A DNA stretch of 64,000 nt from Anaerostipes caccae L1-92 (GTDB taxonomy: Bacteria; Bacillota; Clostridia; Lachnospirales; Lachnospiraceae). Below the pieces are notes generated by a model. The model worked only from the letters and a program-made list of their open reading frames with translations. It did no database searches and was not told the DNA's origin. The translations under genes and the position numbers were made by a program. This document shows, piece by piece, positions 1 to 64,000 of this stretch (its first letter is position 1; each line of letters begins with the position of its first letter). Where the stretch lies: positions 3,323,501 through 3,387,500 of the forward strand of contig NZ_AP023027.1 in the NCBI RefSeq assembly GCF_014467075.1. The letters are read 5' to 3'.

Positions 1-148
1 CCTCCCTGGCCTGATACAGCATATATGGGAAACAAAACACTGCATATAAGATCCCGAGCCAGATCCGGTCATAAAAGAGATAACATATGATAAAAAACAG
101 AATCATTCCCTGCGCCGCTTTCAGCACAGCCTTTCGTATATTAAACAC
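1..148 (-). CDS. TadB-like pilus membrane protein, N-terminal fragment
   Basis: Partial gene running off the left edge. A GTG at 148 opens a frame that stays open to base 1 and begins with a short basic segment followed by hydrophobic stretches, as in the inner-membrane TadB/TadC (type II secretion F) proteins of Tad pilus systems. The GTG lies one base after the TGA of the upstream TadA-type ATPase, and an AGGAGG sits inside the end of that gene, so the two are probably translationally coupled. The assignment rests mainly on position after tadA and on hydrophobicity, because only 49 codons are present. Confidence 0.5.
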   Translation of the reverse strand, partial: MFNIRKAVLKAAQGMILFFIICYLFYDRIWLGILYAVFCFPYMLYQARE

Positions 149-149
149 T

Positions 150-1382
150 TCAAGGATGTTTACCTCCTTGATTCTGCTGAGATAATAACTCTTTATAAGC
201 TTCATACTGACCATACTCCCTAAGTTTTTTCGTATTGTAAAGTGGTTCAGCAAAACAGAGCCCTTTTTGCTGATCAAACGTAAACAGTTTTGCAAGTTTC
301 ACCTGACCGTCGCAGATTCCAAGGACCTCATCGATCTCCATCAGCTTTCTGCTGCCGTCTCTGACTCTGCCGAGATGAATGATAATATCAATGGCAGATG
401 CGATCTGTCCCCGTATAGCTGAAACCGGCATCTCCACTCCCATTAGAACCATCGTTTCCAGACGTCTCAACATGTCCTCAGGTCCGTTAGAGTGCCCGGT
501 GGAAATGGACCCGTCGTGTCCAGTATTCATGGCATTCAGCATCGACAAAGCTTCCTCTCCGCGCACTTCCCCCACGATGATACGGTCAGGCCTTGACCTG
601 AGCGCTGCCTTGATCAGCTGTGCAATCGTGATCTGGTTCTCCCCGGCAATATTGGCATTTCTCATCTCCAGGCGGACCAGGTTCTCAATGCCATTGAGTT
701 TCAGTTCCGCCGAGTCCTCTATCGTGATGATCCGTTCATCTTTCGGAATACAGTTTGACATTCCGTTCAGCAATGTTGTCTTTCCGCTTCCGGTGCCTCC
801 TGAAATAAAGATGTTATATCTGGCCTTGACGAGAATCTCAAGAAACTGCTCCGTAAAATGTGTAAAGGCCCCTTTTTCCCGCAGCCATTCCATCGTCATA
901 GGTTCCCCCGCAAACTTTCTGATCGTCATAGCGGCACCATTCAAAGAGACTGGCGGCAGCATTACATTGACCCTTGAACCGTCGGGAAGCCTGGCATCTA
1001 CTATGGGATTCGTCTCATTAACGATACGATTGGCCCCTGCCACGATCTGCTGGATCACCTGATACAGCTTCTCTTCGGAAGAAAACTTCTTATGACATCT
1101 CCTGAGTTTTCCGGCGATCTCAACAAATACATTTTGATATCCGTTGATCATGATCTCCGTGATTGAAGTATCGTCCAGCAGATCCTGGAGAATATCCAGT
1201 CTGCGCAGCGAGTTATAAACCTCTTTCAGCAGTTCGTACTTATACTTCAGCGGCAGATATCCTTCTTCTGACATCTGCTGCAGCTCTTCCTCTATCAATT
1301 CCAGAAGCTGCCTGTCGCTTATATCACAGATAAGGTCAGCTCTGTGAAGCACTCTTTCTTTTAATTTCTCTCTGCAGAACAT
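150..1382 (-). CDS. tadA: TadA/CpaF-type secretion ATPase
   Basis: 410 residues. This family of cytoplasmic hexameric ATPases drives assembly of Tad/Flp pili. Visible motifs are the N-terminal region typical of CpaF, the Walker A segment GGTGSGKTTLL near residue 195, the Asp-box and Walker B region around GEVRGEEALSMLNAMNTGH, and the STGHSN segment after it. The gene starts 22 bases inside the end of the upstream CpaE-like gene and is followed at once by a TadB-like start. The ribosome site before the ATG is weak, which suits coupling to the upstream gene. Family is clear; whether it powers a pilus or a related secretion apparatus cannot be told. Confidence 0.9.
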   Translation of the reverse strand: MFCREKLKERVLHRADLICDISDRQLLELIEEELQQMSEEGYLPLKYKYELLKEVYNSLRRLDILQDLLDDTSITEIMINGYQNVFVEIAGKLRRCHKKFSSEEKLYQVIQQIVAGANRIVNETNPIVDARLPDGSRVNVMLPPVSLNGAAMTIRKFAGEPMTMEWLREKGAFTHFTEQFLEILVKARYNIFISGGTGSGKTTLLNGMSNCIPKDERIITIEDSAELKLNGIENLVRLEMRNANIAGENQITIAQLIKAALRSRPDRIIVGEVRGEEALSMLNAMNTGHDGSISTGHSNGPEDMLRRLETMVLMGVEMPVSAIRGQIASAIDIIIHLGRVRDGSRKLMEIDEVLGICDGQVKLAKLFTFDQQKGLCFAEPLYNTKKLREYGQYEAYKELLSQQNQGGKHP

Positions 1383-2218
1383 TTCGTCCTGTCTGCTTGG
1401 TTCTGTGTCTCTGATAAATATACCTCCTTCCAGTGCAGTTTCGAAAGTACAGGGTGCTGTTTAGAAAGTTCTTTAAATCCCAAAAGCCTGGGATCTTCCA
1501 TATCTTCTTCCCAAATCGGAAGATACAGACGGTCACAAAGCGAGAACAGTTCAAAATCATAAATACAGGCTGTGCTCATATCTAATACGGCATATATTCC
1601 CGCTTCTTCCAGCCGCTGAAAAAACCACCGGTAATCTTCCCCGGACATGTCCTTATAGTCCATAAAACATCGGGCAGAGCCGATCATTTTGACTCCGTCA
1701 GTGCCCGAGATCAGACTTTGCGCATAATCGATGATATTCTCCCTCCTGGCCTTCACCGCAAACAGAAGGTCCTCCATGCTCCTGTTTTGAACGGCATATC
1801 CGTAAGCTTCCATACCTAAATACAGTGCACTGCGTTTTACTGCGGTCTCAAGCGCAAATCCGGTACGTCTCAAATTATCAGAAGGAGAGTAGACACCTGT
1901 CACACCGCCTGATTCCGGGCCTTTTGGACTGAAAACTGCGTATGCCTCCTTCACGATCTCCTTTGCACTTCCATATCGGCATGCCCCCTTTAAGGGCTCT
2001 TTCTTTAGATAGTAAACCGGTACTTTACTGTTGATCTGTGTTCCCTCCTCAAGAATCACACCTTTCACATCCTGACTGGCGATAAATTCCGTGAGCGCTT
2101 CGAAGGAAGCAAACGCCGCCGCTGTGAGAGGATACTCTTTCTGCCGGTTGATATACTCCATCAGCCGTTTTCCGTAAACAGCGTCTTCATCATAGATTCC
2201 GATAAAAATATGGCTCAT
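1361..2218 (-). CDS. Degenerate CpaE/TadZ-like protein of the Tad locus
   Basis: About 285 residues. CpaE/TadZ proteins are MinD/ParA-like and help localise Tad pilus machines. Here position (between prepilin peptidase and TadA) and overall layout fit: an N-terminal receiver-like part, then GVTGVYSPSDNLRRTGFA where a deviant Walker A would be. That segment lacks the Gly-Lys of a working P-loop, so ATP binding is doubtful. A longer frame begins at 2239, but ATG 2218 overlaps the upstream stop by ATGA and has GGAAGGAG about 7 bases ahead, so I use it. Function is inferred from context more than from sequence. Confidence 0.6.
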   Translation of the reverse strand: MSHIFIGIYDEDAVYGKRLMEYINRQKEYPLTAAAFASFEALTEFIASQDVKGVILEEGTQINSKVPVYYLKKEPLKGACRYGSAKEIVKEAYAVFSPKGPESGGVTGVYSPSDNLRRTGFALETAVKRSALYLGMEAYGYAVQNRSMEDLLFAVKARRENIIDYAQSLISGTDGVKMIGSARCFMDYKDMSGEDYRWFFQRLEEAGIYAVLDMSTACIYDFELFSLCDRLYLPIWEEDMEDPRLLGFKELSKQHPVLSKLHWKEVYLSETQNQADRTKCSAERN

Positions 2219-2712
2219 AGGCACTCCTTCCAGGCACACAGCATCAGATACCCGATCATCACTGCCGCGGTAAAATGAATTTGATTTTTCTTTTTCTGAG
2301 GGGAATAAGACGGATACGTCATGAACTTTCTTTCATGGATACAGCCGGCCAGATAGGAATAGAAACAGACAAGACGCGGAATCAGACTTCTGTCAGATAA
2401 CATCTGAAACAGAGAAAGAACACCTCCGGCGGCAAAAGATACCGCTACAAGATAGATATTTAATCCGCCGAGGAACAATCCTGTGACCGCAAAGAGCTTG
2501 ATATCTCCCGCGCCAAAGGCACCCATACAAAACAGCGGGTATAAGAAAACAACGGGGCACAGACACCCCAGCAGAATTTCCTGTATGCCGTAACCGCGAA
2601 ACGGCAGGAGCGAAGCTCCAAGGATCAGTCCAAAAAAAATAAAATAATTCGGTATCCGGAACGTTGTAAAATCCCAGATCACGGCGGCTGTGAGATAAAA
2701 TAATAATACCAT
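2215..2712 (-). CDS. A24-type prepilin peptidase (CpaA/TadV-like)
   Basis: 165 residues, multi-spanning membrane protease that cleaves prepilin leader peptides at the inner membrane. The two catalytic aspartates of the A24 family are visible: Asp in AVIWDFTTFRIPN near residue 14 and Asp in GAGDIKL near residue 69. Length suits the short CpaA/TadV type, which lacks the methylase domain. The stop overlaps the next start by ATGA. The ribosome site lies in the loop and the start codon in the stem of a 14-bp hairpin (2702-2736), which may limit translation. Confidence 0.85.
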   Translation of the reverse strand: MVLLFYLTAAVIWDFTTFRIPNYFIFFGLILGASLLPFRGYGIQEILLGCLCPVVFLYPLFCMGAFGAGDIKLFAVTGLFLGGLNIYLVAVSFAAGGVLSLFQMLSDRSLIPRLVCFYSYLAGCIHERKFMTYPSYSPQKKKNQIHFTAAVMIGYLMLCAWKECL

Positions 2713-2736
2713 AGGCCTCCCTCCTATGGTATTATT
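2702..2736 (-). promoter_or_regulatory. Hairpin holding the ribosome site and start of the prepilin peptidase
   Basis: Perfect 14-bp inverted repeat (2702-2715 with 2723-2736) around a 7-base loop. On the minus-strand transcript the loop is AGGGAGG, the Shine-Dalgarno region, and the ATG at 2712 lies in the 3' arm. It begins 13 bases after the stop of the TrpA-like gene, so it could also be a weak terminator; the tail is AT-rich rather than a clean U run. Confidence 0.6.
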
Positions 2737-2749
2737 TTACAATTATTCT

Positions 2750-3466
2750 TTATGGTTGTAAAGCTGTTTTTTGTAAATAATTGTTTATTATATTTATATA
2801 TTTTTTACATTCCAAATATCCCTTCTCACTCATGATCCTCATAAAATGAGATCCGATGATCACTCCGTCTGCCCCATGGCTGCACACGGCATTCACGTCT
2901 TTCAGCGTCTTTATGCCAAATCCCACATAGACAGGCAGGTTTGTATTTTTCTTTAAAAAGTGAACGGTCCTTTTATATCCGTCCGGCAGGCATGAAAAAG
3001 ATCCCGTCTTCCCATTTCCGCTCATGACATATGCAAAATTTTTATTCTCGGCCAATAGACTGAGCATTTGGACTTCCGTCATAGTTTCATTATATATCTG
3101 AACCGGTCTCATCCCGGTATCTGCCCTTATCACTTCGTCCACACATAAAATGCCGTCGTATAAATTTTTGTCCAGTTCAGATAAACAGAACCTTTCCATA
3201 CCCTCCTTATACGTCATCAGTATGATGCAGAATTTATAATCCCTCCGTATTCTCTGAAGCCACCTTATGATCTTTTTTTGTCCAATTCCCGAATCGAGCA
3301 CCTTCTTATGGCTTTGCCTGATCAGATCACCGTCCACAAATGGGTTCCCAACAGGAATCCCCAATTCCAAAACAGGAACTTTTTCCTCATCCAGCATATC
3401 CAGCATTCGAAAAAAAGTATTTTCATCAGGATAGCCGATGGTCATATACAATACAAGATCTTTCAT
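2750..3466 (-). CDS. Stand-alone tryptophan synthase alpha-like (TrpA-like) protein
   Basis: 238 residues, shorter than usual TrpA (about 260). TrpA normally cleaves indole-3-glycerol phosphate to indole and glyceraldehyde 3-phosphate in a complex with TrpB. Both catalytic acids appear conserved with correct spacing: Glu34 in LELGIP and Asp45 in FVDGD. A C-terminal phosphate-binding turn is visible in VYVGFGIKT and GADGVIIGS. No other trp gene is present; instead the ATG directly follows the TAA of an ascorbate-type PTS EIIC. A retro-aldol cleavage of the imported phosphorylated substrate is a reasonable inference, not shown by the sequence. Confidence 0.8.
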   Translation of the reverse strand: MKDLVLYMTIGYPDENTFFRMLDMLDEEKVPVLELGIPVGNPFVDGDLIRQSHKKVLDSGIGQKKIIRWLQRIRRDYKFCIILMTYKEGMERFCLSELDKNLYDGILCVDEVIRADTGMRPVQIYNETMTEVQMLSLLAENKNFAYVMSGNGKTGSFSCLPDGYKRTVHFLKKNTNLPVYVGFGIKTLKDVNAVCSHGADGVIIGSHFMRIMSEKGYLECKKYINIINNYLQKTALQP

Positions 3467-4747
3467 TTAAATGCCTCCCAGAAGTTTTAAAACTCCTCCT
3501 AAAAGCGGCCCGTATAAACAATAGTCAGTCTCACTTAATATCCTCATAATCGGAGCATAGGTTCCGATCATCGGAAGCAGAAGTGCCTGACCTATGATCA
3601 GGATGAGTCCGTTCAAAAACGAACCTGCAAACGCACCCCGGATTCCGCCTGTGGAATTCCCGAAAATAGCCGTGACTGCCCCTGTAAAAAATGTAGGGAT
3701 CAGAGCCGGAAATACGACGACCGGATAATTGACTACTCCTAAGATTCCCATGCCGATAAATCCTGCGGCCAGGCTCACCAGAAATCCAAAAATAACGGAA
3801 GTCGGATAATTGGGAAACAGAAGCGGCACATCCAGTCCGGGAACTGCGTTTGGAATTACTTTGTCTGCAATTCCATGGAATGCAGGGATAATTTCTGATA
3901 AAAGCATTCTGACACCCGTGATGATCACCGTAATCCAGAGTCCAAACTGTAATCCGTTCAGCAGGGAAAAGCTGATAATATCCCTGCCTTCGCTGACCTG
4001 CTGCACAACCCATCCCGGCCCGCTGATCAGAGAAATCACGAAAAACATCAAAGTCATTACGACCGTAAGTGCTATTGTCATTTCCCGCAGGAAATTTAAT
4101 TTCTTCGGTATTTTAATATCTTCTAAATCCTTTTCTTTATTGCCCACGAGTCCGCCGATCTTTGCAGCCAGCCAGATACCGCAGGAACTGGAATGCGCAA
4201 GGGTAAATCCTTCTCCTCCCTTAATATTTTTCATCAGAGGTGCCACATAGGCACATGTAAAGGTCATATAGCTCCCTAACAGAACGGCGCCTAACAGAAC
4301 TAACGGTATAAAACTTAAATTTGTCCCAAATTTTAATGCCGCCGCAATCAGTCCGGAAAAGAAAAATGAGACATGGGCAGAAAGATGTACATACTTAAAT
4401 TTCGTAATCCTCGCCAGCAAAATGTTCATTAAAAATCCAAGGGCAAAGATCAAGGCCATCTCACTGCCTATGTCTCCAAGGCTTTCTGCCTGTGCGGCCC
4501 CCAGATCCTGTACTTTTACCTGAAGACGGAATACTTTTATGAGCATGGGCTGAAGAGGAAGCAGTGCAGCCCCAAGCGTCTGTCCTCCTGTATTGATCAG
4601 CAAGAATCCAATCATTGTCTTAACCGTGCTCGCAATGATTTTAGACATCTCCGTTTTTTGCACGAGCATTCCCAGAAAAACGACCATTCCTATGACAAAC
4701 ACCGCCTGATTAAAGACGTTGTTGATCAGGTACATTAATATATCCAT
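3467..4747 (-). CDS. PTS EIIC, ascorbate (UlaA/SgaT) family
   Basis: 426 residues with about ten to eleven hydrophobic segments. It resembles UlaA-type permeases that translocate a sugar and present it for phosphorylation by EIIB. Family-like stretches include FLLINTGGQTLGAALLP near residue 50 and the SSCGIWLAAKIGG region near residue 190. A small EIIB gene lies just upstream and a TrpA-like gene follows with no gap. Substrate is not predictable: UlaA relatives handle ascorbate and several other compounds, and no ascorbate-6-phosphate pathway genes are here. Confidence 0.9.
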   Translation of the reverse strand: MDILMYLINNVFNQAVFVIGMVVFLGMLVQKTEMSKIIASTVKTMIGFLLINTGGQTLGAALLPLQPMLIKVFRLQVKVQDLGAAQAESLGDIGSEMALIFALGFLMNILLARITKFKYVHLSAHVSFFFSGLIAAALKFGTNLSFIPLVLLGAVLLGSYMTFTCAYVAPLMKNIKGGEGFTLAHSSSCGIWLAAKIGGLVGNKEKDLEDIKIPKKLNFLREMTIALTVVMTLMFFVISLISGPGWVVQQVSEGRDIISFSLLNGLQFGLWITVIITGVRMLLSEIIPAFHGIADKVIPNAVPGLDVPLLFPNYPTSVIFGFLVSLAAGFIGMGILGVVNYPVVVFPALIPTFFTGAVTAIFGNSTGGIRGAFAGSFLNGLILIIGQALLLPMIGTYAPIMRILSETDYCLYGPLLGGVLKLLGGI

Positions 4748-4772
4748 ATTTTATCCTTTCTCTAATCACTGC

Positions 4773-5048
4773 CTAGATTTCTTTTATTGTTCTTAAAAGC
4801 TGTTCTTTCAAATATGCTTTGTCCATCATATTATCGATCCTCACAATCTTTGCTCTTGACGCATGAAGAAGGTCTGCAAAATCAGACGTGGTGATCACAA
4901 TGTCAAAGGCATCGGGATTGACAGAACCAATGTCTGCCGCCTCCACATTTGCTTCGATTCCTTCTTCCGATAAACTCTGCTGCGCATACAAACGCATCAT
5001 CATGCTGCTTCCCACTCCTGCTCCGCACACTGTCACAATATTCAACAT
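4773..5048 (-). CDS. PTS EIIB, ascorbate/lactose-like small domain
   Basis: 91 residues. Cytoplasmic phosphocarrier of the PTS above; the phosphorylated cysteine is in TVCGAGVGSSMMM near residue 8. I chose ATG 5048 because the P-loop-like cysteine motif then falls at the N-terminus as in the family and AAGGAG lies about 9 bases ahead. The frame remains open upstream, but that part overlaps the regulator and has no family similarity. It overlaps the stop of the PRD regulator by 7 bases. No separate EIIA gene is in the operon. Confidence 0.88.
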   Translation of the reverse strand: MLNIVTVCGAGVGSSMMMRLYAQQSLSEEGIEANVEAADIGSVNPDAFDIVITTSDFADLLHASRAKIVRIDNMMDKAYLKEQLLRTIKEI

Positions 5049-7117
5049 AAGGCTGCTCCTTTCTTTACAACATCCATGATCTCTTTGGGTGATCCGGCCT
5101 TTAAAATTAATTCTATTTTCTCCTTGTCGTTTAGTATTTCCACCAGCTCCGAGAGCGCTGTCAGATGTGTCTGGTGGTCGACTGCACAAAGGCCTATAAC
5201 AATTTTCACGGGATCATTGACCTTGTGGCCGAATACGACCGGCTCCTTCAATGTCATAAGGCTGATCCCGATCTTTTTCGCACCGCATTCAGGCCTTGCA
5301 TGAGGCATGGCGATTCCGGGCGCAATCACGATATAAGTGCCGTTTTCCTTCACATTTTGAATCATCGCGTCTATGTACCTCTCCTCCGCAAACCCCTGGC
5401 TGCATAATAGCCGTCCGCTCTCTCTCACCGCTTCATCTCTGGTTTTCATTTCTGCATTTGTTTCAATCAAGTCTTCATTTAACACTTCTATCAACATTGG
5501 ATCTCTGTCCTTTCCTGTCGTAATTAACTCTGTAGTTTCGGATTTAAAATACTGTTCAAGTTCTCTCTTCAGTCCTCCTTCATCCCGGATCATTCCATGA
5601 CGTTTCATAATCTCCAAAATCTTGTCTACACTGATTTTTGTGTCGATGGAACCGAGCAGTTCACTCAGCCGGGCCATATCATTTTCACTGAGAACCGGGC
5701 TGACTTTTATGATCTTTACATTGTCGCGGATCAGTTCCACCGTGGAAATGATCAGATCGACTTCCTGACTCTCTAAAATATCATCCACCTTTCTGGCCGG
5801 AAACGCCCCAAGCAGGGAAATTTGAAATCTGCTTTTCAGCTGGGACAAGAGCATCTGTGATGTGCTTGTTCCCGTGCTGCATACCACCATGACCCGGGGA
5901 ATCCTTTTCTTTTTCTTCTTCTGCCTCTCCAGTGCTGCCGCAAAACAGATCGTCAGAAATGAGACCTCCTCTTCGGGAAATAAGATTCCCAGGTCCCGTT
6001 CTGCCAGACAAATCTGTTCCATTACCTTTTCATGAATGAATCTAAAATTTTCTATGACATATTCATACATCGGATTGTCAGCAGGCATGCCGCAGAGAAT
6101 TCTGTAATACGCCGGCCTCAAATGTGCCAGCAGTCCATAAAACAGCTGACGGTCCTGCATCAGTTCTACACCGAGTTCTTCTTCCATGGCCTTGATAAAT
6201 TTTCTGACTACGATCTGAAGAGGCAGCCATTGGTTCACAATTTTGCCGAAATTTTTTTCATCCTGCAGACTGCTCGCAATAAAAAGTGACGAAAGGTACG
6301 CTTTTTCCTTTTCCGAAAAGAAAACCCCGAATTTTTTCTCAAGTTCCCTTCCCCTTCTTGAAATGATCTGATATTCGTTTGATTCTTCCAAACCGGGATA
6401 TAGAAAGTCTTCCTCTATCTCTCTGTCATTTCTGATCCTATATAAAGAAAATCCGAGAGAAAAGACAATCCGGCTGTAAGCTTCATCAGAAAGCCTTGTT
6501 TGAAGCTCTTCTTCCAGGTCAGAGACAGTCTGAATCAGCTTTAGCGCTTCGTCTTTTCCTATGACTGTGCCCCATAATTTCGGCTCGTTGATCAAATTCT
6601 TCCCCTGTCTTTCTTCCGTAAGACACGCAGTCCATGCAGCTCTTACGGAGTGTTCTTCTCCTTCAATGCAGATCCCTCTGTATGGATAAGTCACCAATTT
6701 AAGCTCATGTCCGCTCATCCATCCCTTTACTTTTTTCAGATCATTGACAATCGTATTCCTTGAATATTGAAAATGATTGGAAATCTCATCAATAGTAATA
6801 TAATCAAGGCATTCCAAAAGATAACGAGTGATCTTAATGCTTCGTTCCCTGGGAGAAATATTTTGGTCTTCCCCGCTCCATATCATTTTCTGAAGTCTCC
6901 TTTTTTCTTGATTATCCAGGCGAAGCAAAATTCCCTTGTTTTTTTCTCTGTTCAAATTGATAAAACCGTTTTCACAAAGAAAATCACCGATCCGATTCAA
7001 GTCATTATAAGCAGTCCTCATACTGATGGAAAATCTCCGCGAAAGATCTCTCACCGTGATGTATTGATCGTCATTTTGAATTAAGAATAAGAAAATAGTT
7101 TTTAATCGATTATTCAC
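5042..7117 (-). CDS. PRD-domain transcriptional regulator with EIIB-like and EIIA domains
   Basis: 691 residues. Order of domains: N-terminal helix-turn-helix pair (about 1-140), two PTS-regulation domains (about 160-370), a GatB-type EIIB-like domain (VMVVCSTGTSTSQM near 385) and a C-terminal fructose/mannitol-type EIIA domain with active histidine in IAMPHARPE near residue 590. Such MtlR/LicR-type activators are controlled by phosphorylation from HPr and EIIB. GTG 7117 is preferred over the longer open frame because AAGGAGGG precedes it and a promoter fits at 7139-7167. It is first in the operon with EIIB, EIIC and TrpA-like. As no separate EIIA exists, its EIIA domain may serve the transporter; this is inference. 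Confidence 0.88.
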   Translation of the reverse strand: MNNRLKTIFLFLIQNDDQYITVRDLSRRFSISMRTAYNDLNRIGDFLCENGFINLNREKNKGILLRLDNQEKRRLQKMIWSGEDQNISPRERSIKITRYLLECLDYITIDEISNHFQYSRNTIVNDLKKVKGWMSGHELKLVTYPYRGICIEGEEHSVRAAWTACLTEERQGKNLINEPKLWGTVIGKDEALKLIQTVSDLEEELQTRLSDEAYSRIVFSLGFSLYRIRNDREIEEDFLYPGLEESNEYQIISRRGRELEKKFGVFFSEKEKAYLSSLFIASSLQDEKNFGKIVNQWLPLQIVVRKFIKAMEEELGVELMQDRQLFYGLLAHLRPAYYRILCGMPADNPMYEYVIENFRFIHEKVMEQICLAERDLGILFPEEEVSFLTICFAAALERQKKKKKRIPRVMVVCSTGTSTSQMLLSQLKSRFQISLLGAFPARKVDDILESQEVDLIISTVELIRDNVKIIKVSPVLSENDMARLSELLGSIDTKISVDKILEIMKRHGMIRDEGGLKRELEQYFKSETTELITTGKDRDPMLIEVLNEDLIETNAEMKTRDEAVRESGRLLCSQGFAEERYIDAMIQNVKENGTYIVIAPGIAMPHARPECGAKKIGISLMTLKEPVVFGHKVNDPVKIVIGLCAVDHQTHLTALSELVEILNDKEKIELILKAGSPKEIMDVVKKGAALC

Positions 7118-7138
7118 CCTTTCTCCCTCCTTAAACCC

Positions 7139-7167
7139 ATTATAAGATTGTATGAAAATCTGCGCAA
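7139..7167 (-). promoter_or_regulatory. Predicted sigma-A promoter of the PRD regulator/PTS operon
   Basis: Minus-strand TTGCGC (7162-7167), 17-base spacer and TATAAT (7139-7144), about 22 bases ahead of the GTG start at 7117. The leader is too short for a classical antiterminator. Confidence 0.6.
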
Positions 7168-7208
7168 AACCAAATATTTTCAAGATGAACTGCAGAGATC
7201 TGAACACC

Positions 7209-7238
7209 AAAAAACTGCACCTTCCAGTGCAGTTTTTT
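7209..7238 (-). terminator. Bidirectional rho-independent terminator
   Basis: 12-bp stem with A and T runs at its base, 7209-7220 paired with 7227-7238 around loop CTTCCA. It lies upstream of the PTS operon promoter and would end transcripts coming from the BofA/DUF1002 side. Confidence 0.7.
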
Positions 7239-7263
7239 ACAGCAAAAATCATTTAAATTAGTT

Positions 7264-7316
7264 TTCTACATGATTAGAGTGATGCATTTAAGGGCCAAAC
7301 GGAAAAGTGGTAAAAA
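7264..7316 (-). repeat. Partial copy of dispersed palindromic repeat A
   Basis: Matches the core of the repeat found at 15.2, 20.5, 36.3 and 61.3 kb (TTTTCTACATGATTAGAGTG then GCATTTAAGGGCCAAACGG), but the right arm differs and resembles the arm of the larger neighbouring hairpin at 7371-7574. Confidence 0.6.
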
Positions 7317-7370
7317 CGATCGATGGATAGCTTCTTTTGTTCAAGGAAGGCTTGTCCAGCAGAAATTATG

Positions 7371-7574
7371 TCCATTTTTACCAGTTCGGAGGCATTGCAT
7401 TCGAAGGAAGGTTAGTTTTTCTTCTTTCAACGAAGGTTCGGAGGCGGTGCGTGAAGCGCAGTGAGGCTGTCTGAGCGTCAGCGAGTTCCGAACGGGCCGC
7501 CGGAGAGACTTTGCTGAAAGTTAGAAAATCTTACCTTCCTGAGACAGCAAGCCGCAGAACTGGTAAAAATGTCA
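7371..7574 (-). repeat. Long variant of the post-stop palindromic repeat, about 200 nt
   Basis: Outer stem CATTTTTACCAGTT pairs perfectly with AACTGGTAAAAATG, and inner arms GAAGGAAGGTTAG and CTTACCTTCC pair partly. The left flank (CCAGCAGAAATTATGTCC) matches the flank of repeat A. On the minus strand it begins right after the TGA of the BofA-like gene. The rest of 7118-7571 holds no gene. Confidence 0.6.
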
Positions 7575-7838
7575 TACAATACATCCCAGCACATAAAGCA
7601 CGACGACACCGGGCAGTCCCAGGAGTGCTCCCGTTCCTATAGAAGCTATGTTTAAATCTACAGGTGCATGAATTCCGTTTTTCTGGCAATAGATGTGTAT
7701 AAAAAATATAAGAGCCGAGCAGAACCCTCCCCTGGCCAGCAGGACCAGGAGATAGGACGGCCTCTTTAAGATTCCATAAAGCACACAGAGGCCGCAGCCA
7801 CCCACCATTATGTATAAAAGCATCTGATTCTGATCCAT
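7572..7838 (-). CDS. bofA: BofA-like small membrane protein
   Basis: 88 residues with two or three hydrophobic segments and the C-terminal pattern NIASIGTGALLGLPGVVVLYVLG that is typical of BofA. In Bacillus, BofA holds the SpoIVFB protease inactive in the outer forespore membrane and so controls pro-sigma-K processing. The ATG at 7838 has AAGGAGG 7 bases ahead; a longer frame to 7874 lacks a site. Its neighbour is a DUF1002 secreted protein. The match is to the family by pattern only; a sporulation role is inferred. Confidence 0.75.
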   Translation of the reverse strand: MDQNQMLLYIMVGGCGLCVLYGILKRPSYLLVLLARGGFCSALIFFIHIYCQKNGIHAPVDLNIASIGTGALLGLPGVVVLYVLGCIV

Positions 7839-7901
7839 AAAAAATCCCTCCTTATGTCCAATATATGTAGACATAAAGAGGGTTAATCCAAATTTTTATG
7901 A

Positions 7902-8777
7902 TTAGCTGAAAATTCCTTTAATGGTATCTACGAATCCCGAAAACCAGCTTTTCACCTTCTCAAAAAATCCGCTGTCGTTGAGTTTATTATATATATCTTT
8001 TGCCTGTTCCTTCAGCTGATCCACATTTAAATTAAGGTCTGAGATCTTATCCATCAGCTCCTGAATCTTCTGCCGGTCTGCATCGGAAAGATTGATCTCC
8101 AAATCCTTCGCAGACTCATCGATAGCTTCCCCGATTTCTGCCGGAGTCTTTAGATTATCCTCGGCAACCTTTTGTTTTACATCAGCGATCAGCTTTTCTG
8201 CATCTTCTTTTCCGATGCTCTCAGACACCTCACCGGTTGTGATCAATTCGTCGGTTGCAGCATCCTTGCTCTTTTCCGGAATCTTTTTTCCTGTCATCTG
8301 CTCGTAAGACTTCATGACTCCCACCAGCGCCGCAGTACCGGATATTTTAAACGGTCCGGCCACCTTTACCTCTGCGTCTTTGATCCCCGCAGTGACAAGG
8401 GCATTTTTATACATTCCTTCCGTACAGTATGTAATGTTTTCTGTGGTAACATTGACACCGCTTCCGCCGTCGGTCTTTTTAACTGTGACAGAAGATAAGG
8501 CCCTGCTGCCTATGACCTTGCTTGAAAGATAATCGCCCAGATAATCATGTTCCTCTTTATTTGTAACTGTAATCAACGTATAATCGCTTGTGTTGCTCAC
8601 CCCGAGCAGTTCCAGTACTGTCTGTTTTTCTTTTGAACTGAGATCTGCCCCTAATGCCAGATACTGATCGCTGTCTACACTGTCCGCTTTCACAAACTTA
8701 GACGGCCCCCATGAAAATGTCATAACCGCAGCCAAAGCCAGGGCTGCCGCCCTGAATAAAACTTTTCTTTTTCCCAT
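7902..8777 (-). CDS. DUF1002 family secreted protein (YpuA-like)
   Basis: 291 residues with a clear signal peptide (basic GKRK start, hydrophobic core, cleavage probably near residues 30-32). The mature part resembles DUF1002/YpuA proteins, with ALGADLSSKEKQTVLELLG near the start and YCTEGMYKNALVTAGIKDAEVKVAGPF near residue 120. Function of the family is not established. The C-terminal third is rich in charged residues with heptad-like spacing, suggesting helices. It lies 63 bases upstream of the BofA-like gene and is probably co-transcribed with it. Confidence 0.8.
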   Translation of the reverse strand: MGKRKVLFRAAALALAAVMTFSWGPSKFVKADSVDSDQYLALGADLSSKEKQTVLELLGVSNTSDYTLITVTNKEEHDYLGDYLSSKVIGSRALSSVTVKKTDGGSGVNVTTENITYCTEGMYKNALVTAGIKDAEVKVAGPFKISGTAALVGVMKSYEQMTGKKIPEKSKDAATDELITTGEVSESIGKEDAEKLIADVKQKVAEDNLKTPAEIGEAIDESAKDLEINLSDADRQKIQELMDKISDLNLNVDQLKEQAKDIYNKLNDSGFFEKVKSWFSGFVDTIKGIFS

Positions 8778-8985
8778 CTTGATTTTCCTCCGTAAATTAT
8801 TCTTACCTGCTTAGTGTAACATATCAGTCTCTTATAAATAGCAATAAAAAGCTTATTTTTTTCTTACACTTTTGTTCACAGTTTGTTCATAATCCTATCA
8901 AATTCCCCTCACATTTTCTGCTTATACTAAAACCATAGTAATTAAATACATTTGATTGCTAGGCTTTTAAAATTTTTTCATAACC

Positions 8986-9011
8986 GGCCGGGAGCTTTAC
9001 CGTTCCCGGCC
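8986..9011 (-). terminator. Predicted terminator after the YfhO-like gene
   Basis: GGCCGGGA (8986-8993) pairs with TCCCGGCC (9004-9011). It lies 11 bases past the stop of the 9022 gene; the following AAAAAATTTT makes a weak tail. Confidence 0.55.
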
Positions 9012-9021
9012 TCCTCTCCGT

Positions 9022-11580
9022 CTATGCGGATTTTTTCCGTTTTCTGATGCAGATCACTGTGAACAAAATCCATCCCAGAGCTGTTAAGATGATGCCTTCT
9101 TTAAATCCTTCCGGGCAGTATTTAAGCTCAATCTCATGTTTTCCTCCAGATACATCCACACATAGAAATGCATTTCCAATGGACTTTGCATCTGTTTCTT
9201 TTCCGTCCACAAGAACCTTCCAGCCCTTATCATACGGGATTGAGAAAAAGACCGGTCCTGCCTCTGACATATTTACAGAGCCTTTCAGCATGCCGCTTGA
9301 AGATTCTCTCAGATGAAATGCCTGTTCCTGCATTTTCCCATACAGGTCTTTCATGGCATCCTCATCTAAAGATGCCAGCGTGACTCTCACCACACCCGAC
9401 ATAAGGTCATCTTCTTTCAGTTTCATGTTTACAGTGATATGATCGCCTTTCTTTAAATCTCCAAAATAAATGCACTGTGCATTCAGACGGCCGCTTATAT
9501 ATATCTCATTGTTTCGGTAAATGGCCGTATCCTCCACCTGACTTCCGTCAAAATGAAAATAAAGCTTTCCATCTTCTGTGACCGGGATTTCAAATACCAT
9601 GTTGTCGGAAAGACTTGCGGTATTTTCAAAGACATATTCCCCATCATTGCTCTGCGTGATCTTGCAGGCGTTAGTTTTCGGCTGTTTCGTCTTAATCATA
9701 TGAAAAATATCATTCCCCCCGAACGCATCGCCGGACAGCCTGTTCTGTACGAGAAACGGATTGACGTCATCATAATTCCATTTATACGCCGACTTCTTCA
9801 TACCGTATCCAACTGCCGTTGAATATGGATTTCCATAAACATTTACATTGCCGATGCGGTCCAAATATTGAAATTCTGTGGTATTCGTATCCGATGTCCT
9901 TAACAAATTATACTTCACTCCGAGAAGATTATTTGTAAAAGGGGTTGCCCCCTCATACAGGTACTCATTGATTCCCGTATAAAATCCCAGGTCGTCCATG
10001 ATATCCACTACACTGCCGAGGGCCGTAGACCCAAACATGGTGACTCCGTTTAACGTATGCCAAATGCTCTCATCAAGCATTTTGCCCTTGATCAGTTCCA
10101 TTCGCCGGTCCGGACCTGTTTTGTATTTGTCCTTTACCTTCTGGATATCTTTTGTATCCCCGAAATATTCAGTGACCAGCACCTGACCGTTCTCAGAAAA
10201 GCCGTAGACTGCCATCCCGGCTGTTTCTATGGCCAGCAGAACCGAGCATATGGCAATCATCCCTTTTCTGGACAGCGTTTTTCTGTCGTACAGAGCAAAC
10301 ACCAGGAGATACACGAAAACCGCTGCCGTTGTCAGTGCCAAAACTTTGCGGTCAAAAGCTTTTGTATTCAGGAGGCTTGAGATCCCAACTGACATACAGA
10401 AGATGCCGCAGGCAATACAGAGTTTCCATGCCTGTTCTCTTCCTTCCCTTTTGATGACCAGCAGCCCGTCATAGGCCATAATGAGCAGAAGAAAAATATA
10501 TAAATATGCAAACCGGTTTGGTATTCCGTACTGATTATGAAATCCGTGCCATATATAGCCGAGAAACGGCATATTAAAGCTGAAAAACAAAAGAATCAGA
10601 AGCAGTGCGCGTTTTATTTTTGTCTTCCAGGAAATCCGGGAGGCCATAAAATAGAACAGCACGAAGATCAGTGTCAATATCCCGCAGTAGAGGTTGATCT
10701 CCCCGTCGTTTACAGAGTTTGTGATCGGCGCAGTACCCAGGAAATGGCGGCAGTAGATATCCGCAAAATTTCCATACCAAAGTTCTTTTGGAAAATCCCA
10801 TTTCGCAGATGAAGTTTTCATGATTCCCAAATATGCCGGAAGCAGGACCGCCCCCGCCATCATCGCCGACAGCACAGAATATCCTGCAAATTTCAGACCG
10901 TTTACAAAAAAGTCCTTTACTTTTTTGTGGTCATACAGTAAATACCACAGTACAAGAAACAGACATGTCATGAAAGACATGTAAAAATTACAGAGAAGGG
11001 AGAAAAACAAGGCAGCACAGTAAAGCCTTCCGTCCCGCTTTTTTATCAGCCGGTCTATTCCTGCAAGGATCAGAGGAAGCATTATCATGACTTCCAGCCA
11101 CATAATATTCCAGCTGTATCCCACGATATAACTGCTCAGTGCATAACAGATTCCAAATGCAGTGATGCTCATATCCTGCCTTTTTTTATCTCTGGATCTG
11201 AAATAATACGCCGCACTCAGCCCGCACAGGGCAATCTTTATAATATAGAGATGACTGAGAACCATGTTCAGCATCTCTTTTGGAAAAAGTACAATAATAA
11301 GGTTCAGCGGACTGGAAAGATAATACGCCCACAGCCCCAAAAAGTTGAAGCCGAGGCCGCCATGAAAAGAATAAAACAGGCTGTCCAAAGACCTGAGCTT
11401 CTCATGATAATCCGCAAAAAATGGAAGATATTGATGCAGTGCATCCACGATCAGAAAGGAGTTGTTCCCAAAGGGTTCTACTTTCATTATGACTGCAATT
11501 CCTTCGAGGATGAAAAACGGCGCAAGGAATGCCCATATTAAATATTTATTCCGTCTATAAAAATTTCTTCTTTTTGGCAT
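9022..11580 (-). CDS. YfhO-family large membrane protein
   Basis: 852 residues with about a dozen transmembrane segments in the first 480, an extracytoplasmic domain of roughly 330 residues, and a final transmembrane segment before a basic tail RKRKKSA. YfhO relatives are GT-C-like enzymes linked to glycosylation of lipoteichoic acid or other envelope polymers. The early VDALHQYLPFFADYHEKL, with Asp and His after the first helix, is typical. The start overlaps the upstream glycosyltransferase by 26 bases, so both likely act in one envelope sugar pathway. Donor and acceptor are unknown. Confidence 0.85.
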   Translation of the reverse strand: MPKRRNFYRRNKYLIWAFLAPFFILEGIAVIMKVEPFGNNSFLIVDALHQYLPFFADYHEKLRSLDSLFYSFHGGLGFNFLGLWAYYLSSPLNLIIVLFPKEMLNMVLSHLYIIKIALCGLSAAYYFRSRDKKRQDMSITAFGICYALSSYIVGYSWNIMWLEVMIMLPLILAGIDRLIKKRDGRLYCAALFFSLLCNFYMSFMTCLFLVLWYLLYDHKKVKDFFVNGLKFAGYSVLSAMMAGAVLLPAYLGIMKTSSAKWDFPKELWYGNFADIYCRHFLGTAPITNSVNDGEINLYCGILTLIFVLFYFMASRISWKTKIKRALLLILLFFSFNMPFLGYIWHGFHNQYGIPNRFAYLYIFLLLIMAYDGLLVIKREGREQAWKLCIACGIFCMSVGISSLLNTKAFDRKVLALTTAAVFVYLLVFALYDRKTLSRKGMIAICSVLLAIETAGMAVYGFSENGQVLVTEYFGDTKDIQKVKDKYKTGPDRRMELIKGKMLDESIWHTLNGVTMFGSTALGSVVDIMDDLGFYTGINEYLYEGATPFTNNLLGVKYNLLRTSDTNTTEFQYLDRIGNVNVYGNPYSTAVGYGMKKSAYKWNYDDVNPFLVQNRLSGDAFGGNDIFHMIKTKQPKTNACKITQSNDGEYVFENTASLSDNMVFEIPVTEDGKLYFHFDGSQVEDTAIYRNNEIYISGRLNAQCIYFGDLKKGDHITVNMKLKEDDLMSGVVRVTLASLDEDAMKDLYGKMQEQAFHLRESSSGMLKGSVNMSEAGPVFFSIPYDKGWKVLVDGKETDAKSIGNAFLCVDVSGGKHEIELKYCPEGFKEGIILTALGWILFTVICIRKRKKSA

Positions 11581-12295
11581 CTTCTCTCTTCCACCTCCTG
11601 ATCCGACGGTTAATTCCCATAATCATATCATATCGCTTTTTTAACATGGATATAACACTGCCGTGTGTAAGTTCGGTAACATTTGCGCCGTGTCTGCGGT
11701 ACAGTAAAAGAACATCTTCTAAAAATACCGGGTTCCCAAGCTGTTCAGCGAGGAGCCCGATCCACTGGTCATGAATCCAGATTGAATCCGGAACAGGAAG
11801 AATGCGGTTTAAGATATCCCGCCGAAACGTCATACAGCATCCTATATAGGAATTCTTTTTTATGTTCTTCCAAAACCCCGCACCGCTGTCCCTCCATTGA
11901 AATGTCGTCTCATCCAGAGGTTTTAATCCTTCATCGGAAATCTGCGCATTGTGGACTGTCACTGTAACATCAGGGTCTTGAAAGCAGGCAGTGACTTTCT
12001 CAACCTTTTGGGGCAGCCAGACATCATCCTGGTCGGCTAAAAAAATAAGATCTCCCGTGCAGTGAAGCAGACCGTTCTGAAAATTTTTTACCACTCCCTG
12101 GCCCGGGCCCTTGATCAATTTTAAACGGCCGTCATTCTCAGCCATTTCTCTGAGCAGCTCCCCGGAACCATCCTGATCGGAATCCACGGAAATGATCAGC
12201 TCATCTTCCGCTCCAAGCTGTCCTAAGATTGAATCCACTTGTTCTTTTATATATTGTTTCCCATTATAATAAGCAATGACAACTGAATTTTTCAT
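11555..12295 (-). CDS. Family 2 glycosyltransferase
   Basis: 246 residues. GT-A fold enzyme that moves a nucleotide-activated sugar to an acceptor. Seen are VVIAYYNGKQYIKEQVDSIL at the N-terminus, the SVDSDQDGSGE segment, the metal-binding FLADQDDVWLP near residue 88 and a catalytic-region IHDQWIG near residue 172. The tail is strongly basic. ATG 12295 is chosen because GAAAGGAAATACA precedes it; the open frame upstream to 12346 is Arg/Gly-rich and unlike the family. It resembles rhamnosyltransferase-like GT2 proteins and is coupled to the YfhO-like gene. Confidence 0.85.
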   Translation of the reverse strand: MKNSVVIAYYNGKQYIKEQVDSILGQLGAEDELIISVDSDQDGSGELLREMAENDGRLKLIKGPGQGVVKNFQNGLLHCTGDLIFLADQDDVWLPQKVEKVTACFQDPDVTVTVHNAQISDEGLKPLDETTFQWRDSGAGFWKNIKKNSYIGCCMTFRRDILNRILPVPDSIWIHDQWIGLLAEQLGNPVFLEDVLLLYRRHGANVTELTHGSVISMLKKRYDMIMGINRRIRRWKREDAKKKKFL

Positions 12296-12415
12296 TGTAT
12301 TTCCTTTCTTCATGCCGCCGCATCCCCGGCGGCGTTCTGCGCTCATTATATCACACCCCGAAAAAAACTTGAAATCTTTTCCTCATGCATTTTTCGATTT
12401 ACTTTAACACATTAA

Positions 12416-13855
<1,440 letters not shown>

Positions 13856-13880
13856 AATACATACAATTTAATGCAGCTAA

Positions 13881-13916
13881 AAAATACCGGGAACTGTGAC
13901 AGGTTTCCGGTATTTT
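13881..13916 (+). terminator. Terminator of gdhA
   Basis: AAAATACCGGGAA pairs with TTTCCGGTATTTT around a 10-base loop, 25 bases after the stop and followed by a T-rich tail. It also serves the converging pseudogene. Confidence 0.8.
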
Positions 13917-13923
13917 ATTTCAT

Positions 13924-14943
13924 TTATTCTCTGGATTTTCTTTTTGCTTTTTTTTCAATCGATTTTATAGAATCAAGATATGCCTGTTCCACGGGAGAAA
14001 CGGTCTGAACCTGGTATTTTTGATACTCCTTCTTCGCTTTCTCCATTGCCTGAATGTGGCTTACACTTCCTGAATTTTCGAGTAACTTTTCCCCAGTAGA
14101 TGCCAGTATGCTGTCCAAATGCTTGATATAATCCTTCATATACATTGGATTATGGCGCAAAGCCTGTATCTCAGCAAAATCAAAATATCCAGAAACAAGA
14201 TTATTAAGTACTTTCAGTTCGTCTTGTCTCAGGTAATTCTTAGCAATACCAATATCTTTTTTAATTGGTATCTCTCCGGAAAATGAGGTTAAACCCATAA
14301 ACGGCTTGTTTGCATCGGCACGTTCATAAATCACTTCTGCAGCAGTATGCCCATGTGCAGCAAAATGAAGTTTATTTTGTACAATCTAAAAAAAACGAAT
14401 GGATTGAGCACTTTTAGGATCATAGTCTACACTTGTGGCATATAAGTCAAGCACCTGTCTGTAAAGCACCTTTTCTGAAGAGCGAATATCTCTGATTCTA
14501 TCAAGAAGTTCTCCCCAGTAATTTCCTCCTCCTAATTGCTTCAATCTTTCATCGTCCATTGTGAAACCTTTTATCATGTACTCTTTCAAACGTTCTGTTG
14601 CCCAAATACGAAACTTCGTAGCGATGATTGATTTTACACGGTAGCCAAGTGAAATAATCATATCAAGATTATAATGTATTACATTATAGCTTTTTCCGTC
14701 AGCCGCAGTTGTTCGGAATTTCCGAACAACTGCTTTTTCCTCCAGTTCACCTTCCTGAAATATATGTTTAATATGTTCGCTTATGTTAGACTTGCTGGTT
14801 TGATATAAGCTGCATAGCTGTGCCTGTGTGAGCCAAATAGTTTCATCTTCTATCTTAACATTAATATGTGTAAGTCCATCCTCCGTCTGGTATATAATTA
14901 TGTGCCCTTTATCATTCGATGAAGAAATATCTACTTCTGTCAT
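13924..14943 (-). pseudogene. RhuM-family protein, interrupted by an in-frame amber codon
   Basis: Two stretches in the same frame form one RhuM-like protein of about 339 codons. The N-terminal part has a KilA/DNA-binding-like region (TIWLTQAQLCSLYQTSKSNI) followed by VIHYNLDMIISLGYRVKS and FRIWATERL, typical of RhuM. After ...SIRFF a TAG at 14386-14388 interrupts, then the frame continues through IVQNKLHFAAHGHTAAEVIY and the family's C-terminal DELKVLNNLVSGYFDFAE part. Family members read a sense codon there, often Lys (AAG). No frameshift is needed. RhuM genes occur in pathogenicity islands and mobile regions; function unknown. The ATG at 14943 has GGAGGG. Confidence 0.8.
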
Positions 14944-15077
14944 TATACCCTCCACACCTCATACTTTTCTGATTGTGTTATTCTCATATTGTGATTATAC
15001 AATATTTGTAATATTTTGTAAACACAAAATAAATTACTTACTAAATAGCTCCAGCAGCCAGAAATAATTTTCTAAAG

Positions 15078-15115
15078 AAAAAACATGTTGCTCCGAAATT
15101 TGCAACATGTTTTTT
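15078..15115. terminator. Bidirectional terminator-like hairpin
   Basis: AAAAAACATGTTGC (15078-15091) pairs perfectly with GCAACATGTTTTTT (15102-15115). It lies in a 360-base stretch without genes (14944-15303), which otherwise holds only repeat A at 15186-15303. Confidence 0.75.
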
Positions 15116-15185
15116 ATAAATAACGTCTTAATCTTTCTGCCTTAAAACACTTTTGCCGTATAAAGATCAGCTTAGTATCAGAAAA

Positions 15186-15303
15186 ACTATCGCAGGTAGC
15201 ACCTTTGATTTCTAAGCAGCCTGCTCCAGCAGATAATATGTCCATTTTCTACACGATTGGAGTGAGACACTCTAAGAGCCAAACGAAAATCGTGTGGAAA
15301 ATG
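15186..15303 (-). repeat. Dispersed palindromic repeat A, full copy
   Basis: Core hairpin CATTTTCTACACGATT (15243-15258) with AATCGTGTGGAAAATG (15288-15303) around a 29-base loop. The flank CTCCAGCAGATAATATGTC and the more distant CAGGTAGCACCTTT also occur at 61.3 kb. On the minus strand it begins at the base after the TGA of the ABC ATPase gene. Confidence 0.75.
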
Positions 15304-16026
15304 TCATAATACCTTACTCAAAAATTCTTTCGTCCTGTCTTCTTTCGGATAGTCAAATATCTGTTCCGGTGTCCCGGCCTCCAATATAACTCCGCCGTCC
15401 ATAAACAAGACTCTGTCAGCCACTTCTCTGGCAAATCCCATCTCATGGGTTACAACCGCCATGGTCATTCCTTCCTTTGCAAGCTGTTTCATAACCTCAA
15501 GAACTTCTCCGACCATCTCCGGATCCAAAGCCGATGTAGGCTCATCAAACAGCATAATATCCGGTGACAGCGCAAGAGATCTTGCAATGGCCACACGCTG
15601 TTTCTGTCCTCCGGAGAGCTGCACCGGATAGTTGTCCGCTTTGTCGCCGACACCTACACGGTTCAAAAGCTCCATAGCTTTTTTCTTCGCCTCGTCCTGG
15701 GTCATCATTTTATGCCTGACAGGCGCTAAGGTCACATTGTCCAGGATGGACAGATGAGGGAAAAGGTTGAAATGCTGAAAAACCATTCCCACTTTTCTGC
15801 GAAGCTCATCTACATCACAGCCCTTTTCCATAATGTTAATCCCGTCAATGTTGATATCCCCTTTTGTCGGTGTCTCCAGAAGGTTCAGGCAGCGCAAAAA
15901 TGTACTCTTCCCTGATCCCGATGCACCGATGATGCAGACACATTCACCCTTTTCAATGTGGCAGTTAATGCCTTTTAAGACTTCCAGGGAGCCGAAATAT
16001 TTGTGTAAATCTTTAACGTTTATCAC
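15304..16026 (-). CDS. Polar amino-acid ABC transporter ATPase (GlnQ/ArtP type)
   Basis: 240 residues. Walker [13 protein letters not shown] near residue 34, Q-loop [13 protein letters not shown], signature [16 protein letters not shown] near 135, Walker [14 protein letters not shown] and the H-loop [11 protein letters not shown]. It powers uptake with the permease whose end it overlaps by 14 bases. The start is GTG with AAGGAGG about 10 bases upstream. Close to ATPases for glutamine, arginine or cystine; substrate not set by the ATPase. Confidence 0.95.
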
Positions 16027-16693
16027 TCTGTCTCAGCCTCCTTTCTACAGCATTGAGAACTAAGGTCAGCACCTTAACGATTAAGTAATAAATGACTGCC
16101 GTTCCTATCAGCGGTGTCAGCGCTTCATATGTTCTGGAAATAACAAAGTCTGCTGCCTTGCTCAAGTCAACGATAGATACATATCCTAATATCGCTGTCT
16201 CTTTGATCAATACGATAAATTCATTTCCCAATGCGGGAAGAATATTTTTGATTGCCTGCGGTAAGATAATATCTTTCATGGTTTGTCCATATGACAATCC
16301 GAGAGAACGTCCGCCCTCCATCTGGCCCTGGTCCACTGCCAGGATTCCGGCACGGATAATCTCTGAGACATAGGCGGCACTGTTTAAACCAAAAGTCACA
16401 GTTCCCACGATCAGTCCATCCACACCTTTTAAGATTACAAAGAACATGATCATCAGCTGAGTGACAGTCGGTGTTCCCCGTATAATGTCAATGTACACGT
16501 ATGCAATTTTAGATAAAACCGTACTTTTCCCTTTTTTCTCCGCAGTCAGCCGCATCAACGCCAATACCGTTCCCAGGGCAACGCCAAGGAGGATGGCAAG
16601 TACAGAAACAAGAATCGTCATTTTCAAACCGTCAAGGTACATCAGGTAACGTTTCCCGGAGATAAATGCCTTATAAAATGAATCTAAACTCAT
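16013..16693 (-). CDS. Amino-acid ABC transporter permease (HisM/GlnP family)
   Basis: 226 residues with about five transmembrane segments. The coupling motif is [28 protein letters not shown] near residue 125, and [19 protein letters not shown] near residue 70 is typical of polar amino-acid permeases. One permease in the operon suggests a homodimeric channel. It lies between the binding-protein gene and the ATPase gene and overlaps the latter. Confidence 0.95.
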
Positions 16694-16717
16694 AATTTAT
16701 CTTACCTTTCCATCCTG

Positions 16718-17497
16718 TTACTTATCGATATATTTTGCTTTCAGTTTGTCTAATGTACCGTCTTCTTTCATGGCTTTTAACTGCTTATTGATCTCTTTTA
16801 CCAATTTCTCGTTTCCTTTCGGAAGAGCGATGCAGTAGTATTCTTCTGCTGCTTTATCTCTGACGATCTTTAAACCCTTGTTGTTCTTTACAAACTCCAT
16901 GGCAGGTTTTTCATCGATGACAACCGCGTCAACTCCGCCGTTTTTAAGATCCATAACAGCATTCACACCCTTTGGAAAACGCCTCACATCCACGCCTTTG
17001 ACAACCGGTTTCTGTTTCTCCCCAAAGTTTTCTCCTGTTGCAAGCTTGTCTCCTGTTGTTCCTTCCTGAACACCGACTTTCTTTCCTTTTAGTTCTGTCA
17101 TCTTTTTGAGCTTGCTGTCTTTTTTTACAATCATAACCTGGCTGCTTGTATAATAACTGTCAGAAAAGTCGACCGCTTCCATACGCTCCGGATCTTTTGT
17201 CATTCCGGCTGCAACCGCATTAATCGTCTTAGATTCCAAAGAACCAATCAGGGATTTGAATTCCATATTCTTGATCTCTATCTTGACATCCATTCGTTTT
17301 GCAATTTCTTTCATCATTGCAATATCAAAACCATCGATCTTTTTATTATCATCAACATATTCAAATGGGGGAAATTCCGCATTTGTTCCCACAATAATTT
17401 TTTCAGGTATCGCTGCTTCTTCTTTTTTGCTGCATCCTGCAAACAGCATTGTTGCTGCCAATACACCAGCCAGTGCTACGGTTAAAATTTTTCTCAT
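16718..17497 (-). CDS. Amino-acid ABC transporter substrate-binding lipoprotein
   Basis: 259 residues. A lipoprotein signal ends with LFAGCSKK (lipid-bearing Cys near residue 22). The family-3 solute-binding fold is indicated by IIVGTNAEFPPFEYVDDNKKIDGFDIAMM, VAAGMTKDPERMEAVDFSDSYY, and GKKVGVQEGTTGD. It captures an amino acid outside the membrane and delivers it to the adjacent permease. Cysteine- or arginine-type binding proteins look similar, so the substrate is open. Confidence 0.93.
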   Translation of the reverse strand: MRKILTVALAGVLAATMLFAGCSKKEEAAIPEKIIVGTNAEFPPFEYVDDNKKIDGFDIAMMKEIAKRMDVKIEIKNMEFKSLIGSLESKTINAVAAGMTKDPERMEAVDFSDSYYTSSQVMIVKKDSKLKKMTELKGKKVGVQEGTTGDKLATGENFGEKQKPVVKGVDVRRFPKGVNAVMDLKNGGVDAVVIDEKPAMEFVKNNKGLKIVRDKAAEEYYCIALPKGNEKLVKEINKQLKAMKEDGTLDKLKAKYIDK

Positions 17498-17536
17498 GAT
17501 TTTCTCCTTCTTAAACTTAGTTTTATCGCAATGGTT

Positions 17537-18352
17537 CTAGAATAACGGTACGACCGCGCCTTTATATTCTTTCTCCATATACTTCTTTACTGCGTCGCTC
17601 TTTAATGCTTTGATCAGAGCCTTAATAGAGTCCTTGTCTTCATTGCCTTTCTTGACTGCAACGACATTTCCGTAGGTCTTTGCTCCGCCCACAGACTCCT
17701 CATCTTCCACTGCGAGGGCGTCCTTATTTACTGTCATGCCGGCCTGCAAAGCATAATTTCCGTTGATGACTGCAAAATCCACATCCTTTAAAGAACGCGG
17801 CAGCTGTGCTGCTTCCAGCTCTTTGATCTCGATGTTTTTCGGATTTTTTACAATATCCTTTTTGGTTGCCGTGAGGGTTGCTCCGTCTTTGAGCTTGATC
17901 AGGCCCTGTGCTTCCAAAAGCAATAATGCTCTTGCCTCATTTGTAGTGTCGTTAGGAACTGCGATCACTGCACCCTTTTTCACATCTTTCAGTGATTTTG
18001 CTTTCCCCGGGAAAATACCGAACGGTTCATAGTGGATCATTCCGGCAGAAACCAGATCCAGCTTGTGTTCCTTCGCAAAATTTTTCAGATAGGTGATGTG
18101 CTGGAAGTAGTTGGCGTCGAGATCTTCTGATCCCAATGCGTTATTCGGCTGTACATAGTCTGAATACTCTTTGATCTCCAGCTTGTAGCCGTCCTTTTCC
18201 AGTTCCTTTGCCGCAACCTTCAAGATGTCTGCGTGTGGTGATGGACTCGCACCGACTACGATTGTCTTGTCCTCTTTTTTGGAGCTGCCGCATCCGGCCA
18301 GCACACCAAAACAGACAACTGCAGACAGCGCAACTGCTATTAATTTTTTCAT
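17537..18352 (-). CDS. metQ: MetQ/NlpA-family methionine-binding lipoprotein, without MetN or MetI
   Basis: 271 residues with lipobox LAGCGSS near residue 20. Family features: VVGASPSPHADILKVAAKEL, the SDYVQPNNALGSEDLDANYFQH segment near 65 and VIAVPNDTTNEARALLLLE near 130. MetQ proteins bind methionine for MetNI transporters, but here the next genes are a polar amino-acid ABC system (its own binding protein begins 39 bases downstream). MetNI may be elsewhere, or this protein may share the neighbouring permease. AAGGAGAG precedes the ATG. Confidence 0.9.
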   Translation of the reverse strand: MKKLIAVALSAVVCFGVLAGCGSSKKEDKTIVVGASPSPHADILKVAAKELEKDGYKLEIKEYSDYVQPNNALGSEDLDANYFQHITYLKNFAKEHKLDLVSAGMIHYEPFGIFPGKAKSLKDVKKGAVIAVPNDTTNEARALLLLEAQGLIKLKDGATLTATKKDIVKNPKNIEIKELEAAQLPRSLKDVDFAVINGNYALQAGMTVNKDALAVEDEESVGGAKTYGNVVAVKKGNEDKDSIKALIKALKSDAVKKYMEKEYKGAVVPLF

Positions 18353-18402
18353 TGCTGCTCTCCTTACCTTATAATAATATATAGCTTCTGTAATTGTACC
18401 CT

Positions 18403-19455
18403 TTAATAGGCAGATTGTAAAGACTCCCTAAACATTTCAAATGCCGACGGAATGGCGTATTCCTCTTCTAAATCTTTCTTGCTGACCCATGTAAGTTCTT
18501 CTAACTCCACCGGTTCTTTCAGAGAAACCAACACTCCTGTCATCTGCCATTCAATGTGGCTGAAAATATGTTTCCCCTCGTGGGTAAATTCATAAACACA
18601 GTCTGACATTCCCCAGCCGTCCAATGTTTCTTCCACCAGATCCTGGCTGCACTTCCCGAGTATGTTTGGAAATTCCCACAGTCCCGCCAAAAGACCTTTC
18701 TCTTCTCTTTTATGAAGGGCAACCATACTGTCCGTCTCAATGACGAACACAGTTCTCTTTTCTATCTTCCGTTTCTTTTTCGGCTTCTTCACCGGCAGCC
18801 TGCCGGTCAGATCCTCTCTGTATGCGGTACAGACCGTGTCCCACGGGCATTCACTACATTTTGGTTCTCCGTTAGGCACACAGACGATAGCCCCCAGTTC
18901 GATCAGAGCCTGATTAAAATCTCCTGCCCTTTGGTCCGGCATGATCTCCATAACTCTTGCCGCCATCTCTTTTTTTGTCTTTTCTTTCAGAATGTCGGAA
19001 TCATCACCCAGGAGTCTGGCCATGACACGCAGAACATTTCCATCAACGGCAGGAACCCGGATATCATAAGCAATAGAGGCGATGGCTCCCGCCGTGTACA
19101 TACCGATTCCCTTCAACGAAAGCAGTTGATCATAGTCATCCGGAAGCTTCCCGTCATACTCTTTTACGATGGTCTGAGCCGCAGCTTTTAAATTTCTGGC
19201 CCGATTATAATAACCCAGCCCCTCCCACAGTTTCATAAGTTTTTCTTCATCTACTTCCGCCAGATCCTTTACCTCCGGCAGTTCTTCCATAAAGCGGTCA
19301 AAATAAGGCTTTACCGCCTCCACTCTGGTCTGCTGGAGCATGATCTCAGAAACCCATATGCGGTATGGATTCTTATCCGCTCTCCAGGGCAGGATTCTTG
19401 CATTATGGTCATACCAGAAAAGCAGCGCTTCTCCGATTTCTTTTTTCAATTCCAT
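18403..19455 (-). CDS. mutY: A/G-specific adenine DNA glycosylase
   Basis: 350 residues. MutY removes adenine opposite 8-oxoguanine in base-excision repair. Visible: substrate motif SEIMLQQTRVEAV near residue 35, helix-hairpin-helix LLSLKGIGMYTAGAIAS near 110, catalytic Asp in PAVDGNVLRVMARL near 135, four cysteines for the iron-sulphur cluster in CVPNGEPKCSECPWDTVC near 195 (first spacing seven residues rather than six), and a C-terminal NUDIX-like domain with LLAGLWEFPN. Full length, AAGGGAC ribosome site, probably independent. Confidence 0.96.
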   Translation of the reverse strand: MELKKEIGEALLFWYDHNARILPWRADKNPYRIWVSEIMLQQTRVEAVKPYFDRFMEELPEVKDLAEVDEEKLMKLWEGLGYYNRARNLKAAAQTIVKEYDGKLPDDYDQLLSLKGIGMYTAGAIASIAYDIRVPAVDGNVLRVMARLLGDDSDILKEKTKKEMAARVMEIMPDQRAGDFNQALIELGAIVCVPNGEPKCSECPWDTVCTAYREDLTGRLPVKKPKKKRKIEKRTVFVIETDSMVALHKREEKGLLAGLWEFPNILGKCSQDLVEETLDGWGMSDCVYEFTHEGKHIFSHIEWQMTGVLVSLKEPVELEELTWVSKKDLEEEYAIPSAFEMFRESLQSAY

Positions 19456-19476
19456 TACAAAGTCCCTTCTATACCG

Positions 19477-19560
19477 AACAAAGTGGGCAAGCCCACTTCA
19501 GCTCATAGTCTTTTAAACTTTGCGTGCCAGATGAGATTTGACATAGTCAAATAATTTCCT
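19477..19560. repeat. Dispersed repeat B
   Basis: Starts GAACAAAGT, then hairpin AAGTGGGC/GCCCACTT (19481-19498), then ACTTTGCGTGCCAGATGAGA and a small ATTTGAC/GTCAAAT stem. About 40 of 45 bases at 19514-19558 match 42205-42249, where the same order of parts occurs. It lies upstream of mutY; no gene is in this 220-base gap. Confidence 0.6.
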
Positions 19561-19678
19561 TACACATCTGTGTACAGCCCGCAAAGCTTTATTATATCAG
19601 GGAAACCGATAGATTTCTACTGTGAGAATAATGGAAAGGATATCAAATCAGGATTTCTATCCTCTGCTTTAGTCCCTC

Positions 19679-20383
19679 CTATTCTCCATATCCGATTGCC
19701 ACACAAAACACCCATACGTCTTCTGCACCTGCCGCTTTCAAGGCCCTCGTGCAGCTTTCTGCCGTGGCCCCTGTTGTGTAAATGTCATCCACTAAGAGCA
19801 CCCTTTTCCCCTTCACTTCGTCAGAAGCCCAAAAGCTGTGTTCCATGGATGCCAGACGCTCCCTTGGATTCAGCGACTTTAACGGCTTTGTATATTTGGT
19901 CCTGAACAGCACACAGTCACTGGCCGGTACATGGAGGATCTCTCCGATACCTTCTGCAAACAGCATGGCCTGGTTAAATCCCCTCTTTCTTTTTTTCCTT
20001 TTGTGGAGCGGAACAGGCAGTATCAGATCAATTCTCAAATTTTTCAGCTGTTTTAATTTCCTCTTTTTTATTTCCATAATATAAAAGTCCGCATATTCCT
20101 TCTGGTTTTGATATTTGATCGCCGCCAGGGAATCCCTCACTTCGTTGTTATACACACACAAAGGGATCCCCTTTTTAAATGTCTTCGGATGCTTTCTGCA
20201 GTCACTGCACAGCTCTGTTTCTTCGTTTTCCAGAGGTTTTCCGCAGCAAAAACAGGCCGGCTCCCGAACAAAGACGACCTTTTGATAACATTTGGGGCAA
20301 ATAAGGCTTTGCTGATTTTTTAAGAGATGATGACAGATCGGGCAGCGCCTCGGAAATAAGAAAGACAGGAATAAAGATAACAT
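19679..20383 (-). CDS. comFC: ComF-family phosphoribosyltransferase-like protein
   Basis: 234 residues. N-terminal zinc-finger-like cysteines (CPICHHLL, CPKC, CFCCGKPL, CSDCRK) are followed by a phosphoribosyltransferase fold with the PRPP loop VLLVDDIYTTGATAESC near residue 195 and RGFNQAMLFAEGI near 130. ComFC-type proteins take part in DNA uptake or recombination in competent bacteria, though many non-competent Firmicutes carry one. Single gene with AAAGGA ahead of the start and no comFA beside it. Confidence 0.88.
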   Translation of the reverse strand: MLSLFLSFLFPRRCPICHHLLKNQQSLICPKCYQKVVFVREPACFCCGKPLENEETELCSDCRKHPKTFKKGIPLCVYNNEVRDSLAAIKYQNQKEYADFYIMEIKKRKLKQLKNLRIDLILPVPLHKRKKRKRGFNQAMLFAEGIGEILHVPASDCVLFRTKYTKPLKSLNPRERLASMEHSFWASDEVKGKRVLLVDDIYTTGATAESCTRALKAAGAEDVWVFCVAIGYGE

Positions 20384-20474
20384 AAAAATCCTTTCCGAAA
20401 GCAGAACGATTCCTTTTTATTAATGTAAATTATATAATATTACTTGACAAAAATCAATTTGATGAAACCCGTCA

Positions 20475-20510
20475 AAAAAGTTCTGTATCTTCTCAGGATA
20501 CAGAACTTTT
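20475..20510 (-). terminator. Terminator below the TPI-like gene
   Basis: AAAAAGTTCTGTATC and GATACAGAACTTTT form a 14-bp stem with a T run on both strands, placed after repeat A at the end of the 20.6-26.6 kb operon. Confidence 0.8.
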
Positions 20511-20529
20511 CCAGCAATCTATTCAGTAG

Positions 20530-20600
20530 ACATTACGTCCATTTTCTGCATGACTAAAGTGAGGCATTTTAAGAGCCAAACGGAAATCATGTGGAAAATG
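20530..20600 (-). repeat. Dispersed palindromic repeat A
   Basis: Hairpin CATTTTCTGCATGACT (20540-20555) with AATCATGTGGAAAATG (20585-20600); pairing holds with G-U pairs. It begins at the base after the TAA of the TPI-like gene on the minus strand. Confidence 0.75.
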
Positions 20601-21290
20601 TTATATTTCTTTTTTCGCCTTCACAAGCGCCTGAAGCATTTCTTCAATCTTTCCTTTTCTGCTAGGAGCATTCAGGATTCCGCTTGTTCCGCCGCTTCCG
20701 TGAGCTCCGCCCACTACGACTCTGTAGACGTCGTCCCCGGTGCTCACTCCGGCAGCCTGAATGATCTTAATGTCAGGATTTACGGACTTCACTGCTTCAT
20801 TTGTAGCTTCTATGTATGCGTCATCACTTGTGCTTCCTGTTCCGATCAGGCTGGTAGGTTCACAGATCATAACATCAGGCCCAAGCTCTGCAACCGCTCT
20901 TGTCTGTTCCACTGAATCTGAGCACACGATCGTGATCATATCCAGTTCACTTGCACGTTTGATGGTCTTATCCAAGTCACACATAGAAAGCGGATGCTCT
21001 GCGTGGTTTAAGATCACACCGTCCACTCCGGCTGCTTTCAGCGCATCCGGAAGGATGAATCCCATTCCTCTTCCCGGAACTAATCCGTCCATATGCTGTG
21101 TTGTCACGATCAAATTTTTTGTCTCCTGTGCGATCTGTTTTAAGTCCACATGCTGTCCTGTAAAGATAATGTCAATGTCATATTCCTCGGCAAGCTGGTC
21201 ACAAACTTTTGCAAGTTCTAAGGATTCTTCTCCGTAAATATATGCTTTTGGATTGACGATTAAAAATGGTACTCTCAGTTCTCTCTTCAT
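20601..21290 (-). CDS. Triose-phosphate isomerase-like (TIM-barrel) protein
   Basis: 229 residues, about the size of archaeal-type TPI rather than the usual 250. Motifs: PFLIVNPKAYIYG at the start (Asn and Lys of the active site), VILNHAEHPL near 95 (electrophile His region), MICEPTSLIGTG near 145 (catalytic Glu), and a phosphate loop near VVGGAHGSGGTSG. EryH and similar TPI-like isomerases act on tetrulose phosphates, so a role on a C4 or related sugar phosphate is possible. Last gene of the copy-1 PTS operon. ATG 21290 is used because the frame upstream overlaps the YjbQ-type gene. Confidence 0.82.
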   Translation of the reverse strand: MKRELRVPFLIVNPKAYIYGEESLELAKVCDQLAEEYDIDIIFTGQHVDLKQIAQETKNLIVTTQHMDGLVPGRGMGFILPDALKAAGVDGVILNHAEHPLSMCDLDKTIKRASELDMITIVCSDSVEQTRAVAELGPDVMICEPTSLIGTGSTSDDAYIEATNEAVKSVNPDIKIIQAAGVSTGDDVYRVVVGGAHGSGGTSGILNAPSRKGKIEEMLQALVKAKKEI

Positions 21291-21307
21291 GCTTATGCCA
21301 TCCCTTC

Positions 21308-21829
21308 CTATTCGCCCATTACAATGATCTTGCATTTTCTTGTGCGGGCACGTGTGCGGTCAAAGTCTACAAAATAAACATATCCTGTGGATCCGACACC
21401 TAATTTTCCGTCTTCTACGTCAAACACCTGGCTGGAGCCAAGAAGTGTTGCTTTCAGATGTGCGTCGCAGTTCCAGAGGGCTTTTCTGTCCCCGTCCGGA
21501 AGATATTCTGCAGCGTTCGGCCATGCCTCCACAGCCTCATAATGTTTTTCTCCCGGATAAATGTAGAGATCTTTAGAATCCTGATTTGGAATGATCTTTT
21601 CAAGCACATTGTTTAAATCTTCCTGGAGAAATTCATCCCCTGCCTCATTATAATCATGTACAAATTCTTCAAAGAAAACAGAGCAGGTTGTGTGAGGTGA
21701 GATGACGGTACAGGTTCCGCTCTTGATTCCGCTGTTTTTGATTGCTTCCTTTACCTGAGGGGTGATATCCAGGTAAGTCGGTGTCGTGCCATGAGAGTTC
21801 AGGCTGATTTGTTCTTTATATACGGTCAT
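21308..21829 (-). CDS. YjbQ/UPF0047-family protein
   Basis: 173 residues, longer than the usual 130-140 because of an insertion in the middle (about 75-125). The family's metal-binding residues are visible in SPHTTCSVFFEE near 44 and NCDAHLKATLLGSS near 120, and GKLGVGSTGYVYFVDFD ends the barrel. Some members show weak thiamine-phosphate synthase activity; physiological function is unsettled. Here it sits between a class II aldolase and a TPI-like gene in a PTS operon, hinting at a carbohydrate-phosphate role. AAGGAGG precedes the ATG. Confidence 0.88.
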   Translation of the reverse strand: MTVYKEQISLNSHGTTPTYLDITPQVKEAIKNSGIKSGTCTVISPHTTCSVFFEEFVHDYNEAGDEFLQEDLNNVLEKIIPNQDSKDLYIYPGEKHYEAVEAWPNAAEYLPDGDRKALWNCDAHLKATLLGSSQVFDVEDGKLGVGSTGYVYFVDFDRTRARTRKCKIIVMGE

Positions 21830-21858
21830 TATTGATTATCCTCCTTACAGCTTGGAAA

Positions 21859-22695
21859 TTAAGCTTCCCTTGTTTCAAATACTGCATAATAGTGTTCCAG
21901 ACATTTCTGCATTCCCTGTTTTGACAATGCCTTTACATCCAGATACGTTTTCGGTTTATTATTGTCAATCTCCTCTTTTGCGGCCACTAACAGGTCAGAG
22001 AAGATATTTATTTTCGTAATTCCATTTGTTGCACAGCGGTTTAAGTTTTCATCTCCTGATGAAGATCCTCCGTGAAGGACAAGCGGAGTGTCAACAGCCG
22101 CAGCAATTTCTTTCAGTCTGTCAAAATTGATTTCCGGAATGCCTTTATACATTCCATGTGCTGTACCGATAGAGATCGCAAGTGAATCCACACCTGTCTC
22201 TTCGGCAAACTTCTTTGCCTCTTCTACAGTTGTATACTGAGAATCGGATGTCTCATGGTTCTCATAGTTTTCACCGGCTCCCACATGGCCGATTTCTGCT
22301 TCCACTACCACTCCCTTTGGATGTGCATAGTCGATGATATCCTTAGTTTTTCTTACATTTTCTTCAAAAGTATCCTGTGAAGCGTCAATCATGACAGAAG
22401 AAAATCCAAGATCGATTGCTTTTTTGATCACTTCCGGTGTAGTTCCGTGATCCAGATGAAGTACAACCGGTACTTTTGCTTCCTCGGCATATTTCTTTCC
22501 TACCAAAGCAGCATCTTCCAATGTAATATTTTCTCCGATATGTGCCTCAGCCAGTGCAAGGATCAGCGGGAGATTATGTCTTTCGGCTGTTTCCACATGC
22601 CAGTGGAGAGACTCAAGATCAATAAAGTTTGGTGCAGGGATCGCGAATTTCCCTTCCTGTGCTTTTTTAAACAGTTCCTTTGAAGTTACAAGCAT
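21859..22695 (-). CDS. Class II fructose/tagatose-bisphosphate aldolase family protein
   Basis: 278 residues. Zinc-dependent aldolase fold: PVVLHLDHGTTPEVIKKA (zinc histidines and catalytic Asp, near 80), EAEIGHVGAGEN near 132 and LVLHGGSSSGDENLNRC near 205. Closest in style to GatY/KbaY. It would release DHAP from a ketose phosphate. It lies downstream of the SAF-domain oxidoreductase of PTS copy 1, after a strong hairpin; copy 2 has no such gene. AAGGAGG precedes the start. Confidence 0.9.
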   Translation of the reverse strand: MLVTSKELFKKAQEGKFAIPAPNFIDLESLHWHVETAERHNLPLILALAEAHIGENITLEDAALVGKKYAEEAKVPVVLHLDHGTTPEVIKKAIDLGFSSVMIDASQDTFEENVRKTKDIIDYAHPKGVVVEAEIGHVGAGENYENHETSDSQYTTVEEAKKFAEETGVDSLAISIGTAHGMYKGIPEINFDRLKEIAAAVDTPLVLHGGSSSGDENLNRCATNGITKINIFSDLLVAAKEEIDNNKPKTYLDVKALSKQGMQKCLEHYYAVFETREA

Positions 22696-22718
22696 CTTCT
22701 CTTTCCTCCTTAATTGAG

Positions 22719-22768
22719 AATGTCTCAGAGGTCAGGTCCGTCAGACAAACACAGACCTCCGGGACATC
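22719..22768 (-). promoter_or_regulatory. Intercistronic hairpin between oxidoreductase and aldolase genes
   Basis: AATGTCTCAGAGGTC (22719-22733) and GACCTCCGGGACAT (22754-22767) pair over about 14 bp with G-U pairs. There is no U run, so processing, stability control or partial attenuation between PTS genes and aldolase genes is more likely than termination. Confidence 0.5.
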
Positions 22769-22796
22769 TTCTTCCTGTTCTGTTCCTGCTATGAAA

Positions 22797-24116
22797 CTAT
22801 AAAACGTTTCTTCCGTACATTGCGTCCTGTTCTTTTCTCAGCTGGTAGATCAGGGTAGACTTATCTAATTCCACATCATCGTATGTTAAGAGTTCACCCT
22901 TCTTCACATCTCTCTTCATCACTGCCTTGTTTGTTACAAGTCCGAACGGTACGTATCCCTTCGCATCAGATTCTTTTGCTTCTGCGATAGATCCATGTGT
23001 TGTGAATCCTCCGATTCCATCGATGGTCTGGCCTGCTTTCAGGTCGATCTTCGCTCTTGTAATACACTCTGATACTAATCCGTCGATCGGTACACAGGTA
23101 ACCTCTCCGTCGATGACTGCTTTCGCTACCGTAAGCGGTGTCTCTAAGTTACATAAGTGGTATGGACGGTATAAGGTCCAAAGCGGTCCAGGTCCCATGC
23201 TGTGGTATGCCATCTGGTATGCGATCTCTTCGTTCGGTGTGGATACCGTTACGAATACTCCAGGAGCAACTCCGTTTACATACTCTACAACTCCATGTTT
23301 GTTTAAGATTCCGCCGTCTTTCTTAAGCTTCAGGATATCATTCAGCTCTTTGATTCCTTCTGTTCCCGGTGAAGTCTGTGGTCCGTGTCCTCCGATCACA
23401 TCAGGAACTAATCCTGTGTAGTTGGACATGGCTGTCATCTCTACCATCGTCTTTGTTCCGTCTTTGAATGCACAGAGCATCTTTGGACTCATGACTCTTC
23501 TGGTTGCTTCTTCTAATACAGTATCCGGATTGCAGTCATAGTCCAGTTTGTTGTTCTTTCCTTTACCCATGACTTCTACGTTCATTCCCATGGCTTTTGC
23601 AAAGCTGTAAAGTTCCATAACAGCTCCCGGCTCATCTCCAGCGGATCCTGTGTAGATGACACCTTCTTTTGCTGCCAGTTTCTTTAAATATGGCCCGATA
23701 ACAACGTCAGTCTCAACGTTTAACATAACCACATGTTTTTTGTTCTTCATTGCATCAGTTGCGACTTTTGCTCCTACATCCGGCACACCGGTTGCATCGA
23801 TCGCACACTCTACCAGGTTTGCCTGAGATACGAAGTTTGCGTCCTCACAAGCAACATATTTTCCTGCTTCCATTGCTGCGTTGGCATCTGCAAGAGTTTT
23901 TGCAATCGCAATGTCGTCTTCTTTTACACCGGCATATTTGAATGCATTGACTGCATTTTCAACTTTGATATCAGATACGATAGCCGGCATCATACCGTTC
24001 ATCAATACCATCTGGGTTACCATTCCGCGTCCCATCTGGCCGGCTCCTACGATACCGGTTTTAATGATCTGTCCGTCTTCCTGTCTCTTGATCAGTTTTT
24101 TGTCCATGTTTAACAT
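22797..24116 (-). CDS. NAD(P)-binding oxidoreductase with C-terminal SAF domain (COG4091-like), copy 1
   Basis: 439 residues. N-terminal Rossmann fold with GIVGAGQMGRGMVTQ near residue 23, a homoserine-dehydrogenase-like middle (CAIDATGVPDVGAKVA, AGDEPGAVMELYSFAKAMG) and a SAF-type C-terminus (VTNKAVMKRDVKKGELLTYD). Biochemical role is not established for the group. Downstream of glucitol-type PTS genes it plausibly oxidises the imported polyol phosphate to a ketose phosphate. As I read it, the protein equals copy 2 (27898-29217) at every residue, whereas the DNA differs at many third positions. AAGGAG lies 9 bases before the ATG. Confidence 0.85.
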   Translation of the reverse strand: MLNMDKKLIKRQEDGQIIKTGIVGAGQMGRGMVTQMVLMNGMMPAIVSDIKVENAVNAFKYAGVKEDDIAIAKTLADANAAMEAGKYVACEDANFVSQANLVECAIDATGVPDVGAKVATDAMKNKKHVVMLNVETDVVIGPYLKKLAAKEGVIYTGSAGDEPGAVMELYSFAKAMGMNVEVMGKGKNNKLDYDCNPDTVLEEATRRVMSPKMLCAFKDGTKTMVEMTAMSNYTGLVPDVIGGHGPQTSPGTEGIKELNDILKLKKDGGILNKHGVVEYVNGVAPGVFVTVSTPNEEIAYQMAYHSMGPGPLWTLYRPYHLCNLETPLTVAKAVIDGEVTCVPIDGLVSECITRAKIDLKAGQTIDGIGGFTTHGSIAEAKESDAKGYVPFGLVTNKAVMKRDVKKGELLTYDDVELDKSTLIYQLRKEQDAMYGRNVL

Positions 24117-24157
24117 AACATCAATCTCCTTAAATTCTATGTATGATTGTTAGATTG

Positions 24158-24526
24158 TTACCTGATTTCAATCGTGCCGCCGGCTTTCAAGTCCTCCGGC
24201 AGCAATGCACTGCCTTCCAGCATAATGCATCCCGGGCGCTCCGGCTCGGTTCCGCCCTTAAAGCTTAATGTACAATGTCCAAGTTCCTTTAAGGTATGCG
24301 GTGCTTCACTTCCTACGGCGCTGATTGTAAACTCTTTGCCGCAGATCGTCATGGTGTCTCCTGCCGCAGGTTCTTCTGTCAGCTCAGCTTTTGTATGTAA
24401 GACTGACAGTTCAGCAAGCTCCGGCGGTGCATCTTCATTGAATATAATGATAAAGTTCATATCGGCATCTGAGAGGAACGCTAATGCGTCCGGTCCTAAG
24501 CCTGTGATGGTTGACTGATATTTCAT
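24158..24526 (-). CDS. srlB: PTS EIIA, glucitol/sorbitol type, copy 1
   Basis: 122 residues. Phosphocarrier that passes phosphate from HPr to the EIIB domain of SrlE. Typical features are NFIIIFNEDAPPELAELSVLHTK near residue 27 with the likely phosphorylated His, and HTLKELGHCTLSFKGG near 85. ATG 24526 gives the same length and N-terminus as copy 2; a longer frame to 24547 would start before the GGAGGG site. Differs from copy 2 at scattered positions. Confidence 0.9.
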   Translation of the reverse strand: MKYQSTITGLGPDALAFLSDADMNFIIIFNEDAPPELAELSVLHTKAELTEEPAAGDTMTICGKEFTISAVGSEAPHTLKELGHCTLSFKGGTEPERPGCIMLEGSALLPEDLKAGGTIEIR

Positions 24527-24564
24527 AGGTTCGTCTTTACCCTCCATTTTTGCTTCTATACTTC

Positions 24565-25557
24565 TTAGTACATTCCAATACTGAATGCGAATGCAATCAA
24601 GACTGCCAAAGGTCCGGTTACGATTCTTGAGAATAATACGGCCGGAACACCCATCTCAATGGTCTCTGGCTCTGATTCTCCAAGACTCAGTCCAACTGGT
24701 ACGAAGTCGGCACCAACCTGTGCATCGATAGCAAACAGTGCAGGCAGTGCATACTGCGGCGGAATGTTTCCAAGGGCAAACTGTGCTCCCAAAAGAGTTC
24801 CGACTACCTGTGCGATAACGGCTCCAGGTCCAAGGATCGGGGATAAGAACGGCAGGGCACACACGAAGGAGATACCGAGCATTCCGGGTAAGGTACTGCA
24901 CAGTGGGGAAATCGTCTTTGCGATGACATTTCCTAATCCGCTGGCACTGATGATACCTAAAAGGGTACTCGTAAATGCCATGAACGGCAGCACGTTTTTA
25001 ATGATCATCTCGATGGTCTCACGGCCGGCCTGGAAAAACTTGCTGACGACGTTTCCAACGCCTTTTCCGATCTTAACGATGATTCCTTCTTTTTTGCCGC
25101 TGTTTGCAGCTGCGATTTCTTCTTTCGCCTGGTCTTTGCTTTTCGGTTCATCTGCTGCAGCCGGTTTGGTCGAAGCTGCATCTCCTTTATAATCAGATTC
25201 AAAGATATTTTTTTCTGTCACTGCGGATACATAGATCTCCGGAGTGATAAACTGTGCGAGCGGTCCTGCCTGCCCTACCGGCATCAGATTGACGGTAAAG
25301 ATTCCTTTCTTCGGGTAAACGCCGCATCTTGCGGTTCCTCCGCAGTCCACTACGGCGACCAGCACTTCCTCGTCCGGCGCTGTTGTCTTAAATCCGTCTA
25401 ACGCTTCTCCGCCGGTCATATCTGCGATCTTCTGAGCCACCGGGTGAATTCCTCCGCCGGTTACACTTAAGATCTTGTGGCATTTTACCGTTGCGGTGAT
25501 TGTTAATGGTCCGCCCCATCCGCCGTCTCCGGCCTTAATCGTAATTGTTTTATACAT
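24565..25557 (-). CDS. srlE: PTS EIIBC, glucitol/sorbitol type, copy 1
   Basis: 330 residues. The EIIB domain (1-110) carries the phosphorylated Cys in DCGGTARCGVYPKKG near residue 78. After a linker rich in Ala/Lys (about 120-150) comes a membrane half with NVLPFMAFTSTLLGI, FVCALPFLSPILGPGAVIAQVVG and DFVPVGLSLGESEPETIEMG. It works with SrlA (EIIC part) and SrlB. Differences from copy 2 cluster in the linker. GGGGGAT precedes the start. Confidence 0.93.
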   Translation of the reverse strand: MYKTITIKAGDGGWGGPLTITATVKCHKILSVTGGGIHPVAQKIADMTGGEALDGFKTTAPDEEVLVAVVDCGGTARCGVYPKKGIFTVNLMPVGQAGPLAQFITPEIYVSAVTEKNIFESDYKGDAASTKPAAADEPKSKDQAKEEIAAANSGKKEGIIVKIGKGVGNVVSKFFQAGRETIEMIIKNVLPFMAFTSTLLGIISASGLGNVIAKTISPLCSTLPGMLGISFVCALPFLSPILGPGAVIAQVVGTLLGAQFALGNIPPQYALPALFAIDAQVGADFVPVGLSLGESEPETIEMGVPAVLFSRIVTGPLAVLIAFAFSIGMY

Positions 25558-25575
25558 ACTGGATCCCCCTTTCTG

Positions 25576-26097
25576 TTACTTGCTTGCTTTTCCGGTCATT
25601 CTGAAGTAGATCTGCTCTGTCAGCAGTCCACGGATCAGGATAACGATTACACCGACGATAAAGTATCTCACCGCAAGTCCTCCGATAGACAGGCCAAGCT
25701 TCGTGATACCGGCTGAGATACCGGTGTATACGAACAGTTCACCGGGGTTCGCATGTGGGAAAAGTCCGGTAACAGGATGTACAAAACTTACACAGGAGTC
25801 ATAATAAGCAGGTTTGTATTTTTCTTCTACGAAACGTCCGAAGGTATAGCACATCGGGTTTCCTAAGAACAGCACCGCGATGATCGGGAGCAGCGTATAG
25901 CGGAGTACTGCAAATCTGGTCAGCTTCTGCGCGAAGCGTTCCACCCTCTCTTCTCCGATCAGCTTGATCACTGAGTTAACAGCTGTCATCAGGCAGACAA
26001 CCAATGGAATGATTCCGGTAACCCATCCCATAAATGTGGTGCCGCCCTCCTGGAATAGCTTAATAAATCCGTTGGCAGCGTTAGATATAATTTCCAT
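25576..26097 (-). CDS. srlA: PTS EIIC, glucitol/sorbitol type, copy 1
   Basis: 173 residues with about four transmembrane segments. GFIKLFQEGGTTFMGWVTGI at the N-terminus and GNPMCYTFGRFVEEKYKPAY near 80 are typical of SrlA. It forms the sugar channel with the SrlE membrane half. Only three or four residues differ from copy 2. AGAAGGAGG precedes the start, and a 158-base non-coding leader separates it from gutM. Confidence 0.93.
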   Translation of the reverse strand: MEIISNAANGFIKLFQEGGTTFMGWVTGIIPLVVCLMTAVNSVIKLIGEERVERFAQKLTRFAVLRYTLLPIIAVLFLGNPMCYTFGRFVEEKYKPAYYDSCVSFVHPVTGLFPHANPGELFVYTGISAGITKLGLSIGGLAVRYFIVGVIVILIRGLLTEQIYFRMTGKASK

Positions 26098-26255
26098 ATC
26101 TTTTCCTCCTTCTTACTAAAAGTTGATTTGATCTATATATAGAAGAAACTAGCAGATGAATTTTGAAGAAAAGGAAAACCGATTATTGTTTCCGGGCCCT
26201 TAGAAACTTGCATAAGTTTTACTCTCTTCAGCCGTTCTATATATCTTGTTTCAGA
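26098..26255 (-). ncRNA. Candidate cis-acting structured RNA upstream of srlA, copy 1
   Basis: Non-coding stretch inside the operon. Outer stem ATATATAGAA (26135-26144) pairs perfectly with TTCTATATAT (26235-26244). On the transcript an inner hairpin GTTTC/GAAAC presents a loop with AAGGGCCCG (GGGCCC at 26194-26199). The same arrangement with different stem bases occurs before srlA of copy 2 (31169-31346), although the rest of the sequence has diverged. Whether it is a regulator or only a conserved leader is unproven. Confidence 0.45.
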
Positions 26256-26663
26256 TTACAAGGTATTTCCCTGAAATCTCATATCCAAAGCTTCTAAAGC
26301 TCTGATATATCCTTTGTAATATTTCCGTCTCTTTTTCTCAAAGTTTCTGACTTCGTCAAGGTACTCATAAATACTCGTTCCGACGAGTTCCTTTCCCAGA
26401 AACTCAGAGATTGGTTTGAACTTTGTCAGGAAGCTTAATCCTTCCATGATCTCCCCGCCGGTGATCACTCCGTTCTGGTCACAGGCGATCATCACAATGT
26501 TTCCTGAAAGCAGCCTCCCTTTCTTCTGGCCGATTCCGACATTCCCAAGCTTATGTACCCTCCTTACCGCTCTGCGGTAATCCTTCACCTGAAAATATCC
26601 CCCGACAGCCTGAACAACAAACAATACGAAAATCACTAATAAAAAAACCGAAATACCATTCAT
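26256..26663 (-). CDS. gutM: GutM-family regulator, copy 1
   Basis: 135 residues. One N-terminal membrane segment (VFLLVIFVLFVVQAVGGYFQ) then a basic region KDYRRAVRRVHKLGNVGIGQKKG and a soluble part ending near ALEALDMRFQG. GutM was described as an activator of the enteric glucitol operon; the membrane anchor makes its mechanism unclear. First gene of the leftward copy-1 operon; promoter at 26771-26799. Confidence 0.87.
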   Translation of the reverse strand: MNGISVFLLVIFVLFVVQAVGGYFQVKDYRRAVRRVHKLGNVGIGQKKGRLLSGNIVMIACDQNGVITGGEIMEGLSFLTKFKPISEFLGKELVGTSIYEYLDEVRNFEKKRRKYYKGYIRALEALDMRFQGNTL

Positions 26664-26733
26664 ACAGTTTGGCTCCTTTCATTTAACGTTCCGTGGTGTA
26701 TTCTTCATCTTTTGTTTTGTCTCATCCTCTCCA

Positions 26734-26746
26734 GTTACATATGTGC
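26734..26746. promoter_or_regulatory. Operator-like site 1, GTTACATATGTGC
   Basis: One of three near-identical sites containing ACATATGT in the 251-base gap between gutM1 and the divergent SorC-type regulator. It lies downstream of the gutM1 promoter start point. Confidence 0.5.
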
Positions 26747-26770
26747 TTATTAATTACTTTTGTTAACTTC

Positions 26771-26799
26771 ATTATAATCACTTTACATATGTTCGTCAA
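26771..26799 (-). promoter_or_regulatory. Predicted promoter of the copy-1 PTS operon
   Basis: Minus-strand TTGACG (26794-26799), 17-base spacer, TATAAT (26771-26776). Operator-like site 2 (26782-26794, TTTACATATGTTC) fills the spacer, so a bound regulator would block RNA polymerase. Confidence 0.7.
26782..26794. promoter_or_regulatory. Operator-like site 2, within the gutM1 promoter spacer
   Basis: TTTACATATGTTC shares the ACATATGT palindrome with sites 1 and 3. Its position between -35 and -10 favours repression by the adjacent SorC-type regulator. Confidence 0.5.
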
Positions 26800-26827
26800 T
26801 ACTAAAATATATTTTTTCACAAAAACC

Positions 26828-26856
26828 TTGAAAACCCTGAATAAATGGCTTATAAT
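26828..26856 (+). promoter_or_regulatory. Predicted promoter of the copy-1 SorC-type regulator
   Basis: TTGAAA (26828-26833), 17-base spacer, TATAAT (26851-26856), 58 bases before the ATG. Confidence 0.65.
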
Positions 26857-26870
26857 CCTCTTATCATATA

Positions 26871-26883
26871 GTTACATATGTGC
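26871..26883. promoter_or_regulatory. Operator-like site 3, GTTACATATGTGC
   Basis: Identical to site 1 and just downstream of the regulator's -10 box, as expected for autorepression. Confidence 0.5.
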
Positions 26884-26914
26884 CTTAATAAATTCATGAT
26901 CGAGAGGTTACCCT

Positions 26915-27850
26915 ATGAAGAAGAAAGAAAATCCAGATAATATGCTGGACAAGATCGTTCTGGTTGCAACTCTGTATTATAAGAACAAGCTGTCCCAGCA
27001 GGAAATTGCAAAAAAATTAAGTATCTCAAGGCCCTGGGTCTCCAAGCTTTTGTCCAGGGCAGAAGACCTTGGCATCGTAAAGATAGAAATCAATTCCCCT
27101 GTAACCGGAAACAGCCAGCTTGAGGAAGCACTAAAAGAAAAATACGGCTTAAGTTATGCAGGCGTCATCAGCACAAAAGATCAAAACAGAGATTATGTAG
27201 CACAGGCTGCCGCGGATTACTTCATCTCACAGCTGAAGCCAAAGGACATTGTTGGTGTGGGCTGGGGAAATGCCGTGTCCCGTTTTATTAAAGAACTGCA
27301 TCCCATCAGCTTTCCGGATGTACAGACTGTCCCTCTGGCCGGAAGCTTCGGTGAATCCTTCGAGGCGCTTCCCACCTATAACACTCTCCAGCTGGCAAAT
27401 ACCATCGGCGGAACCGCAAAAATGCTTCACATTCCTGCCTTTTGTTCTTCCAAAGAAGAATATGAAACCCTGATCTCCAATGAACACACACGGCAGATCC
27501 TTAATTTGGGTGAACATGCGGATATTCTCCTCATGGGTCTGGGAAGTTTTGAATCAACGATTCTCACCTGCTACAACATTTTGAATGATCAGGAGATCGC
27601 GGAACTGAAAGCTGCACACGCCATCGGTGATGTGGCCCTTCAGTTCCTCACCAGAGAAGGTGAAACTGTAGAAACTGAGGCAACAAAACATCTAATCAAA
27701 GCAGATATCTTTAAGGCTGCCAAAAATGCACGGGTTTCCATCGGTGTAGCCGACGGACTCCACAAAGTACAGATCATTGATGTAGCCTTGAATTTAAAGC
27801 TCGTCAATTCGTTTTTTACAGACGAAGAGACGGCTTTGGCGCTGGTTTAA
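26915..27850 (+). CDS. SorC-family transcriptional regulator, copy 1 (divergent)
   Basis: 311 residues. N-terminal helix-turn-helix KLSQQEIAKKLSISRPWVSKLLSRA (recognition helix near 35-50) and a C-terminal sugar-phosphate-binding domain of the NagB/RpiA-like fold with VGVGWGNAVSRFI near 110 and LLMGLGSFES near 210. SorC proteins respond to phosphorylated sugars or polyols. It points away from gutM1 and its gap holds three ACATATGT sites. Its ribosome site (GAGAGG) is modest. Only distantly like the copy-2 regulator. Confidence 0.9.
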   Translation: MKKKENPDNMLDKIVLVATLYYKNKLSQQEIAKKLSISRPWVSKLLSRAEDLGIVKIEINSPVTGNSQLEEALKEKYGLSYAGVISTKDQNRDYVAQAAADYFISQLKPKDIVGVGWGNAVSRFIKELHPISFPDVQTVPLAGSFGESFEALPTYNTLQLANTIGGTAKMLHIPAFCSSKEEYETLISNEHTRQILNLGEHADILLMGLGSFESTILTCYNILNDQEIAELKAAHAIGDVALQFLTREGETVETEATKHLIKADIFKAAKNARVSIGVADGLHKVQIIDVALNLKLVNSFFTDEETALALV

Positions 27851-27854
27851 GCAC

Positions 27855-27883
27855 AAAAGGAGCCTTACAGCAAGGCTCCTTTT
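27855..27883. terminator. Bidirectional terminator between regulator 1 and PTS copy 2
   Basis: AAAAGGAGCCTT (27855-27866) pairs perfectly with AAGGCTCCTTTT (27872-27883) around a 5-base loop, with T runs both ways. It lies 5 bases after regulator 1 and 15 bases after the copy-2 oxidoreductase stop. Confidence 0.9.
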
Positions 27884-27897
27884 TAATTTTGTACTGA

Positions 27898-29217
27898 TTA
27901 TAAAACGTTTCTTCCGTACATAGCGTCCTGCTCTTTTCTCAGCTGGTAGATCAGAGTAGACTTATCTAATTCCACATCATCGTATGTCAAGAGTTCACCC
28001 TTCTTCACGTCTCTCTTCATCACTGCCTTGTTTGTTACAAGTCCGAACGGTACATATCCCTTCGCATCAGATTCTTTTGCTTCCGCGATAGATCCGTGTG
28101 TTGTGAATCCTCCGATTCCGTCGATGGTCTGGCCTGCTTTCAGGTCGATCTTCGCTCTTGTAATACACTCAGATACTAATCCGTCGATCGGTACACAGGT
28201 CACTTCTCCGTCGATGACTGCTTTTGCTACCGTAAGCGGTGTCTCCAAGTTACATAAGTGGTATGGACGGTATAAGGTCCAAAGCGGTCCAGGTCCCATG
28301 CTGTGGTATGCCATCTGGTATGCGATCTCTTCGTTCGGTGTGGATACGGTTACGAATACTCCAGGAGCAACTCCGTTTACATACTCTACAACACCATGTT
28401 TGTTTAAGATTCCGCCGTCTTTCTTAAGCTTCAGGATATCATTTAATTCTTTGATTCCTTCGGTTCCCGGTGAAGTCTGTGGTCCGTGTCCTCCGATCAC
28501 ATCCGGTACTAATCCTGTGTAGTTAGACATGGCTGTCATCTCTACCATCGTCTTTGTTCCGTCTTTGAATGCGCAGAGCATCTTTGGACTCATGACTCTT
28601 CTGGTTGCTTCTTCTAATACAGTATCCGGGTTGCAGTCATAGTCCAGTTTGTTGTTCTTTCCTTTACCCATGACTTCGACGTTCATTCCCATAGCTTTTG
28701 CAAAGCTGTAAAGTTCCATAACAGCTCCGGGCTCATCTCCTGCGGATCCTGTATAGATGACACCTTCTTTTGCTGCCAGTTTCTTTAAGTATGGCCCGAT
28801 TACGACATCAGTCTCAACGTTCAGCATAACCACATGCTTTTTGTTCTTCATGGCGTCAGTAGCGACTTTTGCTCCTACATCCGGCACACCGGTTGCGTCG
28901 ATGGCACACTCTACCAGGTTTGCCTGAGATACGAAGTTTGCATCTTCACAGGCAACATATTTTCCTGCTTCCATTGCTGCGTTGGCATCTGCGAGAGTTT
29001 TTGCAATCGCTATGTCGTCTTCTTTTACACCCGCATATTTGAATGCATTGACTGCATTTTCAACTTTGATATCAGATACGATAGCCGGCATCATGCCATT
29101 CATCAATACCATCTGGGTTACCATTCCGCGCCCCATCTGGCCGGCTCCTACGATACCGGTTTTAATGATCTGTCCGTCTTCTTGTCTCTTAATCAGTTTT
29201 TTGTCCATATTTAACAT
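27898..29217 (-). CDS. NAD(P)-binding oxidoreductase with C-terminal SAF domain (COG4091-like), copy 2
   Basis: 439 residues, translating to the same protein as copy 1 by eye, including the Rossmann GAGQMGRG and the C-terminal DVKKGELLTYDDVELDK. Many codons differ silently, so this is not a very recent exact duplication or an assembly duplicate. It is the last gene of the copy-2 operon: no aldolase, YjbQ or TPI-like gene follows, so its product presumably relies on the copy-1 downstream enzymes. Confidence 0.85.
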   Translation of the reverse strand: MLNMDKKLIKRQEDGQIIKTGIVGAGQMGRGMVTQMVLMNGMMPAIVSDIKVENAVNAFKYAGVKEDDIAIAKTLADANAAMEAGKYVACEDANFVSQANLVECAIDATGVPDVGAKVATDAMKNKKHVVMLNVETDVVIGPYLKKLAAKEGVIYTGSAGDEPGAVMELYSFAKAMGMNVEVMGKGKNNKLDYDCNPDTVLEEATRRVMSPKMLCAFKDGTKTMVEMTAMSNYTGLVPDVIGGHGPQTSPGTEGIKELNDILKLKKDGGILNKHGVVEYVNGVAPGVFVTVSTPNEEIAYQMAYHSMGPGPLWTLYRPYHLCNLETPLTVAKAVIDGEVTCVPIDGLVSECITRAKIDLKAGQTIDGIGGFTTHGSIAEAKESDAKGYVPFGLVTNKAVMKRDVKKGELLTYDDVELDKSTLIYQLRKEQDAMYGRNVL

Positions 29218-29238
29218 AACAACTATCTCCTTTTTTAA

Positions 29239-29607
29239 TTAACAGATTTCAATTGTTCCGCCGGCCTGAAGGTCTGCCTCTGTAAGTTTATTTCCTTCCA
29301 GCATGATGCATCCCGGGCGTTCCGCCTCACTGCCCCCTTTAAAACTCAGAGTACAGTGTCCTAACTCTGCCAAAGTGTGAGGAGCTTCACTGCCCACGGC
29401 GCTGATCTTAAACTCTTTGCCGCAAATCGTCATAGTGTCTCCGACTTCCGGCACAGCCCTTAATTCAGCCTTCGTATGAAGGACAGAAAGTTCTGCCAGT
29501 TCAGGCGGTGCATCTTCGTTAAAAATGATAATAAAGTTCATATCTTCATCGGCCAGGAACGCCAGAGCATCCGGTCCCAGACCTGTGATGGTTGACTGGT
29601 ATTTCAT
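29239..29607 (-). CDS. srlB: PTS EIIA, glucitol/sorbitol type, copy 2
   Basis: 122 residues, same start and length as copy 1. Compared with it, changes include LADEDMN for LSDADMN and a different region around residues 50-60 and 105-115. The NFIIIFNEDAPPELAELSVLHTK and GHCTLSFKGG segments are kept. GGAGG lies about 13 bases before the ATG, as in copy 1. Confidence 0.9.
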   Translation of the reverse strand: MKYQSTITGLGPDALAFLADEDMNFIIIFNEDAPPELAELSVLHTKAELRAVPEVGDTMTICGKEFKISAVGSEAPHTLAELGHCTLSFKGGSEAERPGCIMLEGNKLTEADLQAGGTIEIC

Positions 29608-29629
29608 ATGTTTCTTTTTACCTCCGTTT

Positions 29630-30625
29630 TTAGTACATTCCGATACTGAAGGCGAATGCGATCAATACGGCTAAAGGTCCGGTTACGATTCTTGAGAATA
29701 ATACGGCCGGAACACCCATTTCGATGGTCTCTGGCTCTGATTCTCCAAGGCTTAATCCTACCGGTACGAAGTCGGCACCAACCTGTGCATCGATAGCAAA
29801 CAGTGCTGGCAGTGCATACTGCGGCGGGATGTTTCCAAGGGCAAACTGTGCTCCCAAAAGAGTTCCGACTACCTGTGCGATAACGGCTCCAGGTCCAAGG
29901 ATCGGAGACAAGAACGGCAGGGCACACACAAAGGAGATACCAAGCATTCCCGGCAAGGTACTACATAATGGAGAGATCGTCTTTGCGATGATATTTCCTA
30001 ATCCGCTGGCACTGATGATACCCAAAAGGGTACTCGTAAATGCCATGAACGGCAGCACGTTTTTGATGATCATCTCGATGGTCTCACGGCCGGCCTGGAA
30101 GAACTTGCTGACAACGTTTCCAACGCCTTTTCCGATCTTAACGATGATTCCTTCTTTTTTGCCGCTGTTTGCAGCTGCAATCTCTTCTTTCGCCTGGTCT
30201 TTGGATTTTGGTCCGTCCTCTGCGGCTGCCGGTTTGGCTGTTTCCGTTACACCTTTATAGTCAGATTCCACGATACATTTTTCTGTCACTGCGGACACGT
30301 AAATCTCCGGAGTGATAAACTGTGCGAGCGGTCCTGCCTGCCCTACTGGCATCAGATTGACGGTAAAGATCCCTTTCTTCGGGTAAACGCCGCATCTTGC
30401 GGTTCCCCCGCAGTCCACTACGGCGACCAGCACTTCCTCGTCCGGCGCTGTTGTCTTAAATCCGTCTAACGCTTCTCCGCCAGTCATATCTGCGATCTTC
30501 TGAGCTACCGGGTGGATTCCTCCGCCGGTTACACTTAAGATCTTGTGGCATTTTTCTGTTGCAGTGATTGTCAGGGGTCCTCCCCAACCGCCGTCTCCGG
30601 CTTTGATCGTAATTGTCTTATACAT
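29630..30625 (-). CDS. srlE: PTS EIIBC, glucitol/sorbitol type, copy 2
   Basis: 331 residues. EIIB Cys in DCGGTARCGVYPKKG and the same membrane half as copy 1. The linker at about 115-145 is the divergent part (CIVESDYKGVTETAKPAA) and carries one extra residue. ATG 30625 is chosen because GGAGGAGG lies just ahead and the N-terminus then equals copy 1. Confidence 0.93.
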   Translation of the reverse strand: MYKTITIKAGDGGWGGPLTITATEKCHKILSVTGGGIHPVAQKIADMTGGEALDGFKTTAPDEEVLVAVVDCGGTARCGVYPKKGIFTVNLMPVGQAGPLAQFITPEIYVSAVTEKCIVESDYKGVTETAKPAAAEDGPKSKDQAKEEIAAANSGKKEGIIVKIGKGVGNVVSKFFQAGRETIEMIIKNVLPFMAFTSTLLGIISASGLGNIIAKTISPLCSTLPGMLGISFVCALPFLSPILGPGAVIAQVVGTLLGAQFALGNIPPQYALPALFAIDAQVGADFVPVGLSLGESEPETIEMGVPAVLFSRIVTGPLAVLIAFAFSIGMY

Positions 30626-30646
30626 ACTCTTTCCTCCTCCCACAGA

Positions 30647-31168
30647 TTATTTGTTTGTTTTTCCTGTCATTCTTAAGTAGATCTGCTCTGTCAGCAGTCC
30701 ACGGATCAGAATAACGATCACACCGACGATAAAGTATCTCACGGCAAGTCCTCCGATGGACAGGCCAAGCTTCGTGATACCGGCTGAGATACCGGTGTAT
30801 ACAAACAGTTCGCCGGGGTTTGCATGTGGGAAAAGTCCGGTAACAGGATGTACAAAACTTACACAGGAGTCATAATAAGCAGGTTTGTATTTCTCGTCTA
30901 CGAAACGTCCGAAGGTATAGCACATCGGGTTTCCTAAGAACAGCACCGCGATGATCGGAAGCAGTGTATAGCGAAGTACTGCAAATCTGGTCAGCTTCTG
31001 TGCGAAGCGTTCCACCCTCTCTTCTCCGATCAGCTTGATCACTGAGTTAACGGCTGTCATCAGGCAGACAACCAGTGGGATGATTCCGGTAACCCATCCC
31101 ATAAATGTGGTACCGCCCTCCTGGAATAACTTTATAAATCCATTGGCAGCGTTAGATATGATTTCCAT
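30647..31168 (-). CDS. srlA: PTS EIIC, glucitol/sorbitol type, copy 2
   Basis: 173 residues, nearly identical to copy 1 with changes at EEK/DEK and in the last residues (YLRMTGKTNK). Four membrane segments. GAAGGAGGAG precedes the start. The long leader before it resembles the one in copy 1. Confidence 0.93.
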   Translation of the reverse strand: MEIISNAANGFIKLFQEGGTTFMGWVTGIIPLVVCLMTAVNSVIKLIGEERVERFAQKLTRFAVLRYTLLPIIAVLFLGNPMCYTFGRFVDEKYKPAYYDSCVSFVHPVTGLFPHANPGELFVYTGISAGITKLGLSIGGLAVRYFIVGVIVILIRGLLTEQIYLRMTGKTNK

Positions 31169-31346
31169 ATTTTCTCCTCCTTCTTAATTGAAATATATCA
31201 ATTTATCCTATATATATAAAATATTTACAGACAAAATTCCCAAAAAAGAAAAACCAATCTAAAACATGCTTTTGGGCCCTCAAAACAAGTTCAGTCAGTC
31301 TTCTTTTTGCAGTCTTGTCAGTCTATATATATATTCCAAAGCAATG
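31169..31346 (-). ncRNA. Candidate cis-acting structured RNA upstream of srlA, copy 2
   Basis: Between gutM2 and srlA2. Outer arms TATATATATA (31209-31218) and TATATATATA (31324-31333) are complementary, and an inner hairpin with GTTTT/AAAAG arms presents GAGGGCCC (GGGCCC at 31274-31279). Order and spacing parallel copy 1, while most other bases differ. AT-rich arms pair easily by chance, so confidence is limited. Confidence 0.42.
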
Positions 31347-31754
31347 CTAAAGGGTCGTCCCCTGAAGCCTCATATCCAAAGCTTCCAGCGCCCGGATATA
31401 TCCTTTGTAATATTTTCTTTTTTTCTTATCCATTCCCCGGAATACATCCAGGTGTTCATAAATACTCGTTCCCACCATCTCCTTGTCAAGAATCTTGGTG
31501 ATCGGTTTAAACTTGGTAAGGAAACTCAGTCCCTCCATGATTTCCCCTCCGGTGATGATACCGCTGCTGTCACACGCGATCATCACAATATTTCCCGAAA
31601 GAAATCTTCCCTTCTTCTGGCCGATCCCGACGTTTCCAAGCTGATGAACTCTCCTCACCGCTCTGCGGTAATCCTTAACCTGAAAGTATCCCCCTACAGC
31701 CTGCACAACAAACAATACAAAGATAACTAATAAAAATACCGAAATTCCCTGCAT
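31347..31754 (-). CDS. gutM: GutM-family regulator, copy 2
   Basis: 135 residues. Same N-terminal membrane segment and KDYRRAVRRVHQLGNVGIGQKKG basic part as copy 1; the stretch around 98-118 (ILDKEMVGTSIYEHLDVFRGMDKKK) is the most changed. It lies 19 bases after the copy-2 regulator and is co-directional with it, unlike copy 1. Confidence 0.87.
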   Translation of the reverse strand: MQGISVFLLVIFVLFVVQAVGGYFQVKDYRRAVRRVHQLGNVGIGQKKGRFLSGNIVMIACDSSGIITGGEIMEGLSFLTKFKPITKILDKEMVGTSIYEHLDVFRGMDKKKRKYYKGYIRALEALDMRLQGTTL

Positions 31755-31773
31755 CTTTAAATGTACCCCTTTC

Positions 31774-32739
31774 TCATAACAGCTTTTCAGCGCACTCGTT
31801 ATTTGTGATCAGCATATTGACATACCCTCCGCGGATGGCTCCCTTCACGGCTTCCGCCCGGTTGGCGCCGCCTGCAATGGCAATACGGTTTCTGATCTTT
31901 TTAATCATCGGGAATGTCATTCCCGCAACTCTCTCGTTAAACTGCTGAAACGGTTCCGCATTTCCTTCTTTGTCAAAGAACTGAAGGGCAATGTCCCCTG
32001 CAACTCCCTGCTCGACATACTGGTCCATCTCCTCCTTGGTCAAGTAACCCGCCTGGATCAGGGTGGAGCCTCCGCTTTGAGGAATTCCCACTCCCATGAC
32101 GATGGTGTCCAGCTTCTTAAAATCTTCAAAAATATAGTTCACAGACTTTTCTTTTAAAAAGTATTCCATGACCTTCCGTTCAGAAAAAACCGCCGGTGAA
32201 AGAAACTGGGTGTAAGTCCCGCCAAATTTCTTTGCAAATTCCTTTGCGATCTGATTGGCCTGCACATCTACTTTTGAAACAGTTCCCTGGCTGACTCCGC
32301 CGAGGATCGGGACGAACATATAGTGATTCTCCTTAGAAAATGCACGGTTGGTGCGGGCTACGTTGTGCAGGGTGAATCCCATGGAAACCCCTATGTAATC
32401 CCCGTCCTTAAAATACTGTGAAAGAAACAGTGCCGCCTTCTCATACAGCCTGGATATGGAATCTGTCTTTGTGTCCAGCGGGCTGCTCTCTACTACGACA
32501 ACTTCCTTTAAACCATATTTTCGTTCCAGTGCTTTTTCCAGCTTGCCATACGAAAACTGTACCGGATTGATGACTTCGACTCTTACGATACCGCTTTCCT
32601 TGCCTTTCTGAAGCATTCTTGAAACCGTTGCTCTGGAAATCCCAAGGTAATCGCTGATATCCTGCTGCTTCATATCATCTTCATAATATAAGCTGCAGCA
32701 TTTGTAAATCAATCTCCAATCATCCACTATCTTTTTCAT
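31774..32739 (-). CDS. SorC-family transcriptional regulator, copy 2
   Basis: 321 residues. Helix-turn-helix KQQDISDYLGISRATVSRMLQKG near residues 25-48 and a sugar-binding domain with DGDYIGVSMGFTLHNVA near 118 and DTIVMGVGIPQSGG near 215. ATG 32739 has AGGAG 7 bases ahead; a longer frame exists to 32769. First gene of the copy-2 operon, so it controls its own transcript. Sequence is far from the copy-1 regulator, implying the two loci answer to different signals. Confidence 0.88.
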   Translation of the reverse strand: MKKIVDDWRLIYKCCSLYYEDDMKQQDISDYLGISRATVSRMLQKGKESGIVRVEVINPVQFSYGKLEKALERKYGLKEVVVVESSPLDTKTDSISRLYEKAALFLSQYFKDGDYIGVSMGFTLHNVARTNRAFSKENHYMFVPILGGVSQGTVSKVDVQANQIAKEFAKKFGGTYTQFLSPAVFSERKVMEYFLKEKSVNYIFEDFKKLDTIVMGVGIPQSGGSTLIQAGYLTKEEMDQYVEQGVAGDIALQFFDKEGNAEPFQQFNERVAGMTFPMIKKIRNRIAIAGGANRAEAVKGAIRGGYVNMLITNNECAEKLL

Positions 32740-32846
32740 ATGTTTTCTCCTGTTTGTATGAATGCCCATCCCATGATGCCATAAATTGTATTAATTATCA
32801 TGCAATAACTCTATCAAAATCTTAAATCTTTATCAATGCAATTTCG

Positions 32847-32901
32847 TTGAACAAATGTCGAAGTAGACTTTTTTGAAACATAAACTTTTACATTTGTTCT
32901 A
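32847..32901 (-). promoter_or_regulatory. Operator-like inverted pair upstream of regulator 2
   Basis: GAACAAATGT (32849-32858) and its exact reverse complement ACATTTGTTC (32890-32899), 31 bases apart, in an AT-rich 420-base gap (32740-33162) that otherwise has only a terminator. The arrangement suits a dimeric or tetrameric SorC regulator. It differs from the ACATATGT sites of copy 1. Confidence 0.45.
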
Positions 32902-33096
32902 AAAATTCGTTAAAAAAATGACAGATATAATTGTACAGTATTTTATACAAATAAATCAAGTGATTGTATACAGCCACTGGTAACTATGTTAATTTTTTAA
33001 CCTTTTTTCGTGCTTTTTTTGTTTAATTCTTCTGACTTTTTCACTCGCCAAGTCTGGAAACTTCTCTGTTTAGAAAATACTTCCATTTATACAAAC

Positions 33097-33128
33097 AAAA
33101 AAACCGGTGAGCAAGTACCGGTTTTTTT
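33097..33128. terminator. Terminator after the aminotransferase gene
   Basis: AAAAAAACCGGT (33097-33108) pairs with ACCGGTTTTTTT (33117-33128) around an 8-base loop. It lies 34 bases past the stop at 33163. Confidence 0.88.
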
Positions 33129-33162
33129 CATCATTGATTCGTATGTTCAATCACAGATGTCT

Positions 33163-34425
33163 TTATATTAATATCTCAGGATATTTTTTTGTAACAATTT
33201 TAAATGCTTCATCCGCCACGTCAAAAGTATACTGCAAATCCTCGTCCGTCATAACCGTATTGGTAAACATATTATGAAAATGAGAGATATAGACACCCCT
33301 TCTCACCATCTCTCCAACCCAAACCTGATGTGGGATCAGGGACTCGTCGGGGTCCTTCAAAATGATCTTAAACAGAGACGGAAGCCCGGTAGTACTTAAT
33401 TTTACTCCATTTGCGTCCGCGGTCTGCTTAAGGCCCCTCGTCAGCTTTTCTCCTGTCTTCTGCATGATCCCGACAGCGTTGATCTCCTTCATCTTCGTGA
33501 TTGCTGCAACAGAGGCGGCGAGCGGAACTGCGGACAGCCAGTAGCTTCCCGTATAGTTCATGTCTTCCACTGCCTCTCTCATCTCTTTTCGTCCGACCAG
33601 TGCCGCCATGTTCCAGCCGTTGGCAATGGCTTTTCCCAGTGTCAGCAGATCCGCTTTGATTCCAAAATAATGATCGGACCCTGCAAGGTCCATGCGGAAT
33701 CCTGCCCGCACATCGTCAATGATCAGCACGATTCCTTTCTCATCACAGAGTTTTCTTACTTTCGGCCAATAGTCCTCGTCCGGCAGTACATTGTCATAAT
33801 GTGAAATATGATCATAAGGCATAGAAAGGATTCCTGCGATCTCTCCCGGATGATCGTCCACCATCTTTTTGATAGCCTCAAAGTCATTAAAAGGTACATA
33901 TAGATTATTGCAGATCTCTTCATCCAGCACCCCTGGTGTCCCTGCTTTCTGACACCACTGATACACGCCGTGATATCCGTGTTCCATCATAATAATCTTT
34001 TTGCGTCCGGTGGCATGGCGGGCCGTCATGACAGCCAGGGTCGTCACATCTCCCCCGTTCTTTGCGAAAAAAGCCCAGTCCGCACAGTTAATCGTCTCCA
34101 CCAGTTTTTCTGCACACTCGATCATAACCGGGGAGACAACCGTGGTACAGTTTCCTTTTTCCCTCTGTCTCATCGCCGCAGCATCCACATCCGGATCCTG
34201 ATATCCCAGGGCATTCGGTCCGTAAGCACATGCATAGTCAATAAAACGGTTCCCGTCCACATCCCAGATATAAGTTCCCTCTGCCCGCTCTGAAAACAGA
34301 GGGTAACATCCCATGGGATTCAGCCTTGCCCTGCCGACACCCAAGTGTCCGTACAGTCCGCAGGGCACAACCTCATTAGCCCGGTCATATAACTCAAAAC
34401 TTTTGTCATAGCTGTATGCTTTCAT
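33163..34425 (-). CDS. Class III PLP aminotransferase (glutamate-1-semialdehyde aminomutase-like)
   Basis: 420 residues. Family features: GTYIWDVDGNRFIDYACAYGPNALGY near 50, AFFAKNGGDVTTLAVMTARHATGRKKI near 118, cofactor Asp in LIIDDVRAGFR near 237 and PLP lysine in LTLGKAIANGW near 265. It is not in a haem operon, so a true HemL role is unlikely; sugar or amino-alcohol aminotransferases share this fold. A 123-residue protein of unknown type precedes it, and a DeoR regulator is divergent. PTS and alanine dehydrogenase genes nearby suggest an amino-sugar-type substrate (inference). Confidence 0.85.
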   Translation of the reverse strand: MKAYSYDKSFELYDRANEVVPCGLYGHLGVGRARLNPMGCYPLFSERAEGTYIWDVDGNRFIDYACAYGPNALGYQDPDVDAAAMRQREKGNCTTVVSPVMIECAEKLVETINCADWAFFAKNGGDVTTLAVMTARHATGRKKIIMMEHGYHGVYQWCQKAGTPGVLDEEICNNLYVPFNDFEAIKKMVDDHPGEIAGILSMPYDHISHYDNVLPDEDYWPKVRKLCDEKGIVLIIDDVRAGFRMDLAGSDHYFGIKADLLTLGKAIANGWNMAALVGRKEMREAVEDMNYTGSYWLSAVPLAASVAAITKMKEINAVGIMQKTGEKLTRGLKQTADANGVKLSTTGLPSLFKIILKDPDESLIPHQVWVGEMVRRGVYISHFHNMFTNTVMTDEDLQYTFDVADEAFKIVTKKYPEILI

Positions 34426-34440
34426 ACTCAGAACCCCCTT

Positions 34441-34812
34441 CTACCTCAATCCGTTTGCATGTTCGTATGCCAGATTCAAAATTTTATCAAATGCATCATT
34501 TAATGTAGACAGACCCATCAGTTTCAGCTGTTTATGGACTGTCGCCGAATAAGTACTCAGTTTTTTATCTAAAAGTTTTAAGGCGGAATCAATGTTACCA
34601 TATTCATAGACAGCCCTCGGATGGTCCGAAGAATCCACAAACTGCAGTTGATGATCTTTGATCAGAATATTCATTGTGATTCCGTCGGTTATCCTGACAA
34701 TGATTTTTCCGTCCAGCAGCCGGTCAGCCAGCTTCTTTCCCTCCTCATCTTCATTTGCCAGCTGTACGGCCAGCCTGATCCTGTCTATAAACTTCTGTTC
34801 TTTCTCTGTCAT
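34441..34812 (-). CDS. Small protein of unknown function, possibly SCP2-like
   Basis: 123 residues. Not confidently recognised. The middle (KIIVRITDGITMNILIKDHQLQFVD near residue 35) followed by helices with SALKLLDKKLSTYSATVHKQLKLMG vaguely recalls SCP2-type lipid-binding domains. No signal peptide or membrane segment. AAAGGAAGGA precedes the ATG; it ends 15 bases before the aminotransferase and is surely in its operon. Confidence 0.7.
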   Translation of the reverse strand: MTEKEQKFIDRIRLAVQLANEDEEGKKLADRLLDGKIIVRITDGITMNILIKDHQLQFVDSSDHPRAVYEYGNIDSALKLLDKKLSTYSATVHKQLKLMGLSTLNDAFDKILNLAYEHANGLR

Positions 34813-34856
34813 AACGCTTCCTTCCTTTCTGAGCCAAAATGCTCCAGCGTGATTTG

Positions 34857-34870
34857 AACAGTTTCTTTCA
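34857..34870. promoter_or_regulatory. DeoR-type half-site in the divergent gap
   Basis: AACAGTTTCTTTCA resembles the GACTGTTTCTTTC sites before ald (40551-40594). It lies between the aminotransferase operon and the divergent DeoR gene. Confidence 0.4.
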
Positions 34871-34885
34871 CTATTTTGGCTGATA

Positions 34886-34914
34886 TTGCCATTTATTTTC
34901 GGTCATGCTATACT
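34886..34914 (+). promoter_or_regulatory. Predicted promoter of the 34953 DeoR-type gene
   Basis: TTGCCA (34886-34891), 17-base spacer, TATACT (34909-34914) with a TG two bases upstream (extended -10). Confidence 0.6.
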
Positions 34915-34952
34915 GGATATAATGAAATTTTAAGCCGTCAAGGAGGTTTCCC

Positions 34953-35741
34953 ATGTCAAAAGAGCGGAAAAAGCAAATAGAGTCAAATATCCTGGAATAT
35001 CTGGGTTCCCATGAAAAATTACTGACCCGAGACGCCATTGAATTATTTCATCTTTCCGAATCAACCATCCGCCGAATTTTCACCAGGCTGGAAGAACAGA
35101 AGAAAGTCGTGCGGACATACGGAGGTATTATCCTGGCCAAACCGGACAACTACTATCACTACGATATTATTAAGCGAAAGATGAAAAAAGAAAAAGAGAT
35201 GATCGGGAGTTATGCTGCCGGCTTAATTCAGGATTCTGATTTTATTTATATTGACTGTGGTACGACGACTGCTTATATGGCTCAGTCCCTTGTGACACGC
35301 TTCCAGAACGGCACTCTTTCAAACAGCTTAAATATCGTCACGAACTCTCTCATCAATCTGGAAATCCTAAACCCTTACTGCAATGTCATCCTCGTAGGCG
35401 GTATGCTGTTCGATGAGAGAAAGAGCATGGCCGGCACCCTGGGTGTCAGTTTCCTTTCCCAGTTCCATTTTTCCAAAGCTTTTCTCGGAGCAGACGGCAT
35501 GACCTTTGAACATGGATTCTCCAGTGATAATATTAATACGTCCAGATTATCAAGGACAGCTCTGACCCTGTCACAGGAATCCTACGTACTCCTGGATTCC
35601 TCCAAAATCGATCATCCTTCTTATGTAAATTATGCCGAACTGGATGAGGCGACGGCCATCATCACAGATCCAAACATTCCGGAAAACCAAATAGAACAGT
35701 TTAAGGACTATAAAATTAAGCTGCATATTGCAAACGGCTGA
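34953..35741 (+). CDS. DeoR/GlpR-family transcriptional regulator
   Basis: 262 residues. N-terminal winged helix with TRDAIELFHLSESTIRRIFTRLEEQKKVVRTYGG (about 22-55) and a C-terminal effector domain with DFIYIDCGTTTAYMAQSL near 92, NIVTNSLINLEIL near 130 and VLVGGMLFDERK. DeoR proteins repress sugar genes and sense sugar phosphates. Divergent from the aminotransferase operon. Related to the 38559 regulator but clearly distinct. AAGGAGG precedes the ATG. Confidence 0.9.
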   Translation: MSKERKKQIESNILEYLGSHEKLLTRDAIELFHLSESTIRRIFTRLEEQKKVVRTYGGIILAKPDNYYHYDIIKRKMKKEKEMIGSYAAGLIQDSDFIYIDCGTTTAYMAQSLVTRFQNGTLSNSLNIVTNSLINLEILNPYCNVILVGGMLFDERKSMAGTLGVSFLSQFHFSKAFLGADGMTFEHGFSSDNINTSRLSRTALTLSQESYVLLDSSKIDHPSYVNYAELDEATAIITDPNIPENQIEQFKDYKIKLHIANG

Positions 35742-35781
35742 GGGAAGAACCCTTCCCTCCAACCGCCTTCTCCGTCAGATC

Positions 35782-36249
35782 CTAAGACCATTTCGTACTT
35801 TTGCTCTGGACCGTCTGCTGCAAATAAATCTCAACCCCATCCGCTTTCAGTTCATCCAGCATTTTGATTTCATTCTCTGTCACCGTGATAGGCCCTTCCA
35901 GTACTTTCGCATCTTTCCGGACTCCCGTCCCTCCGATCTGGAGTTCTGCAAAATCAATACCCGCCTTATAGCAGTCATAAGCAGTCTGAATACTTTTAAA
36001 AATCAGCATAACACTTTCCGTTCCGAACCGGTCATTCTTATAAGCTGCAATTCCCTCTTCTTGGGTATAAACCGAAAATTCAATGCCCGGCGGCACTGCC
36101 AGCGAAAGAATATCTCTCATCATCTCATTTTCCGCCGTAGCTGTATCGATCACCACAATCTTTCCCGCATTACACTTCCCAATCCACCCGCTGGCCACCT
36201 GACCGTGGATCAGACGGTTATCAATTCTAACCAAAGCAAGTTTCCCCAT
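35782..36249 (-). CDS. PTS EIIB, mannose/sorbose family
   Basis: 155 residues. The phosphorylated His is in RIDNRLIHGQVASGW near residue 15; AVPPGIEFSVYTQEEGI and VLEGPITVTENEIKMLDELKADGVEIYLQQ are typical. ATG 36249 has AAAGGTGG ahead and puts the motif at the N-terminus. It follows the EIIC-EIID gene with a 154-base gap that contains repeat A. Confidence 0.93.
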   Translation of the reverse strand: MGKLALVRIDNRLIHGQVASGWIGKCNAGKIVVIDTATAENEMMRDILSLAVPPGIEFSVYTQEEGIAAYKNDRFGTESVMLIFKSIQTAYDCYKAGIDFAELQIGGTGVRKDAKVLEGPITVTENEIKMLDELKADGVEIYLQQTVQSKSTKWS

Positions 36250-36325
36250 ATAAAAACCACCTTTCCATTCTTTCATACTTTTCACCTAAGAAAAATCAAT
36301 ATAATTGTTTCAATGACAACCTCCT

Positions 36326-36403
36326 CCGGCAGACCTTATGTCCATTTTCTGCATGATTGGAGTGAGGCATTCTAAGAGCCGAATGGAAATCATGCAGAAA
36401 ATG
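36326..36403 (-). repeat. Dispersed palindromic repeat A, inside the mannose-type PTS operon
   Basis: Perfect 16-bp stem CATTTTCTGCATGATT (36343-36358) with AATCATGCAGAAAATG (36388-36403) and flank CCGGCAGACCTTATGTC. On the minus strand it begins at the base after the TGA of the EIIC-EIID gene. Confidence 0.8.
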
Positions 36404-37993
36404 TCACGCTATGATTCCCAAAGCTCCCAGGATAATTCCCACAATCATGGTTCCGAAGATGACTTTAATGACACTCATATTTTTCCGTTTGATCGTAAAG
36501 AAGATAATCATAGTCGCAATAAAGGTCAGGAGATTCGGCATCAGCACGTCAAACAGTTCTTTCTGAACCGCAAAGGAGAATTTTCCTGTGGCGATCGTCA
36601 ACGGACAGGATACACTTACCAGGGAACTGATCATTCCGCCGATTACAAACATACCCATGACGGTAAAGAAGGACATTACCTTGTTGATCAGCCCGCTCTG
36701 CACCAGATCTTTGATTGCCTTATTTCCCAAGTTGTAACCCAGATGCATTAAGAAAAATGCCTGGGAATTACAGAGTACGGCTCCCACCAAGACAACGACC
36801 AATGCCGGCCACCACGCCCCTGTCAGGGCATATGGACACATCAGCGCCAAAGTTGTTGGAACGATCGTCGCCCAGTTTAGTGTGTCACCGACTGCTGCCA
36901 TCGGAGGAAACAGTGCAGCTTTCGTATCCGAAATAATCTCTCCGGGAATCGGCGCCCCTTTGGCTTTCTGTTCTTCCATAGATAAGAGGATACCTACGGG
37001 AAGTGCGGATGTCATATCTTCCGCATTAAATAATTCCGATGTCCTGACCATTGCTTCCTGAAGGCCATCATCATCACCCTTATATAGTTTCCTCAAGCAC
37101 GGCATCATAGTCGCTACAATACCATTTGCCTGATACCTCTCGTAACTGTTTCCATTGGAATAGAAGGACAGCATACGGATAGACGCCCAATTTAAATCTC
37201 TCCTGCTCAGTGCCGCGTCTTCTACAGTGGTGCTTCTTAAATTCAGTGACAGATGTTCTCCCTTGTTCTGGCAGCGGAAGTCAAACCACGCAAGGATCAC
37301 AGACACGATCGCTATGCCGATTCCGCTGACTCCCGAATACGCCGCAAATAAAAAGCCTGCGATAAAGAACGGCATATAGCCCTTTTTTCCAATAGAGGAA
37401 GCCACGATACAGAGTCCTACGATCGGCATTAAAGAAGCCAGCGCATTCAGCCCATTCTGCAGCCAGCCCGGAAGCCCGTTGACGAAAAATCCGATGTTGC
37501 TCGCCCCAAAATACAAAACGAGTGTCATAGGAAGCCAATACAAAATAACTTTAAATAACGATGGGTAAATGACGGTGGACAGCCACAGTTTATCATACTG
37601 TCTTTTGCTGATAAATTTATCAGTCAGGGCATTCCAGAAGGAACCTACTGTCATACGGATATTGGTCAGCTGGCTCATAACGATACCCACTGCAACTGCA
37701 ACTGCCATAGCTGATTTGATATCCATTCCTGAAGCTATGACAACGGATGCCGTAATGATACCTGCCGCCGCATTGTCATTGGTGATGACCCATCCGGCCT
37801 GAGTCTGTCCCAGGAACATAGGCTGGATCGTAGCACCCACGATCATAGCAGTGGGGATGTCTCCCATTACAAGCCCTACCAGCAGAGCTGATGTCAGTGG
37901 CTGATAGAATAACAGATTGAGGGAATGATCGAACACTCCCAGGAAACTAAACCAGTAAAATCCACCGAGTATAATTGCCTGCCATAAATGCAT
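36404..37993 (-). CDS. Fused PTS EIIC-EIID, mannose/sorbose family
   Basis: 529 residues. The first half (about 1-255) resembles EIIC (LTSALLVGLVMGDIPTAMIVGATIQPMFLG near 35). The second half resembles EIID: RRDLNWASIRMLSFYSNGNSYERYQANG near 265, then MEEQKAKGAPI and AAVGDTLNWATIVPT. The two are usually separate proteins. ATG 37993 is chosen because the GAGAGGAG site then has 9-base spacing; the ATG at 38002 abuts it. The permease is flanked by EIIA and EIIB genes, so the set is complete. Confidence 0.92.
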   Translation of the reverse strand: MHLWQAIILGGFYWFSFLGVFDHSLNLLFYQPLTSALLVGLVMGDIPTAMIVGATIQPMFLGQTQAGWVITNDNAAAGIITASVVIASGMDIKSAMAVAVAVGIVMSQLTNIRMTVGSFWNALTDKFISKRQYDKLWLSTVIYPSLFKVILYWLPMTLVLYFGASNIGFFVNGLPGWLQNGLNALASLMPIVGLCIVASSIGKKGYMPFFIAGFLFAAYSGVSGIGIAIVSVILAWFDFRCQNKGEHLSLNLRSTTVEDAALSRRDLNWASIRMLSFYSNGNSYERYQANGIVATMMPCLRKLYKGDDDGLQEAMVRTSELFNAEDMTSALPVGILLSMEEQKAKGAPIPGEIISDTKAALFPPMAAVGDTLNWATIVPTTLALMCPYALTGAWWPALVVVLVGAVLCNSQAFFLMHLGYNLGNKAIKDLVQSGLINKVMSFFTVMGMFVIGGMISSLVSVSCPLTIATGKFSFAVQKELFDVLMPNLLTFIATMIIFFTIKRKNMSVIKVIFGTMIVGIILGALGIIA

Positions 37994-38010
37994 ACTATAC
38001 ATCTCCTCTC

Positions 38011-38460
38011 TTACTTTTTCATCTTTTGCAATACGTTAACAACTGCATCCTTTCCTGCTTTGTCCAGGATTTCTGAAATCTCCTTCAGTTCTGTATACTC
38101 CCGCTGTCCAATCGCTTCCAGTATCATAGAGAGGTTCACTCCTGCAACCGCACATGCCTGTCCGTCCCTCTGTGCGAGTGCTTCTCCTGCCTCGTTCATC
38201 AAGTACTGATTACACGGTGTCCCTCCAAATAAGTCTAGGAATACAATGGTTCCTTTCGGAAATATTTCTGTCAAAGCTCCCAGCTCTTTCCCCCAGTCGT
38301 CAATGTCGTCAGAAGGTTCCAGTCCTATGCAGGCAATATTCGGGCAGTCACCGTAGATCATCTGTACCGCTTCGATCATGCTGCGGCCAATACTGCCATG
38401 GCTGCAGATCAAAATACCAATACAATCGCTGTCGATATGTTCCGGGACGATCCGTATCAT
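38011..38460 (-). CDS. PTS EIIA, mannose/sorbose family
   Basis: 149 residues. The phosphorylated His is in ILICSHGSIGRSM near residue 21, and IVFLDLFGGTPCNQYLM near 75 is the second family signature. It takes phosphate from HPr and gives it to the 35782 EIIB. First gene of the PTS operon; upstream are two DeoR-type repeat sites (38531-38564). AAGGAGG precedes the start. Confidence 0.93.
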   Translation of the reverse strand: MIRIVPEHIDSDCIGILICSHGSIGRSMIEAVQMIYGDCPNIACIGLEPSDDIDDWGKELGALTEIFPKGTIVFLDLFGGTPCNQYLMNEAGEALAQRDGQACAVAGVNLSMILEAIGQREYTELKEISEILDKAGKDAVVNVLQKMKK

Positions 38461-38530
38461 TCCTCATCCTCCTTCCTCATTTTTGTTAATAAAATTTTAG
38501 CACGGTCTGTTCTTACAGTCAATCTTTTTT

Positions 38531-38564
38531 GATTGATTCATTCATAATATTGATTATTTCATTC
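38531..38564. promoter_or_regulatory. DeoR-type direct repeats upstream of the EIIA gene
   Basis: GATTGATTCATTC (38531-38543) and GATTATTTCATTC (38552-38564), 21 bases apart (two helical turns). The same pattern (GAYTGTTTCTTTC) occurs before ald. Confidence 0.55.
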
Positions 38565-39347
38565 AATATTGTCATTTGTAATAACTTTCACTGATTTTTC
38601 CTCAAATTGAATCCGGTCGGAATCCTCTATTTTGGAATCGATAACGATGCCGTTGACATTTTCCAGCTTACAGCTGATTCCAAAGGAATGCCGGCCTATC
38701 TTGGAGGAATCCATCAATACGTAGGTTTCCCCGGCCTGGGAAGAAGCTCGTCTGCTCAGCAGCGAGACATTAACACTGGTTGACATAAATCCTTCGGCAA
38801 ATGTAAATCCATCTGTTCCCAGAAAACTTTTATCCAGTCGGAACTGGGTCAGAAATGACTCACTTAAATTTCCGGATACATCCTTTCTGTCTTTGGAATA
38901 CTTTCCGCCCACAAGAATCACATCACAATACGACGCCAAAATGTCTACATTCTTTACGGAATTGGTTATCGCCGTCACATTTTTTACTTCTTTGCGTTTC
39001 AGCCTTCTGGCAAGCGCCCTGCACATTTCCAGTGTTGTCGTACCGCTGTCGAGATATAAAAATTCTCCGTCCTTCACCAGCTTCGATGCTGCTGTTCCTA
39101 TTTCCTTTTTTTCTGCCACATTCTGCACGGCAATCTCCTTATACCGGTACCTCCCTTCTTCTGAGACCGCCTTAATACCCCCAAAAATTCGGTCTGCTTC
39201 ACCTTCCTTCTGAAGTTTGATAAAAATTCTTCTTATAGTCGACTCAGATACTCCAAGAAGTTTGATGCCTTCCCCGGTTGTCATTTCTCCGTTCGTTTTT
39301 ATATATTCCAATACCTTTGTTTCATTGGAAGAATTCGTTTTATTCAT
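38559..39347 (-). CDS. DeoR/GlpR-family regulator of the PTS/ald cluster
   Basis: 262 residues. Winged helix with TTGEGIKLLGVSESTIRRIFIKLQKEGEADRIFGG (about 20-55), effector domain with FLYLDSGTTTLEMCRAL near 95, NVTAITNSVKNVDIL and VILVGGKYSKDRK. ATG 39347 has CAGGAGG ahead and gives the normal length; the frame extends upstream into ald without similarity. It lies between ald and the PTS operon, and its 3' end overlaps the repeat site at 38552. Confidence 0.9.
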   Translation of the reverse strand: MNKTNSSNETKVLEYIKTNGEMTTGEGIKLLGVSESTIRRIFIKLQKEGEADRIFGGIKAVSEEGRYRYKEIAVQNVAEKKEIGTAASKLVKDGEFLYLDSGTTTLEMCRALARRLKRKEVKNVTAITNSVKNVDILASYCDVILVGGKYSKDRKDVSGNLSESFLTQFRLDKSFLGTDGFTFAEGFMSTSVNVSLLSRRASSQAGETYVLMDSSKIGRHSFGISCKLENVNGIVIDSKIEDSDRIQFEEKSVKVITNDNIE

Positions 39348-39388
39348 ACTATCCTCCTGTGAGTTTCCCGCCGATATTTCCGCCTCTC

Positions 39389-40504
39389 TCATTCCATAAG
39401 ACGGTCTGGCTTCACATAACTGCATCCAAAACTTTCGGCCACAGCCCTGCATGTAATTTTCCCCTCATATGTATTGACCGCTGAATAAAGTGACGGATAT
39501 TTTCTGCACGCTTCCTCCAGTCCATGTTCTGCGATTTTCCTGCCATAGCCGATGGTAGCATTGGTGAGAGCAATCGTTGAGGTCCGCGGCACTGCTCCCG
39601 GCATGTTTCCCACACAATAGTGCACTACCCCGTCCACCTCATAAACAGGATCATTATGATACGTCATCTTTGTGGTTTCACAGCACCCTCCCTGATCCAC
39701 TGCCACATCAACGATTAGAGAACCCGGCTTCATCCGCTTCAAATACTCTTTTTTTATGATCTTAGGTGCGGCTTTCCCTGGAATCAGGACAGAACCTATG
39801 ACAAGATCTGCTCCGGCTAAGGCATCTCTCACCGCGCCGTCTGTACTCATCAGAGTCTGAATCCGGCTCCCGAAAATATCATCCAGATAATTAAGCCGCA
39901 TCAGGTCGATGTCCATGATCGTTGTGTAGGCTCCCATGCCCACAGCAATCTTGCATGCATTGGAACCAACGGTTCCCGCACCCAGAATCACAACTTTTGC
40001 CCTCTGTGTTCCCGGCACTCCTCCAAGGAGAATTCCCTCTCCCCCAAATGGTTTTTCTAAGTACTTTGCTCCCTCCTGAACACTGAGCCGTCCCGCAATT
40101 TGGCTCATAGGCGTCAGCAGCGGCAGACTTCTGTCATCTTCCATCAAAGTTTCATAGGCAACCCCTTTTACCTCTGCATCCAGTAAAGCATTCATCAGCG
40201 GTTCATCAGCCGCAATGTGCAGATAGGTATACAAGATCAGCCCTTTATGAAAAAACTGATATTCCTCTTTGAGCGGTTCTTTCACTTTTATGATCATCTC
40301 AGCCCAGTCCCACACTGCCCTTGCTTCTTCCACAATTACTGCCCCGGCGGCTTCATACTCCTGGTCTGCAAATCCCGATCCTCTGCCTGCACCTTTCTGA
40401 ACACGAACTTCATGGCCTTCAGACACATAGCTTTTTGCGTTGTCCGGTGTCAGCCCTACGCGGTACTCCTTTTTCTTGATCTCTGTCACACATCCGACTC
40501 TCAT
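39389..40504 (-). CDS. ald: Alanine dehydrogenase
   Basis: 371 residues. Converts L-alanine and NAD to pyruvate, ammonia and NADH (or the reverse). Motifs: KEYRVGLTPDNAK near 12, the IKVKEPLKEEY Lys near 75, THIAAD-like YLHIAADEPLMNALL near 95, Rossmann loop VILGAGTVGSNACKIA near 175 and IVDVAVDQGGCCETT near 268. AGGAGG precedes the ATG. It is followed 41 bases later by the DeoR regulator and shares operator-like repeats with the PTS operon, pointing to joint control. Confidence 0.95.
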   Translation of the reverse strand: MRVGCVTEIKKKEYRVGLTPDNAKSYVSEGHEVRVQKGAGRGSGFADQEYEAAGAVIVEEARAVWDWAEMIIKVKEPLKEEYQFFHKGLILYTYLHIAADEPLMNALLDAEVKGVAYETLMEDDRSLPLLTPMSQIAGRLSVQEGAKYLEKPFGGEGILLGGVPGTQRAKVVILGAGTVGSNACKIAVGMGAYTTIMDIDLMRLNYLDDIFGSRIQTLMSTDGAVRDALAGADLVIGSVLIPGKAAPKIIKKEYLKRMKPGSLIVDVAVDQGGCCETTKMTYHNDPVYEVDGVVHYCVGNMPGAVPRTSTIALTNATIGYGRKIAEHGLEEACRKYPSLYSAVNTYEGKITCRAVAESFGCSYVKPDRLME

Positions 40505-40530
40505 CTTTTACCTCCTGACTTTTTTATTTT

Positions 40531-40616
40531 GATTGTTATCTTTATATTATGACTGTTTCTTTCATATGTCAACATATTTTTGATTGTTTCTTTCTTGTTT
40601 TTCGATTGTTTTATTC
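40531..40616. promoter_or_regulatory. Cluster of DeoR-type repeats upstream of ald
   Basis: Four related half-sites: GATTGTTATCTTT (40531), GACTGTTTCTTTC (40551), GATTGTTTCTTTC (40582) and GATTGTTTTATTC (40604). They match those before the PTS EIIA gene. Confidence 0.55.
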
Positions 40617-40647
40617 TCACCAAGGATTGACAGACTTTTTTCGGCAT

Positions 40648-40679
40648 AAAAACAGCACCCCTTGTAAGGATGCTGTTTT
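40648..40679 (-). terminator. Terminator of the 40686 gene
   Basis: AAAACAGCA...TGCTGTTTT hairpin ending 7 bases below the stop with a T run on the minus strand. A near-copy ends the DUF4143 ATPase gene (43346-43377). Confidence 0.8.
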
Positions 40680-40685
40680 GTAGAA

Positions 40686-41915
40686 CTAATTATTTCTATT
40701 TACGCTGTCTTCGTAAATCCATTCTCTGAGTTCCTTCTTCGTATTTTTATTATATCCAACCGCATAACGTTCTTCTGATCCTGAGGTATACTTAAAAATA
40801 AGTTTGCACCTCTTTGGTTTTTCTTTTACAAATTTTTTAATATCACTCTTGAAAATGAACCTTATCCGACTGCCAAATCTCAGCAGTTGCTCCTGATCTT
40901 TGAGAATGTGATTCTCCGGACTGCAGATAAACTCTATCATGTCATCCATCTGTTCCGGCAGCTCTCTCTCTGAAAAGTCCAGATTTAACTGCGCAAAAAA
41001 GTCATTCACAACAAAACCCTTAAAATCTGCTAAAATACCAGTCCCGCAATGGTAGCAGATAACAGAATCACAGCCTATAATTCTTCTTACTGCCCGATCA
41101 TAGTCTAAATAAACAATTTTATGTCCAAAAATATAAAACATGATACCTATTGTTATGATGAAAGCAGCTGCACCTGTGACATAGTAAGTCCAGTATTCCG
41201 AGTGATCCGAGCAGGCTGATAATCTCCAAAGCCCACCTGCTTCTAAAAAAATTCCTATGATCCAACCACTAATGTTAAACGTCAAATATTTGTACCACTT
41301 TCCAAACTGCAGTATCTTAGCCTCATTGACCAAGTAGGGAAGACATACTGATATCAGTGCCAGAACAATACAGGTAATCGGGATTATCTGTTCACTTATC
41401 TGCCCAATCAGACTTTTATTCCCCGGAAAGAGATGCAGTACCGGGATATGTACACAGAGATACAAAACTGTGCACAGCAAAATTAAACTTTTAGACTTCA
41501 CTTCCTGCTTCGTCCTCTCCCAGTCAAACTTCAGCAGGCTTGTAATATATTTATTGACCTTATTTTTCTCCCGCGTGAATGTTTCTTCTTCCCAGCAGTA
41601 CATGTTTTCTTCGATATATGCGATTTGCTTCCATATGTGTTCATCTCTGAAAAAATCAAGCTGCTTATCAGCAGGATATTGGTCAAACGACGGAAAGAAT
41701 CCATATCCGTTTAAGTTGACCTTTAATTTTGCAAACGCTTCTCCGATATTTCCTCTGTCTGCCTGATGCAGCCTGCAGGCTGTCTGTTTCATGGCTTTTC
41801 TCCACTCACTTCTGGCACTGGTGATGTACTGAAGGTTATTTGACTTATTTTTAGAAATGTATTCAATCAACGCTACGATCACAGCAGATGACAATAAAAC
41901 TTCGAAAATCCCCAT
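40686..41915 (-). CDS. Membrane protein of unknown function
   Basis: 409 residues, not recognised. Layout: an N-terminal hydrophobic helix (FEVLLSSAVIVALIEYI), a charged soluble part to about residue 140 with several Trp, then four hydrophobic segments between about 145 and 270 (SLILLCTVLYLCVHIPV, IIPITCIVLALISVCLPYLV, ISGWIIGIFLEAG, YVTGAAAFIITIGIMFYIFG), and a soluble C-terminus of about 135 residues rich in Phe, Lys and Arg. GGAGG precedes the start. No operon partners. Confidence 0.8.
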   Translation of the reverse strand: MGIFEVLLSSAVIVALIEYISKNKSNNLQYITSARSEWRKAMKQTACRLHQADRGNIGEAFAKLKVNLNGYGFFPSFDQYPADKQLDFFRDEHIWKQIAYIEENMYCWEEETFTREKNKVNKYITSLLKFDWERTKQEVKSKSLILLCTVLYLCVHIPVLHLFPGNKSLIGQISEQIIPITCIVLALISVCLPYLVNEAKILQFGKWYKYLTFNISGWIIGIFLEAGGLWRLSACSDHSEYWTYYVTGAAAFIITIGIMFYIFGHKIVYLDYDRAVRRIIGCDSVICYHCGTGILADFKGFVVNDFFAQLNLDFSERELPEQMDDMIEFICSPENHILKDQEQLLRFGSRIRFIFKSDIKKFVKEKPKRCKLIFKYTSGSEERYAVGYNKNTKKELREWIYEDSVNRNN

Positions 41916-42164
41916 TGTTCTCTACCTCCACTATATCTTTTGCAGTCTTCCTTATATATCCATTTCATTATACAACAAATTGACACATTAAAAAATCCTG
42001 CCAACAGCTGAAACGGCTATTGGCAGGATTTTTTGTAATTTTTTAACCTAATTTAAATGTAATTCCACAGCTATAAATACACCCTTACCGATATTACAGA
42101 ATAATCTGCTGCTCCTTAAATGTTGTTGGTTCCTTTAACTGCAATATAACACCCCTTTTTCGGG

Positions 42165-42268
42165 AACAAAGTTGTCAAGCCCCTCACTCCTTGAGGGGCT
42201 TGACAACTTTGCGTACCAGATGCGATTTGACGTAGTCAAATGATTTCCGTTCGGCTCTTAGAATGCCT
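42165..42268. repeat. Repeat B joined to a partial repeat A core
   Basis: GAACAAAGT, then a perfect 19-bp stem (42168-42186 with 42192-42210), then a block matching 19514-19558, then ATTTCCGTTCGGCTCTTAGA, the repeat A core in the reverse orientation without its second arm. Confidence 0.6.
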
Positions 42269-42510
42269 GAGTTTTATTGAAATCGAAAGACTCAGGTTGC
42301 CACAGATGTGTGCTTCGGATAAACAGTAACAGAAATAAGATATACCCTGATAGTTAGGCACAGAAAAGAAGTCTGTGTTTAACTGCCAGGGTATTTTTTT
42401 GTATGTCATGATATTTTGACTAGTTTTACGACTTGCTACCTCAGAGATGTAAGATTTTCTAACATTCAGCAAAGTCTCTGCGGCGGTCCATTTGGGACTA
42501 TCTAACGATA

Positions 42511-42570
42511 GTTTTTTAGCACTATTGGAGGAACGCATTTCAAAGCGTGACGGAAATAGTGCTAAAAAAC
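42511..42570 (-). repeat. Variant of repeat A with an unrelated stem sequence
   Basis: GTTTTTTAGCACTATT (42511-42526) pairs perfectly with AATAGTGCTAAAAAAC (42555-42570). Loop bases (TTGGAG, GCATTTCAAAGC, CGGAAA) follow the repeat A pattern while the stem is different. It lies 12 bases past the stop of the AbiEi-like gene. Confidence 0.6.
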
Positions 42571-42582
42571 TTATATTTATCC

Positions 42583-43245
42583 TTATGCAGTTTCATACAC
42601 ACCCTCCAGCAAAATATCAATCGTTTTCAGCAAAGTTTTCTGATTATAATACTTTCGCGCAAAAAGGATTAATATATCGGTATTCAAATCAAAATCTTTT
42701 GCTGTCCCCCTCAAAACTAATTCAGGTTTCAATACATCCACTGGCGCATGCGCTAACCCCCGCACGGCATCTAAAAATTGAAGATACTTATAGTTTGACT
42801 CAGTAATCGTAGTTACCGGCTTGCGCACATCTACCTGAAACTCCTTCGGAACTCTTTTGTTATGAAGATTTGTTGCAATACTCCTGCGGTTTGGCATCTG
42901 AGAAACAAGACCGAGCTTATTTAGCGCAGATAAGCCCGTTTCATATCCGATTGCACCGGTATCATCCCGCAAAAGCTGATTACAAAATACAGTTTCTTTA
43001 TTTGGCCTATAATAACCAAAAGGGGTTTTTATTTTCCTGCAATAAACCCCTTTTGTTACTCTTATTAGTAAGTCTGCTTTTTCAAGCCGGGCCATATTTA
43101 CATTTACAGCTTTCTTCACCTTATCTTCATCCACTCCAAGGCACACCGCAGCATACTTTGCAATTCTTTCTGTAAGGATAGGCTGTTCTGGTTCTTGTTT
43201 ATTAATATACTGTAATAAAATTTCTCGATAAATCGGCTTCTCCAT
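42583..43245 (-). CDS. AbiEi/DUF6088-like antitoxin-type protein, no partner
   Basis: 220 residues. N-terminal winged-helix-like part (IAKYAAVCLGVDEDKVKKAVNVNMARLEKADLLIRVTKGVY) and GYETGLSALNKLGLVSQMPNRRSIATNLH near 100 follow the DUF6088/AbiEi pattern. Such proteins repress a partner nucleotidyltransferase toxin (AbiEii), normally the next gene. Here the downstream 660 bases hold only repeats, so the protein seems orphaned. GAGGTGAG precedes the ATG. Confidence 0.75.
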   Translation of the reverse strand: MEKPIYREILLQYINKQEPEQPILTERIAKYAAVCLGVDEDKVKKAVNVNMARLEKADLLIRVTKGVYCRKIKTPFGYYRPNKETVFCNQLLRDDTGAIGYETGLSALNKLGLVSQMPNRRSIATNLHNKRVPKEFQVDVRKPVTTITESNYKYLQFLDAVRGLAHAPVDVLKPELVLRGTAKDFDLNTDILILFARKYYNQKTLLKTIDILLEGVYETA

Positions 43246-43345
43246 ATACTCACCTCTGTTATTATCTTAATATCTTATTTCTATATTTATGTAAAAATAA
43301 TAACACTCTCCCGCTAAAGAATCAACTCAAAATCCATAAAAACAC

Positions 43346-43377
43346 AAAAACAGCAGCCTTTGCAAGGATGCTGTTTT
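43346..43377 (-). terminator. Terminator of the DUF4143 ATPase gene
   Basis: Stem AAAACAGCA/TGCTGTTTT with inner CCTT/AAGG and a T run on the minus strand, 29 bases past the stop; resembles 40648-40679. Confidence 0.78.
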
Positions 43378-43405
43378 ATACAATGCAATACTTTTGTGTT
43401 TATTT

Positions 43406-44740
43406 CTAGATCTGTTCTAATGCCAATCCGATCAGTTGATCAGTCTGATCTGCCATGAACAGAGGAATATTCAGCACATCATCATCCAGTTTCAAATTAT
43501 CGAGAGAGAAACGGATACGGAGTTTGACTTTGTCTGGGAACAGTTCCTTGAATTTCTTTAGACTCTTGCTGGCGGTATTTGCCTCGGATTTGACCTCGAC
43601 AGGGAAAATGTCATTCTCACGCTGGATTAGGAAATCTACCTCATAGGGAGGATTCCTTTGTGTCCAGTAACGAGGAACCACTTCAAACTGCGTAACCAAG
43701 GTTTGTAGTACAAAGTTCTCTGTCAGCGCACCCTTAAACTCCGTGAATAGACGGTTGCCTTCCCCAAAAGCTGTAGGTGCCAGCTGTGCCAGACGGCGGA
43801 GCAGACCTACATCCACCAGATAAATCTTAAAAGCCGAAAGGTCATCATAGGCAGCTACAGGCAGACCAGGAGCGGAACTGCGGTAGATTTTATGCACCAG
43901 ACGGGCATCTGCCAGCCACTGCAAAGCATCCTCATATTCACGCGCTCTTGCTCCCTCTTTGACAACCTTGTAGATGAACTTTTTGTTCTCCCTTGCCAGC
44001 TGGGACGGTATGGACTTCCAGATCATAGAAATCTTCGGGAACTCGCTGATATTAGGATGCTTCGCAAAATCACGCTCGTAGGCGCCAATGATCCCGGACA
44101 AGGCTTCCTGCATAGCAGCGACATCTCGTGCCTCTGTCCACATCTTAATAGATTCCGGCATACCTCCGGTTACATAATACATCTTGAGTTTTTCATACAG
44201 AGGGTTAAAGAAAGCATCGGGGATCGGCTCAATTGTGTTCACCGTTTTCAAGTACTTTACCAAGTTCTCATCACCATTAGCCAGCAGGAACTCTGTAAAA
44301 ATCATAGGGTCAATCTGCATGAAGTTGACCTTGCCCACAGGGAAAGAAGAAGGCTTTGCCAAGGCAATGCCCAGCAGAGAACCGGCGCAGGCAATATGAT
44401 ACTGCGGTGCATTCTCGCAGAAATACTTCATAGAATTGATAACCTTGGGACAGTCCTGTACTTCGTCAAAGATGATGAGAGTCTTTTCCGGTACAATCTT
44501 CTGACCACTGGCCAGCATCAGATTCTGCAAGATCCGATTGACGTCCTTTGTTGTTTCAAAGAACTGTTTATATTCCTCGTTCTCATCAAAGTTAAAATAA
44601 GCGGTATTTTCATAATAGCATCTGCCGAACTCTTTTAGAATCCAGGTCTTACCTACCTGACGCACACCCTTCATAATCAGTGGTTTACGGTAGGAAGAAT
44701 TCTTCCAGTCCAGTAGCTTCTTTAAAATAAATCTTTCCAT
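43406..44740 (-). CDS. AAA ATPase with DUF4143 domain
   Basis: 444 residues. N-terminal AAA domain with Walker A KGVRQVGKTWILKEF near residue 26 and Walker B TLIIFDEVQDCPKVI near 90, a sensor-like HIACAGSLLGIAL near 118, and a C-terminal DUF4143/nuclease-like domain with RYWTQRNPPYEVDFLIQRENDIFPVEVKSEAN near 375 (Asp and Glu-x-Lys of PD-(D/E)XK type). These proteins are common, often laterally moved and of unknown function. ATG 44740 is used; the frame extends to a GTG at 44755. Four direct repeats lie upstream. Confidence 0.9.
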   Translation of the reverse strand: MERFILKKLLDWKNSSYRKPLIMKGVRQVGKTWILKEFGRCYYENTAYFNFDENEEYKQFFETTKDVNRILQNLMLASGQKIVPEKTLIIFDEVQDCPKVINSMKYFCENAPQYHIACAGSLLGIALAKPSSFPVGKVNFMQIDPMIFTEFLLANGDENLVKYLKTVNTIEPIPDAFFNPLYEKLKMYYVTGGMPESIKMWTEARDVAAMQEALSGIIGAYERDFAKHPNISEFPKISMIWKSIPSQLARENKKFIYKVVKEGARAREYEDALQWLADARLVHKIYRSSAPGLPVAAYDDLSAFKIYLVDVGLLRRLAQLAPTAFGEGNRLFTEFKGALTENFVLQTLVTQFEVVPRYWTQRNPPYEVDFLIQRENDIFPVEVKSEANTASKSLKKFKELFPDKVKLRIRFSLDNLKLDDDVLNIPLFMADQTDQLIGLALEQI

Positions 44741-44752
44741 AGACTCACTTCC

Positions 44753-44867
44753 CACATTTTTATTTTAATTTAAGTGTTTTTCATCACATTTTTATTATAT
44801 ACAGAAGTCCAAAAAAATACAATCACATTTTTATACCGATTTTGATGTGATAAAATCACATTTTTAT
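44753..44867. repeat. Four iterated TCACATTTTTAT repeats upstream of the DUF4143 ATPase
   Basis: Copies at 44753 (CACATTTTTAT), 44784, 44823 and 44856, spaced about 31-39 bases. The last is preceded by GATGTGAT, making a partial palindrome. The first overlaps the potential GTG start of the gene, so they may be operator sites or a leader element. Confidence 0.6.
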
Positions 44868-44894
44868 TGCAGAACTTTCCGATGAAACAAAAAA

Positions 44895-44925
44895 AAGAAC
44901 CGATCCCCCTAAGGCATCAGTTCTT
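44895..44925 (-). terminator. Terminator overlapping the 3' end of recD2
   Basis: AAGAACTGAT within the last codons pairs with ATCGGTTCTT and is followed by a run of eight T on the minus strand. The stop codon lies in the loop. Confidence 0.75.
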
Positions 44926-47131
44926 CCTGTTCATTGATCCTCTGACAAAGCGTCGAGTATCTCTTCTGTTCATTTACATTCTGAATCATCTGCTGTACCG
45001 TTGACTTCCGGCCCACCATCGTAATACACTGCTTCGCCCGGGTCACTCCGGTGTAGAGAAGATTTCTGTTAAACAAAACTCTCGGTCCCGTAAGCAGCGG
45101 CATGACCACTGCCGGATACTCACTTCCCTGTGACTTATGGATCGTCACCGCATAGGCCAGTTCCAGCTCATCCAGCATGGAATAAGAGTATTCCGCCACT
45201 CTGATGTCGTCAAAGACTACGGTGACTTTCTCCGTGTAGTCATTGATCCTTGTGATCCGTCCGATATCGCCGTTGAAGACGCCTTTGCCCTCTTCCACGG
45301 TAAATCCCTTCTCATTCTTTACTTCCCACTCCATCTGGTAATTGTTCTTGATCTGCATGACCTTGTCGCCTTCACGGAACAGACAGGAAACCGCCTGTTT
45401 CTCCTGCTTTTCCTCCGCCGGAGGATTCAGGTATTCCTGGAGAACTTCGTTGAGCTTATCGACACCCAGTTCCCCCTTGCGCATAGGGGTCAGCACCTGA
45501 ATGTCATACGGCTTGGCATTTACATAAGCCGGCAGCTTATCTCTCACCAGGTATACCAGAACACCTAAAATATCTCCGAGCCTCTCTCTCTCAAGAAAGA
45601 AAAAGTCCCTGCTCTTATTATCGAGCTCAATAGACTTCCCCTCATTGATCCTGTGGGCATTGCTTACAATGTGGCTGGCTTCATCCTGCCGGAAAATCTG
45701 ATTCAGTTCCACCACCTTAAAAGATCCGGAAGCAATCATATCCTTCAGCACATTTCCCGGGCCGACGGAAGGAAGCTGGTTGGCATCCCCCACAAACACA
45801 AACCTTGTACCCGGAACCGCAGCGCTTAAAAGGGAATTCATCAGAAAAATATCCACCATAGACATCTCATCCACGATGATCACATCCGTTTCAATAGGAT
45901 TCGCGGCATTCCGTTCAAACTTCATGCTGTCCCCGCTGCTGGAATCCCCATTCAATTCCAACAGACGGTGGATCGTGGTCGCCTCATATCCGGTAGCCTC
46001 TGTCATCCGTTTTGCCGCCCTCCCCGTGGGGGCCACGAGTCTGATATCCAGAGTTTCAGACTCAAAGTAGCGGATCATTCCGTTGATGGTCGTCGTCTTA
46101 CCCGTTCCCGGGCCTCCGGTCAGAATCACGACTCCATTTTCGGCGACGGCTTCTATGGCTTCTTTCTGTTTCTCCGCAAAGGTAATCTGAAGACCGTCTT
46201 CAATCTTTGCGATCATAGTCCTCACCTCGGAAACAGACACATCGTAAGTCATATTGAGATCGCACAGCATCCTGGCCGTGTTAAGTTCCAGATAATACTG
46301 GGCCGCCCCATAAATTCTTGTCTGGTCCTCCTCTTCTTTTATAATAATCTTTTTCTCAATCATCATGTCCAGAAGATGAGGCTCGATCATCTCCTCTTCC
46401 ACCTCAAGCATCCTTGAAGTATTTCTTAAAAGGATTTCTTTGGGCAGATAAATATGCCCTGATGCAAGACCCTGCATCAGAGTATAAAAAATGCCCGATA
46501 TGATCCGGTAATCCGAACTGCTGCCGATACCAACCTGCCTGGCGATTTCATCAGCAATCTTAAATCCTACGCCTTCTATATCATCCGCCATCTGATATGG
46601 ATTGTTCTGGATCACCCCGTACAGCTTATCGCCGTACTCCTTAAAAATCTTCACCGCCAGATTAGTGGTAATCCCATAGCCGGACAGAAACATCATGGCC
46701 TGGCGCATTTCCTGCTTCTCGGAAAACTCCACCGCGATGCTGCGTGCTCTCTTTTCGGTGACTCCCTTTACCTCCGCAAGCCTCTCCGGTTCCTCCTCGA
46801 TAATGCGGAACGTGTCCATCTTAAACTTTTTGACGATTCTCTTGGCGATCGCCGGGCCAACCCCTTTGATTGCCCCGGAGCCCAGATACCGTTCCATGCT
46901 CTGAATGTCATCCGGCATCGTAACTTCATAGGAAGTCATCTGAAATTGTGGGCCATGAACCGGATGTTCCACATATTCCCCTTCCAGTTCCATATACTCG
47001 CCTTCGTGCAGAAATTGGAATACCCCGACTACAGTCTCCTCATCGCCGTCCATATCAAGACTCAGCACCGTATATCCGTTGTCCTCATTCCGAAAACGGA
47101 CATGGTCAACATATCCGGAAATCCGTCCCAT
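44909..47131 (-). CDS. recD2: RecD2-type DNA helicase
   Basis: 740 residues. 5'-3' superfamily 1 helicase found without RecBC. N-terminal OB-like part (VVGVFQFLHEGEYMELEGEYV), helix-hairpin-helix repeats near 90-190 (GSGAIKGVGPAIAKRIV, VKGVTEKRARSIA), Walker A VILTGGPGTGKTTTINGM near 345, Walker B DVIIVDEMSMVD near 425, and C-terminal AVTIHKSQGSEYPAVVMPL near 675. Role in replication-linked repair. AAGGAGGGG precedes the ATG. Stands alone downstream of mreB. Confidence 0.95.
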   Translation of the reverse strand: MGRISGYVDHVRFRNEDNGYTVLSLDMDGDEETVVGVFQFLHEGEYMELEGEYVEHPVHGPQFQMTSYEVTMPDDIQSMERYLGSGAIKGVGPAIAKRIVKKFKMDTFRIIEEEPERLAEVKGVTEKRARSIAVEFSEKQEMRQAMMFLSGYGITTNLAVKIFKEYGDKLYGVIQNNPYQMADDIEGVGFKIADEIARQVGIGSSSDYRIISGIFYTLMQGLASGHIYLPKEILLRNTSRMLEVEEEMIEPHLLDMMIEKKIIIKEEEDQTRIYGAAQYYLELNTARMLCDLNMTYDVSVSEVRTMIAKIEDGLQITFAEKQKEAIEAVAENGVVILTGGPGTGKTTTINGMIRYFESETLDIRLVAPTGRAAKRMTEATGYEATTIHRLLELNGDSSSGDSMKFERNAANPIETDVIIVDEMSMVDIFLMNSLLSAAVPGTRFVFVGDANQLPSVGPGNVLKDMIASGSFKVVELNQIFRQDEASHIVSNAHRINEGKSIELDNKSRDFFFLERERLGDILGVLVYLVRDKLPAYVNAKPYDIQVLTPMRKGELGVDKLNEVLQEYLNPPAEEKQEKQAVSCLFREGDKVMQIKNNYQMEWEVKNEKGFTVEEGKGVFNGDIGRITRINDYTEKVTVVFDDIRVAEYSYSMLDELELAYAVTIHKSQGSEYPAVVMPLLTGPRVLFNRNLLYTGVTRAKQCITMVGRKSTVQQMIQNVNEQKRYSTLCQRINEQEELMP

Positions 47132-47170
47132 GCTTCTCCCCTCCTTTACACAAACGCCCGGCGTAACAAA

Positions 47171-47197
47171 ACAACCAGGATAAAATACCCTGGTTGT
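47171..47197 (-). terminator. Terminator of mreB
   Basis: ACAACCAGG (47171-47179) pairs with CCTGGTTGT (47189-47197); on the minus strand it is followed by TTTTGTT. Confidence 0.75.
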
Positions 47198-47236
47198 CCT
47201 CTGCCGGCTTAAAAAAGCGCTGAAAAAACTAAGTGA

Positions 47237-48241
47237 TTATTTCTCGCCCTTTTTGTCTTCTCCGGATAAAAATTCAATGTATTTTCCAGTTCCGATGGCA
47301 ACTGCTGTCAGAGGGTCCTCTGCTGTCATCGTGTTGATTCCTGTCTTAGATTCGATCAGTTCTTCCAGACCCTGGATCAGAGATCCTCCTCCAGTCAGAA
47401 CGATCCCGCGGTCTGAGATATCGGCCGCAAGCTCAGGCGGAGTTCTCTCCAGTACGTTGTGAACAGCGTCTACGATCTGGTAAGCAGGCTCTCTTAAAGC
47501 TTCTTCTGTCTCTTCAGATGTAACAGTCACGGTCTTTGGGAGTCCTGTCACAAGGTTTCTTCCGCGGACATCCATCGTCGCATTTTCCGGACGTTTGTAG
47601 ACAGTGCCGATGTTGATCTTAATGTCCTCAGCAGTACGCTCACCGATCAGTAAGTTATGTTTTTTGCGCATGTAGCGCACGATTGCCTCATCAAAATCAT
47701 CTCCGGCAACCTTGATGGAAGTGCTGACAACGACTCCTCCAAGAGAAATAACAGCGATGTCGGCTGTTCCTCCTCCGATGTCCACGATCATATTTCCGCA
47801 TGGCTTTGCGATATCGATTCCGGCGCCGATGGCTGCCGCAACAGGTTCTTCAATAATGGATACTTCCCTTGCACCTGCCTGGTAGGTCGCATCCTCAACT
47901 GCCTTTTTCTCTACTTCCGTGGCACCGCTCGGCACACACACGCTGATGCGCGGCTTCCGTCCGAAAATAGACTTTCCGACGGTGCGGTTGATAAAGTAGC
48001 TTAACATCTTTTCTGTCACTGTATAGTCAGAAATCACACCCTGGCGCAGCGGACGCACTGCAACGATATTCCCCGGTGTTCTTCCCAGCATCAGACGGGC
48101 TTCTTCCCCGATTGCCTTGATCTTGTTTGTATCTCTGTCAAATGCCACTACAGATGGCTCTTTTAAAACGACTCCTTTGCCCTTTGCGTAAACCAGGACG
48201 CTGGCCGTACCTAAATCAATTCCGATATCTGAACCTGCCAT
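47237..48241 (-). CDS. mreB: Rod-shape protein of the MreB/Mbl actin family
   Basis: 334 residues. Actin-like ATPase that guides side-wall synthesis. Phosphate 1 DIGIDLGTASVLVYAKGKG at the start, phosphate 2 MIVDIGGGTADIAVISLGG near 155 and adenosine loop GIVLTGGGSLIQGLEELI near 285. No mreC or mreD follows, so it is more like the stand-alone Mbl/MreBH type. GGGGAA precedes the ATG. Confidence 0.95.
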   Translation of the reverse strand: MAGSDIGIDLGTASVLVYAKGKGVVLKEPSVVAFDRDTNKIKAIGEEARLMLGRTPGNIVAVRPLRQGVISDYTVTEKMLSYFINRTVGKSIFGRKPRISVCVPSGATEVEKKAVEDATYQAGAREVSIIEEPVAAAIGAGIDIAKPCGNMIVDIGGGTADIAVISLGGVVVSTSIKVAGDDFDEAIVRYMRKKHNLLIGERTAEDIKINIGTVYKRPENATMDVRGRNLVTGLPKTVTVTSEETEEALREPAYQIVDAVHNVLERTPPELAADISDRGIVLTGGGSLIQGLEELIESKTGINTMTAEDPLTAVAIGTGKYIEFLSGEDKKGEK

Positions 48242-48401
48242 GTTTCAAAATTCCCCTTTCGAATTTTCTATTATTATCATTATGTTAAATGTCAATTATT
48301 CGTATACACGCTCTTTTTAATTATAAACAAAGTCAGAAAAATTTCAATTGTTTTTTACGTATTCCAACAAAATTCAGCAAAAATTAAGATTTCTGAAATA
48401 T

Positions 48402-49265
48402 CTATACTGATTCCCACCTGCCTGAGGCTCCGCATGGCAGAACCAGGCCATTTGAAGAAACCGGAAGCCCGATCTCATCTGCCGTCACTTTCCCGCCGAA
48501 CTTTGCTTTGACTTCCGTTCCCAGCATATAGGAGAGCACAGCCGGCTGGAGTCCGGTCGTATAAGAATTGATCAGAAAAAATAAGGGGTTTTTCGACAAA
48601 ATCTTTGTACAGAGCTGAACAAGCGGAAAAATCTTTTCCTCAATCTTCCAGATCTCTCCTTTTGGTCCCCTGCCGTAGGACGGAGGGTCCATGATGATCC
48701 CATCGTAGTGGTTCCCCCGGCGGATCTCCCTCTCTACAAATTTCACACAGTCGTCCACCAGCCAGCGGATCGGTTTGTCTTTCAGGCCGGAGGCCTGGGC
48801 ATTCTCTTTTGCCCAGTTCACCATGCCTTTGGAGGCATCCACGTGAGTCACGGATGCCCCGGCTGCGGCTGCGGCTAATGTGGCGCCCCCTGTGTAGGCA
48901 AACAGGTTCAGCACCTTTACAGGCCGCCCGGCCTTTTTGATCTTATCTGAAAACCAATCCCAGTTCACTGCCTGCTCCGGAAAAACTCCTGTATGTTTAA
49001 AGCTGAATGGCTGCAAATGAAATGTAAGTTCTCTGTACCTGATATCCCAGGTCTTAGGGAGATCAAAGAACTCCCACTGTCCGCCGCCTCTGCTGCTCCT
49101 GTGATAATGTCCGTTTGGCTTCTTCCACTGCTTTAACTTCTTTGGTGTCTGCCATAAAACCTGAGGGTCCGGCCGTACTAAATAATAGTCTCCCCATCTT
49201 TCTAATTTTTCACCACAAGAAGTATCTAAAACTTCATAATCGTTCCACTGATCTGCAATCCACAT
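48402..49265 (-). CDS. SAM-dependent methyltransferase, RlmI/RsmL-like
   Basis: 287 residues. Class I methyltransferase with SAM loop VKVLNLFAYTGGATLAAAAAG near 120, the acidic VTHVDASKGMVNWAKENA strand, and catalytic-type GIIMDPPSYGRGPKGE near 190. The pattern resembles 23S rRNA cytosine-5 methyltransferases of the YccW/RlmI group, though it lacks a PUA domain at the N-terminus. Target is therefore only likely. AAGGAAG precedes the ATG. Confidence 0.88.
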   Translation of the reverse strand: MWIADQWNDYEVLDTSCGEKLERWGDYYLVRPDPQVLWQTPKKLKQWKKPNGHYHRSSRGGGQWEFFDLPKTWDIRYRELTFHLQPFSFKHTGVFPEQAVNWDWFSDKIKKAGRPVKVLNLFAYTGGATLAAAAAGASVTHVDASKGMVNWAKENAQASGLKDKPIRWLVDDCVKFVEREIRRGNHYDGIIMDPPSYGRGPKGEIWKIEEKIFPLVQLCTKILSKNPLFFLINSYTTGLQPAVLSYMLGTEVKAKFGGKVTADEIGLPVSSNGLVLPCGASGRWESV

Positions 49266-49298
49266 CTTACATTCTCTTCCTTTACTTAAACTTTATCT

Positions 49299-51410
49299 TT
49301 AGAGACAGATGACATCGCCCTTCCGTCCCATCTGGTTCCCTTCTAATATAATCATACTCCGCTCTTCCATCCGGATCTCTCCTCCGGGCAGCCGGCTATT
49401 TTTCGGCTCGCCGGCCGTATCTGAAAAAATCTCCCAGAAGTAATCCAGCGGAAGTTCGGGAAGCCTCACAGTATGCGGCTCCCAATGCATATTCATCATA
49501 ACATAAACAATATCATCTGTGTCACTATCTTTTTCTCTTCCGGCAAACAGGACACCCAGAAGGTGGTTTTGGTCATCCTCCTTTAACTTCCACGGTTCTT
49601 CTCCGTGAAAGCTGACGGAAGGCAGTCCGCACAGCGCATCCTCCCCTCTGGATCTTAACACCGGGTGTTTTTTTCTGAAACGGATCATCTCTTTGACAAA
49701 CTGAGTGGTCTCATGATTTTCCAAAAGCAGATCCCAATTCAGCCACGAAATTTCATTATCCTGACAGTAGGCATTGTTATTGCCATACTGGGTATTCAAA
49801 AATTCGTCCCCCGCATACATCATCGGGACACCCTGGCTGGTCATCAGCGCCGCAAAAGCATTTCTCACAAGCTTTTTCCTGAGCTTTATGACATCCTGCC
49901 GGTCAGTGTACCCTTCTTCACCGCAGTTCCAGCTGTTGTTATTGTTGTCTCCGTCCGTATTGTTCCATCCGTTATCCAGATTGTGCTTTTCATTATAGGA
50001 ATAAAGGTCCCACATCGTGAATCCGTCATGGCAGGTGATAAAATTCACTGAAGCCGTATCGCCCCGGCTCTCCCTGTCATAGATATCCCTGGAGCCGCTC
50101 ATCCTCTGGGCAGCGGCTTTCACAAGGCCCGGATCTCCTTTCAGGAATCTTCTCATATCGTCCCGGTATCTGCCGTTCCACTCAGACCACCGGTTCCATG
50201 ACGGAAACGTGCCCACCTGATAAAGACCCGCAGCGTCCCATGCCTCAGCAATTAATTTCACACGGCCCAGGATCGGGTCAAATGCAAGCCTTTCCAAAAG
50301 CGGAGGCTTACTTAATGGTGAACCGTCCTCACTTCTTCCGAGAATCGATGCCAGGTCAAACCGGAATCCGTCGATCCGGTAATCCGTCACCCAGTACCTT
50401 AAACAGTCCAGGATCATGTTCTGAACGACCGGGTGATTGCAGTTCAGTGTATTGCCGCAGCCGCTGAAATTATAATATTTTCCGTCCGGCGTAAGCATAT
50501 AATATATATTATTGTCAAATCCTTTAAAAGATATGAACGGACCGTTCTCATTTCCCTCCGCCGTGTGGTTGAACACCACATCAAGGATTACTTCAATATC
50601 ATTGTCGTGAAGTTCCCGGATCAGGTATTTAAGCTCTGAACCCTCTCTGTTAAATTCTTTTTCCGAGCTGTAGCTTGTATTCGGCGCAAAAAAGCTGACC
50701 GGATTATAACCCCAGTAGTCCAAAAGTTTTTTACCATTGACATACCTGGTATCCCTCGTCTCGTCAAATTCAAAGATCGGCATCAGTTCCACGGCATTGA
50801 TGCCCAGATCCTTCAGATAAGGAATCTTTTCCCGGATCCCGTCAAAGGTTCCCGGATGTTTTACATCTGATGTATGGTGTTTTGTAAATCCTCTGGTGTG
50901 AAGTTCATAGATGATAAGGTCCCGCATATCTGTGGGTTTTCGCCTGGCTCTTCCCCAGTCAAAGTCATTGGAGACGACTCTCGCCCGATAACAGTCCCTG
51001 CTGTACTCAGGTTTCTCGCCCCAGTTGCTCTGACCGGTGACGGCTTTTGCATAGGGATCTAAAAGATACCGCTCCTTGTCAAACAAAAGTCCCTTTTTTA
51101 AATCCTTCGGCCCGTCAACTCTGTAATTGTATTCGATCTTCCGGATATCCAGGCCGAAAACGATCATCGAGTATACATTTCCGATCCGGTAATTTTCCGG
51201 AAACGGTATTTCAGCGAAAGGTTCCTGTGCCTTTCTTTCATATAAAACTAATGTACAGGCAGTTCCGTTTTTCGTATGTACGGTGAAACTCACGCCGCCT
51301 TCAATAGCAGTCGCACCGTTTTGAAGGTAAAACCCCGGACGCACATCAAATCCATTCACCGTATCCATGGATCTAAGCTGCCCGGCTTCTCCGATTCTTT
51401 TAATATCCAT
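49299..51410 (-). CDS. glgX: Glycogen debranching enzyme GlgX-like (GH13)
   Basis: 703 residues. N-terminal CBM48-like part, then the GH13 barrel: ELHTRGFTKH near 170, EVILDVVFNHTAEGNE near 275, nucleophile Asp in YRIDGFRFDLASILG near 345, acid Glu in LIAEAWDAAGLYQVG near 388 and the transition-state Asp in NFITCHDGFTMWDLYSY near 460. It hydrolyses alpha-1,6 branches in glycogen or similar glucans. No other glycogen genes adjoin. AAGGATAG precedes the ATG. Confidence 0.95.
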   Translation of the reverse strand: MDIKRIGEAGQLRSMDTVNGFDVRPGFYLQNGATAIEGGVSFTVHTKNGTACTLVLYERKAQEPFAEIPFPENYRIGNVYSMIVFGLDIRKIEYNYRVDGPKDLKKGLLFDKERYLLDPYAKAVTGQSNWGEKPEYSRDCYRARVVSNDFDWGRARRKPTDMRDLIIYELHTRGFTKHHTSDVKHPGTFDGIREKIPYLKDLGINAVELMPIFEFDETRDTRYVNGKKLLDYWGYNPVSFFAPNTSYSSEKEFNREGSELKYLIRELHDNDIEVILDVVFNHTAEGNENGPFISFKGFDNNIYYMLTPDGKYYNFSGCGNTLNCNHPVVQNMILDCLRYWVTDYRIDGFRFDLASILGRSEDGSPLSKPPLLERLAFDPILGRVKLIAEAWDAAGLYQVGTFPSWNRWSEWNGRYRDDMRRFLKGDPGLVKAAAQRMSGSRDIYDRESRGDTASVNFITCHDGFTMWDLYSYNEKHNLDNGWNNTDGDNNNNSWNCGEEGYTDRQDVIKLRKKLVRNAFAALMTSQGVPMMYAGDEFLNTQYGNNNAYCQDNEISWLNWDLLLENHETTQFVKEMIRFRKKHPVLRSRGEDALCGLPSVSFHGEEPWKLKEDDQNHLLGVLFAGREKDSDTDDIVYVMMNMHWEPHTVRLPELPLDYFWEIFSDTAGEPKNSRLPGGEIRMEERSMIILEGNQMGRKGDVICL

Positions 51411-51616
51411 AAACTCTATCCTTTATACTCCGTCAAATAAGTGATATTCAAAAATTTATAAAATATGATATGTTTCATTATAACAGATTTTTCTTAATAT
51501 AATCAGATCTCTCCACATACAATAAATTATAGCTTGTAATTTCACCCTGCCTTTCCATGTTCTTTTGTCAAGGATTGCTGGAAAACGGAAATACTATGTA
51601 TGGATAGGAGGCACAA

Positions 51617-52462
51617 ATGAAAAAAGGATTAAACAAAGGACAAACCGCAGTGCTGATCTTAATGCTGTCAATCATCGCTTTTCAGGGCATTTACCTGTTC
51701 CGGACCAGCAAAGAGACAAGTTCTCTTCAGGAATCCTCGGCTGCCAGCGGAGAGATTCAAAAGAACCAGAAGATCGTCCGCGAAATTACACAGTTTAAAC
51801 TGGGCGATTTCCCCTTTCTTCCCAAACGAGTCGATCCCGAGAAAAAACTCATCGCGTTTTCATTCGATGACGGACCTTCCAGAAAAAATACGGAGAAAAT
51901 ACTAAAGGCCCTGGATAAAAACAATGCGAGGGCTACCTTTTTTATGCTTGGCCAGAATGCAAAATATTATCCTGACCTTGTAAAAAAAGTTGAGGAATCA
52001 GGCAATGAAGTCGCCGGCCACTCTTGGAACCATCCGCTGCTCACAAAACTCGGTAAAAAAGGTGTGAAAAAACAGATGTCGCAGATGAACGAAGCCATTG
52101 CTTCTGTGACCGGATCTGATGTGGGACTTTTAAGGCCGCCTTATGGTTCCATTAACCGAACTGTAAAAAATACGGTGAAAGATCCGCTGATCCTGTGGAG
52201 CATTGATACTTTGGACTGGAAAACACTGAATGCAGACAAGACTGCTGATGCCATTTTAAAGCAGGCCAAAGACGGAGATATCATCCTGATGCATGACATC
52301 CATGCTCCCACGGCGGAAGCTGTGAAAAAGGTACTCCCGAAACTTGAAAAGAAAGGCTTTCAAGTATGTACGGTATCGGAGCTCCTTGAGGCGAGAAATA
52401 TTACTCTGCATCCGGGAGATGTCGTGGTAAGTGCGAATGATGTTTATCGGTATAAGAAATAA
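51617..52462 (+). CDS. Polysaccharide deacetylase (NodB domain), membrane-anchored, paralogue 1
   Basis: 281 residues. An N-terminal hydrophobic segment (TAVLILMLSIIAFQGIYLF) acts as signal anchor. NodB motifs: AFSFDDGPSRKN (catalytic Asp pair, near 85), AGHSWNHPLL (zinc His, near 132), RPPYGS near 173, WSIDTLDW near 195 and LMHDIHAPT near 222. It would remove N-acetyl groups from an extracellular glycan such as peptidoglycan. Very similar to the 53429 gene, which points the opposite way. AGGAGG precedes the ATG. Confidence 0.93.
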   Translation: MKKGLNKGQTAVLILMLSIIAFQGIYLFRTSKETSSLQESSAASGEIQKNQKIVREITQFKLGDFPFLPKRVDPEKKLIAFSFDDGPSRKNTEKILKALDKNNARATFFMLGQNAKYYPDLVKKVEESGNEVAGHSWNHPLLTKLGKKGVKKQMSQMNEAIASVTGSDVGLLRPPYGSINRTVKNTVKDPLILWSIDTLDWKTLNADKTADAILKQAKDGDIILMHDIHAPTAEAVKKVLPKLEKKGFQVCTVSELLEARNITLHPGDVVVSANDVYRYKK

Positions 52463-52476
52463 TTTAAGCTGCCAGA

Positions 52477-52504
52477 AGAGCCGCCCGGTCTGCCGGACGG
52501 CTCT
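52477..52504. terminator. Terminator of deacetylase 1, identical to that of deacetylase 2
   Basis: 28-base hairpin (AGAGCCG arm, CCGG inner arm, TCTG loop) 14 bases after the gene. The same 28 bases occur at 53247-53274. It also lies below the converging toxin gene. Confidence 0.85.
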
Positions 52505-52525
52505 TTCTGCCACGTCAGAAAAATA

Positions 52526-52855
52526 TTAATCGATTGTCGTTCTATCCAAATGATTTTTGATGTCTCTCCCACCGTACATAATACGAACAATACTCACTGT
52601 ATTTTGGGACTCATTAGGTTGATAAAACACAAGGTAATTATCCACCGGAAAAAATCGGATTTCTTCACTATGCCATGGCTCTTCCTCATATAAACGATAA
52701 CGTCTCGGCATTTCATCAAGTGTCTTGATTTCTTTCATAATTCTACGAGTTTGTTCAGATGCTGTTTCCGGCACAAGCAGTTCATACGCTATATATTCAT
52801 ATATATCTCTCAAATCCTGTTTTGCCTTTTTTGTATAAAAAATCCTGCAACTCAT
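52526..52855 (-). CDS. RelE/ParE-family toxin
   Basis: 109 residues. Fold markers: RIFYTKKAKQDLRDIYEYIA at the N-terminus, PRRYRLYEEEPWHSEEIRFFPVDNYLVFYQ in the middle and VSIVRIMYGGRDIKNHL at the end, as in RelE/ParE plasmid-stabilisation proteins. RelE toxins cleave mRNA on the ribosome and ParE toxins poison gyrase; the sequence does not decide which. Start overlaps the antitoxin stop by ATGA. Confidence 0.9.
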   Translation of the reverse strand: MSCRIFYTKKAKQDLRDIYEYIAYELLVPETASEQTRRIMKEIKTLDEMPRRYRLYEEEPWHSEEIRFFPVDNYLVFYQPNESQNTVSIVRIMYGGRDIKNHLDRTTID

Positions 52856-53157
52856 ATCCCGTAATCCCGCTTCATCTCCTCTTCGACATCTTCTGCCGAA
52901 TATACCCTTCCCTTTCTTATATCATCCATGCCCTTTTCTATTTCCGCATCAAATTGTTTTTTCGTAAGGGAGTCGTATACAAGCGGCATATCTTTGGGCA
53001 GCTTCACTTCAAATGGCAGTCCCCGCTGCATCACAACTTGTCTTAAAAACATCCCAACTGCATTTGACATCGGAATGCCCAAACGCTCAAGCACTTGCTC
53101 TGCCTGCTCTTTTATTTCAGGATCTACACGGGTAAAAATATTTGATGTCTTAGCCAT
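52852..53157 (-). CDS. RelB/DinJ-family antitoxin
   Basis: 101 residues. N-terminal ribbon-helix-helix region (SNIFTRVDPEIKEQAEQVLERLGIPMSNAVGMFLRQV) typical of RelB/DinJ, with an acidic, probably disordered C-terminus that would wrap the toxin. ATG 53157 is chosen because GGAGATGATAGAT precedes it. The pair would be autoregulated by the ribbon-helix-helix part. The module is bracketed by two identical terminator hairpins. Confidence 0.9.
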   Translation of the reverse strand: MAKTSNIFTRVDPEIKEQAEQVLERLGIPMSNAVGMFLRQVVMQRGLPFEVKLPKDMPLVYDSLTKKQFDAEIEKGMDDIRKGRVYSAEDVEEEMKRDYGI

Positions 53158-53246
53158 ATCTATCATCTCCTTTATTTTCTATTACTTTTATTATATATTT
53201 TTTGCTTGCTTTTTGCAATCTATTCGCAAGCTTTTTAAATCTCAAA

Positions 53247-53274
53247 AGAGCCGCCCGGTCTGCCGGACGGCTCT
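53247..53274. terminator. Terminator of deacetylase 2
   Basis: Same 28 bases as 52477-52504, here 155 bases below the stop of the 53429 gene and about 90 bases above the antitoxin start. Confidence 0.75.
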
Positions 53275-53428
53275 TCTGCAAAAGGAGTTTATCTTTTTTT
53301 GAGGAAAAAAGTTTCCAGCTGTCCTTCCTCAGCTGATGATTAATTACAAATTAATTATAACAGGTTACATCCTATTTTTTTCTTAAAACCCACAAACTGC
53401 ACTTTATACGACGCAAACAACACTTTTT

Positions 53429-54496
53429 CTATCTCTGATTCTTTTTATACTTATAAATCTGATTGGCACTAATGACAACATCGCCTTTATCCACAGTGAT
53501 TCCCTTTGCCTTCAATAACTCTGAAACTGTACAGACTTCAAATCCTCTGTCTTTCAGCAGTGGAAGGACTTTTTCTGCCGCTGCCACAGAGGGTTTATGA
53601 ATATCATGCATCAATACGATGTCTCCGTCCTTCGCTTGTTTAAGGATCGTATTTACTGTGGCATCTGTATTTAAAGTCTTCCAGTCTAATGTATCAATGC
53701 TCCACAAGATCAATGGCGCGTTAATATTGGCTTTCACCATCCGATCAATGGCTCCGTAAGGCGGGCGCAGCAGACCTACATCCGAGCCGGTCACTTTTGA
53801 AATCGCATAATTCATTTTCTGCATCTGGCGGCATACCCCTGCTGCACCCAATTTGGTCAGCTGCGGATGATTCCAGGAGTGTCCGGCCACCTCATTCCCT
53901 GAATCTTTTACTTCTTTTACAAGCCGCGGATAATAGGAAGCGTTCTGTCCAAGCATAAAAAAAGTTGCTCTTGCATGATTCTTTGCCAATGCTTTTACCA
54001 CCCGGTCTGTATTCTCCCTGGCAGGCCCATCGTCAAAAGAAAATGCAATCAGTTTTTTTGTTTTATCAATGTTCCTCTGTACATTTAAGTTATTCCCTAA
54101 TTGAGAACTCTTCTTAACAGCCAGCTGTCTAATTCGTTTTTCCCATCTCCGTATTTTTAATATTGCCTCTTTCGGAATGCTGCTCTGTTTCACCATACTC
54201 CACATCATTTCATTCGATCCGTCAGCTTTCGCAGAACAAGTGATTTTCAAATATTTCCCTTTTGGATAAGGCTGACCCTGATCTGCATATACTGTCAGCA
54301 TCCTGTCGTTACCATTTTCGTCAAATCCTTTTATATGGTAAAAACACTCTGAGTTTTTCTTCTTCTCCGATCCTGCTATGATTTTTGCATAGTAACTGAT
54401 TCCTGTATCCTTTTTTCCATGTAAAATTTCCTTCACACTTATCACCGCAGCAGCAATAAAAATCAGAGCCACCGCAGCAAAAATAATCTTTTTCAT
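53429..54496 (-). CDS. YxeA-like domain fused to polysaccharide deacetylase, paralogue 2
   Basis: 355 residues. N-terminal membrane anchor (IIFAAVALIFIAAAVIS), then about 85 residues resembling the YxeA/DUF1093 family (GISYYAKIIAGSEKKKNSECFYHIKGFDENGN, PYPKGKYLKITCSAK), then a NodB domain with AFSFDDGPARENT near 155, AGHSWNHPQL, RPPYGAIDR and LMHDIHKPS. The same YxeA-like pattern appears as a separate protein at 57762. The combination in one chain is unusual to me. AAAGGAAGG precedes the ATG. Confidence 0.88.
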   Translation of the reverse strand: MKKIIFAAVALIFIAAAVISVKEILHGKKDTGISYYAKIIAGSEKKKNSECFYHIKGFDENGNDRMLTVYADQGQPYPKGKYLKITCSAKADGSNEMMWSMVKQSSIPKEAILKIRRWEKRIRQLAVKKSSQLGNNLNVQRNIDKTKKLIAFSFDDGPARENTDRVVKALAKNHARATFFMLGQNASYYPRLVKEVKDSGNEVAGHSWNHPQLTKLGAAGVCRQMQKMNYAISKVTGSDVGLLRPPYGAIDRMVKANINAPLILWSIDTLDWKTLNTDATVNTILKQAKDGDIVLMHDIHKPSVAAAEKVLPLLKDRGFEVCTVSELLKAKGITVDKGDVVISANQIYKYKKNQR

Positions 54497-54672
54497 AGGC
54501 CTTCCTTTCTGTTTGCATATTTTTATCTATTTTATCTTCTCTATACCCATTTTTTAGACATGATTCGTATCCGACCATTTCAGCGTCCTAAACAACAAAA
54601 TTTTATGCTCCGCTGCTCTTTCCCCTTTGATTTGGATATAATATAATAGAAAGAAAACAGACAGGAGATGAT

Positions 54673-57672
54673 TTGTTGGATCAGCAGCAGGAATTCCTTT
54701 TTTTAAAATCGACTTATGAAAATCTTCCCACCGGAGTCATGCAGTTTCAGAGAGACGGTGATCGTCTGACTCTTCTCCATATCAATGATTTTGGCTGCAA
54801 AATCTTGGGCTATGAAACTTCTTCAGACTACTCATTTGATTTTCATTCTTTCATCGATAAACTTCCGGGAAATGCATACGATGAATTCATTGATGCATTA
54901 AGTCGTCTGAAAAATATCGGAGACCACTTTCCTTTTACCCGTCCGATTTATGTAGGAGAAAAGAAATCGTGGCTGAGCGGGACAGCATCTCTTCTCTCTT
55001 CTTCCGCTCTTACACAAACCTATATTTGTGTGTTCTCTGATGACACGGCCAACGTAGAAAAACAACTTTACTCCGATTATGCCAAAGAAAAAGAAATCCA
55101 GATTTTAAATGAAATGTGTACTTTGATCGTTAGCCAAAGCTATGAGACGCTTGGGCTGATCAACACCGGGAACGGCAAATATCAAATTTATGCCGTACAG
55201 GACAGAGACTGGTTTTCCCAAAAAAAACTGGAAGGAGATTTTGACGAACTCACGTTTCATGCAGCAAAGGAGCTGGCCTATGATGAAGAGGCGAAAGAAC
55301 TTTTGATGAATGCAACGCTCTCCGGCATTACCGGTTATCTCAACCAAAGACCTGATACCTCCTACAGTTTTACATACCGGATCAGGACCCATGAATCTTA
55401 CCGCTGGAAAAGAGCGGAATACAGCTACTTAAAAGACGACAAAACAAATATTATTTTCTGCACACAGGACATCCACAGCGAAAAAATGGAAGAAGAGCAT
55501 TTGGCAAGGCTTGCAGAGAAGGAACGGCAGATCCACCAGGAAAAGATGGCGTTTTTCGCCAATATGAGCCATGAGATCAGAACTCCGATGAACGCTATCC
55601 TGAATTTAAGTGAACTGCTGCTGCGAAAAAATCTCCCTCTGGATGTGGAGCAGGACATATCCACGATCTATGAAATTGGCAACGGACTTTTAGGAATCAT
55701 CAACAGCCTGCTGTCCTTCTCCAAACTGGACACGGGAAATATACAGCTGACCACAGGAAAATATTCTCCTGCAACGATGTGTTCAGACATATGCAGCATA
55801 ATTTCCGCTCGTCTAAGCAAAAAAAGTCTGCATTTTTTCACTGATTTGGACCCCTCCATCCCAAGGCAGCTCATCGGAGATGAGATGCGGATCCGAGAAA
55901 TCCTGACCAATCTGCTTGCAAATGCTGTAAAATTTACAGTTTCCGGTAATATCGAACTGAAGCTTCGCGCTAAGAATCTGTCGAAGACCAAAACAGAGCT
56001 CTCCTTCTTTATTTCCGACACCGGATCAGGAATCAAAGAGGAAGATCAAAAACACTTGTTCCGGCAATTCAGCAGAGTCGATCCTAAAAAAAATCAAACG
56101 ATTATGGGAACCGGACTGGGTCTTTCTATCTCAAAAAAACTAACAGAACTGATGGGCGGCAGTATCTCGGTAGAAAGTGAATACGGAAAAGGCAGTACAT
56201 TTATTGTTACCATTCCACAGGAAATCTGTTTAGCCGCTCCTATGATTCCGCCGTCTGACAAAATGGAACAGGCCGAGGTTTATGTCTATCTTCCAGAATC
56301 GGATAAAGAACTGACAAAATATGTCATACGCGAACTGCGCAAGCTTAGCATCCATCCTTCTTTGATTTCGTCCGTCTCCTCCATCAGTCTGGACAGATCA
56401 AACAAGAATTCTTATCTGATCATGCAGCAGGCGGATTTCCCATCCTGCCAGGAAATGATCGATTCCTTATTTTTGCAGGATCATGTGCTGCTTCTTATGA
56501 AAAACAGTGATACTACGGAATCCAAATACTATAACTATCAGCAGCTGTATCCGTACAACCTGATGATGCAGACTGCAAATATCTTAAACGGCCATCCGGT
56601 CAAGACCGCGTCCAAAAAGACAAACGTTTACGAGGATACAACGTTTCCTTCTGCCCACATATTGATCGTAGATGACAATGATGTCAATTCTTCCGTTGCA
56701 AAACGATTGATGGAACCTTATGAAATGGATATTGATGTGGCGTCCAATGGTTTTGATACACTCACAATGGCTTCCGCAAAAGACTATGATCTGATTTTCC
56801 TGGACCATATGATGCCCGGAATGGACGGAATCGAGACGGTACAGAAGCTGAGAAAAATGGACGGCATCAGAAAAGATCTTCCTGTCGTTGCCCTGACAGC
56901 CAATGTCTTCTCCGATGCGAAAACCTATTTCACAGAACAGGGATTTTCTGACTTCCTTGCAAAGCCGATCAATGTCAAAGAACTGCACAACACCCTCCTT
57001 CAGTATTTACAGGACAAAGCCGTCTTAAAGATTGTGGAAAAAAAGCTGGACGAAGCTTTTATCTCAGAAGAAGTCAAAGCCTGTTTTACATCTTTGAAAC
57101 ATTTCGACGTTGATGCATCCCTGGAATATTTTGATCACTCGGCTGATTTTTATTTGGAGATGCTGAAAACCTTCCGGCAGGGTCTCTTTGAACGCCGAAA
57201 TGAATTGGATAAAATCTATGAAAACCAGGATATCAAATTGTTTACCATCCACGTCCATGCCATTAAATCTGCCTCAAAATCCGTAGGCGCCCTAGAATTT
57301 TCGGACTTGGCGAAAACAATGGAGGATTTTGGCCACCAAAACAACTGGAAATCCATCACACAGAAGTATCAGGAACTGCTGGACTATACAGACCTTATAT
57401 TAGAAGAACTGGATTGTTGTATCAAAGCCGTACCGGCGGCAGACGAAACGAAAGAATCTCTTTCCGGTTATCCCGAAGATATCATCAAAAGTCTCTGTAT
57501 TGCCGTCAATGAAATGGATTATCAAGAGGTCTCCGATGCTATTGCAAAATTGGACCGATACACTTATCCGGGAGAACTGCAAAATCTCCTGGACCGGCTC
57601 AAAACCGCCTATGATAATTTTGAATATGGGGATTTAAACCGGTGTTCTATTTTGATGTATAACTGTCTGTAA
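54673..57672 (+). CDS. Hybrid sensor histidine kinase with receiver and HPt domains
   Basis: 999 residues, no membrane segment. PAS-like N-terminus (TGVMQFQRDGDRLTLLHINDFGCKILGY near 17), a second PAS-like region to about 275, a HisKA domain with phospho-His near residue 300 (FANMSHEIRTPMNAI), HATPase motifs (REILTNLLANAVKFT, DTGSGI, GTGLGLSI), a receiver with Asp near 711 (DLIFLDHMMPGMDG) and an HPt domain with His near 862 (HVHAIKSASKSVG). TTG at 54673 or 54676 is the start after AGGAG. A partner output regulator is not adjacent; the HD-GYP protein at 60230 is a candidate. Confidence 0.93.
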   Translation: MLDQQQEFLFLKSTYENLPTGVMQFQRDGDRLTLLHINDFGCKILGYETSSDYSFDFHSFIDKLPGNAYDEFIDALSRLKNIGDHFPFTRPIYVGEKKSWLSGTASLLSSSALTQTYICVFSDDTANVEKQLYSDYAKEKEIQILNEMCTLIVSQSYETLGLINTGNGKYQIYAVQDRDWFSQKKLEGDFDELTFHAAKELAYDEEAKELLMNATLSGITGYLNQRPDTSYSFTYRIRTHESYRWKRAEYSYLKDDKTNIIFCTQDIHSEKMEEEHLARLAEKERQIHQEKMAFFANMSHEIRTPMNAILNLSELLLRKNLPLDVEQDISTIYEIGNGLLGIINSLLSFSKLDTGNIQLTTGKYSPATMCSDICSIISARLSKKSLHFFTDLDPSIPRQLIGDEMRIREILTNLLANAVKFTVSGNIELKLRAKNLSKTKTELSFFISDTGSGIKEEDQKHLFRQFSRVDPKKNQTIMGTGLGLSISKKLTELMGGSISVESEYGKGSTFIVTIPQEICLAAPMIPPSDKMEQAEVYVYLPESDKELTKYVIRELRKLSIHPSLISSVSSISLDRSNKNSYLIMQQADFPSCQEMIDSLFLQDHVLLLMKNSDTTESKYYNYQQLYPYNLMMQTANILNGHPVKTASKKTNVYEDTTFPSAHILIVDDNDVNSSVAKRLMEPYEMDIDVASNGFDTLTMASAKDYDLIFLDHMMPGMDGIETVQKLRKMDGIRKDLPVVALTANVFSDAKTYFTEQGFSDFLAKPINVKELHNTLLQYLQDKAVLKIVEKKLDEAFISEEVKACFTSLKHFDVDASLEYFDHSADFYLEMLKTFRQGLFERRNELDKIYENQDIKLFTIHVHAIKSASKSVGALEFSDLAKTMEDFGHQNNWKSITQKYQELLDYTDLILEELDCCIKAVPAADETKESLSGYPEDIIKSLCIAVNEMDYQEVSDAIAKLDRYTYPGELQNLLDRLKTAYDNFEYGDLNRCSILMYNCL

Positions 57673-57685
57673 TTGTCAATATAAA

Positions 57686-57724
57686 TAGAGTGTGTAGTCC
57701 ATATTATTGAACTAACACACTCTA
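57686..57724. terminator. Hairpin after the histidine kinase
   Basis: TAGAGTGTGT pairs with ACACACTCTA over 10 bp with a 19-base loop, 14 bases after the gene. The T tail is weak. Confidence 0.5.
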
Positions 57725-57761
57725 TCTCATACTCTCTTATTTTAAGAGACAGATCGTACAT

Positions 57762-58124
57762 CTAGTCTTTCTCTATTTTTCCCAGAGCCTTCTCAGGAAT
57801 TGAACTTTTGTTTACCTCTTCCCATCTTTTCACATCATTGCTTCCATCAGATACGATTCCGTATGTAATCTTGAGATATGCGCCTTTCTTGATAGGATGT
57901 CCGTCCATGCCATAAAAGTTCAATTTTATGGCATTCCCGTTTTTATCAAATGCTTTGACTTTATAAAAATAATCATTTTTTTCTTTACGTTCAGAGAGCG
58001 GCGTTATCTTTGTGTAATAGTCAACTCCTTGCCGCTTTCTTTGATAAAGAAAGCTTCTGATTCCCATTGCTGCCGTTATAGCAACACTGACTATCAAAAT
58101 GACAGTAATTAAAACATTTTTCAT
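57762..58124 (-). CDS. YxeA/DUF1093-family small exported protein
   Basis: 120 residues. N-terminal membrane or signal segment (VLITVILIVSVAITAAMGI), then GVDYYTKITPLSERKEKNDYFYKVKAFDKNGN, HPIKKGAYLKITYG and SIPEKALGKI near the end, as in YxeA proteins. Function of the family is not known. It closely resembles the N-terminal part of the deacetylase at 53429. ATG 58124 has GGGAGG ahead. It follows a DUF6273 surface protein gene by 28 bases. Confidence 0.82.
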   Translation of the reverse strand: MKNVLITVILIVSVAITAAMGIRSFLYQRKRQGVDYYTKITPLSERKEKNDYFYKVKAFDKNGNAIKLNFYGMDGHPIKKGAYLKITYGIVSDGSNDVKRWEEVNKSSIPEKALGKIEKD

Positions 58125-58152
58125 CGGCAAATCCTCCCAAAGTAGTTTCTGT

Positions 58153-59973
58153 TTATTTTACTCGTACACGGAACTTTGCCTTATATTTTCCGTTTTTCAC
58201 AATTACATAAACTTTTCCTTTTTTCTTTGCTTTAAACTTACCACTTTTTGAAATGCTTCCAATCTTCTTATTAGACACGGTCCAGTGAAATTTACCTTTA
58301 ATCCCATAAGCTTTCGCTTTAAATTTATAACTCTTTCCTTTTTTTATGGTTTTCTTCACTTTCGTCAGTTTCAGATAGCCTTTCACAGTCACGCTGGTTT
58401 TGAACGTATAAGTTTTTCCTCCTTGTCTCACTATTGTAGTAATCGTTGCTCTTCCCGCAGCAACTCCCTTAATGGTTCCATTCTGATTCACAGCGGCGAT
58501 CTTTTTGTTGCTTGTTTTATAGCTTACAACAGCACCTTTATCTCGATTCTTTACGCTCAATTTAAGACTTTTCCCTGACAAAATCTCTTTCTTTGTAAGA
58601 TTGATGCCTGGACGAATCGTTGGCTGCTTTGGCTGCGTTGGCTCCGGATTCTTTCGATACTGAGCTGTTATAGTCACATTTCCTGTAATCTTGTTAAAAT
58701 TCTTATCCCAGCCTGTAAAAGTGTATCCCTCTCTTGTTGGGGTTTTTGGTGCATTCGCTTTTTCACCATAGTTCACTTCCTGAGTTTCCAGCACCTTTCC
58801 GTTATAGTCTTTAAACGTTACCGCTGCCTTTTCTTCTGCTTCTGTTGCTCTTGTCAGTCGATCTTCACTGGTTTTTTCTATCCATACTTTACAGTCTTTA
58901 AAAGAGGTGAGCTCTTCTCCTTTTATCGTGACATATTCGGCTGGGACAGTGGTTTCTTTCGTCGCTTTCTTCCTCCATGTGCCATACTTATTCTGCACTA
59001 CCAGATAACGATCCTCTGCTGAGCCCTTTACTTTTACCGTTTCATGATTCAAGACGGTTGCCGAGCCAAGGCTCTTTCCCGCATCATAGCGCAGAGTCAA
59101 CTCTTTCCTTTGCGTTTCCTGTCCCTTTTCTGAGGACGCTGTGGATGCAAAGATGACAGATGACAGATCAATCTGTAGAGCGGGCACAATTGCGGTCCCT
59201 TCAGTATCCGCAACAGCAGCACTGACACCAGCAGAGCGAGCGGTCAGCAGACTTTCAGATAACCCTTGGACAGCGTATGGCGTACGCAGCCAAAACCATT
59301 TATCATTATTTTCAGTGTTATACAGTTTTAATTTAAGCGGCAGCCCATGTTTCACATCCGATTTCTTAATTGTTCCGAGTTGAATCGTTCCGGAATCGGG
59401 TTCTCCCTGTGCTAAATACAATTTATCTTTTGTTGTATAAAGACCTCCATTTCTTTGATCTCCTGTCATGACCGCTGTTTCTCTCATAAGCTTCTGCTCT
59501 GATGCGGAAAAATATGACGGATCACTGGACATAGCTTTTAAAGCAGCTCGAATCTCACTTCCTCCATAGTGGTTACCGTTTACCATGCTTGGATCAGTTT
59601 CATACTCGCATCCCCATTTCGCTTCATACACTTTCGGCCTTGGAAAAATCTGAAACTGCTGTTCTTTCAATGGTGTCGCTGCAAACAACACCAATCCATC
59701 CTTTGTGGCCGGATCTTTTCCGGCAACATACCAGCTCTGAACATCTCCCTTTCCATTCAGTCCAAACCTTACTTTTTGGACCTTTTGACCGGCGGCCCCG
59801 CTAAGGCTATAGTCCGCCAACAGTTGTTCCTTTGTGGCAAACCCACTCATCTCTTCTTCTGCCGCCGAAACTTTCCGGCCCATACCCAGACCTGAAATTG
59901 TCGGCAGACTCCCTATTAAGAGACTGGCAGACATCAGTAATGCTGCTGCTTTGATTGCTCTTTTTCTTCTCAT
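58153..59973 (-). CDS. DUF6273 surface protein with InlB-type and Ig-like repeats
   Basis: 606 residues. Signal peptide (RKRAIKAAALLMSASLLIGSLPT), a DUF6273-like domain with VNGNHYGGSEIRAALKAM near 135, DKLYLAQGEPDSG near 185 and WFWLRTPYAVQG near 215, then one InlB B-repeat (VTFKDYNGKVLETQEVNYGEKA to GYTFTGWDK near 390-430), then BIG2-type Ig-like repeats rich in Lys/Gly (SGKSLKLSVKNRDKGAVVSYKTSNKKIAAV). The basic tail has no LPXTG. Paralogous to 61392 over about 330 residues. Confidence 0.85.
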   Translation of the reverse strand: MRRKRAIKAAALLMSASLLIGSLPTISGLGMGRKVSAAEEEMSGFATKEQLLADYSLSGAAGQKVQKVRFGLNGKGDVQSWYVAGKDPATKDGLVLFAATPLKEQQFQIFPRPKVYEAKWGCEYETDPSMVNGNHYGGSEIRAALKAMSSDPSYFSASEQKLMRETAVMTGDQRNGGLYTTKDKLYLAQGEPDSGTIQLGTIKKSDVKHGLPLKLKLYNTENNDKWFWLRTPYAVQGLSESLLTARSAGVSAAVADTEGTAIVPALQIDLSSVIFASTASSEKGQETQRKELTLRYDAGKSLGSATVLNHETVKVKGSAEDRYLVVQNKYGTWRKKATKETTVPAEYVTIKGEELTSFKDCKVWIEKTSEDRLTRATEAEEKAAVTFKDYNGKVLETQEVNYGEKANAPKTPTREGYTFTGWDKNFNKITGNVTITAQYRKNPEPTQPKQPTIRPGINLTKKEILSGKSLKLSVKNRDKGAVVSYKTSNKKIAAVNQNGTIKGVAAGRATITTIVRQGGKTYTFKTSVTVKGYLKLTKVKKTIKKGKSYKFKAKAYGIKGKFHWTVSNKKIGSISKSGKFKAKKKGKVYVIVKNGKYKAKFRVRVK

Positions 59974-60229
59974 CAGTTCTTTCCTTTCTTTGACTCGATT
60001 TCGTTGACTTTTACATTATATTACTTTCCTCCTCCCTCCCGCTTTAATCTTCGCATCCAACTTATTTTTCGATGCAAACGACGTTTTCTTTATCTGGAAA
60101 AGTGTATTATAATGAAATAAAATGATTCCATTAACATTGCCAACCACAGTGAAAAGTATAATCTCACTTTTCTTTTTTCTTAATCTATTCTATATAAATA
60201 ATAAATTTTACTGATGAAAGGAATTTTAA

Positions 60230-61210
60230 ATGCACAAAATTTTAATCGTAGATGATAGTAAAACAGTTTTAAACCAGATAATGATACTGCTCAAAAAATA
60301 TTATCATGTATTTCCCGCTTTATCTGGCAGTTTAGCACTGAAAATCATGGAGCATCAGACCCCTGATCTGATTTTGCTTGATCTGATGATGCCGGAGATG
60401 GACGGAAAGGAATTCTTTCTAAAGATTCACAAAGAAAAAAAGTGGTCTGATATCCCTGTTATTTTTCTGACTTCTGACACAGAAGACAAAACAGAGGCAG
60501 AGTGCCTGAATATCGGGGCATATGATTTTATTGGAAAACCAATTGTAACAGAAGTTCTTCTAAGCCGCGTGGAAAAAACTCTGGAACTGACCGGATATCG
60601 AAAAGAACTCCAGAAAAAACTTGATGAAAAAACCCGGCAGATTGAGACGGCATATCTTCAGACTATGGCTGCTTTAGCTCATACAATCGATGCCAAAGAT
60701 CCTGACACCAACGGTCATTCCAGGCGTGTTGCAGGCTATACGAAACAGATTGCCCAAAGTCTTGGATGGTCAGAACAGGATTCTGAAAATGCTTATTTTG
60801 TTGCGCTTCTCCACGATATAGGTAAAATCGGCATTCCGGATGCCGTCTTAAAAAAACAAAACCGTCTCACAGACAAAGAGTATGAGTTAATGAAAAAACA
60901 TCCGGCAATCGGCGCCGACATCTTAAAGGATATCAAAATGCTGGACGGGTTATCAAACGGTACTTTATACCACCATGAACGTTTTGACGGATCTGGTTAT
61001 CCAAGCGGTCTTAAAGGCGATGAGATTCCTTTGATTGCCCGGATCATCAGCGTTGCTGATACCTATGACGCCATGACAAGCACCCGGTGTTACCGAAAAG
61101 GAATGGGCCAGGAAACAGCCCTCGCTGAATTAAAAAAACAAAGCGGCCGCCAGTTTGATCCTAAAATCGTAAATCAGTTTCTAAAAATCACTGACAATCT
61201 TAAATCTTAA
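60230..61210 (+). CDS. Response regulator with HD-GYP phosphodiesterase domain
   Basis: 326 residues. Receiver with phospho-Asp in LILLDLMMPEMDG near residue 52 and Lys in AYDFIGKPI near 104, a coiled-coil link, then HD-GYP with VALLHDIGKIGIPDAVL near 188, KKHPAIGADIL, YHHERFDGSGYPSGLKGDEIP near 245 and SVADTYDAMTS. It would hydrolyse cyclic di-GMP under phosphorelay control. The nearby hybrid kinase is a likely donor. AAAGGAA precedes the ATG. Single gene between the two DUF6273 genes. Confidence 0.93.
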   Translation: MHKILIVDDSKTVLNQIMILLKKYYHVFPALSGSLALKIMEHQTPDLILLDLMMPEMDGKEFFLKIHKEKKWSDIPVIFLTSDTEDKTEAECLNIGAYDFIGKPIVTEVLLSRVEKTLELTGYRKELQKKLDEKTRQIETAYLQTMAALAHTIDAKDPDTNGHSRRVAGYTKQIAQSLGWSEQDSENAYFVALLHDIGKIGIPDAVLKKQNRLTDKEYELMKKHPAIGADILKDIKMLDGLSNGTLYHHERFDGSGYPSGLKGDEIPLIARIISVADTYDAMTSTRCYRKGMGQETALAELKKQSGRQFDPKIVNQFLKITDNLKS

Positions 61211-61226
61211 CATGATTTCATTTAAA

Positions 61227-61255
61227 AATCGGGATCCCTTAAAAGGATCCCGATT
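61227..61255 (+). terminator. Terminator of the HD-GYP gene
   Basis: AATCGGGATCC (61227-61237) pairs with GGATCCCGATT (61245-61255), 17 bases past the stop. Confidence 0.85.
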
Positions 61256-61265
61256 CTTAGCTATC

Positions 61266-61384
61266 TCACTATCACAGGTGGCACCTTTTTTGACAGAGGC
61301 CCTTCTCCAACAGACATTACATCCATTTTCCACATGATTGGAGTGAGGCATTCTAAGAGCCGAACGGAAATCATGTGGAAAATG
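61266..61384 (-). repeat. Dispersed palindromic repeat A, full copy
   Basis: Perfect 16-bp stem CATTTTCCACATGATT (61324-61339) with AATCATGTGGAAAATG (61369-61384). The flank ACTATCACAGGTGGCACCTT and CCAACAGACATTACATC match the copy at 15186-15303. It begins 7 bases after the 61392 gene. Confidence 0.78.
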
Positions 61385-61391
61385 TCATACT

Positions 61392-63320
61392 TCACCTTTT
61401 AATCTCTTCTAATTTCTGGTTTTTATAAATATAGCTAAATGTATTTTCTTTCATATGCTGTTTTAGCTGCTGGTCATTGTTTGTCCGCAGACGGTTTGGT
61501 TCTGCGTGGTAAATGGTCACAGTATAACCTTCGTCAAGTAAAATGTCTTCGCTTCCCACCGGCTCATTCTTTTGGCCGATATATTCTTTTTTCTTGATCA
61601 CTTTTCCATTTTGATCTTTGATTATGATAGAAGCATATACCTGGTTCTGGAAGTAACAATGCGGTCCATAGTCCGTATAGTTTGTATCAATCCATGCACT
61701 TCCGCCGATTATGTCCATCTTTGCAAATTCCCAGTCCCCTAAACCTAAAAATTCAAACTGCTGCTTTTCAAGCTTTTGAGACACTAATTTGTGATCTTTC
61801 ACCACATAAATATAGGTGTTCTTAAACGCATTTTTCTTTAAACTGTCATCACTGTTTGTCTGCAAGCGATCTGGTTCTGCGTGATAAATGCTGACTCTTG
61901 CATCTTCCGGCATTGGGATCTTTGTGTCGTGTTTTTGTGTCCAGTCAGTCCCTTTATATTCTTTAAAAAACAACAGCTTTCCTTCTTTGCTTCTTACCTT
62001 GATATAAGCGTATCTTCCCGTAAAGTATGGATGAATCTGACTGCCATATTCATTCAGCCCATGCAGTATTGCATGATCTCCCCCCGCATACTCAAGCTGT
62101 GCAAAATGTACATCTTTTCCTGCCGAAGTCCCAATGCCATAAAAATCAAAGGTCTGTTTTGCAGATGGAGTCTCCGTTTGATTCGGCCTCGTTGCTCTTG
62201 TGATCCTGTCTGCATCCGTTTTTTCTAACCAAACTTTACAATTTTTAAAAGAATTGAGAGTTACTCCATCTATCATAACGTCTTTTGCTGAAACTGTGGT
62301 TTCTCTCTCCACTTTTTTTCTCCATGCACCATTCTTGTTCTGTACTACCAGATAACGATTGCCTGCGACTCCTCTAATCTCTACTTTCTCCTGATTCAGA
62401 ATTGTTTCTGACCCAAGGCTTCTTCCAGCGTCATAACGCATGGTCAGAGCTCTTCCTTTCGTTCTCTGGTTCCCCTCAAATGATGCTGCTGGTGCAGAAG
62501 ATGCAAAAATGACAGATGACAAATTCATCTGCAACGCGGGCGCAACATGATGTGCATTGTTTATACTGATACTGTGGTAATCCACAGCACTGCCGGACCG
62601 AGCCGCCAACACACAAAGATCATACCAAGAACACGGTGAACGCAGCCAAAACCAATCACCGCTTCCATCCTGATACTGATTCAAGCTAATTTTCAGCCCC
62701 TTATTTACATTCGATTCCTCATTTGTTCCAACACTAATCTGCTTACTTCCCAGCTCTCCCTGCGCTAAATACAGCTTATCTTTTGTTGTATAAATGCTCC
62801 CGTTTTCTTGATCCGCTGTCCTGATCGCTGTTTCTCTCATAACCCTTTGTTCTGCTCCGGAAAAATAGGATGGATCACTGGACATATCTTTTAAAACACT
62901 TCTTATTTCGCTTCCTCCATAGTGATTGCCGTTTACCTGACTTGGATTGTTTTTGTACTCACATCTCCAGTTCGCTTCATAAGCATGAGTAACTCTGGGA
63001 CTGTAAAACCACTGTCGTTCCTTCAGCGGTGTCGCTGCAAACAACACCAATCCATTCTCTTCGGCAGGATCTTTTCCTGCGATATACCAGCTCTGGGCAG
63101 CTCCTCTTCCATTTTGTCCAAACATTACTTTTTGAACTTTCTTGTCTGCTGCTCCGCTAAGGCTATAGTCTGTCAGCAGCTCTTCCTTTGTGGCAAATCC
63201 CTCTATTTCGGGCTCTGCCGCTGAAACCTTTCTTGTCCTCCCCGGACTGGCCGGCAGGCTCCCCATTAAGAGACATGCTGACATCAGCCATGCAGCTGCT
63301 TTGACTGCTTCTTTTCTCAT
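61392..63320 (-). CDS. DUF6273 surface protein with two C-terminal carbohydrate-binding-like modules
   Basis: 642 residues. Signal peptide (RKEAVKAAAWLMSACLLMGSLPA), a DUF6273-like domain much like 58153 (VNGNHYGGSEIRSVLKDM near 135, GDWFWLRSPCSWYD near 220), then two tandem modules of about 110 residues that share FDFYGIG/FEFLGLG starts and the motif IYHAEPDRLQTN/IYHAEPNRLRTN. That motif recalls the putative mucin/carbohydrate-binding module of enhancin-like proteins; the link is tentative. ATG 63320 has GGGAAGGA ahead; the frame upstream to 63383 lacks a signal. Confidence 0.82.
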   Translation of the reverse strand: MRKEAVKAAAWLMSACLLMGSLPASPGRTRKVSAAEPEIEGFATKEELLTDYSLSGAADKKVQKVMFGQNGRGAAQSWYIAGKDPAEENGLVLFAATPLKERQWFYSPRVTHAYEANWRCEYKNNPSQVNGNHYGGSEIRSVLKDMSSDPSYFSGAEQRVMRETAIRTADQENGSIYTTKDKLYLAQGELGSKQISVGTNEESNVNKGLKISLNQYQDGSGDWFWLRSPCSWYDLCVLAARSGSAVDYHSISINNAHHVAPALQMNLSSVIFASSAPAASFEGNQRTKGRALTMRYDAGRSLGSETILNQEKVEIRGVAGNRYLVVQNKNGAWRKKVERETTVSAKDVMIDGVTLNSFKNCKVWLEKTDADRITRATRPNQTETPSAKQTFDFYGIGTSAGKDVHFAQLEYAGGDHAILHGLNEYGSQIHPYFTGRYAYIKVRSKEGKLLFFKEYKGTDWTQKHDTKIPMPEDARVSIYHAEPDRLQTNSDDSLKKNAFKNTYIYVVKDHKLVSQKLEKQQFEFLGLGDWEFAKMDIIGGSAWIDTNYTDYGPHCYFQNQVYASIIIKDQNGKVIKKKEYIGQKNEPVGSEDILLDEGYTVTIYHAEPNRLRTNNDQQLKQHMKENTFSYIYKNQKLEEIKR

Positions 63321-63639
63321 TATTTTTTCCTTCCCTTCATTTATGCTTATCATTTTAACGTTTATATTATACTTCTCCCACAAGTTCTTTTGAGCCTTTC
63401 TCCTGATTTTACACTTCTACCGACGCAAACACCCAAAATCCAGCTGCCCCTGTCGATTGTATAACTTAACAGCCGTCTTTAATATGTTATTCCCGCTATA
63501 ATTTCCTGCGTTGACGTCATTTCACTCTTTTTCTCTTGAAGCCAATATACTATAATAGAAAAAAGAGCAGCAGTCCATTTAGTTGCAAAATCTGTGTAAC
63601 GATTTCTGCTGTTCACTAATAATCTGGAGGTGTCTGAAC
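63321..63639. other. AT-rich gap without a gene
   Basis: 319 bases between the divergent DUF6273 gene and the response regulator. A TATAAT (63551-63556) lies about 85 bases before the latter, without a convincing -35. No repeat recognised. Confidence 0.4.
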
Positions 63640-64000
63640 ATGAGAATAATTCTTTGTGACGACGAAGATACTTGCTGCAAACTCTATACGTGGATGTTAA
63701 GAAATATTAAGACAAAATATGATTTGGATTTCACCATAGAAGTTTGCAACAAGGGAGAGCAGCTTTTATTTTTATCTGAAGATCTGACTTCTTCCGACAT
63801 TATTTTACTGGATATTATGATGCCTGGCATCGACGGCATCCAAACCGCAAAACAACTCCGGGAGAATGGAATTGACAGCAAGATTATCTTTCTTACCAGC
63901 CTTTCTGACAAGATGCTTGAAGCCTTTGACGTTTTTGCTTACCATTACATCATAAAAGATGCTGTATCAAAAGAAAAATTTGAAGAAATCATCGTCCGGG
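63640..64000 (+). CDS. Response regulator, LytTR/AgrA type, N-terminal fragment
   Basis: Open from ATG 63640 to the right edge (120 codons). Receiver domain: MRIILCDDEDTCCKLYTWML at the start, phospho-Asp in IILLDIMMPGIDGIQTAKQL near residue 55, and KIIFLTSLSDKMLEAF. The pattern (DDE start, short receiver, AFDVFAYHYIIKDAVSKEKF) suits regulators with a LytTR DNA-binding domain, which would lie beyond the window. GGAGG precedes the start. Confidence 0.85.
   Translation, partial: MRIILCDDEDTCCKLYTWMLRNIKTKYDLDFTIEVCNKGEQLLFLSEDLTSSDIILLDIMMPGIDGIQTAKQLRENGIDSKIIFLTSLSDKMLEAFDVFAYHYIIKDAVSKEKFEEIIVR

Follow-up and report, generated by a model that had tools for sequence, protein, structure and literature searches.

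On balance, and with modest confidence, we favor the catabolism of 2-C-methyl-D-erythritol (ME), or of a closely similar branched compound, as the function of a tandem sorbitol-type phosphotransferase (PTS) locus of Anaerostipes caccae L1-92, situated in the 64,000-nucleotide stretch of its genome analyzed here (the window). The overall route would lead from methylerythritol, taken up through the PTS, via 2-C-methylerythritol 4-phosphate (MEP) and 1-deoxyxylulose-5-phosphate (DXP) to central metabolism, with the oxidoreductase of the locus (DRL) running an early step of the isoprenoid pathway backwards, from MEP to DXP. Thereafter, a YjbQ-family protein would move the keto group of DXP from C2 to C3, and a TPI-like enzyme would shift it from C3 to C4, yielding a 5-deoxypentulose 1-phosphate; cleavage of the latter by a class II aldolase would give DHAP and acetaldehyde. 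Many relatives would convert DXP in one step to acetyl-CoA and glyceraldehyde 3-phosphate by means of a ThDP/lipoyl complex resembling the dehydrogenases for pyruvate and acetoin. What the computations establish is how the proteins group into families, which genes are linked, which residues are kept and what the genomes contain; the substrate, the direction and every step after DXP are inferred.

It is also possible, and put forward here tentatively, that much of DXR-II, the alternative type of DXP reductoisomerase, is catabolic. Gut, rumen, soil and root-nodule bacteria might feed on methylerythritol, taken up by a Srl-type PTS or by an ABC transporter combined with a kinase, and perhaps on free 1-deoxy-D-xylulose in the case of Gat-type PTS loci. 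Both would lead to DXP. Its cleavage would be carried out by a ThDP-dependent “DXP dehydrogenase” complex, with acetyl-CoA and GAP as products, or else by the class II aldolase following two keto shifts (YjbQ and the TIM relative), with DHAP and acetaldehyde as products. If true, the committed reaction in the bacterial synthesis of isoprenoids would serve as a feeding route, and the occurrence of DXR-II alongside an ordinary DXR, or in bacteria devoid of the MEP pathway, would be explained; the YjbQ family would gain a function as ketose-phosphate isomerase, and butyrate-type gut bacteria and rhizobia a new carbon source. The proposal makes both the purpose of the scattered DXR-II genes and the role of YjbQ directly testable.

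Organization of the tandem locus

Two cassettes of the order GutM-IIC-IIB-IIA-oxidoreductase, both on the minus strand, are located at positions 20601-32769 of the window. An earlier note on this DNA had read the order GutM-SrlA-SrlE-SrlB-oxidoreductase as present twice, and open reading frames, profile matches and copy identities agree on this, as they do on the continuation of copy 1 only by aldolase, YjbQ and TPI-like genes. Pfam and NCBIfam scans covered cassette 1 and both regulators, and the genes of cassette 2 were assigned via their identity to cassette 1. From GutM to the oxidoreductase, cassette 1 spans 26663 down to 22797 and comprises a GutM-like gene (26256..26663; PF06923, 88.3 bits), the Srl-type PTS genes IIC (25576..26097; NF049923, 238.2 bits, cut-off 150), IIB (24565..25557; NF049924, 470.4 bits, cut-off 400) and IIA (24158..24547; PF03829, 109 bits, cut-off 25), and DRL copy 1 (22797..24116), followed by the three downstream genes. 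GutM and IIA of this cassette passed the Pfam cut-offs, staying below those of NCBIfam (47.9 bits versus 148 and 78.5 bits versus 165, respectively).

Cassette 2 reads from 31754 down to 27898 on the minus strand and is headed by SorC-type regulator 2 (31774..32769, minus strand; PF04198, 208.6 bits, plus HTH matches). It comprises a GutM-like gene (31347..31754), whose protein is 85% identical to that of the PF06923-matching gene of cassette 1, as well as IIC (30647..31168; 98% identical to copy 1, with 262 bits to PF03608 in the genome search), IIB (listed open reading frame 29630..30643; 97% identical, the ATG equivalent to the start of copy 1 lying at 30625), IIA (29239..29607; 85% identical) and DRL copy 2 (27898..29217). 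The two DRL proteins are 100% identical, all 55 DNA differences between their genes being synonymous (dN 0, dS 0.21), and protein identity within the remaining gene pairs ranges from 85 to 98%. Besides the two Srl-type IIC genes of these cassettes, the genome harbors four more, making six in total.

SorC-type regulator 1 (26915..27850, plus strand; PF04198, 166.8 bits) is divergent from cassette 1 and is followed at its 3' end by a terminator-like hairpin (27855..27883, plus strand) with a 12-pair stem and a T tail, detected as a consensus match only. Within the divergent regulatory gap (26664..26914), three copies of ACATATGTAA were found at 26735-26744, 26783-26792 and 26872-26881; these are all the matches of this pattern in the window, for which 0.10 would be expected. 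The gap also carries promoter-like sites on both strands with 11/12 matches, likewise consensus matches only. No RNA element reached the gathering score within 20000-34000.

Components and order (GutM, IIC, IIB, IIA) are the same as in the E. coli-type Srl/Gut sorbitol PTS operon, which differs in having a SrlD-type dehydrogenase in place of DRL and in lacking the SorC-family regulators found here. The earlier statement that SrlD is missing holds for the cassette genes, but not for the genome: at ~2.20 Mb, next to another Srl-type PTS, lies a SrlD-type gene (424.6 bits, cut-off 304). In view of this second locus, plain sorbitol was rejected as a substrate. The sorbitol PTS of Salmonella reportedly transports 2-C-methyl-D-erythritol, a 2004 finding attributed to Testa et al. 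A contrary point comes from PMC3994034, according to which the phosphorylation of ME in Salmonella is due to a kinase using ATP. Among the matches listed from the open-licence literature, we found no description of methylerythritol catabolism, an absence carrying little weight.

Relationship of the oxidoreductase to DXR-II

Judged from residues and similarity, with our own tree built without the published 53-sequence clade set, the oxidoreductase groups with DXR-II. DRL copy 1, for which we propose a role as MEP to DXP oxidoisomerase, matched PF21135 (DRL_cat) with 203.1 bits (cut-off 27) and aligned to the Brucella structure 3upl/3upy with 338 bits across residues 4-436. Its residues K185, K187, T223 and R317 correspond to Lys191, Lys193 and Thr229 (substrate) and Arg320 (dimer) of the Brucella enzyme. 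For comparison, we considered 80 close relatives at ≥600 bits (group 1), 22 loci of group 2 and 15 loci of group 3, with one group-1 sequence of <380 aa omitted from the alignment. The threonine equivalent to Thr229 is present in 116/116 sequences of groups 1-3 and in 0/5 distant ones; Brucella His250 is kept in only 7/22 group-2 proteins.

Two former assignments do not survive this comparison. A SAF domain had been ascribed to the oxidoreductase, for which Pfam returns DRL_cat and no SAF match. A homoserine-type substrate, following from a COG4091 reading, was rejected on profile evidence, DRL_cat being the only Pfam hit and no NCBIfam family being matched (both at E≤0.001).

The DXR-like enzyme of Brucella, as presented in Carretero-Paulet et al. 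2013 (PMC3847144), shares DRL_cat, the substrate and dimer residues and a full-length alignment with the protein studied here. In contrast to the Brucella case, the Anaerostipes genes are tandem copies inside polyol-PTS operons of a genome also encoding DXR-I, and the proposed direction is from MEP to DXP. The cofactor sites differ as well, with an Asp at position 49 here versus Ala-Arg-Arg in the Brucella enzyme. This Asp, which we take to be NAD-type by the Rossmann Asp rule, occurs in 92/93 operon-linked DRL copies, but also in 17/23 unlinked ones and in genomes with DRL as the sole DXR.

Characterized DXR-II enzymes yield MEP. The earlier suggestion of a C4 polyol thus loses ground, since the tested members of the group make a branched C5 compound and DXR-II chemistry requires such a substrate. 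Erythritol and threitol routes do include a TIM-family isomerase, and one is present here; the genome nevertheless offers a better C4 candidate at ~2.50 Mb, where a Srl-type PTS locus includes a pair of Fe-ADH_2 genes along with one for an RpiB-type isomerase. Given an oxidoreductase of the DXR-II type, we regard erythritol or threitol as highly improbable.

Genome content and gene neighborhoods

In the Anaerostipes genome, the presence of canonical DXR-I renders DRL dispensable for biosynthesis. Among genomes of the closest group, DXR-I is absent in 31/50, of which 27 keep IspF, by which retention of the MEP pathway was judged; the subfamily therefore probably interconverts DXP and MEP and, as far as sequence comparison indicates, is probably the DXR candidate of the DXR-I-lacking genomes. 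Some of these sole copies reside in PTS loci, which would suit a salvage of methylerythritol as MEP by the PTS, with DRL acting in the biosynthetic direction as an auxiliary or regulated DXR. We consider such an isoprenoid supply quite unlikely. Salvage requires no aldolase, YjbQ, TPI or ThDP complex, the linked copies carry the NAD-type Asp, and Anaerostipes possesses DXR-I. Moreover, genome G244 lacks IspF and has HMG-CoA reductase, while its DRL is accompanied by a PTS and both downstream modules; with a mevalonate-type background of this kind, a DRL in a polyol-PTS locus is hardly biosynthetic. PMC3847144 reports DXR-II activity for Finegoldia magna, a species in which the search for further genes of the MEP or MVA pathways came up empty.

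Linkage of DRL and PTS is far beyond chance. Neighbor genes were counted with a reference panel, and PTS IIB/IIC genes lie within ≤8 kb in 64/80 close relatives, many of them on short contigs; where at least 7 kb of flank was available on each side (39/80 loci), the fraction rises to 37/39, and 22/39 of these loci contain at least two of the aldolase, YjbQ and TPI genes. The earlier note had named rare linkage of PTS and oxidoreductase as a finding that would speak against it, and the opposite was observed. Its notion of a pathway supplied with polyol phosphate by the PTS, with the oxidoreductase replacing SrlD and with aldolase and TPI-like steps feeding glycolysis, gains support in this way, making the earlier interpretation as a whole partly supported. 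Out of 44 DRL places, two belong to this window, 36 were taken as stretches, and G339, G199, G174 and G296 were represented by named loci, with G362 (a 3.7-kb contig) and G080 (partial, 117.6 bits) set aside.

In other subgroups, rhizobia included, a PDH/acetoin-dehydrogenase-like complex is often encoded 3' of DRL, matching the chemistry expected for a conversion of DXP to acetyl-CoA and GAP. The ThDP complex adjoins DRL in 13/22 group-2 and 6/15 group-3 loci and in 6/7 further alphaproteobacterial loci, one of them with an E2 of the acetoin-dehydrogenase type (404.7 bits, cut-off 307). As in the acetoin dehydrogenase operon (AcoABCL), a ThDP E1 and lipoyl E2 (and E3) follow a gene for making a methyl-acyloin; unlike there, most scanned E1/E2 are PDH-like, and the complex is absent from the window. 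The E2 set is mixed, most scanned DRL-linked members being nearer to pyruvate- than to acetoin-dehydrogenase models, and the 26 PDB matches listed for one E1 alpha are pyruvate, branched-chain or 2-oxo-acid dehydrogenases. Speaking against the proposed route, neither known downstream module is found near DRL in many relatives, and among 34 close-group genomes without a nearby aldolase/YjbQ/TPI module, 20 have a long YjbQ nowhere in the genome (counted without L117).

A different set of neighbors points toward D-apiitol or another C5 polyol, whose hydroxymethyl-branched tetritol phosphate could be turned by the same retro-aldol/aldol chemistry into a pentulose 5-phosphate entering the pentose phosphate pathway. 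FSA is found near DRL in 12/22 group-2 loci and transketolase in 8/80 group-1 loci, and in Ligilactobacillus the genes for Srl PTS, DRL, FSA and transketolase adjoin one another; where transaldolase or transketolase genes are neighbors, as in some relatives, a pentulose phosphate would be a fitting product, which counts against methylerythritol. For a pentulose 5-phosphate, however, both the aldolase/YjbQ/TPI module and a ThDP/lipoyl complex of the acyl-forming kind would be superfluous; MEP is the product of the DXR-II enzymes tested, and many genomes have no DXR candidate other than their member of this family. The association of the YjbQ-TPI pair with SIS and epimerase-like genes in further loci would again suit a C5 polyol, which we judge rather unlikely overall.

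The aldolase, YjbQ and TPI-like module

All three genes continuing cassette 1 lie on the minus strand. The class II (FBP-type) aldolase (21859..22695; PF01116, 294 bits) reached the TIGR00167 subfamily model (234.3 bits, cut-off 215.6) and no equivalog cut-off in NCBIfam; its residues D82, H83, E134, H180 and H208 are invariant in 43 sequences. FBP-type class II aldolases usually cut ketose 1-phosphates to DHAP, and a class II-type aldolase splits 5-deoxypentulose 1-phosphate in the 5-deoxyribose/DHAP shunt. The last step proposed for methylerythritol catabolism would be the same, in a different aldolase family context and with a substrate derived from methylerythritol.

The YjbQ-family protein (21308..21829; 173 aa; TIGR00149, 77 bits, cut-off 67.75), a putative ketose-phosphate isomerase, is of the longer form, with the TIGR00149 match split into two stretches, and has 32 invariant residues among 58 sequences. 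The TPI-like gene (20601..21335; NF003302, 184.9 bits, cut-off 132), whose conserved-start ATG is probably at 21290, encodes an archaeal-type TIM relative proposed to act as ketose-phosphate isomerase as well, with K30, H111 and E159, which align to archaeal TIM, invariant in 57 sequences. The EryH/LerI-type enzymes are tetrulose-phosphate isomerases. The likeness to EryH noted earlier is apt with respect to a TIM-family protein beside polyol genes with the catalytic Lys/His/Glu kept, but the protein matches the archaeal-type TIM model, has YjbQ as a partner and belongs to a cassette without tetritol genes.

If DXP is formed, the aldolase could also cut it directly to hydroxyacetone and glycolaldehyde phosphate, with the TPI-like protein and YjbQ having other roles. 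This retro-aldol reaction is chemically direct; FSA accepts hydroxyacetone and replaces the module in some loci. The products, on the other hand, would require genes not seen at the locus, the usual chemistry of FBP-type class II aldolases differs, and YjbQ and TPI are tied together, so that we regard a direct cut as very unlikely compared with the keto shifts of the methylerythritol route. In a sample of 398 genomes, YjbQ was paired with a TPI-like gene at 13/13 places, with exceptions outside the sample in L086 and L225; the gene lists L215 (part), L216-L219 and L220 (part) lie outside this neighbor reading. Some Gat-type PTS loci contain the same aldolase/TPI/YjbQ module with no oxidoreductase adjoining.

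Tandem cassettes and identity of the oxidoreductase

Annotation together with Pfam and NCBIfam scans placed two cassettes on the minus strand of the window, whose host genome is one contig of 3.59 Mb. Cassette 1 runs from 26663 to 20601 as GutM-IIC-IIB-IIA-DRL-aldolase-YjbQ-TPI, with its DXR-II-type oxidoreductase (DRL) at 22797-24116. Cassette 2, assigned additionally by identity to copy 1, reads SorC2-GutM-IIC-IIB-IIA-DRL from 32769 to 27898 (DRL at 27898-29217), and SorC1 (26915-27850, plus strand) lies between the two. The gene list and the scans confirmed the two-cassette gene set of the earlier note, including the aldolase-YjbQ-TPI continuation in copy 1 alone. The same arrangements occur in A. 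hominis, split over two contigs (L038, L039); the DRL protein is 100% identical in A. hominis BG01 and 93% identical in Anaerostipes sp. Marseille-Q3525. Upstream of the cassettes, at 33163-34812, a class III aminotransferase (PF00202) adjoins a 123-aa protein without Pfam hit; one weak match to this aminotransferase was seen among DRL neighbourhoods (L111).

Both DRL copies encode identical proteins (55 synonymous, 0 non-synonymous differences), whereas IIA and GutM diverged far more between the cassettes (dS saturated and 1.45, respectively). The tandem pair is thus a mosaic, which points either to gene conversion or to DRL being under strong constraint. Within 22797-31754, IIB and IIC are nearly identical between the cassettes, unlike IIA and GutM. 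The SorC1/GutM1 gap contains promoter-like sites in both directions (11/12 matches, to consensus patterns only) and three copies of ACATATGTAA, with none elsewhere in the window and 0.10 expected, one copy falling within a promoter spacer as judged by pattern matches. These matches suggest separate regulation of the cassettes.

The window DRL matched DRL_cat in Pfam and no family in the NCBIfam scan, and its sole PDB relatives at E<=0.001 (338 bits) were 3upl and 3upy, the latter being Brucella DXR-II (PMC3847144). That source lists 53 DXR-II sequences, 11 of them functional by complementation, and names DLO1 and DLO2 as sister families of which four tested members failed. Lys191, Lys193, Thr229, His250 and Arg320 of DXR-II (PMC3847144) correspond to K185, K187, T223, H244 and R317 of the window DRL. 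Relatives fall into four bands of score against this protein (group 1, at least 600 bits; group 2, 400-600; group 3, 300-400; the rest, below 300). The threonine was found in 79/79, 22/22, 15/15 and 0/5 sequences of these groups, the histidine in 79/79, 7/22, 14/15 and 0/5.

Gene neighbourhoods and candidate substrates

Neighbourhoods were taken from the best 80 of 398 relatives (named loci), 36 phylum-sample stretches and six plasmid-collection records. Within 8 kb of DRL, 64 of the 80 group-1 loci carry PTS IIB/IIC and seven IIA alone; at least two of aldolase, YjbQ and TPI occur in 38, transketolase in 8, FSA in 3, and a ThDP complex (E1a/E1b/E2, in part with E3) in none. With at least 7 kb on both sides (n=39), PTS genes were present in 37 and the aldolase/YjbQ/TPI module in 22. 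This linkage favours the pathway of polyol PTS and oxidoreductase proposed in the earlier note; the C4 polyol considered there is disfavoured, since DRL belongs with DXR-II. In the window's genome, a stretch near 2.50 Mb (L155, 4942-11905) holds an Srl-type PTS, two glycerol-1-phosphate-dehydrogenase-like Fe-ADH_2 genes and an RpiB-type isomerase; as a candidate locus for a tetritol or a comparable polyol it is preferable to the DRL locus of the window.

Group 2 (n=22) showed PTS genes in 14, the ThDP complex in 13, FSA in 12 and the module in none, and group 3 (n=15) PTS genes in 8, the complex in 6, kinases in 4 and the module in one; the five most distant relatives had no PTS, ThDP complex or module genes within 8 kb. 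All four of DRL, aldolase, YjbQ and TPI are present at 36 loci, the window's among them, and nine different orders or orientations are represented. The module is clustered on the DRL tree, but was repeatedly gained or lost (17 changes vs 33.4 in shuffles, on a quick tree weakly resolved in places). A long YjbQ lies elsewhere in 14 of the 34 group-1 genomes with a module-less locus and not in the other 20. Several genomes have, adjacent to DRL or to the module genes, a small protein (~95-112 aa, CxxC-type start region), as in L206 (10144-10431; the only one scanned, without match in Pfam) and, similarly, near DRL in L119, L120, L123, L125, L128 and L130.

In Sinorhizobium americanum, S. meliloti Rm41 and Rhizobium sophoriradicis, one region holds an ABC transporter, a SorC-type regulator, DRL, E1a, E1b, E2 and E3, with a sugar kinase in the first two. 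The unannotated DRL locus of S. fredii NGR234 is similar, and is presumably the source of the NGR234 sequence included in the DXR-II list (PMC3847144). DRL-E1a-E1b-E2 accompanies Srl-type PTS genes in Rhizobium sp. L51/94, Nitratireductor and Pseudoroseomonas, and recurs in Aminobacter, its E2 scoring above the acetoin-dehydrogenase cut-off; Phyllobacterium zundukense has an ABC transporter followed by DRL and no ThDP complex at the locus. Seven of these loci (R. sophoriradicis, S. fredii NGR234, Rhizobium sp. L51/94, Nitratireductor, Pseudoroseomonas, Aminobacter and P. zundukense) were picked out of 55 records, and six of the seven carry the complex. Other arrangements are MFS transporter, FGGY kinase, DRL and E1/E2/E3 genes in Priestia, Srl PTS, DRL, FSA and transketolase in Ligilactobacillus, and SorC-DRL-GutM-IIC-IIB-IIA in L. 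innocua.

Genome content, coenzyme position and probable direction

The window's genome contains the ordinary DXR (DXR-I, 503 bits) and IspF. In the phylum sample of 398 genomes, 39 gave a DRL match (six with only the distant kind); DXR-I is present in 23 of these and absent from 16. Fifteen of these 16 possess IspF and lack HMG-CoA reductase, the reverse applying to one (G244). DXR-I was likewise absent from 31 of 50 group-1 genomes tested, 27 of which have IspF, which alone represents the later methylerythritol phosphate (MEP) genes here; genes may be missing from draft assemblies. A clear case is Selenomonas sp. F0473 (G199), with DRL as its sole candidate for MEP synthesis: it lacks DXR-I and HMG-CoA reductase, has IspF, and its single DRL match (77% identical, L084) has YjbQ, TPI, aldolase and PTS genes as neighbours. 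G244, the opposite case, has HMG-CoA reductase and neither DXR-I nor IspF, yet within 9 kb its DRL (45% identical, L143) is joined by an Srl PTS, E1a/E1b/E2 and the full set of YjbQ, TPI and aldolase. Taken together, these contents argue that DRL would interconvert 1-deoxyxylulose-5-phosphate (DXP) and MEP, with a probable catabolic role in the operon. In some group-1 genomes without DXR-I, DRL lies away from PTS genes (L106, L112), as expected of a biosynthetic copy.

We consider it somewhat more likely than not that the window locus is catabolic for 2-C-methyl-D-erythritol (ME) or a near branched analogue, the DXR-II enzyme running backwards. The sorbitol PTS of Salmonella is reported to transport ME (title of Testa et al. 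2004). PMC3994034, citing that study, has ME phosphorylated by an ATP-dependent kinase, an argument against direct phosphorylation by the PTS in Salmonella. Searches of an open-licence library listed no description of ME catabolism via reversed DXR-II, a weak sign of novelty.

Position 49 ends the second Rossmann strand. Of the 93 copies linked to PTS IIB/IIC or either downstream module within 8 kb, 92 have Asp there (exception L100), as do 17 of 23 unlinked copies, the others having Ser/Asn (5) or a gap (1). Restricting the unlinked copies to those with at least 3 kb on both sides (10 copies, 7 of them with Asp) gave Fisher p = 0.0026, kinship ignored. Asp usually favours NAD in Rossmann enzymes, and a small residue plus Arg favours NADP; Brucella DXR-II has Ala-Arg-Arg at this site. 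The five Ser/Asn copies all belong to genomes that lack DXR-I; G298, likewise without it, combines a PTS/ThDP-linked Asp copy (L132) with an Asn-Arg copy (L134). The split is not clean, since Asp-Arg is also seen in the solitary copies L123, L125 and L128, and Selenomonas sp. F0473 has an Asp-type enzyme as its only DRL.

Proposed steps after DXP and the YjbQ-TPI pair

DXP (CH3-CO-CHOH-CHOH-CH2OP) is an acyloin. From its chemistry, a ThDP E1 with lipoyl E2 could, as in acetoin dehydrogenase, cleave it to acetyl-CoA and glyceraldehyde 3-phosphate. By score, most of the scanned E1 alpha and E2 proteins are of the pyruvate-dehydrogenase type, two lying just under the cut-offs for that type (386.6 vs 393.85; 443.4 vs 445). 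By the module, two putative isomerases would move the keto group from C2 to C4 in two one-carbon shifts and, once it adjoins the phosphate, a DHAP-type aldolase would release DHAP and acetaldehyde. In alignments, Lys/His/Glu of TIM are conserved in the TPI-like protein (57 sequences), as are the metal and catalytic residues in the aldolase (43 sequences); YjbQ shows 32 invariant positions, including four His (58 sequences). More tentatively, much of DXR-II could be catabolic, routes from ME and perhaps 1-deoxyxylulose meeting at DXP, to be cut by the ThDP complex or by YjbQ, the TIM relative and aldolase.

Searched for separately in the 398 genomes, YjbQ and TPI turned up in an identical set of 12 genomes, at 13 places, and were adjacent in 13/13; outside this sample, L086 and L225 hold YjbQ without an adjoining TPI match. 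These exceptions, and genomes without a known downstream module, slightly lower our confidence in both catabolic readings. PMC7954711 lists YjbQ as of unknown function and reports that its overexpression overcomes, by an unsolved route, a block in vitamin B6 in E. coli; PMC5613172 counts it as a thiamine-phosphate condensing enzyme.

Only 4 of the 12 genomes with the pair contain DRL. At five loci (L206, L207, L212, L213, L214) the pair accompanies an aldolase and a Gat-type PTS, and no oxidoreductase adjoins them; L208 has ABC, FGGY kinase, Zn-dehydrogenase and SIS genes. In L209-L211 the pair precedes SIS-domain and epimerase-like proteins (the latter judged by eye), with neither DRL nor Srl PTS, apparently a different sugar-phosphate context. 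Such varied contexts, mostly without DRL, mark the pair as a probable general ketose-phosphate module, not reserved for ME. That the Gat-type loci import 1-deoxyxylulose itself is speculation. One of them lies in the window's own genome (about 2952582-2957000; L214, 9071-15931), where a second aldolase-YjbQ-TPI set stands with a Gat-type PTS and a PRD/EIIA-type regulator, a candidate further ketose-phosphate locus with the same module.
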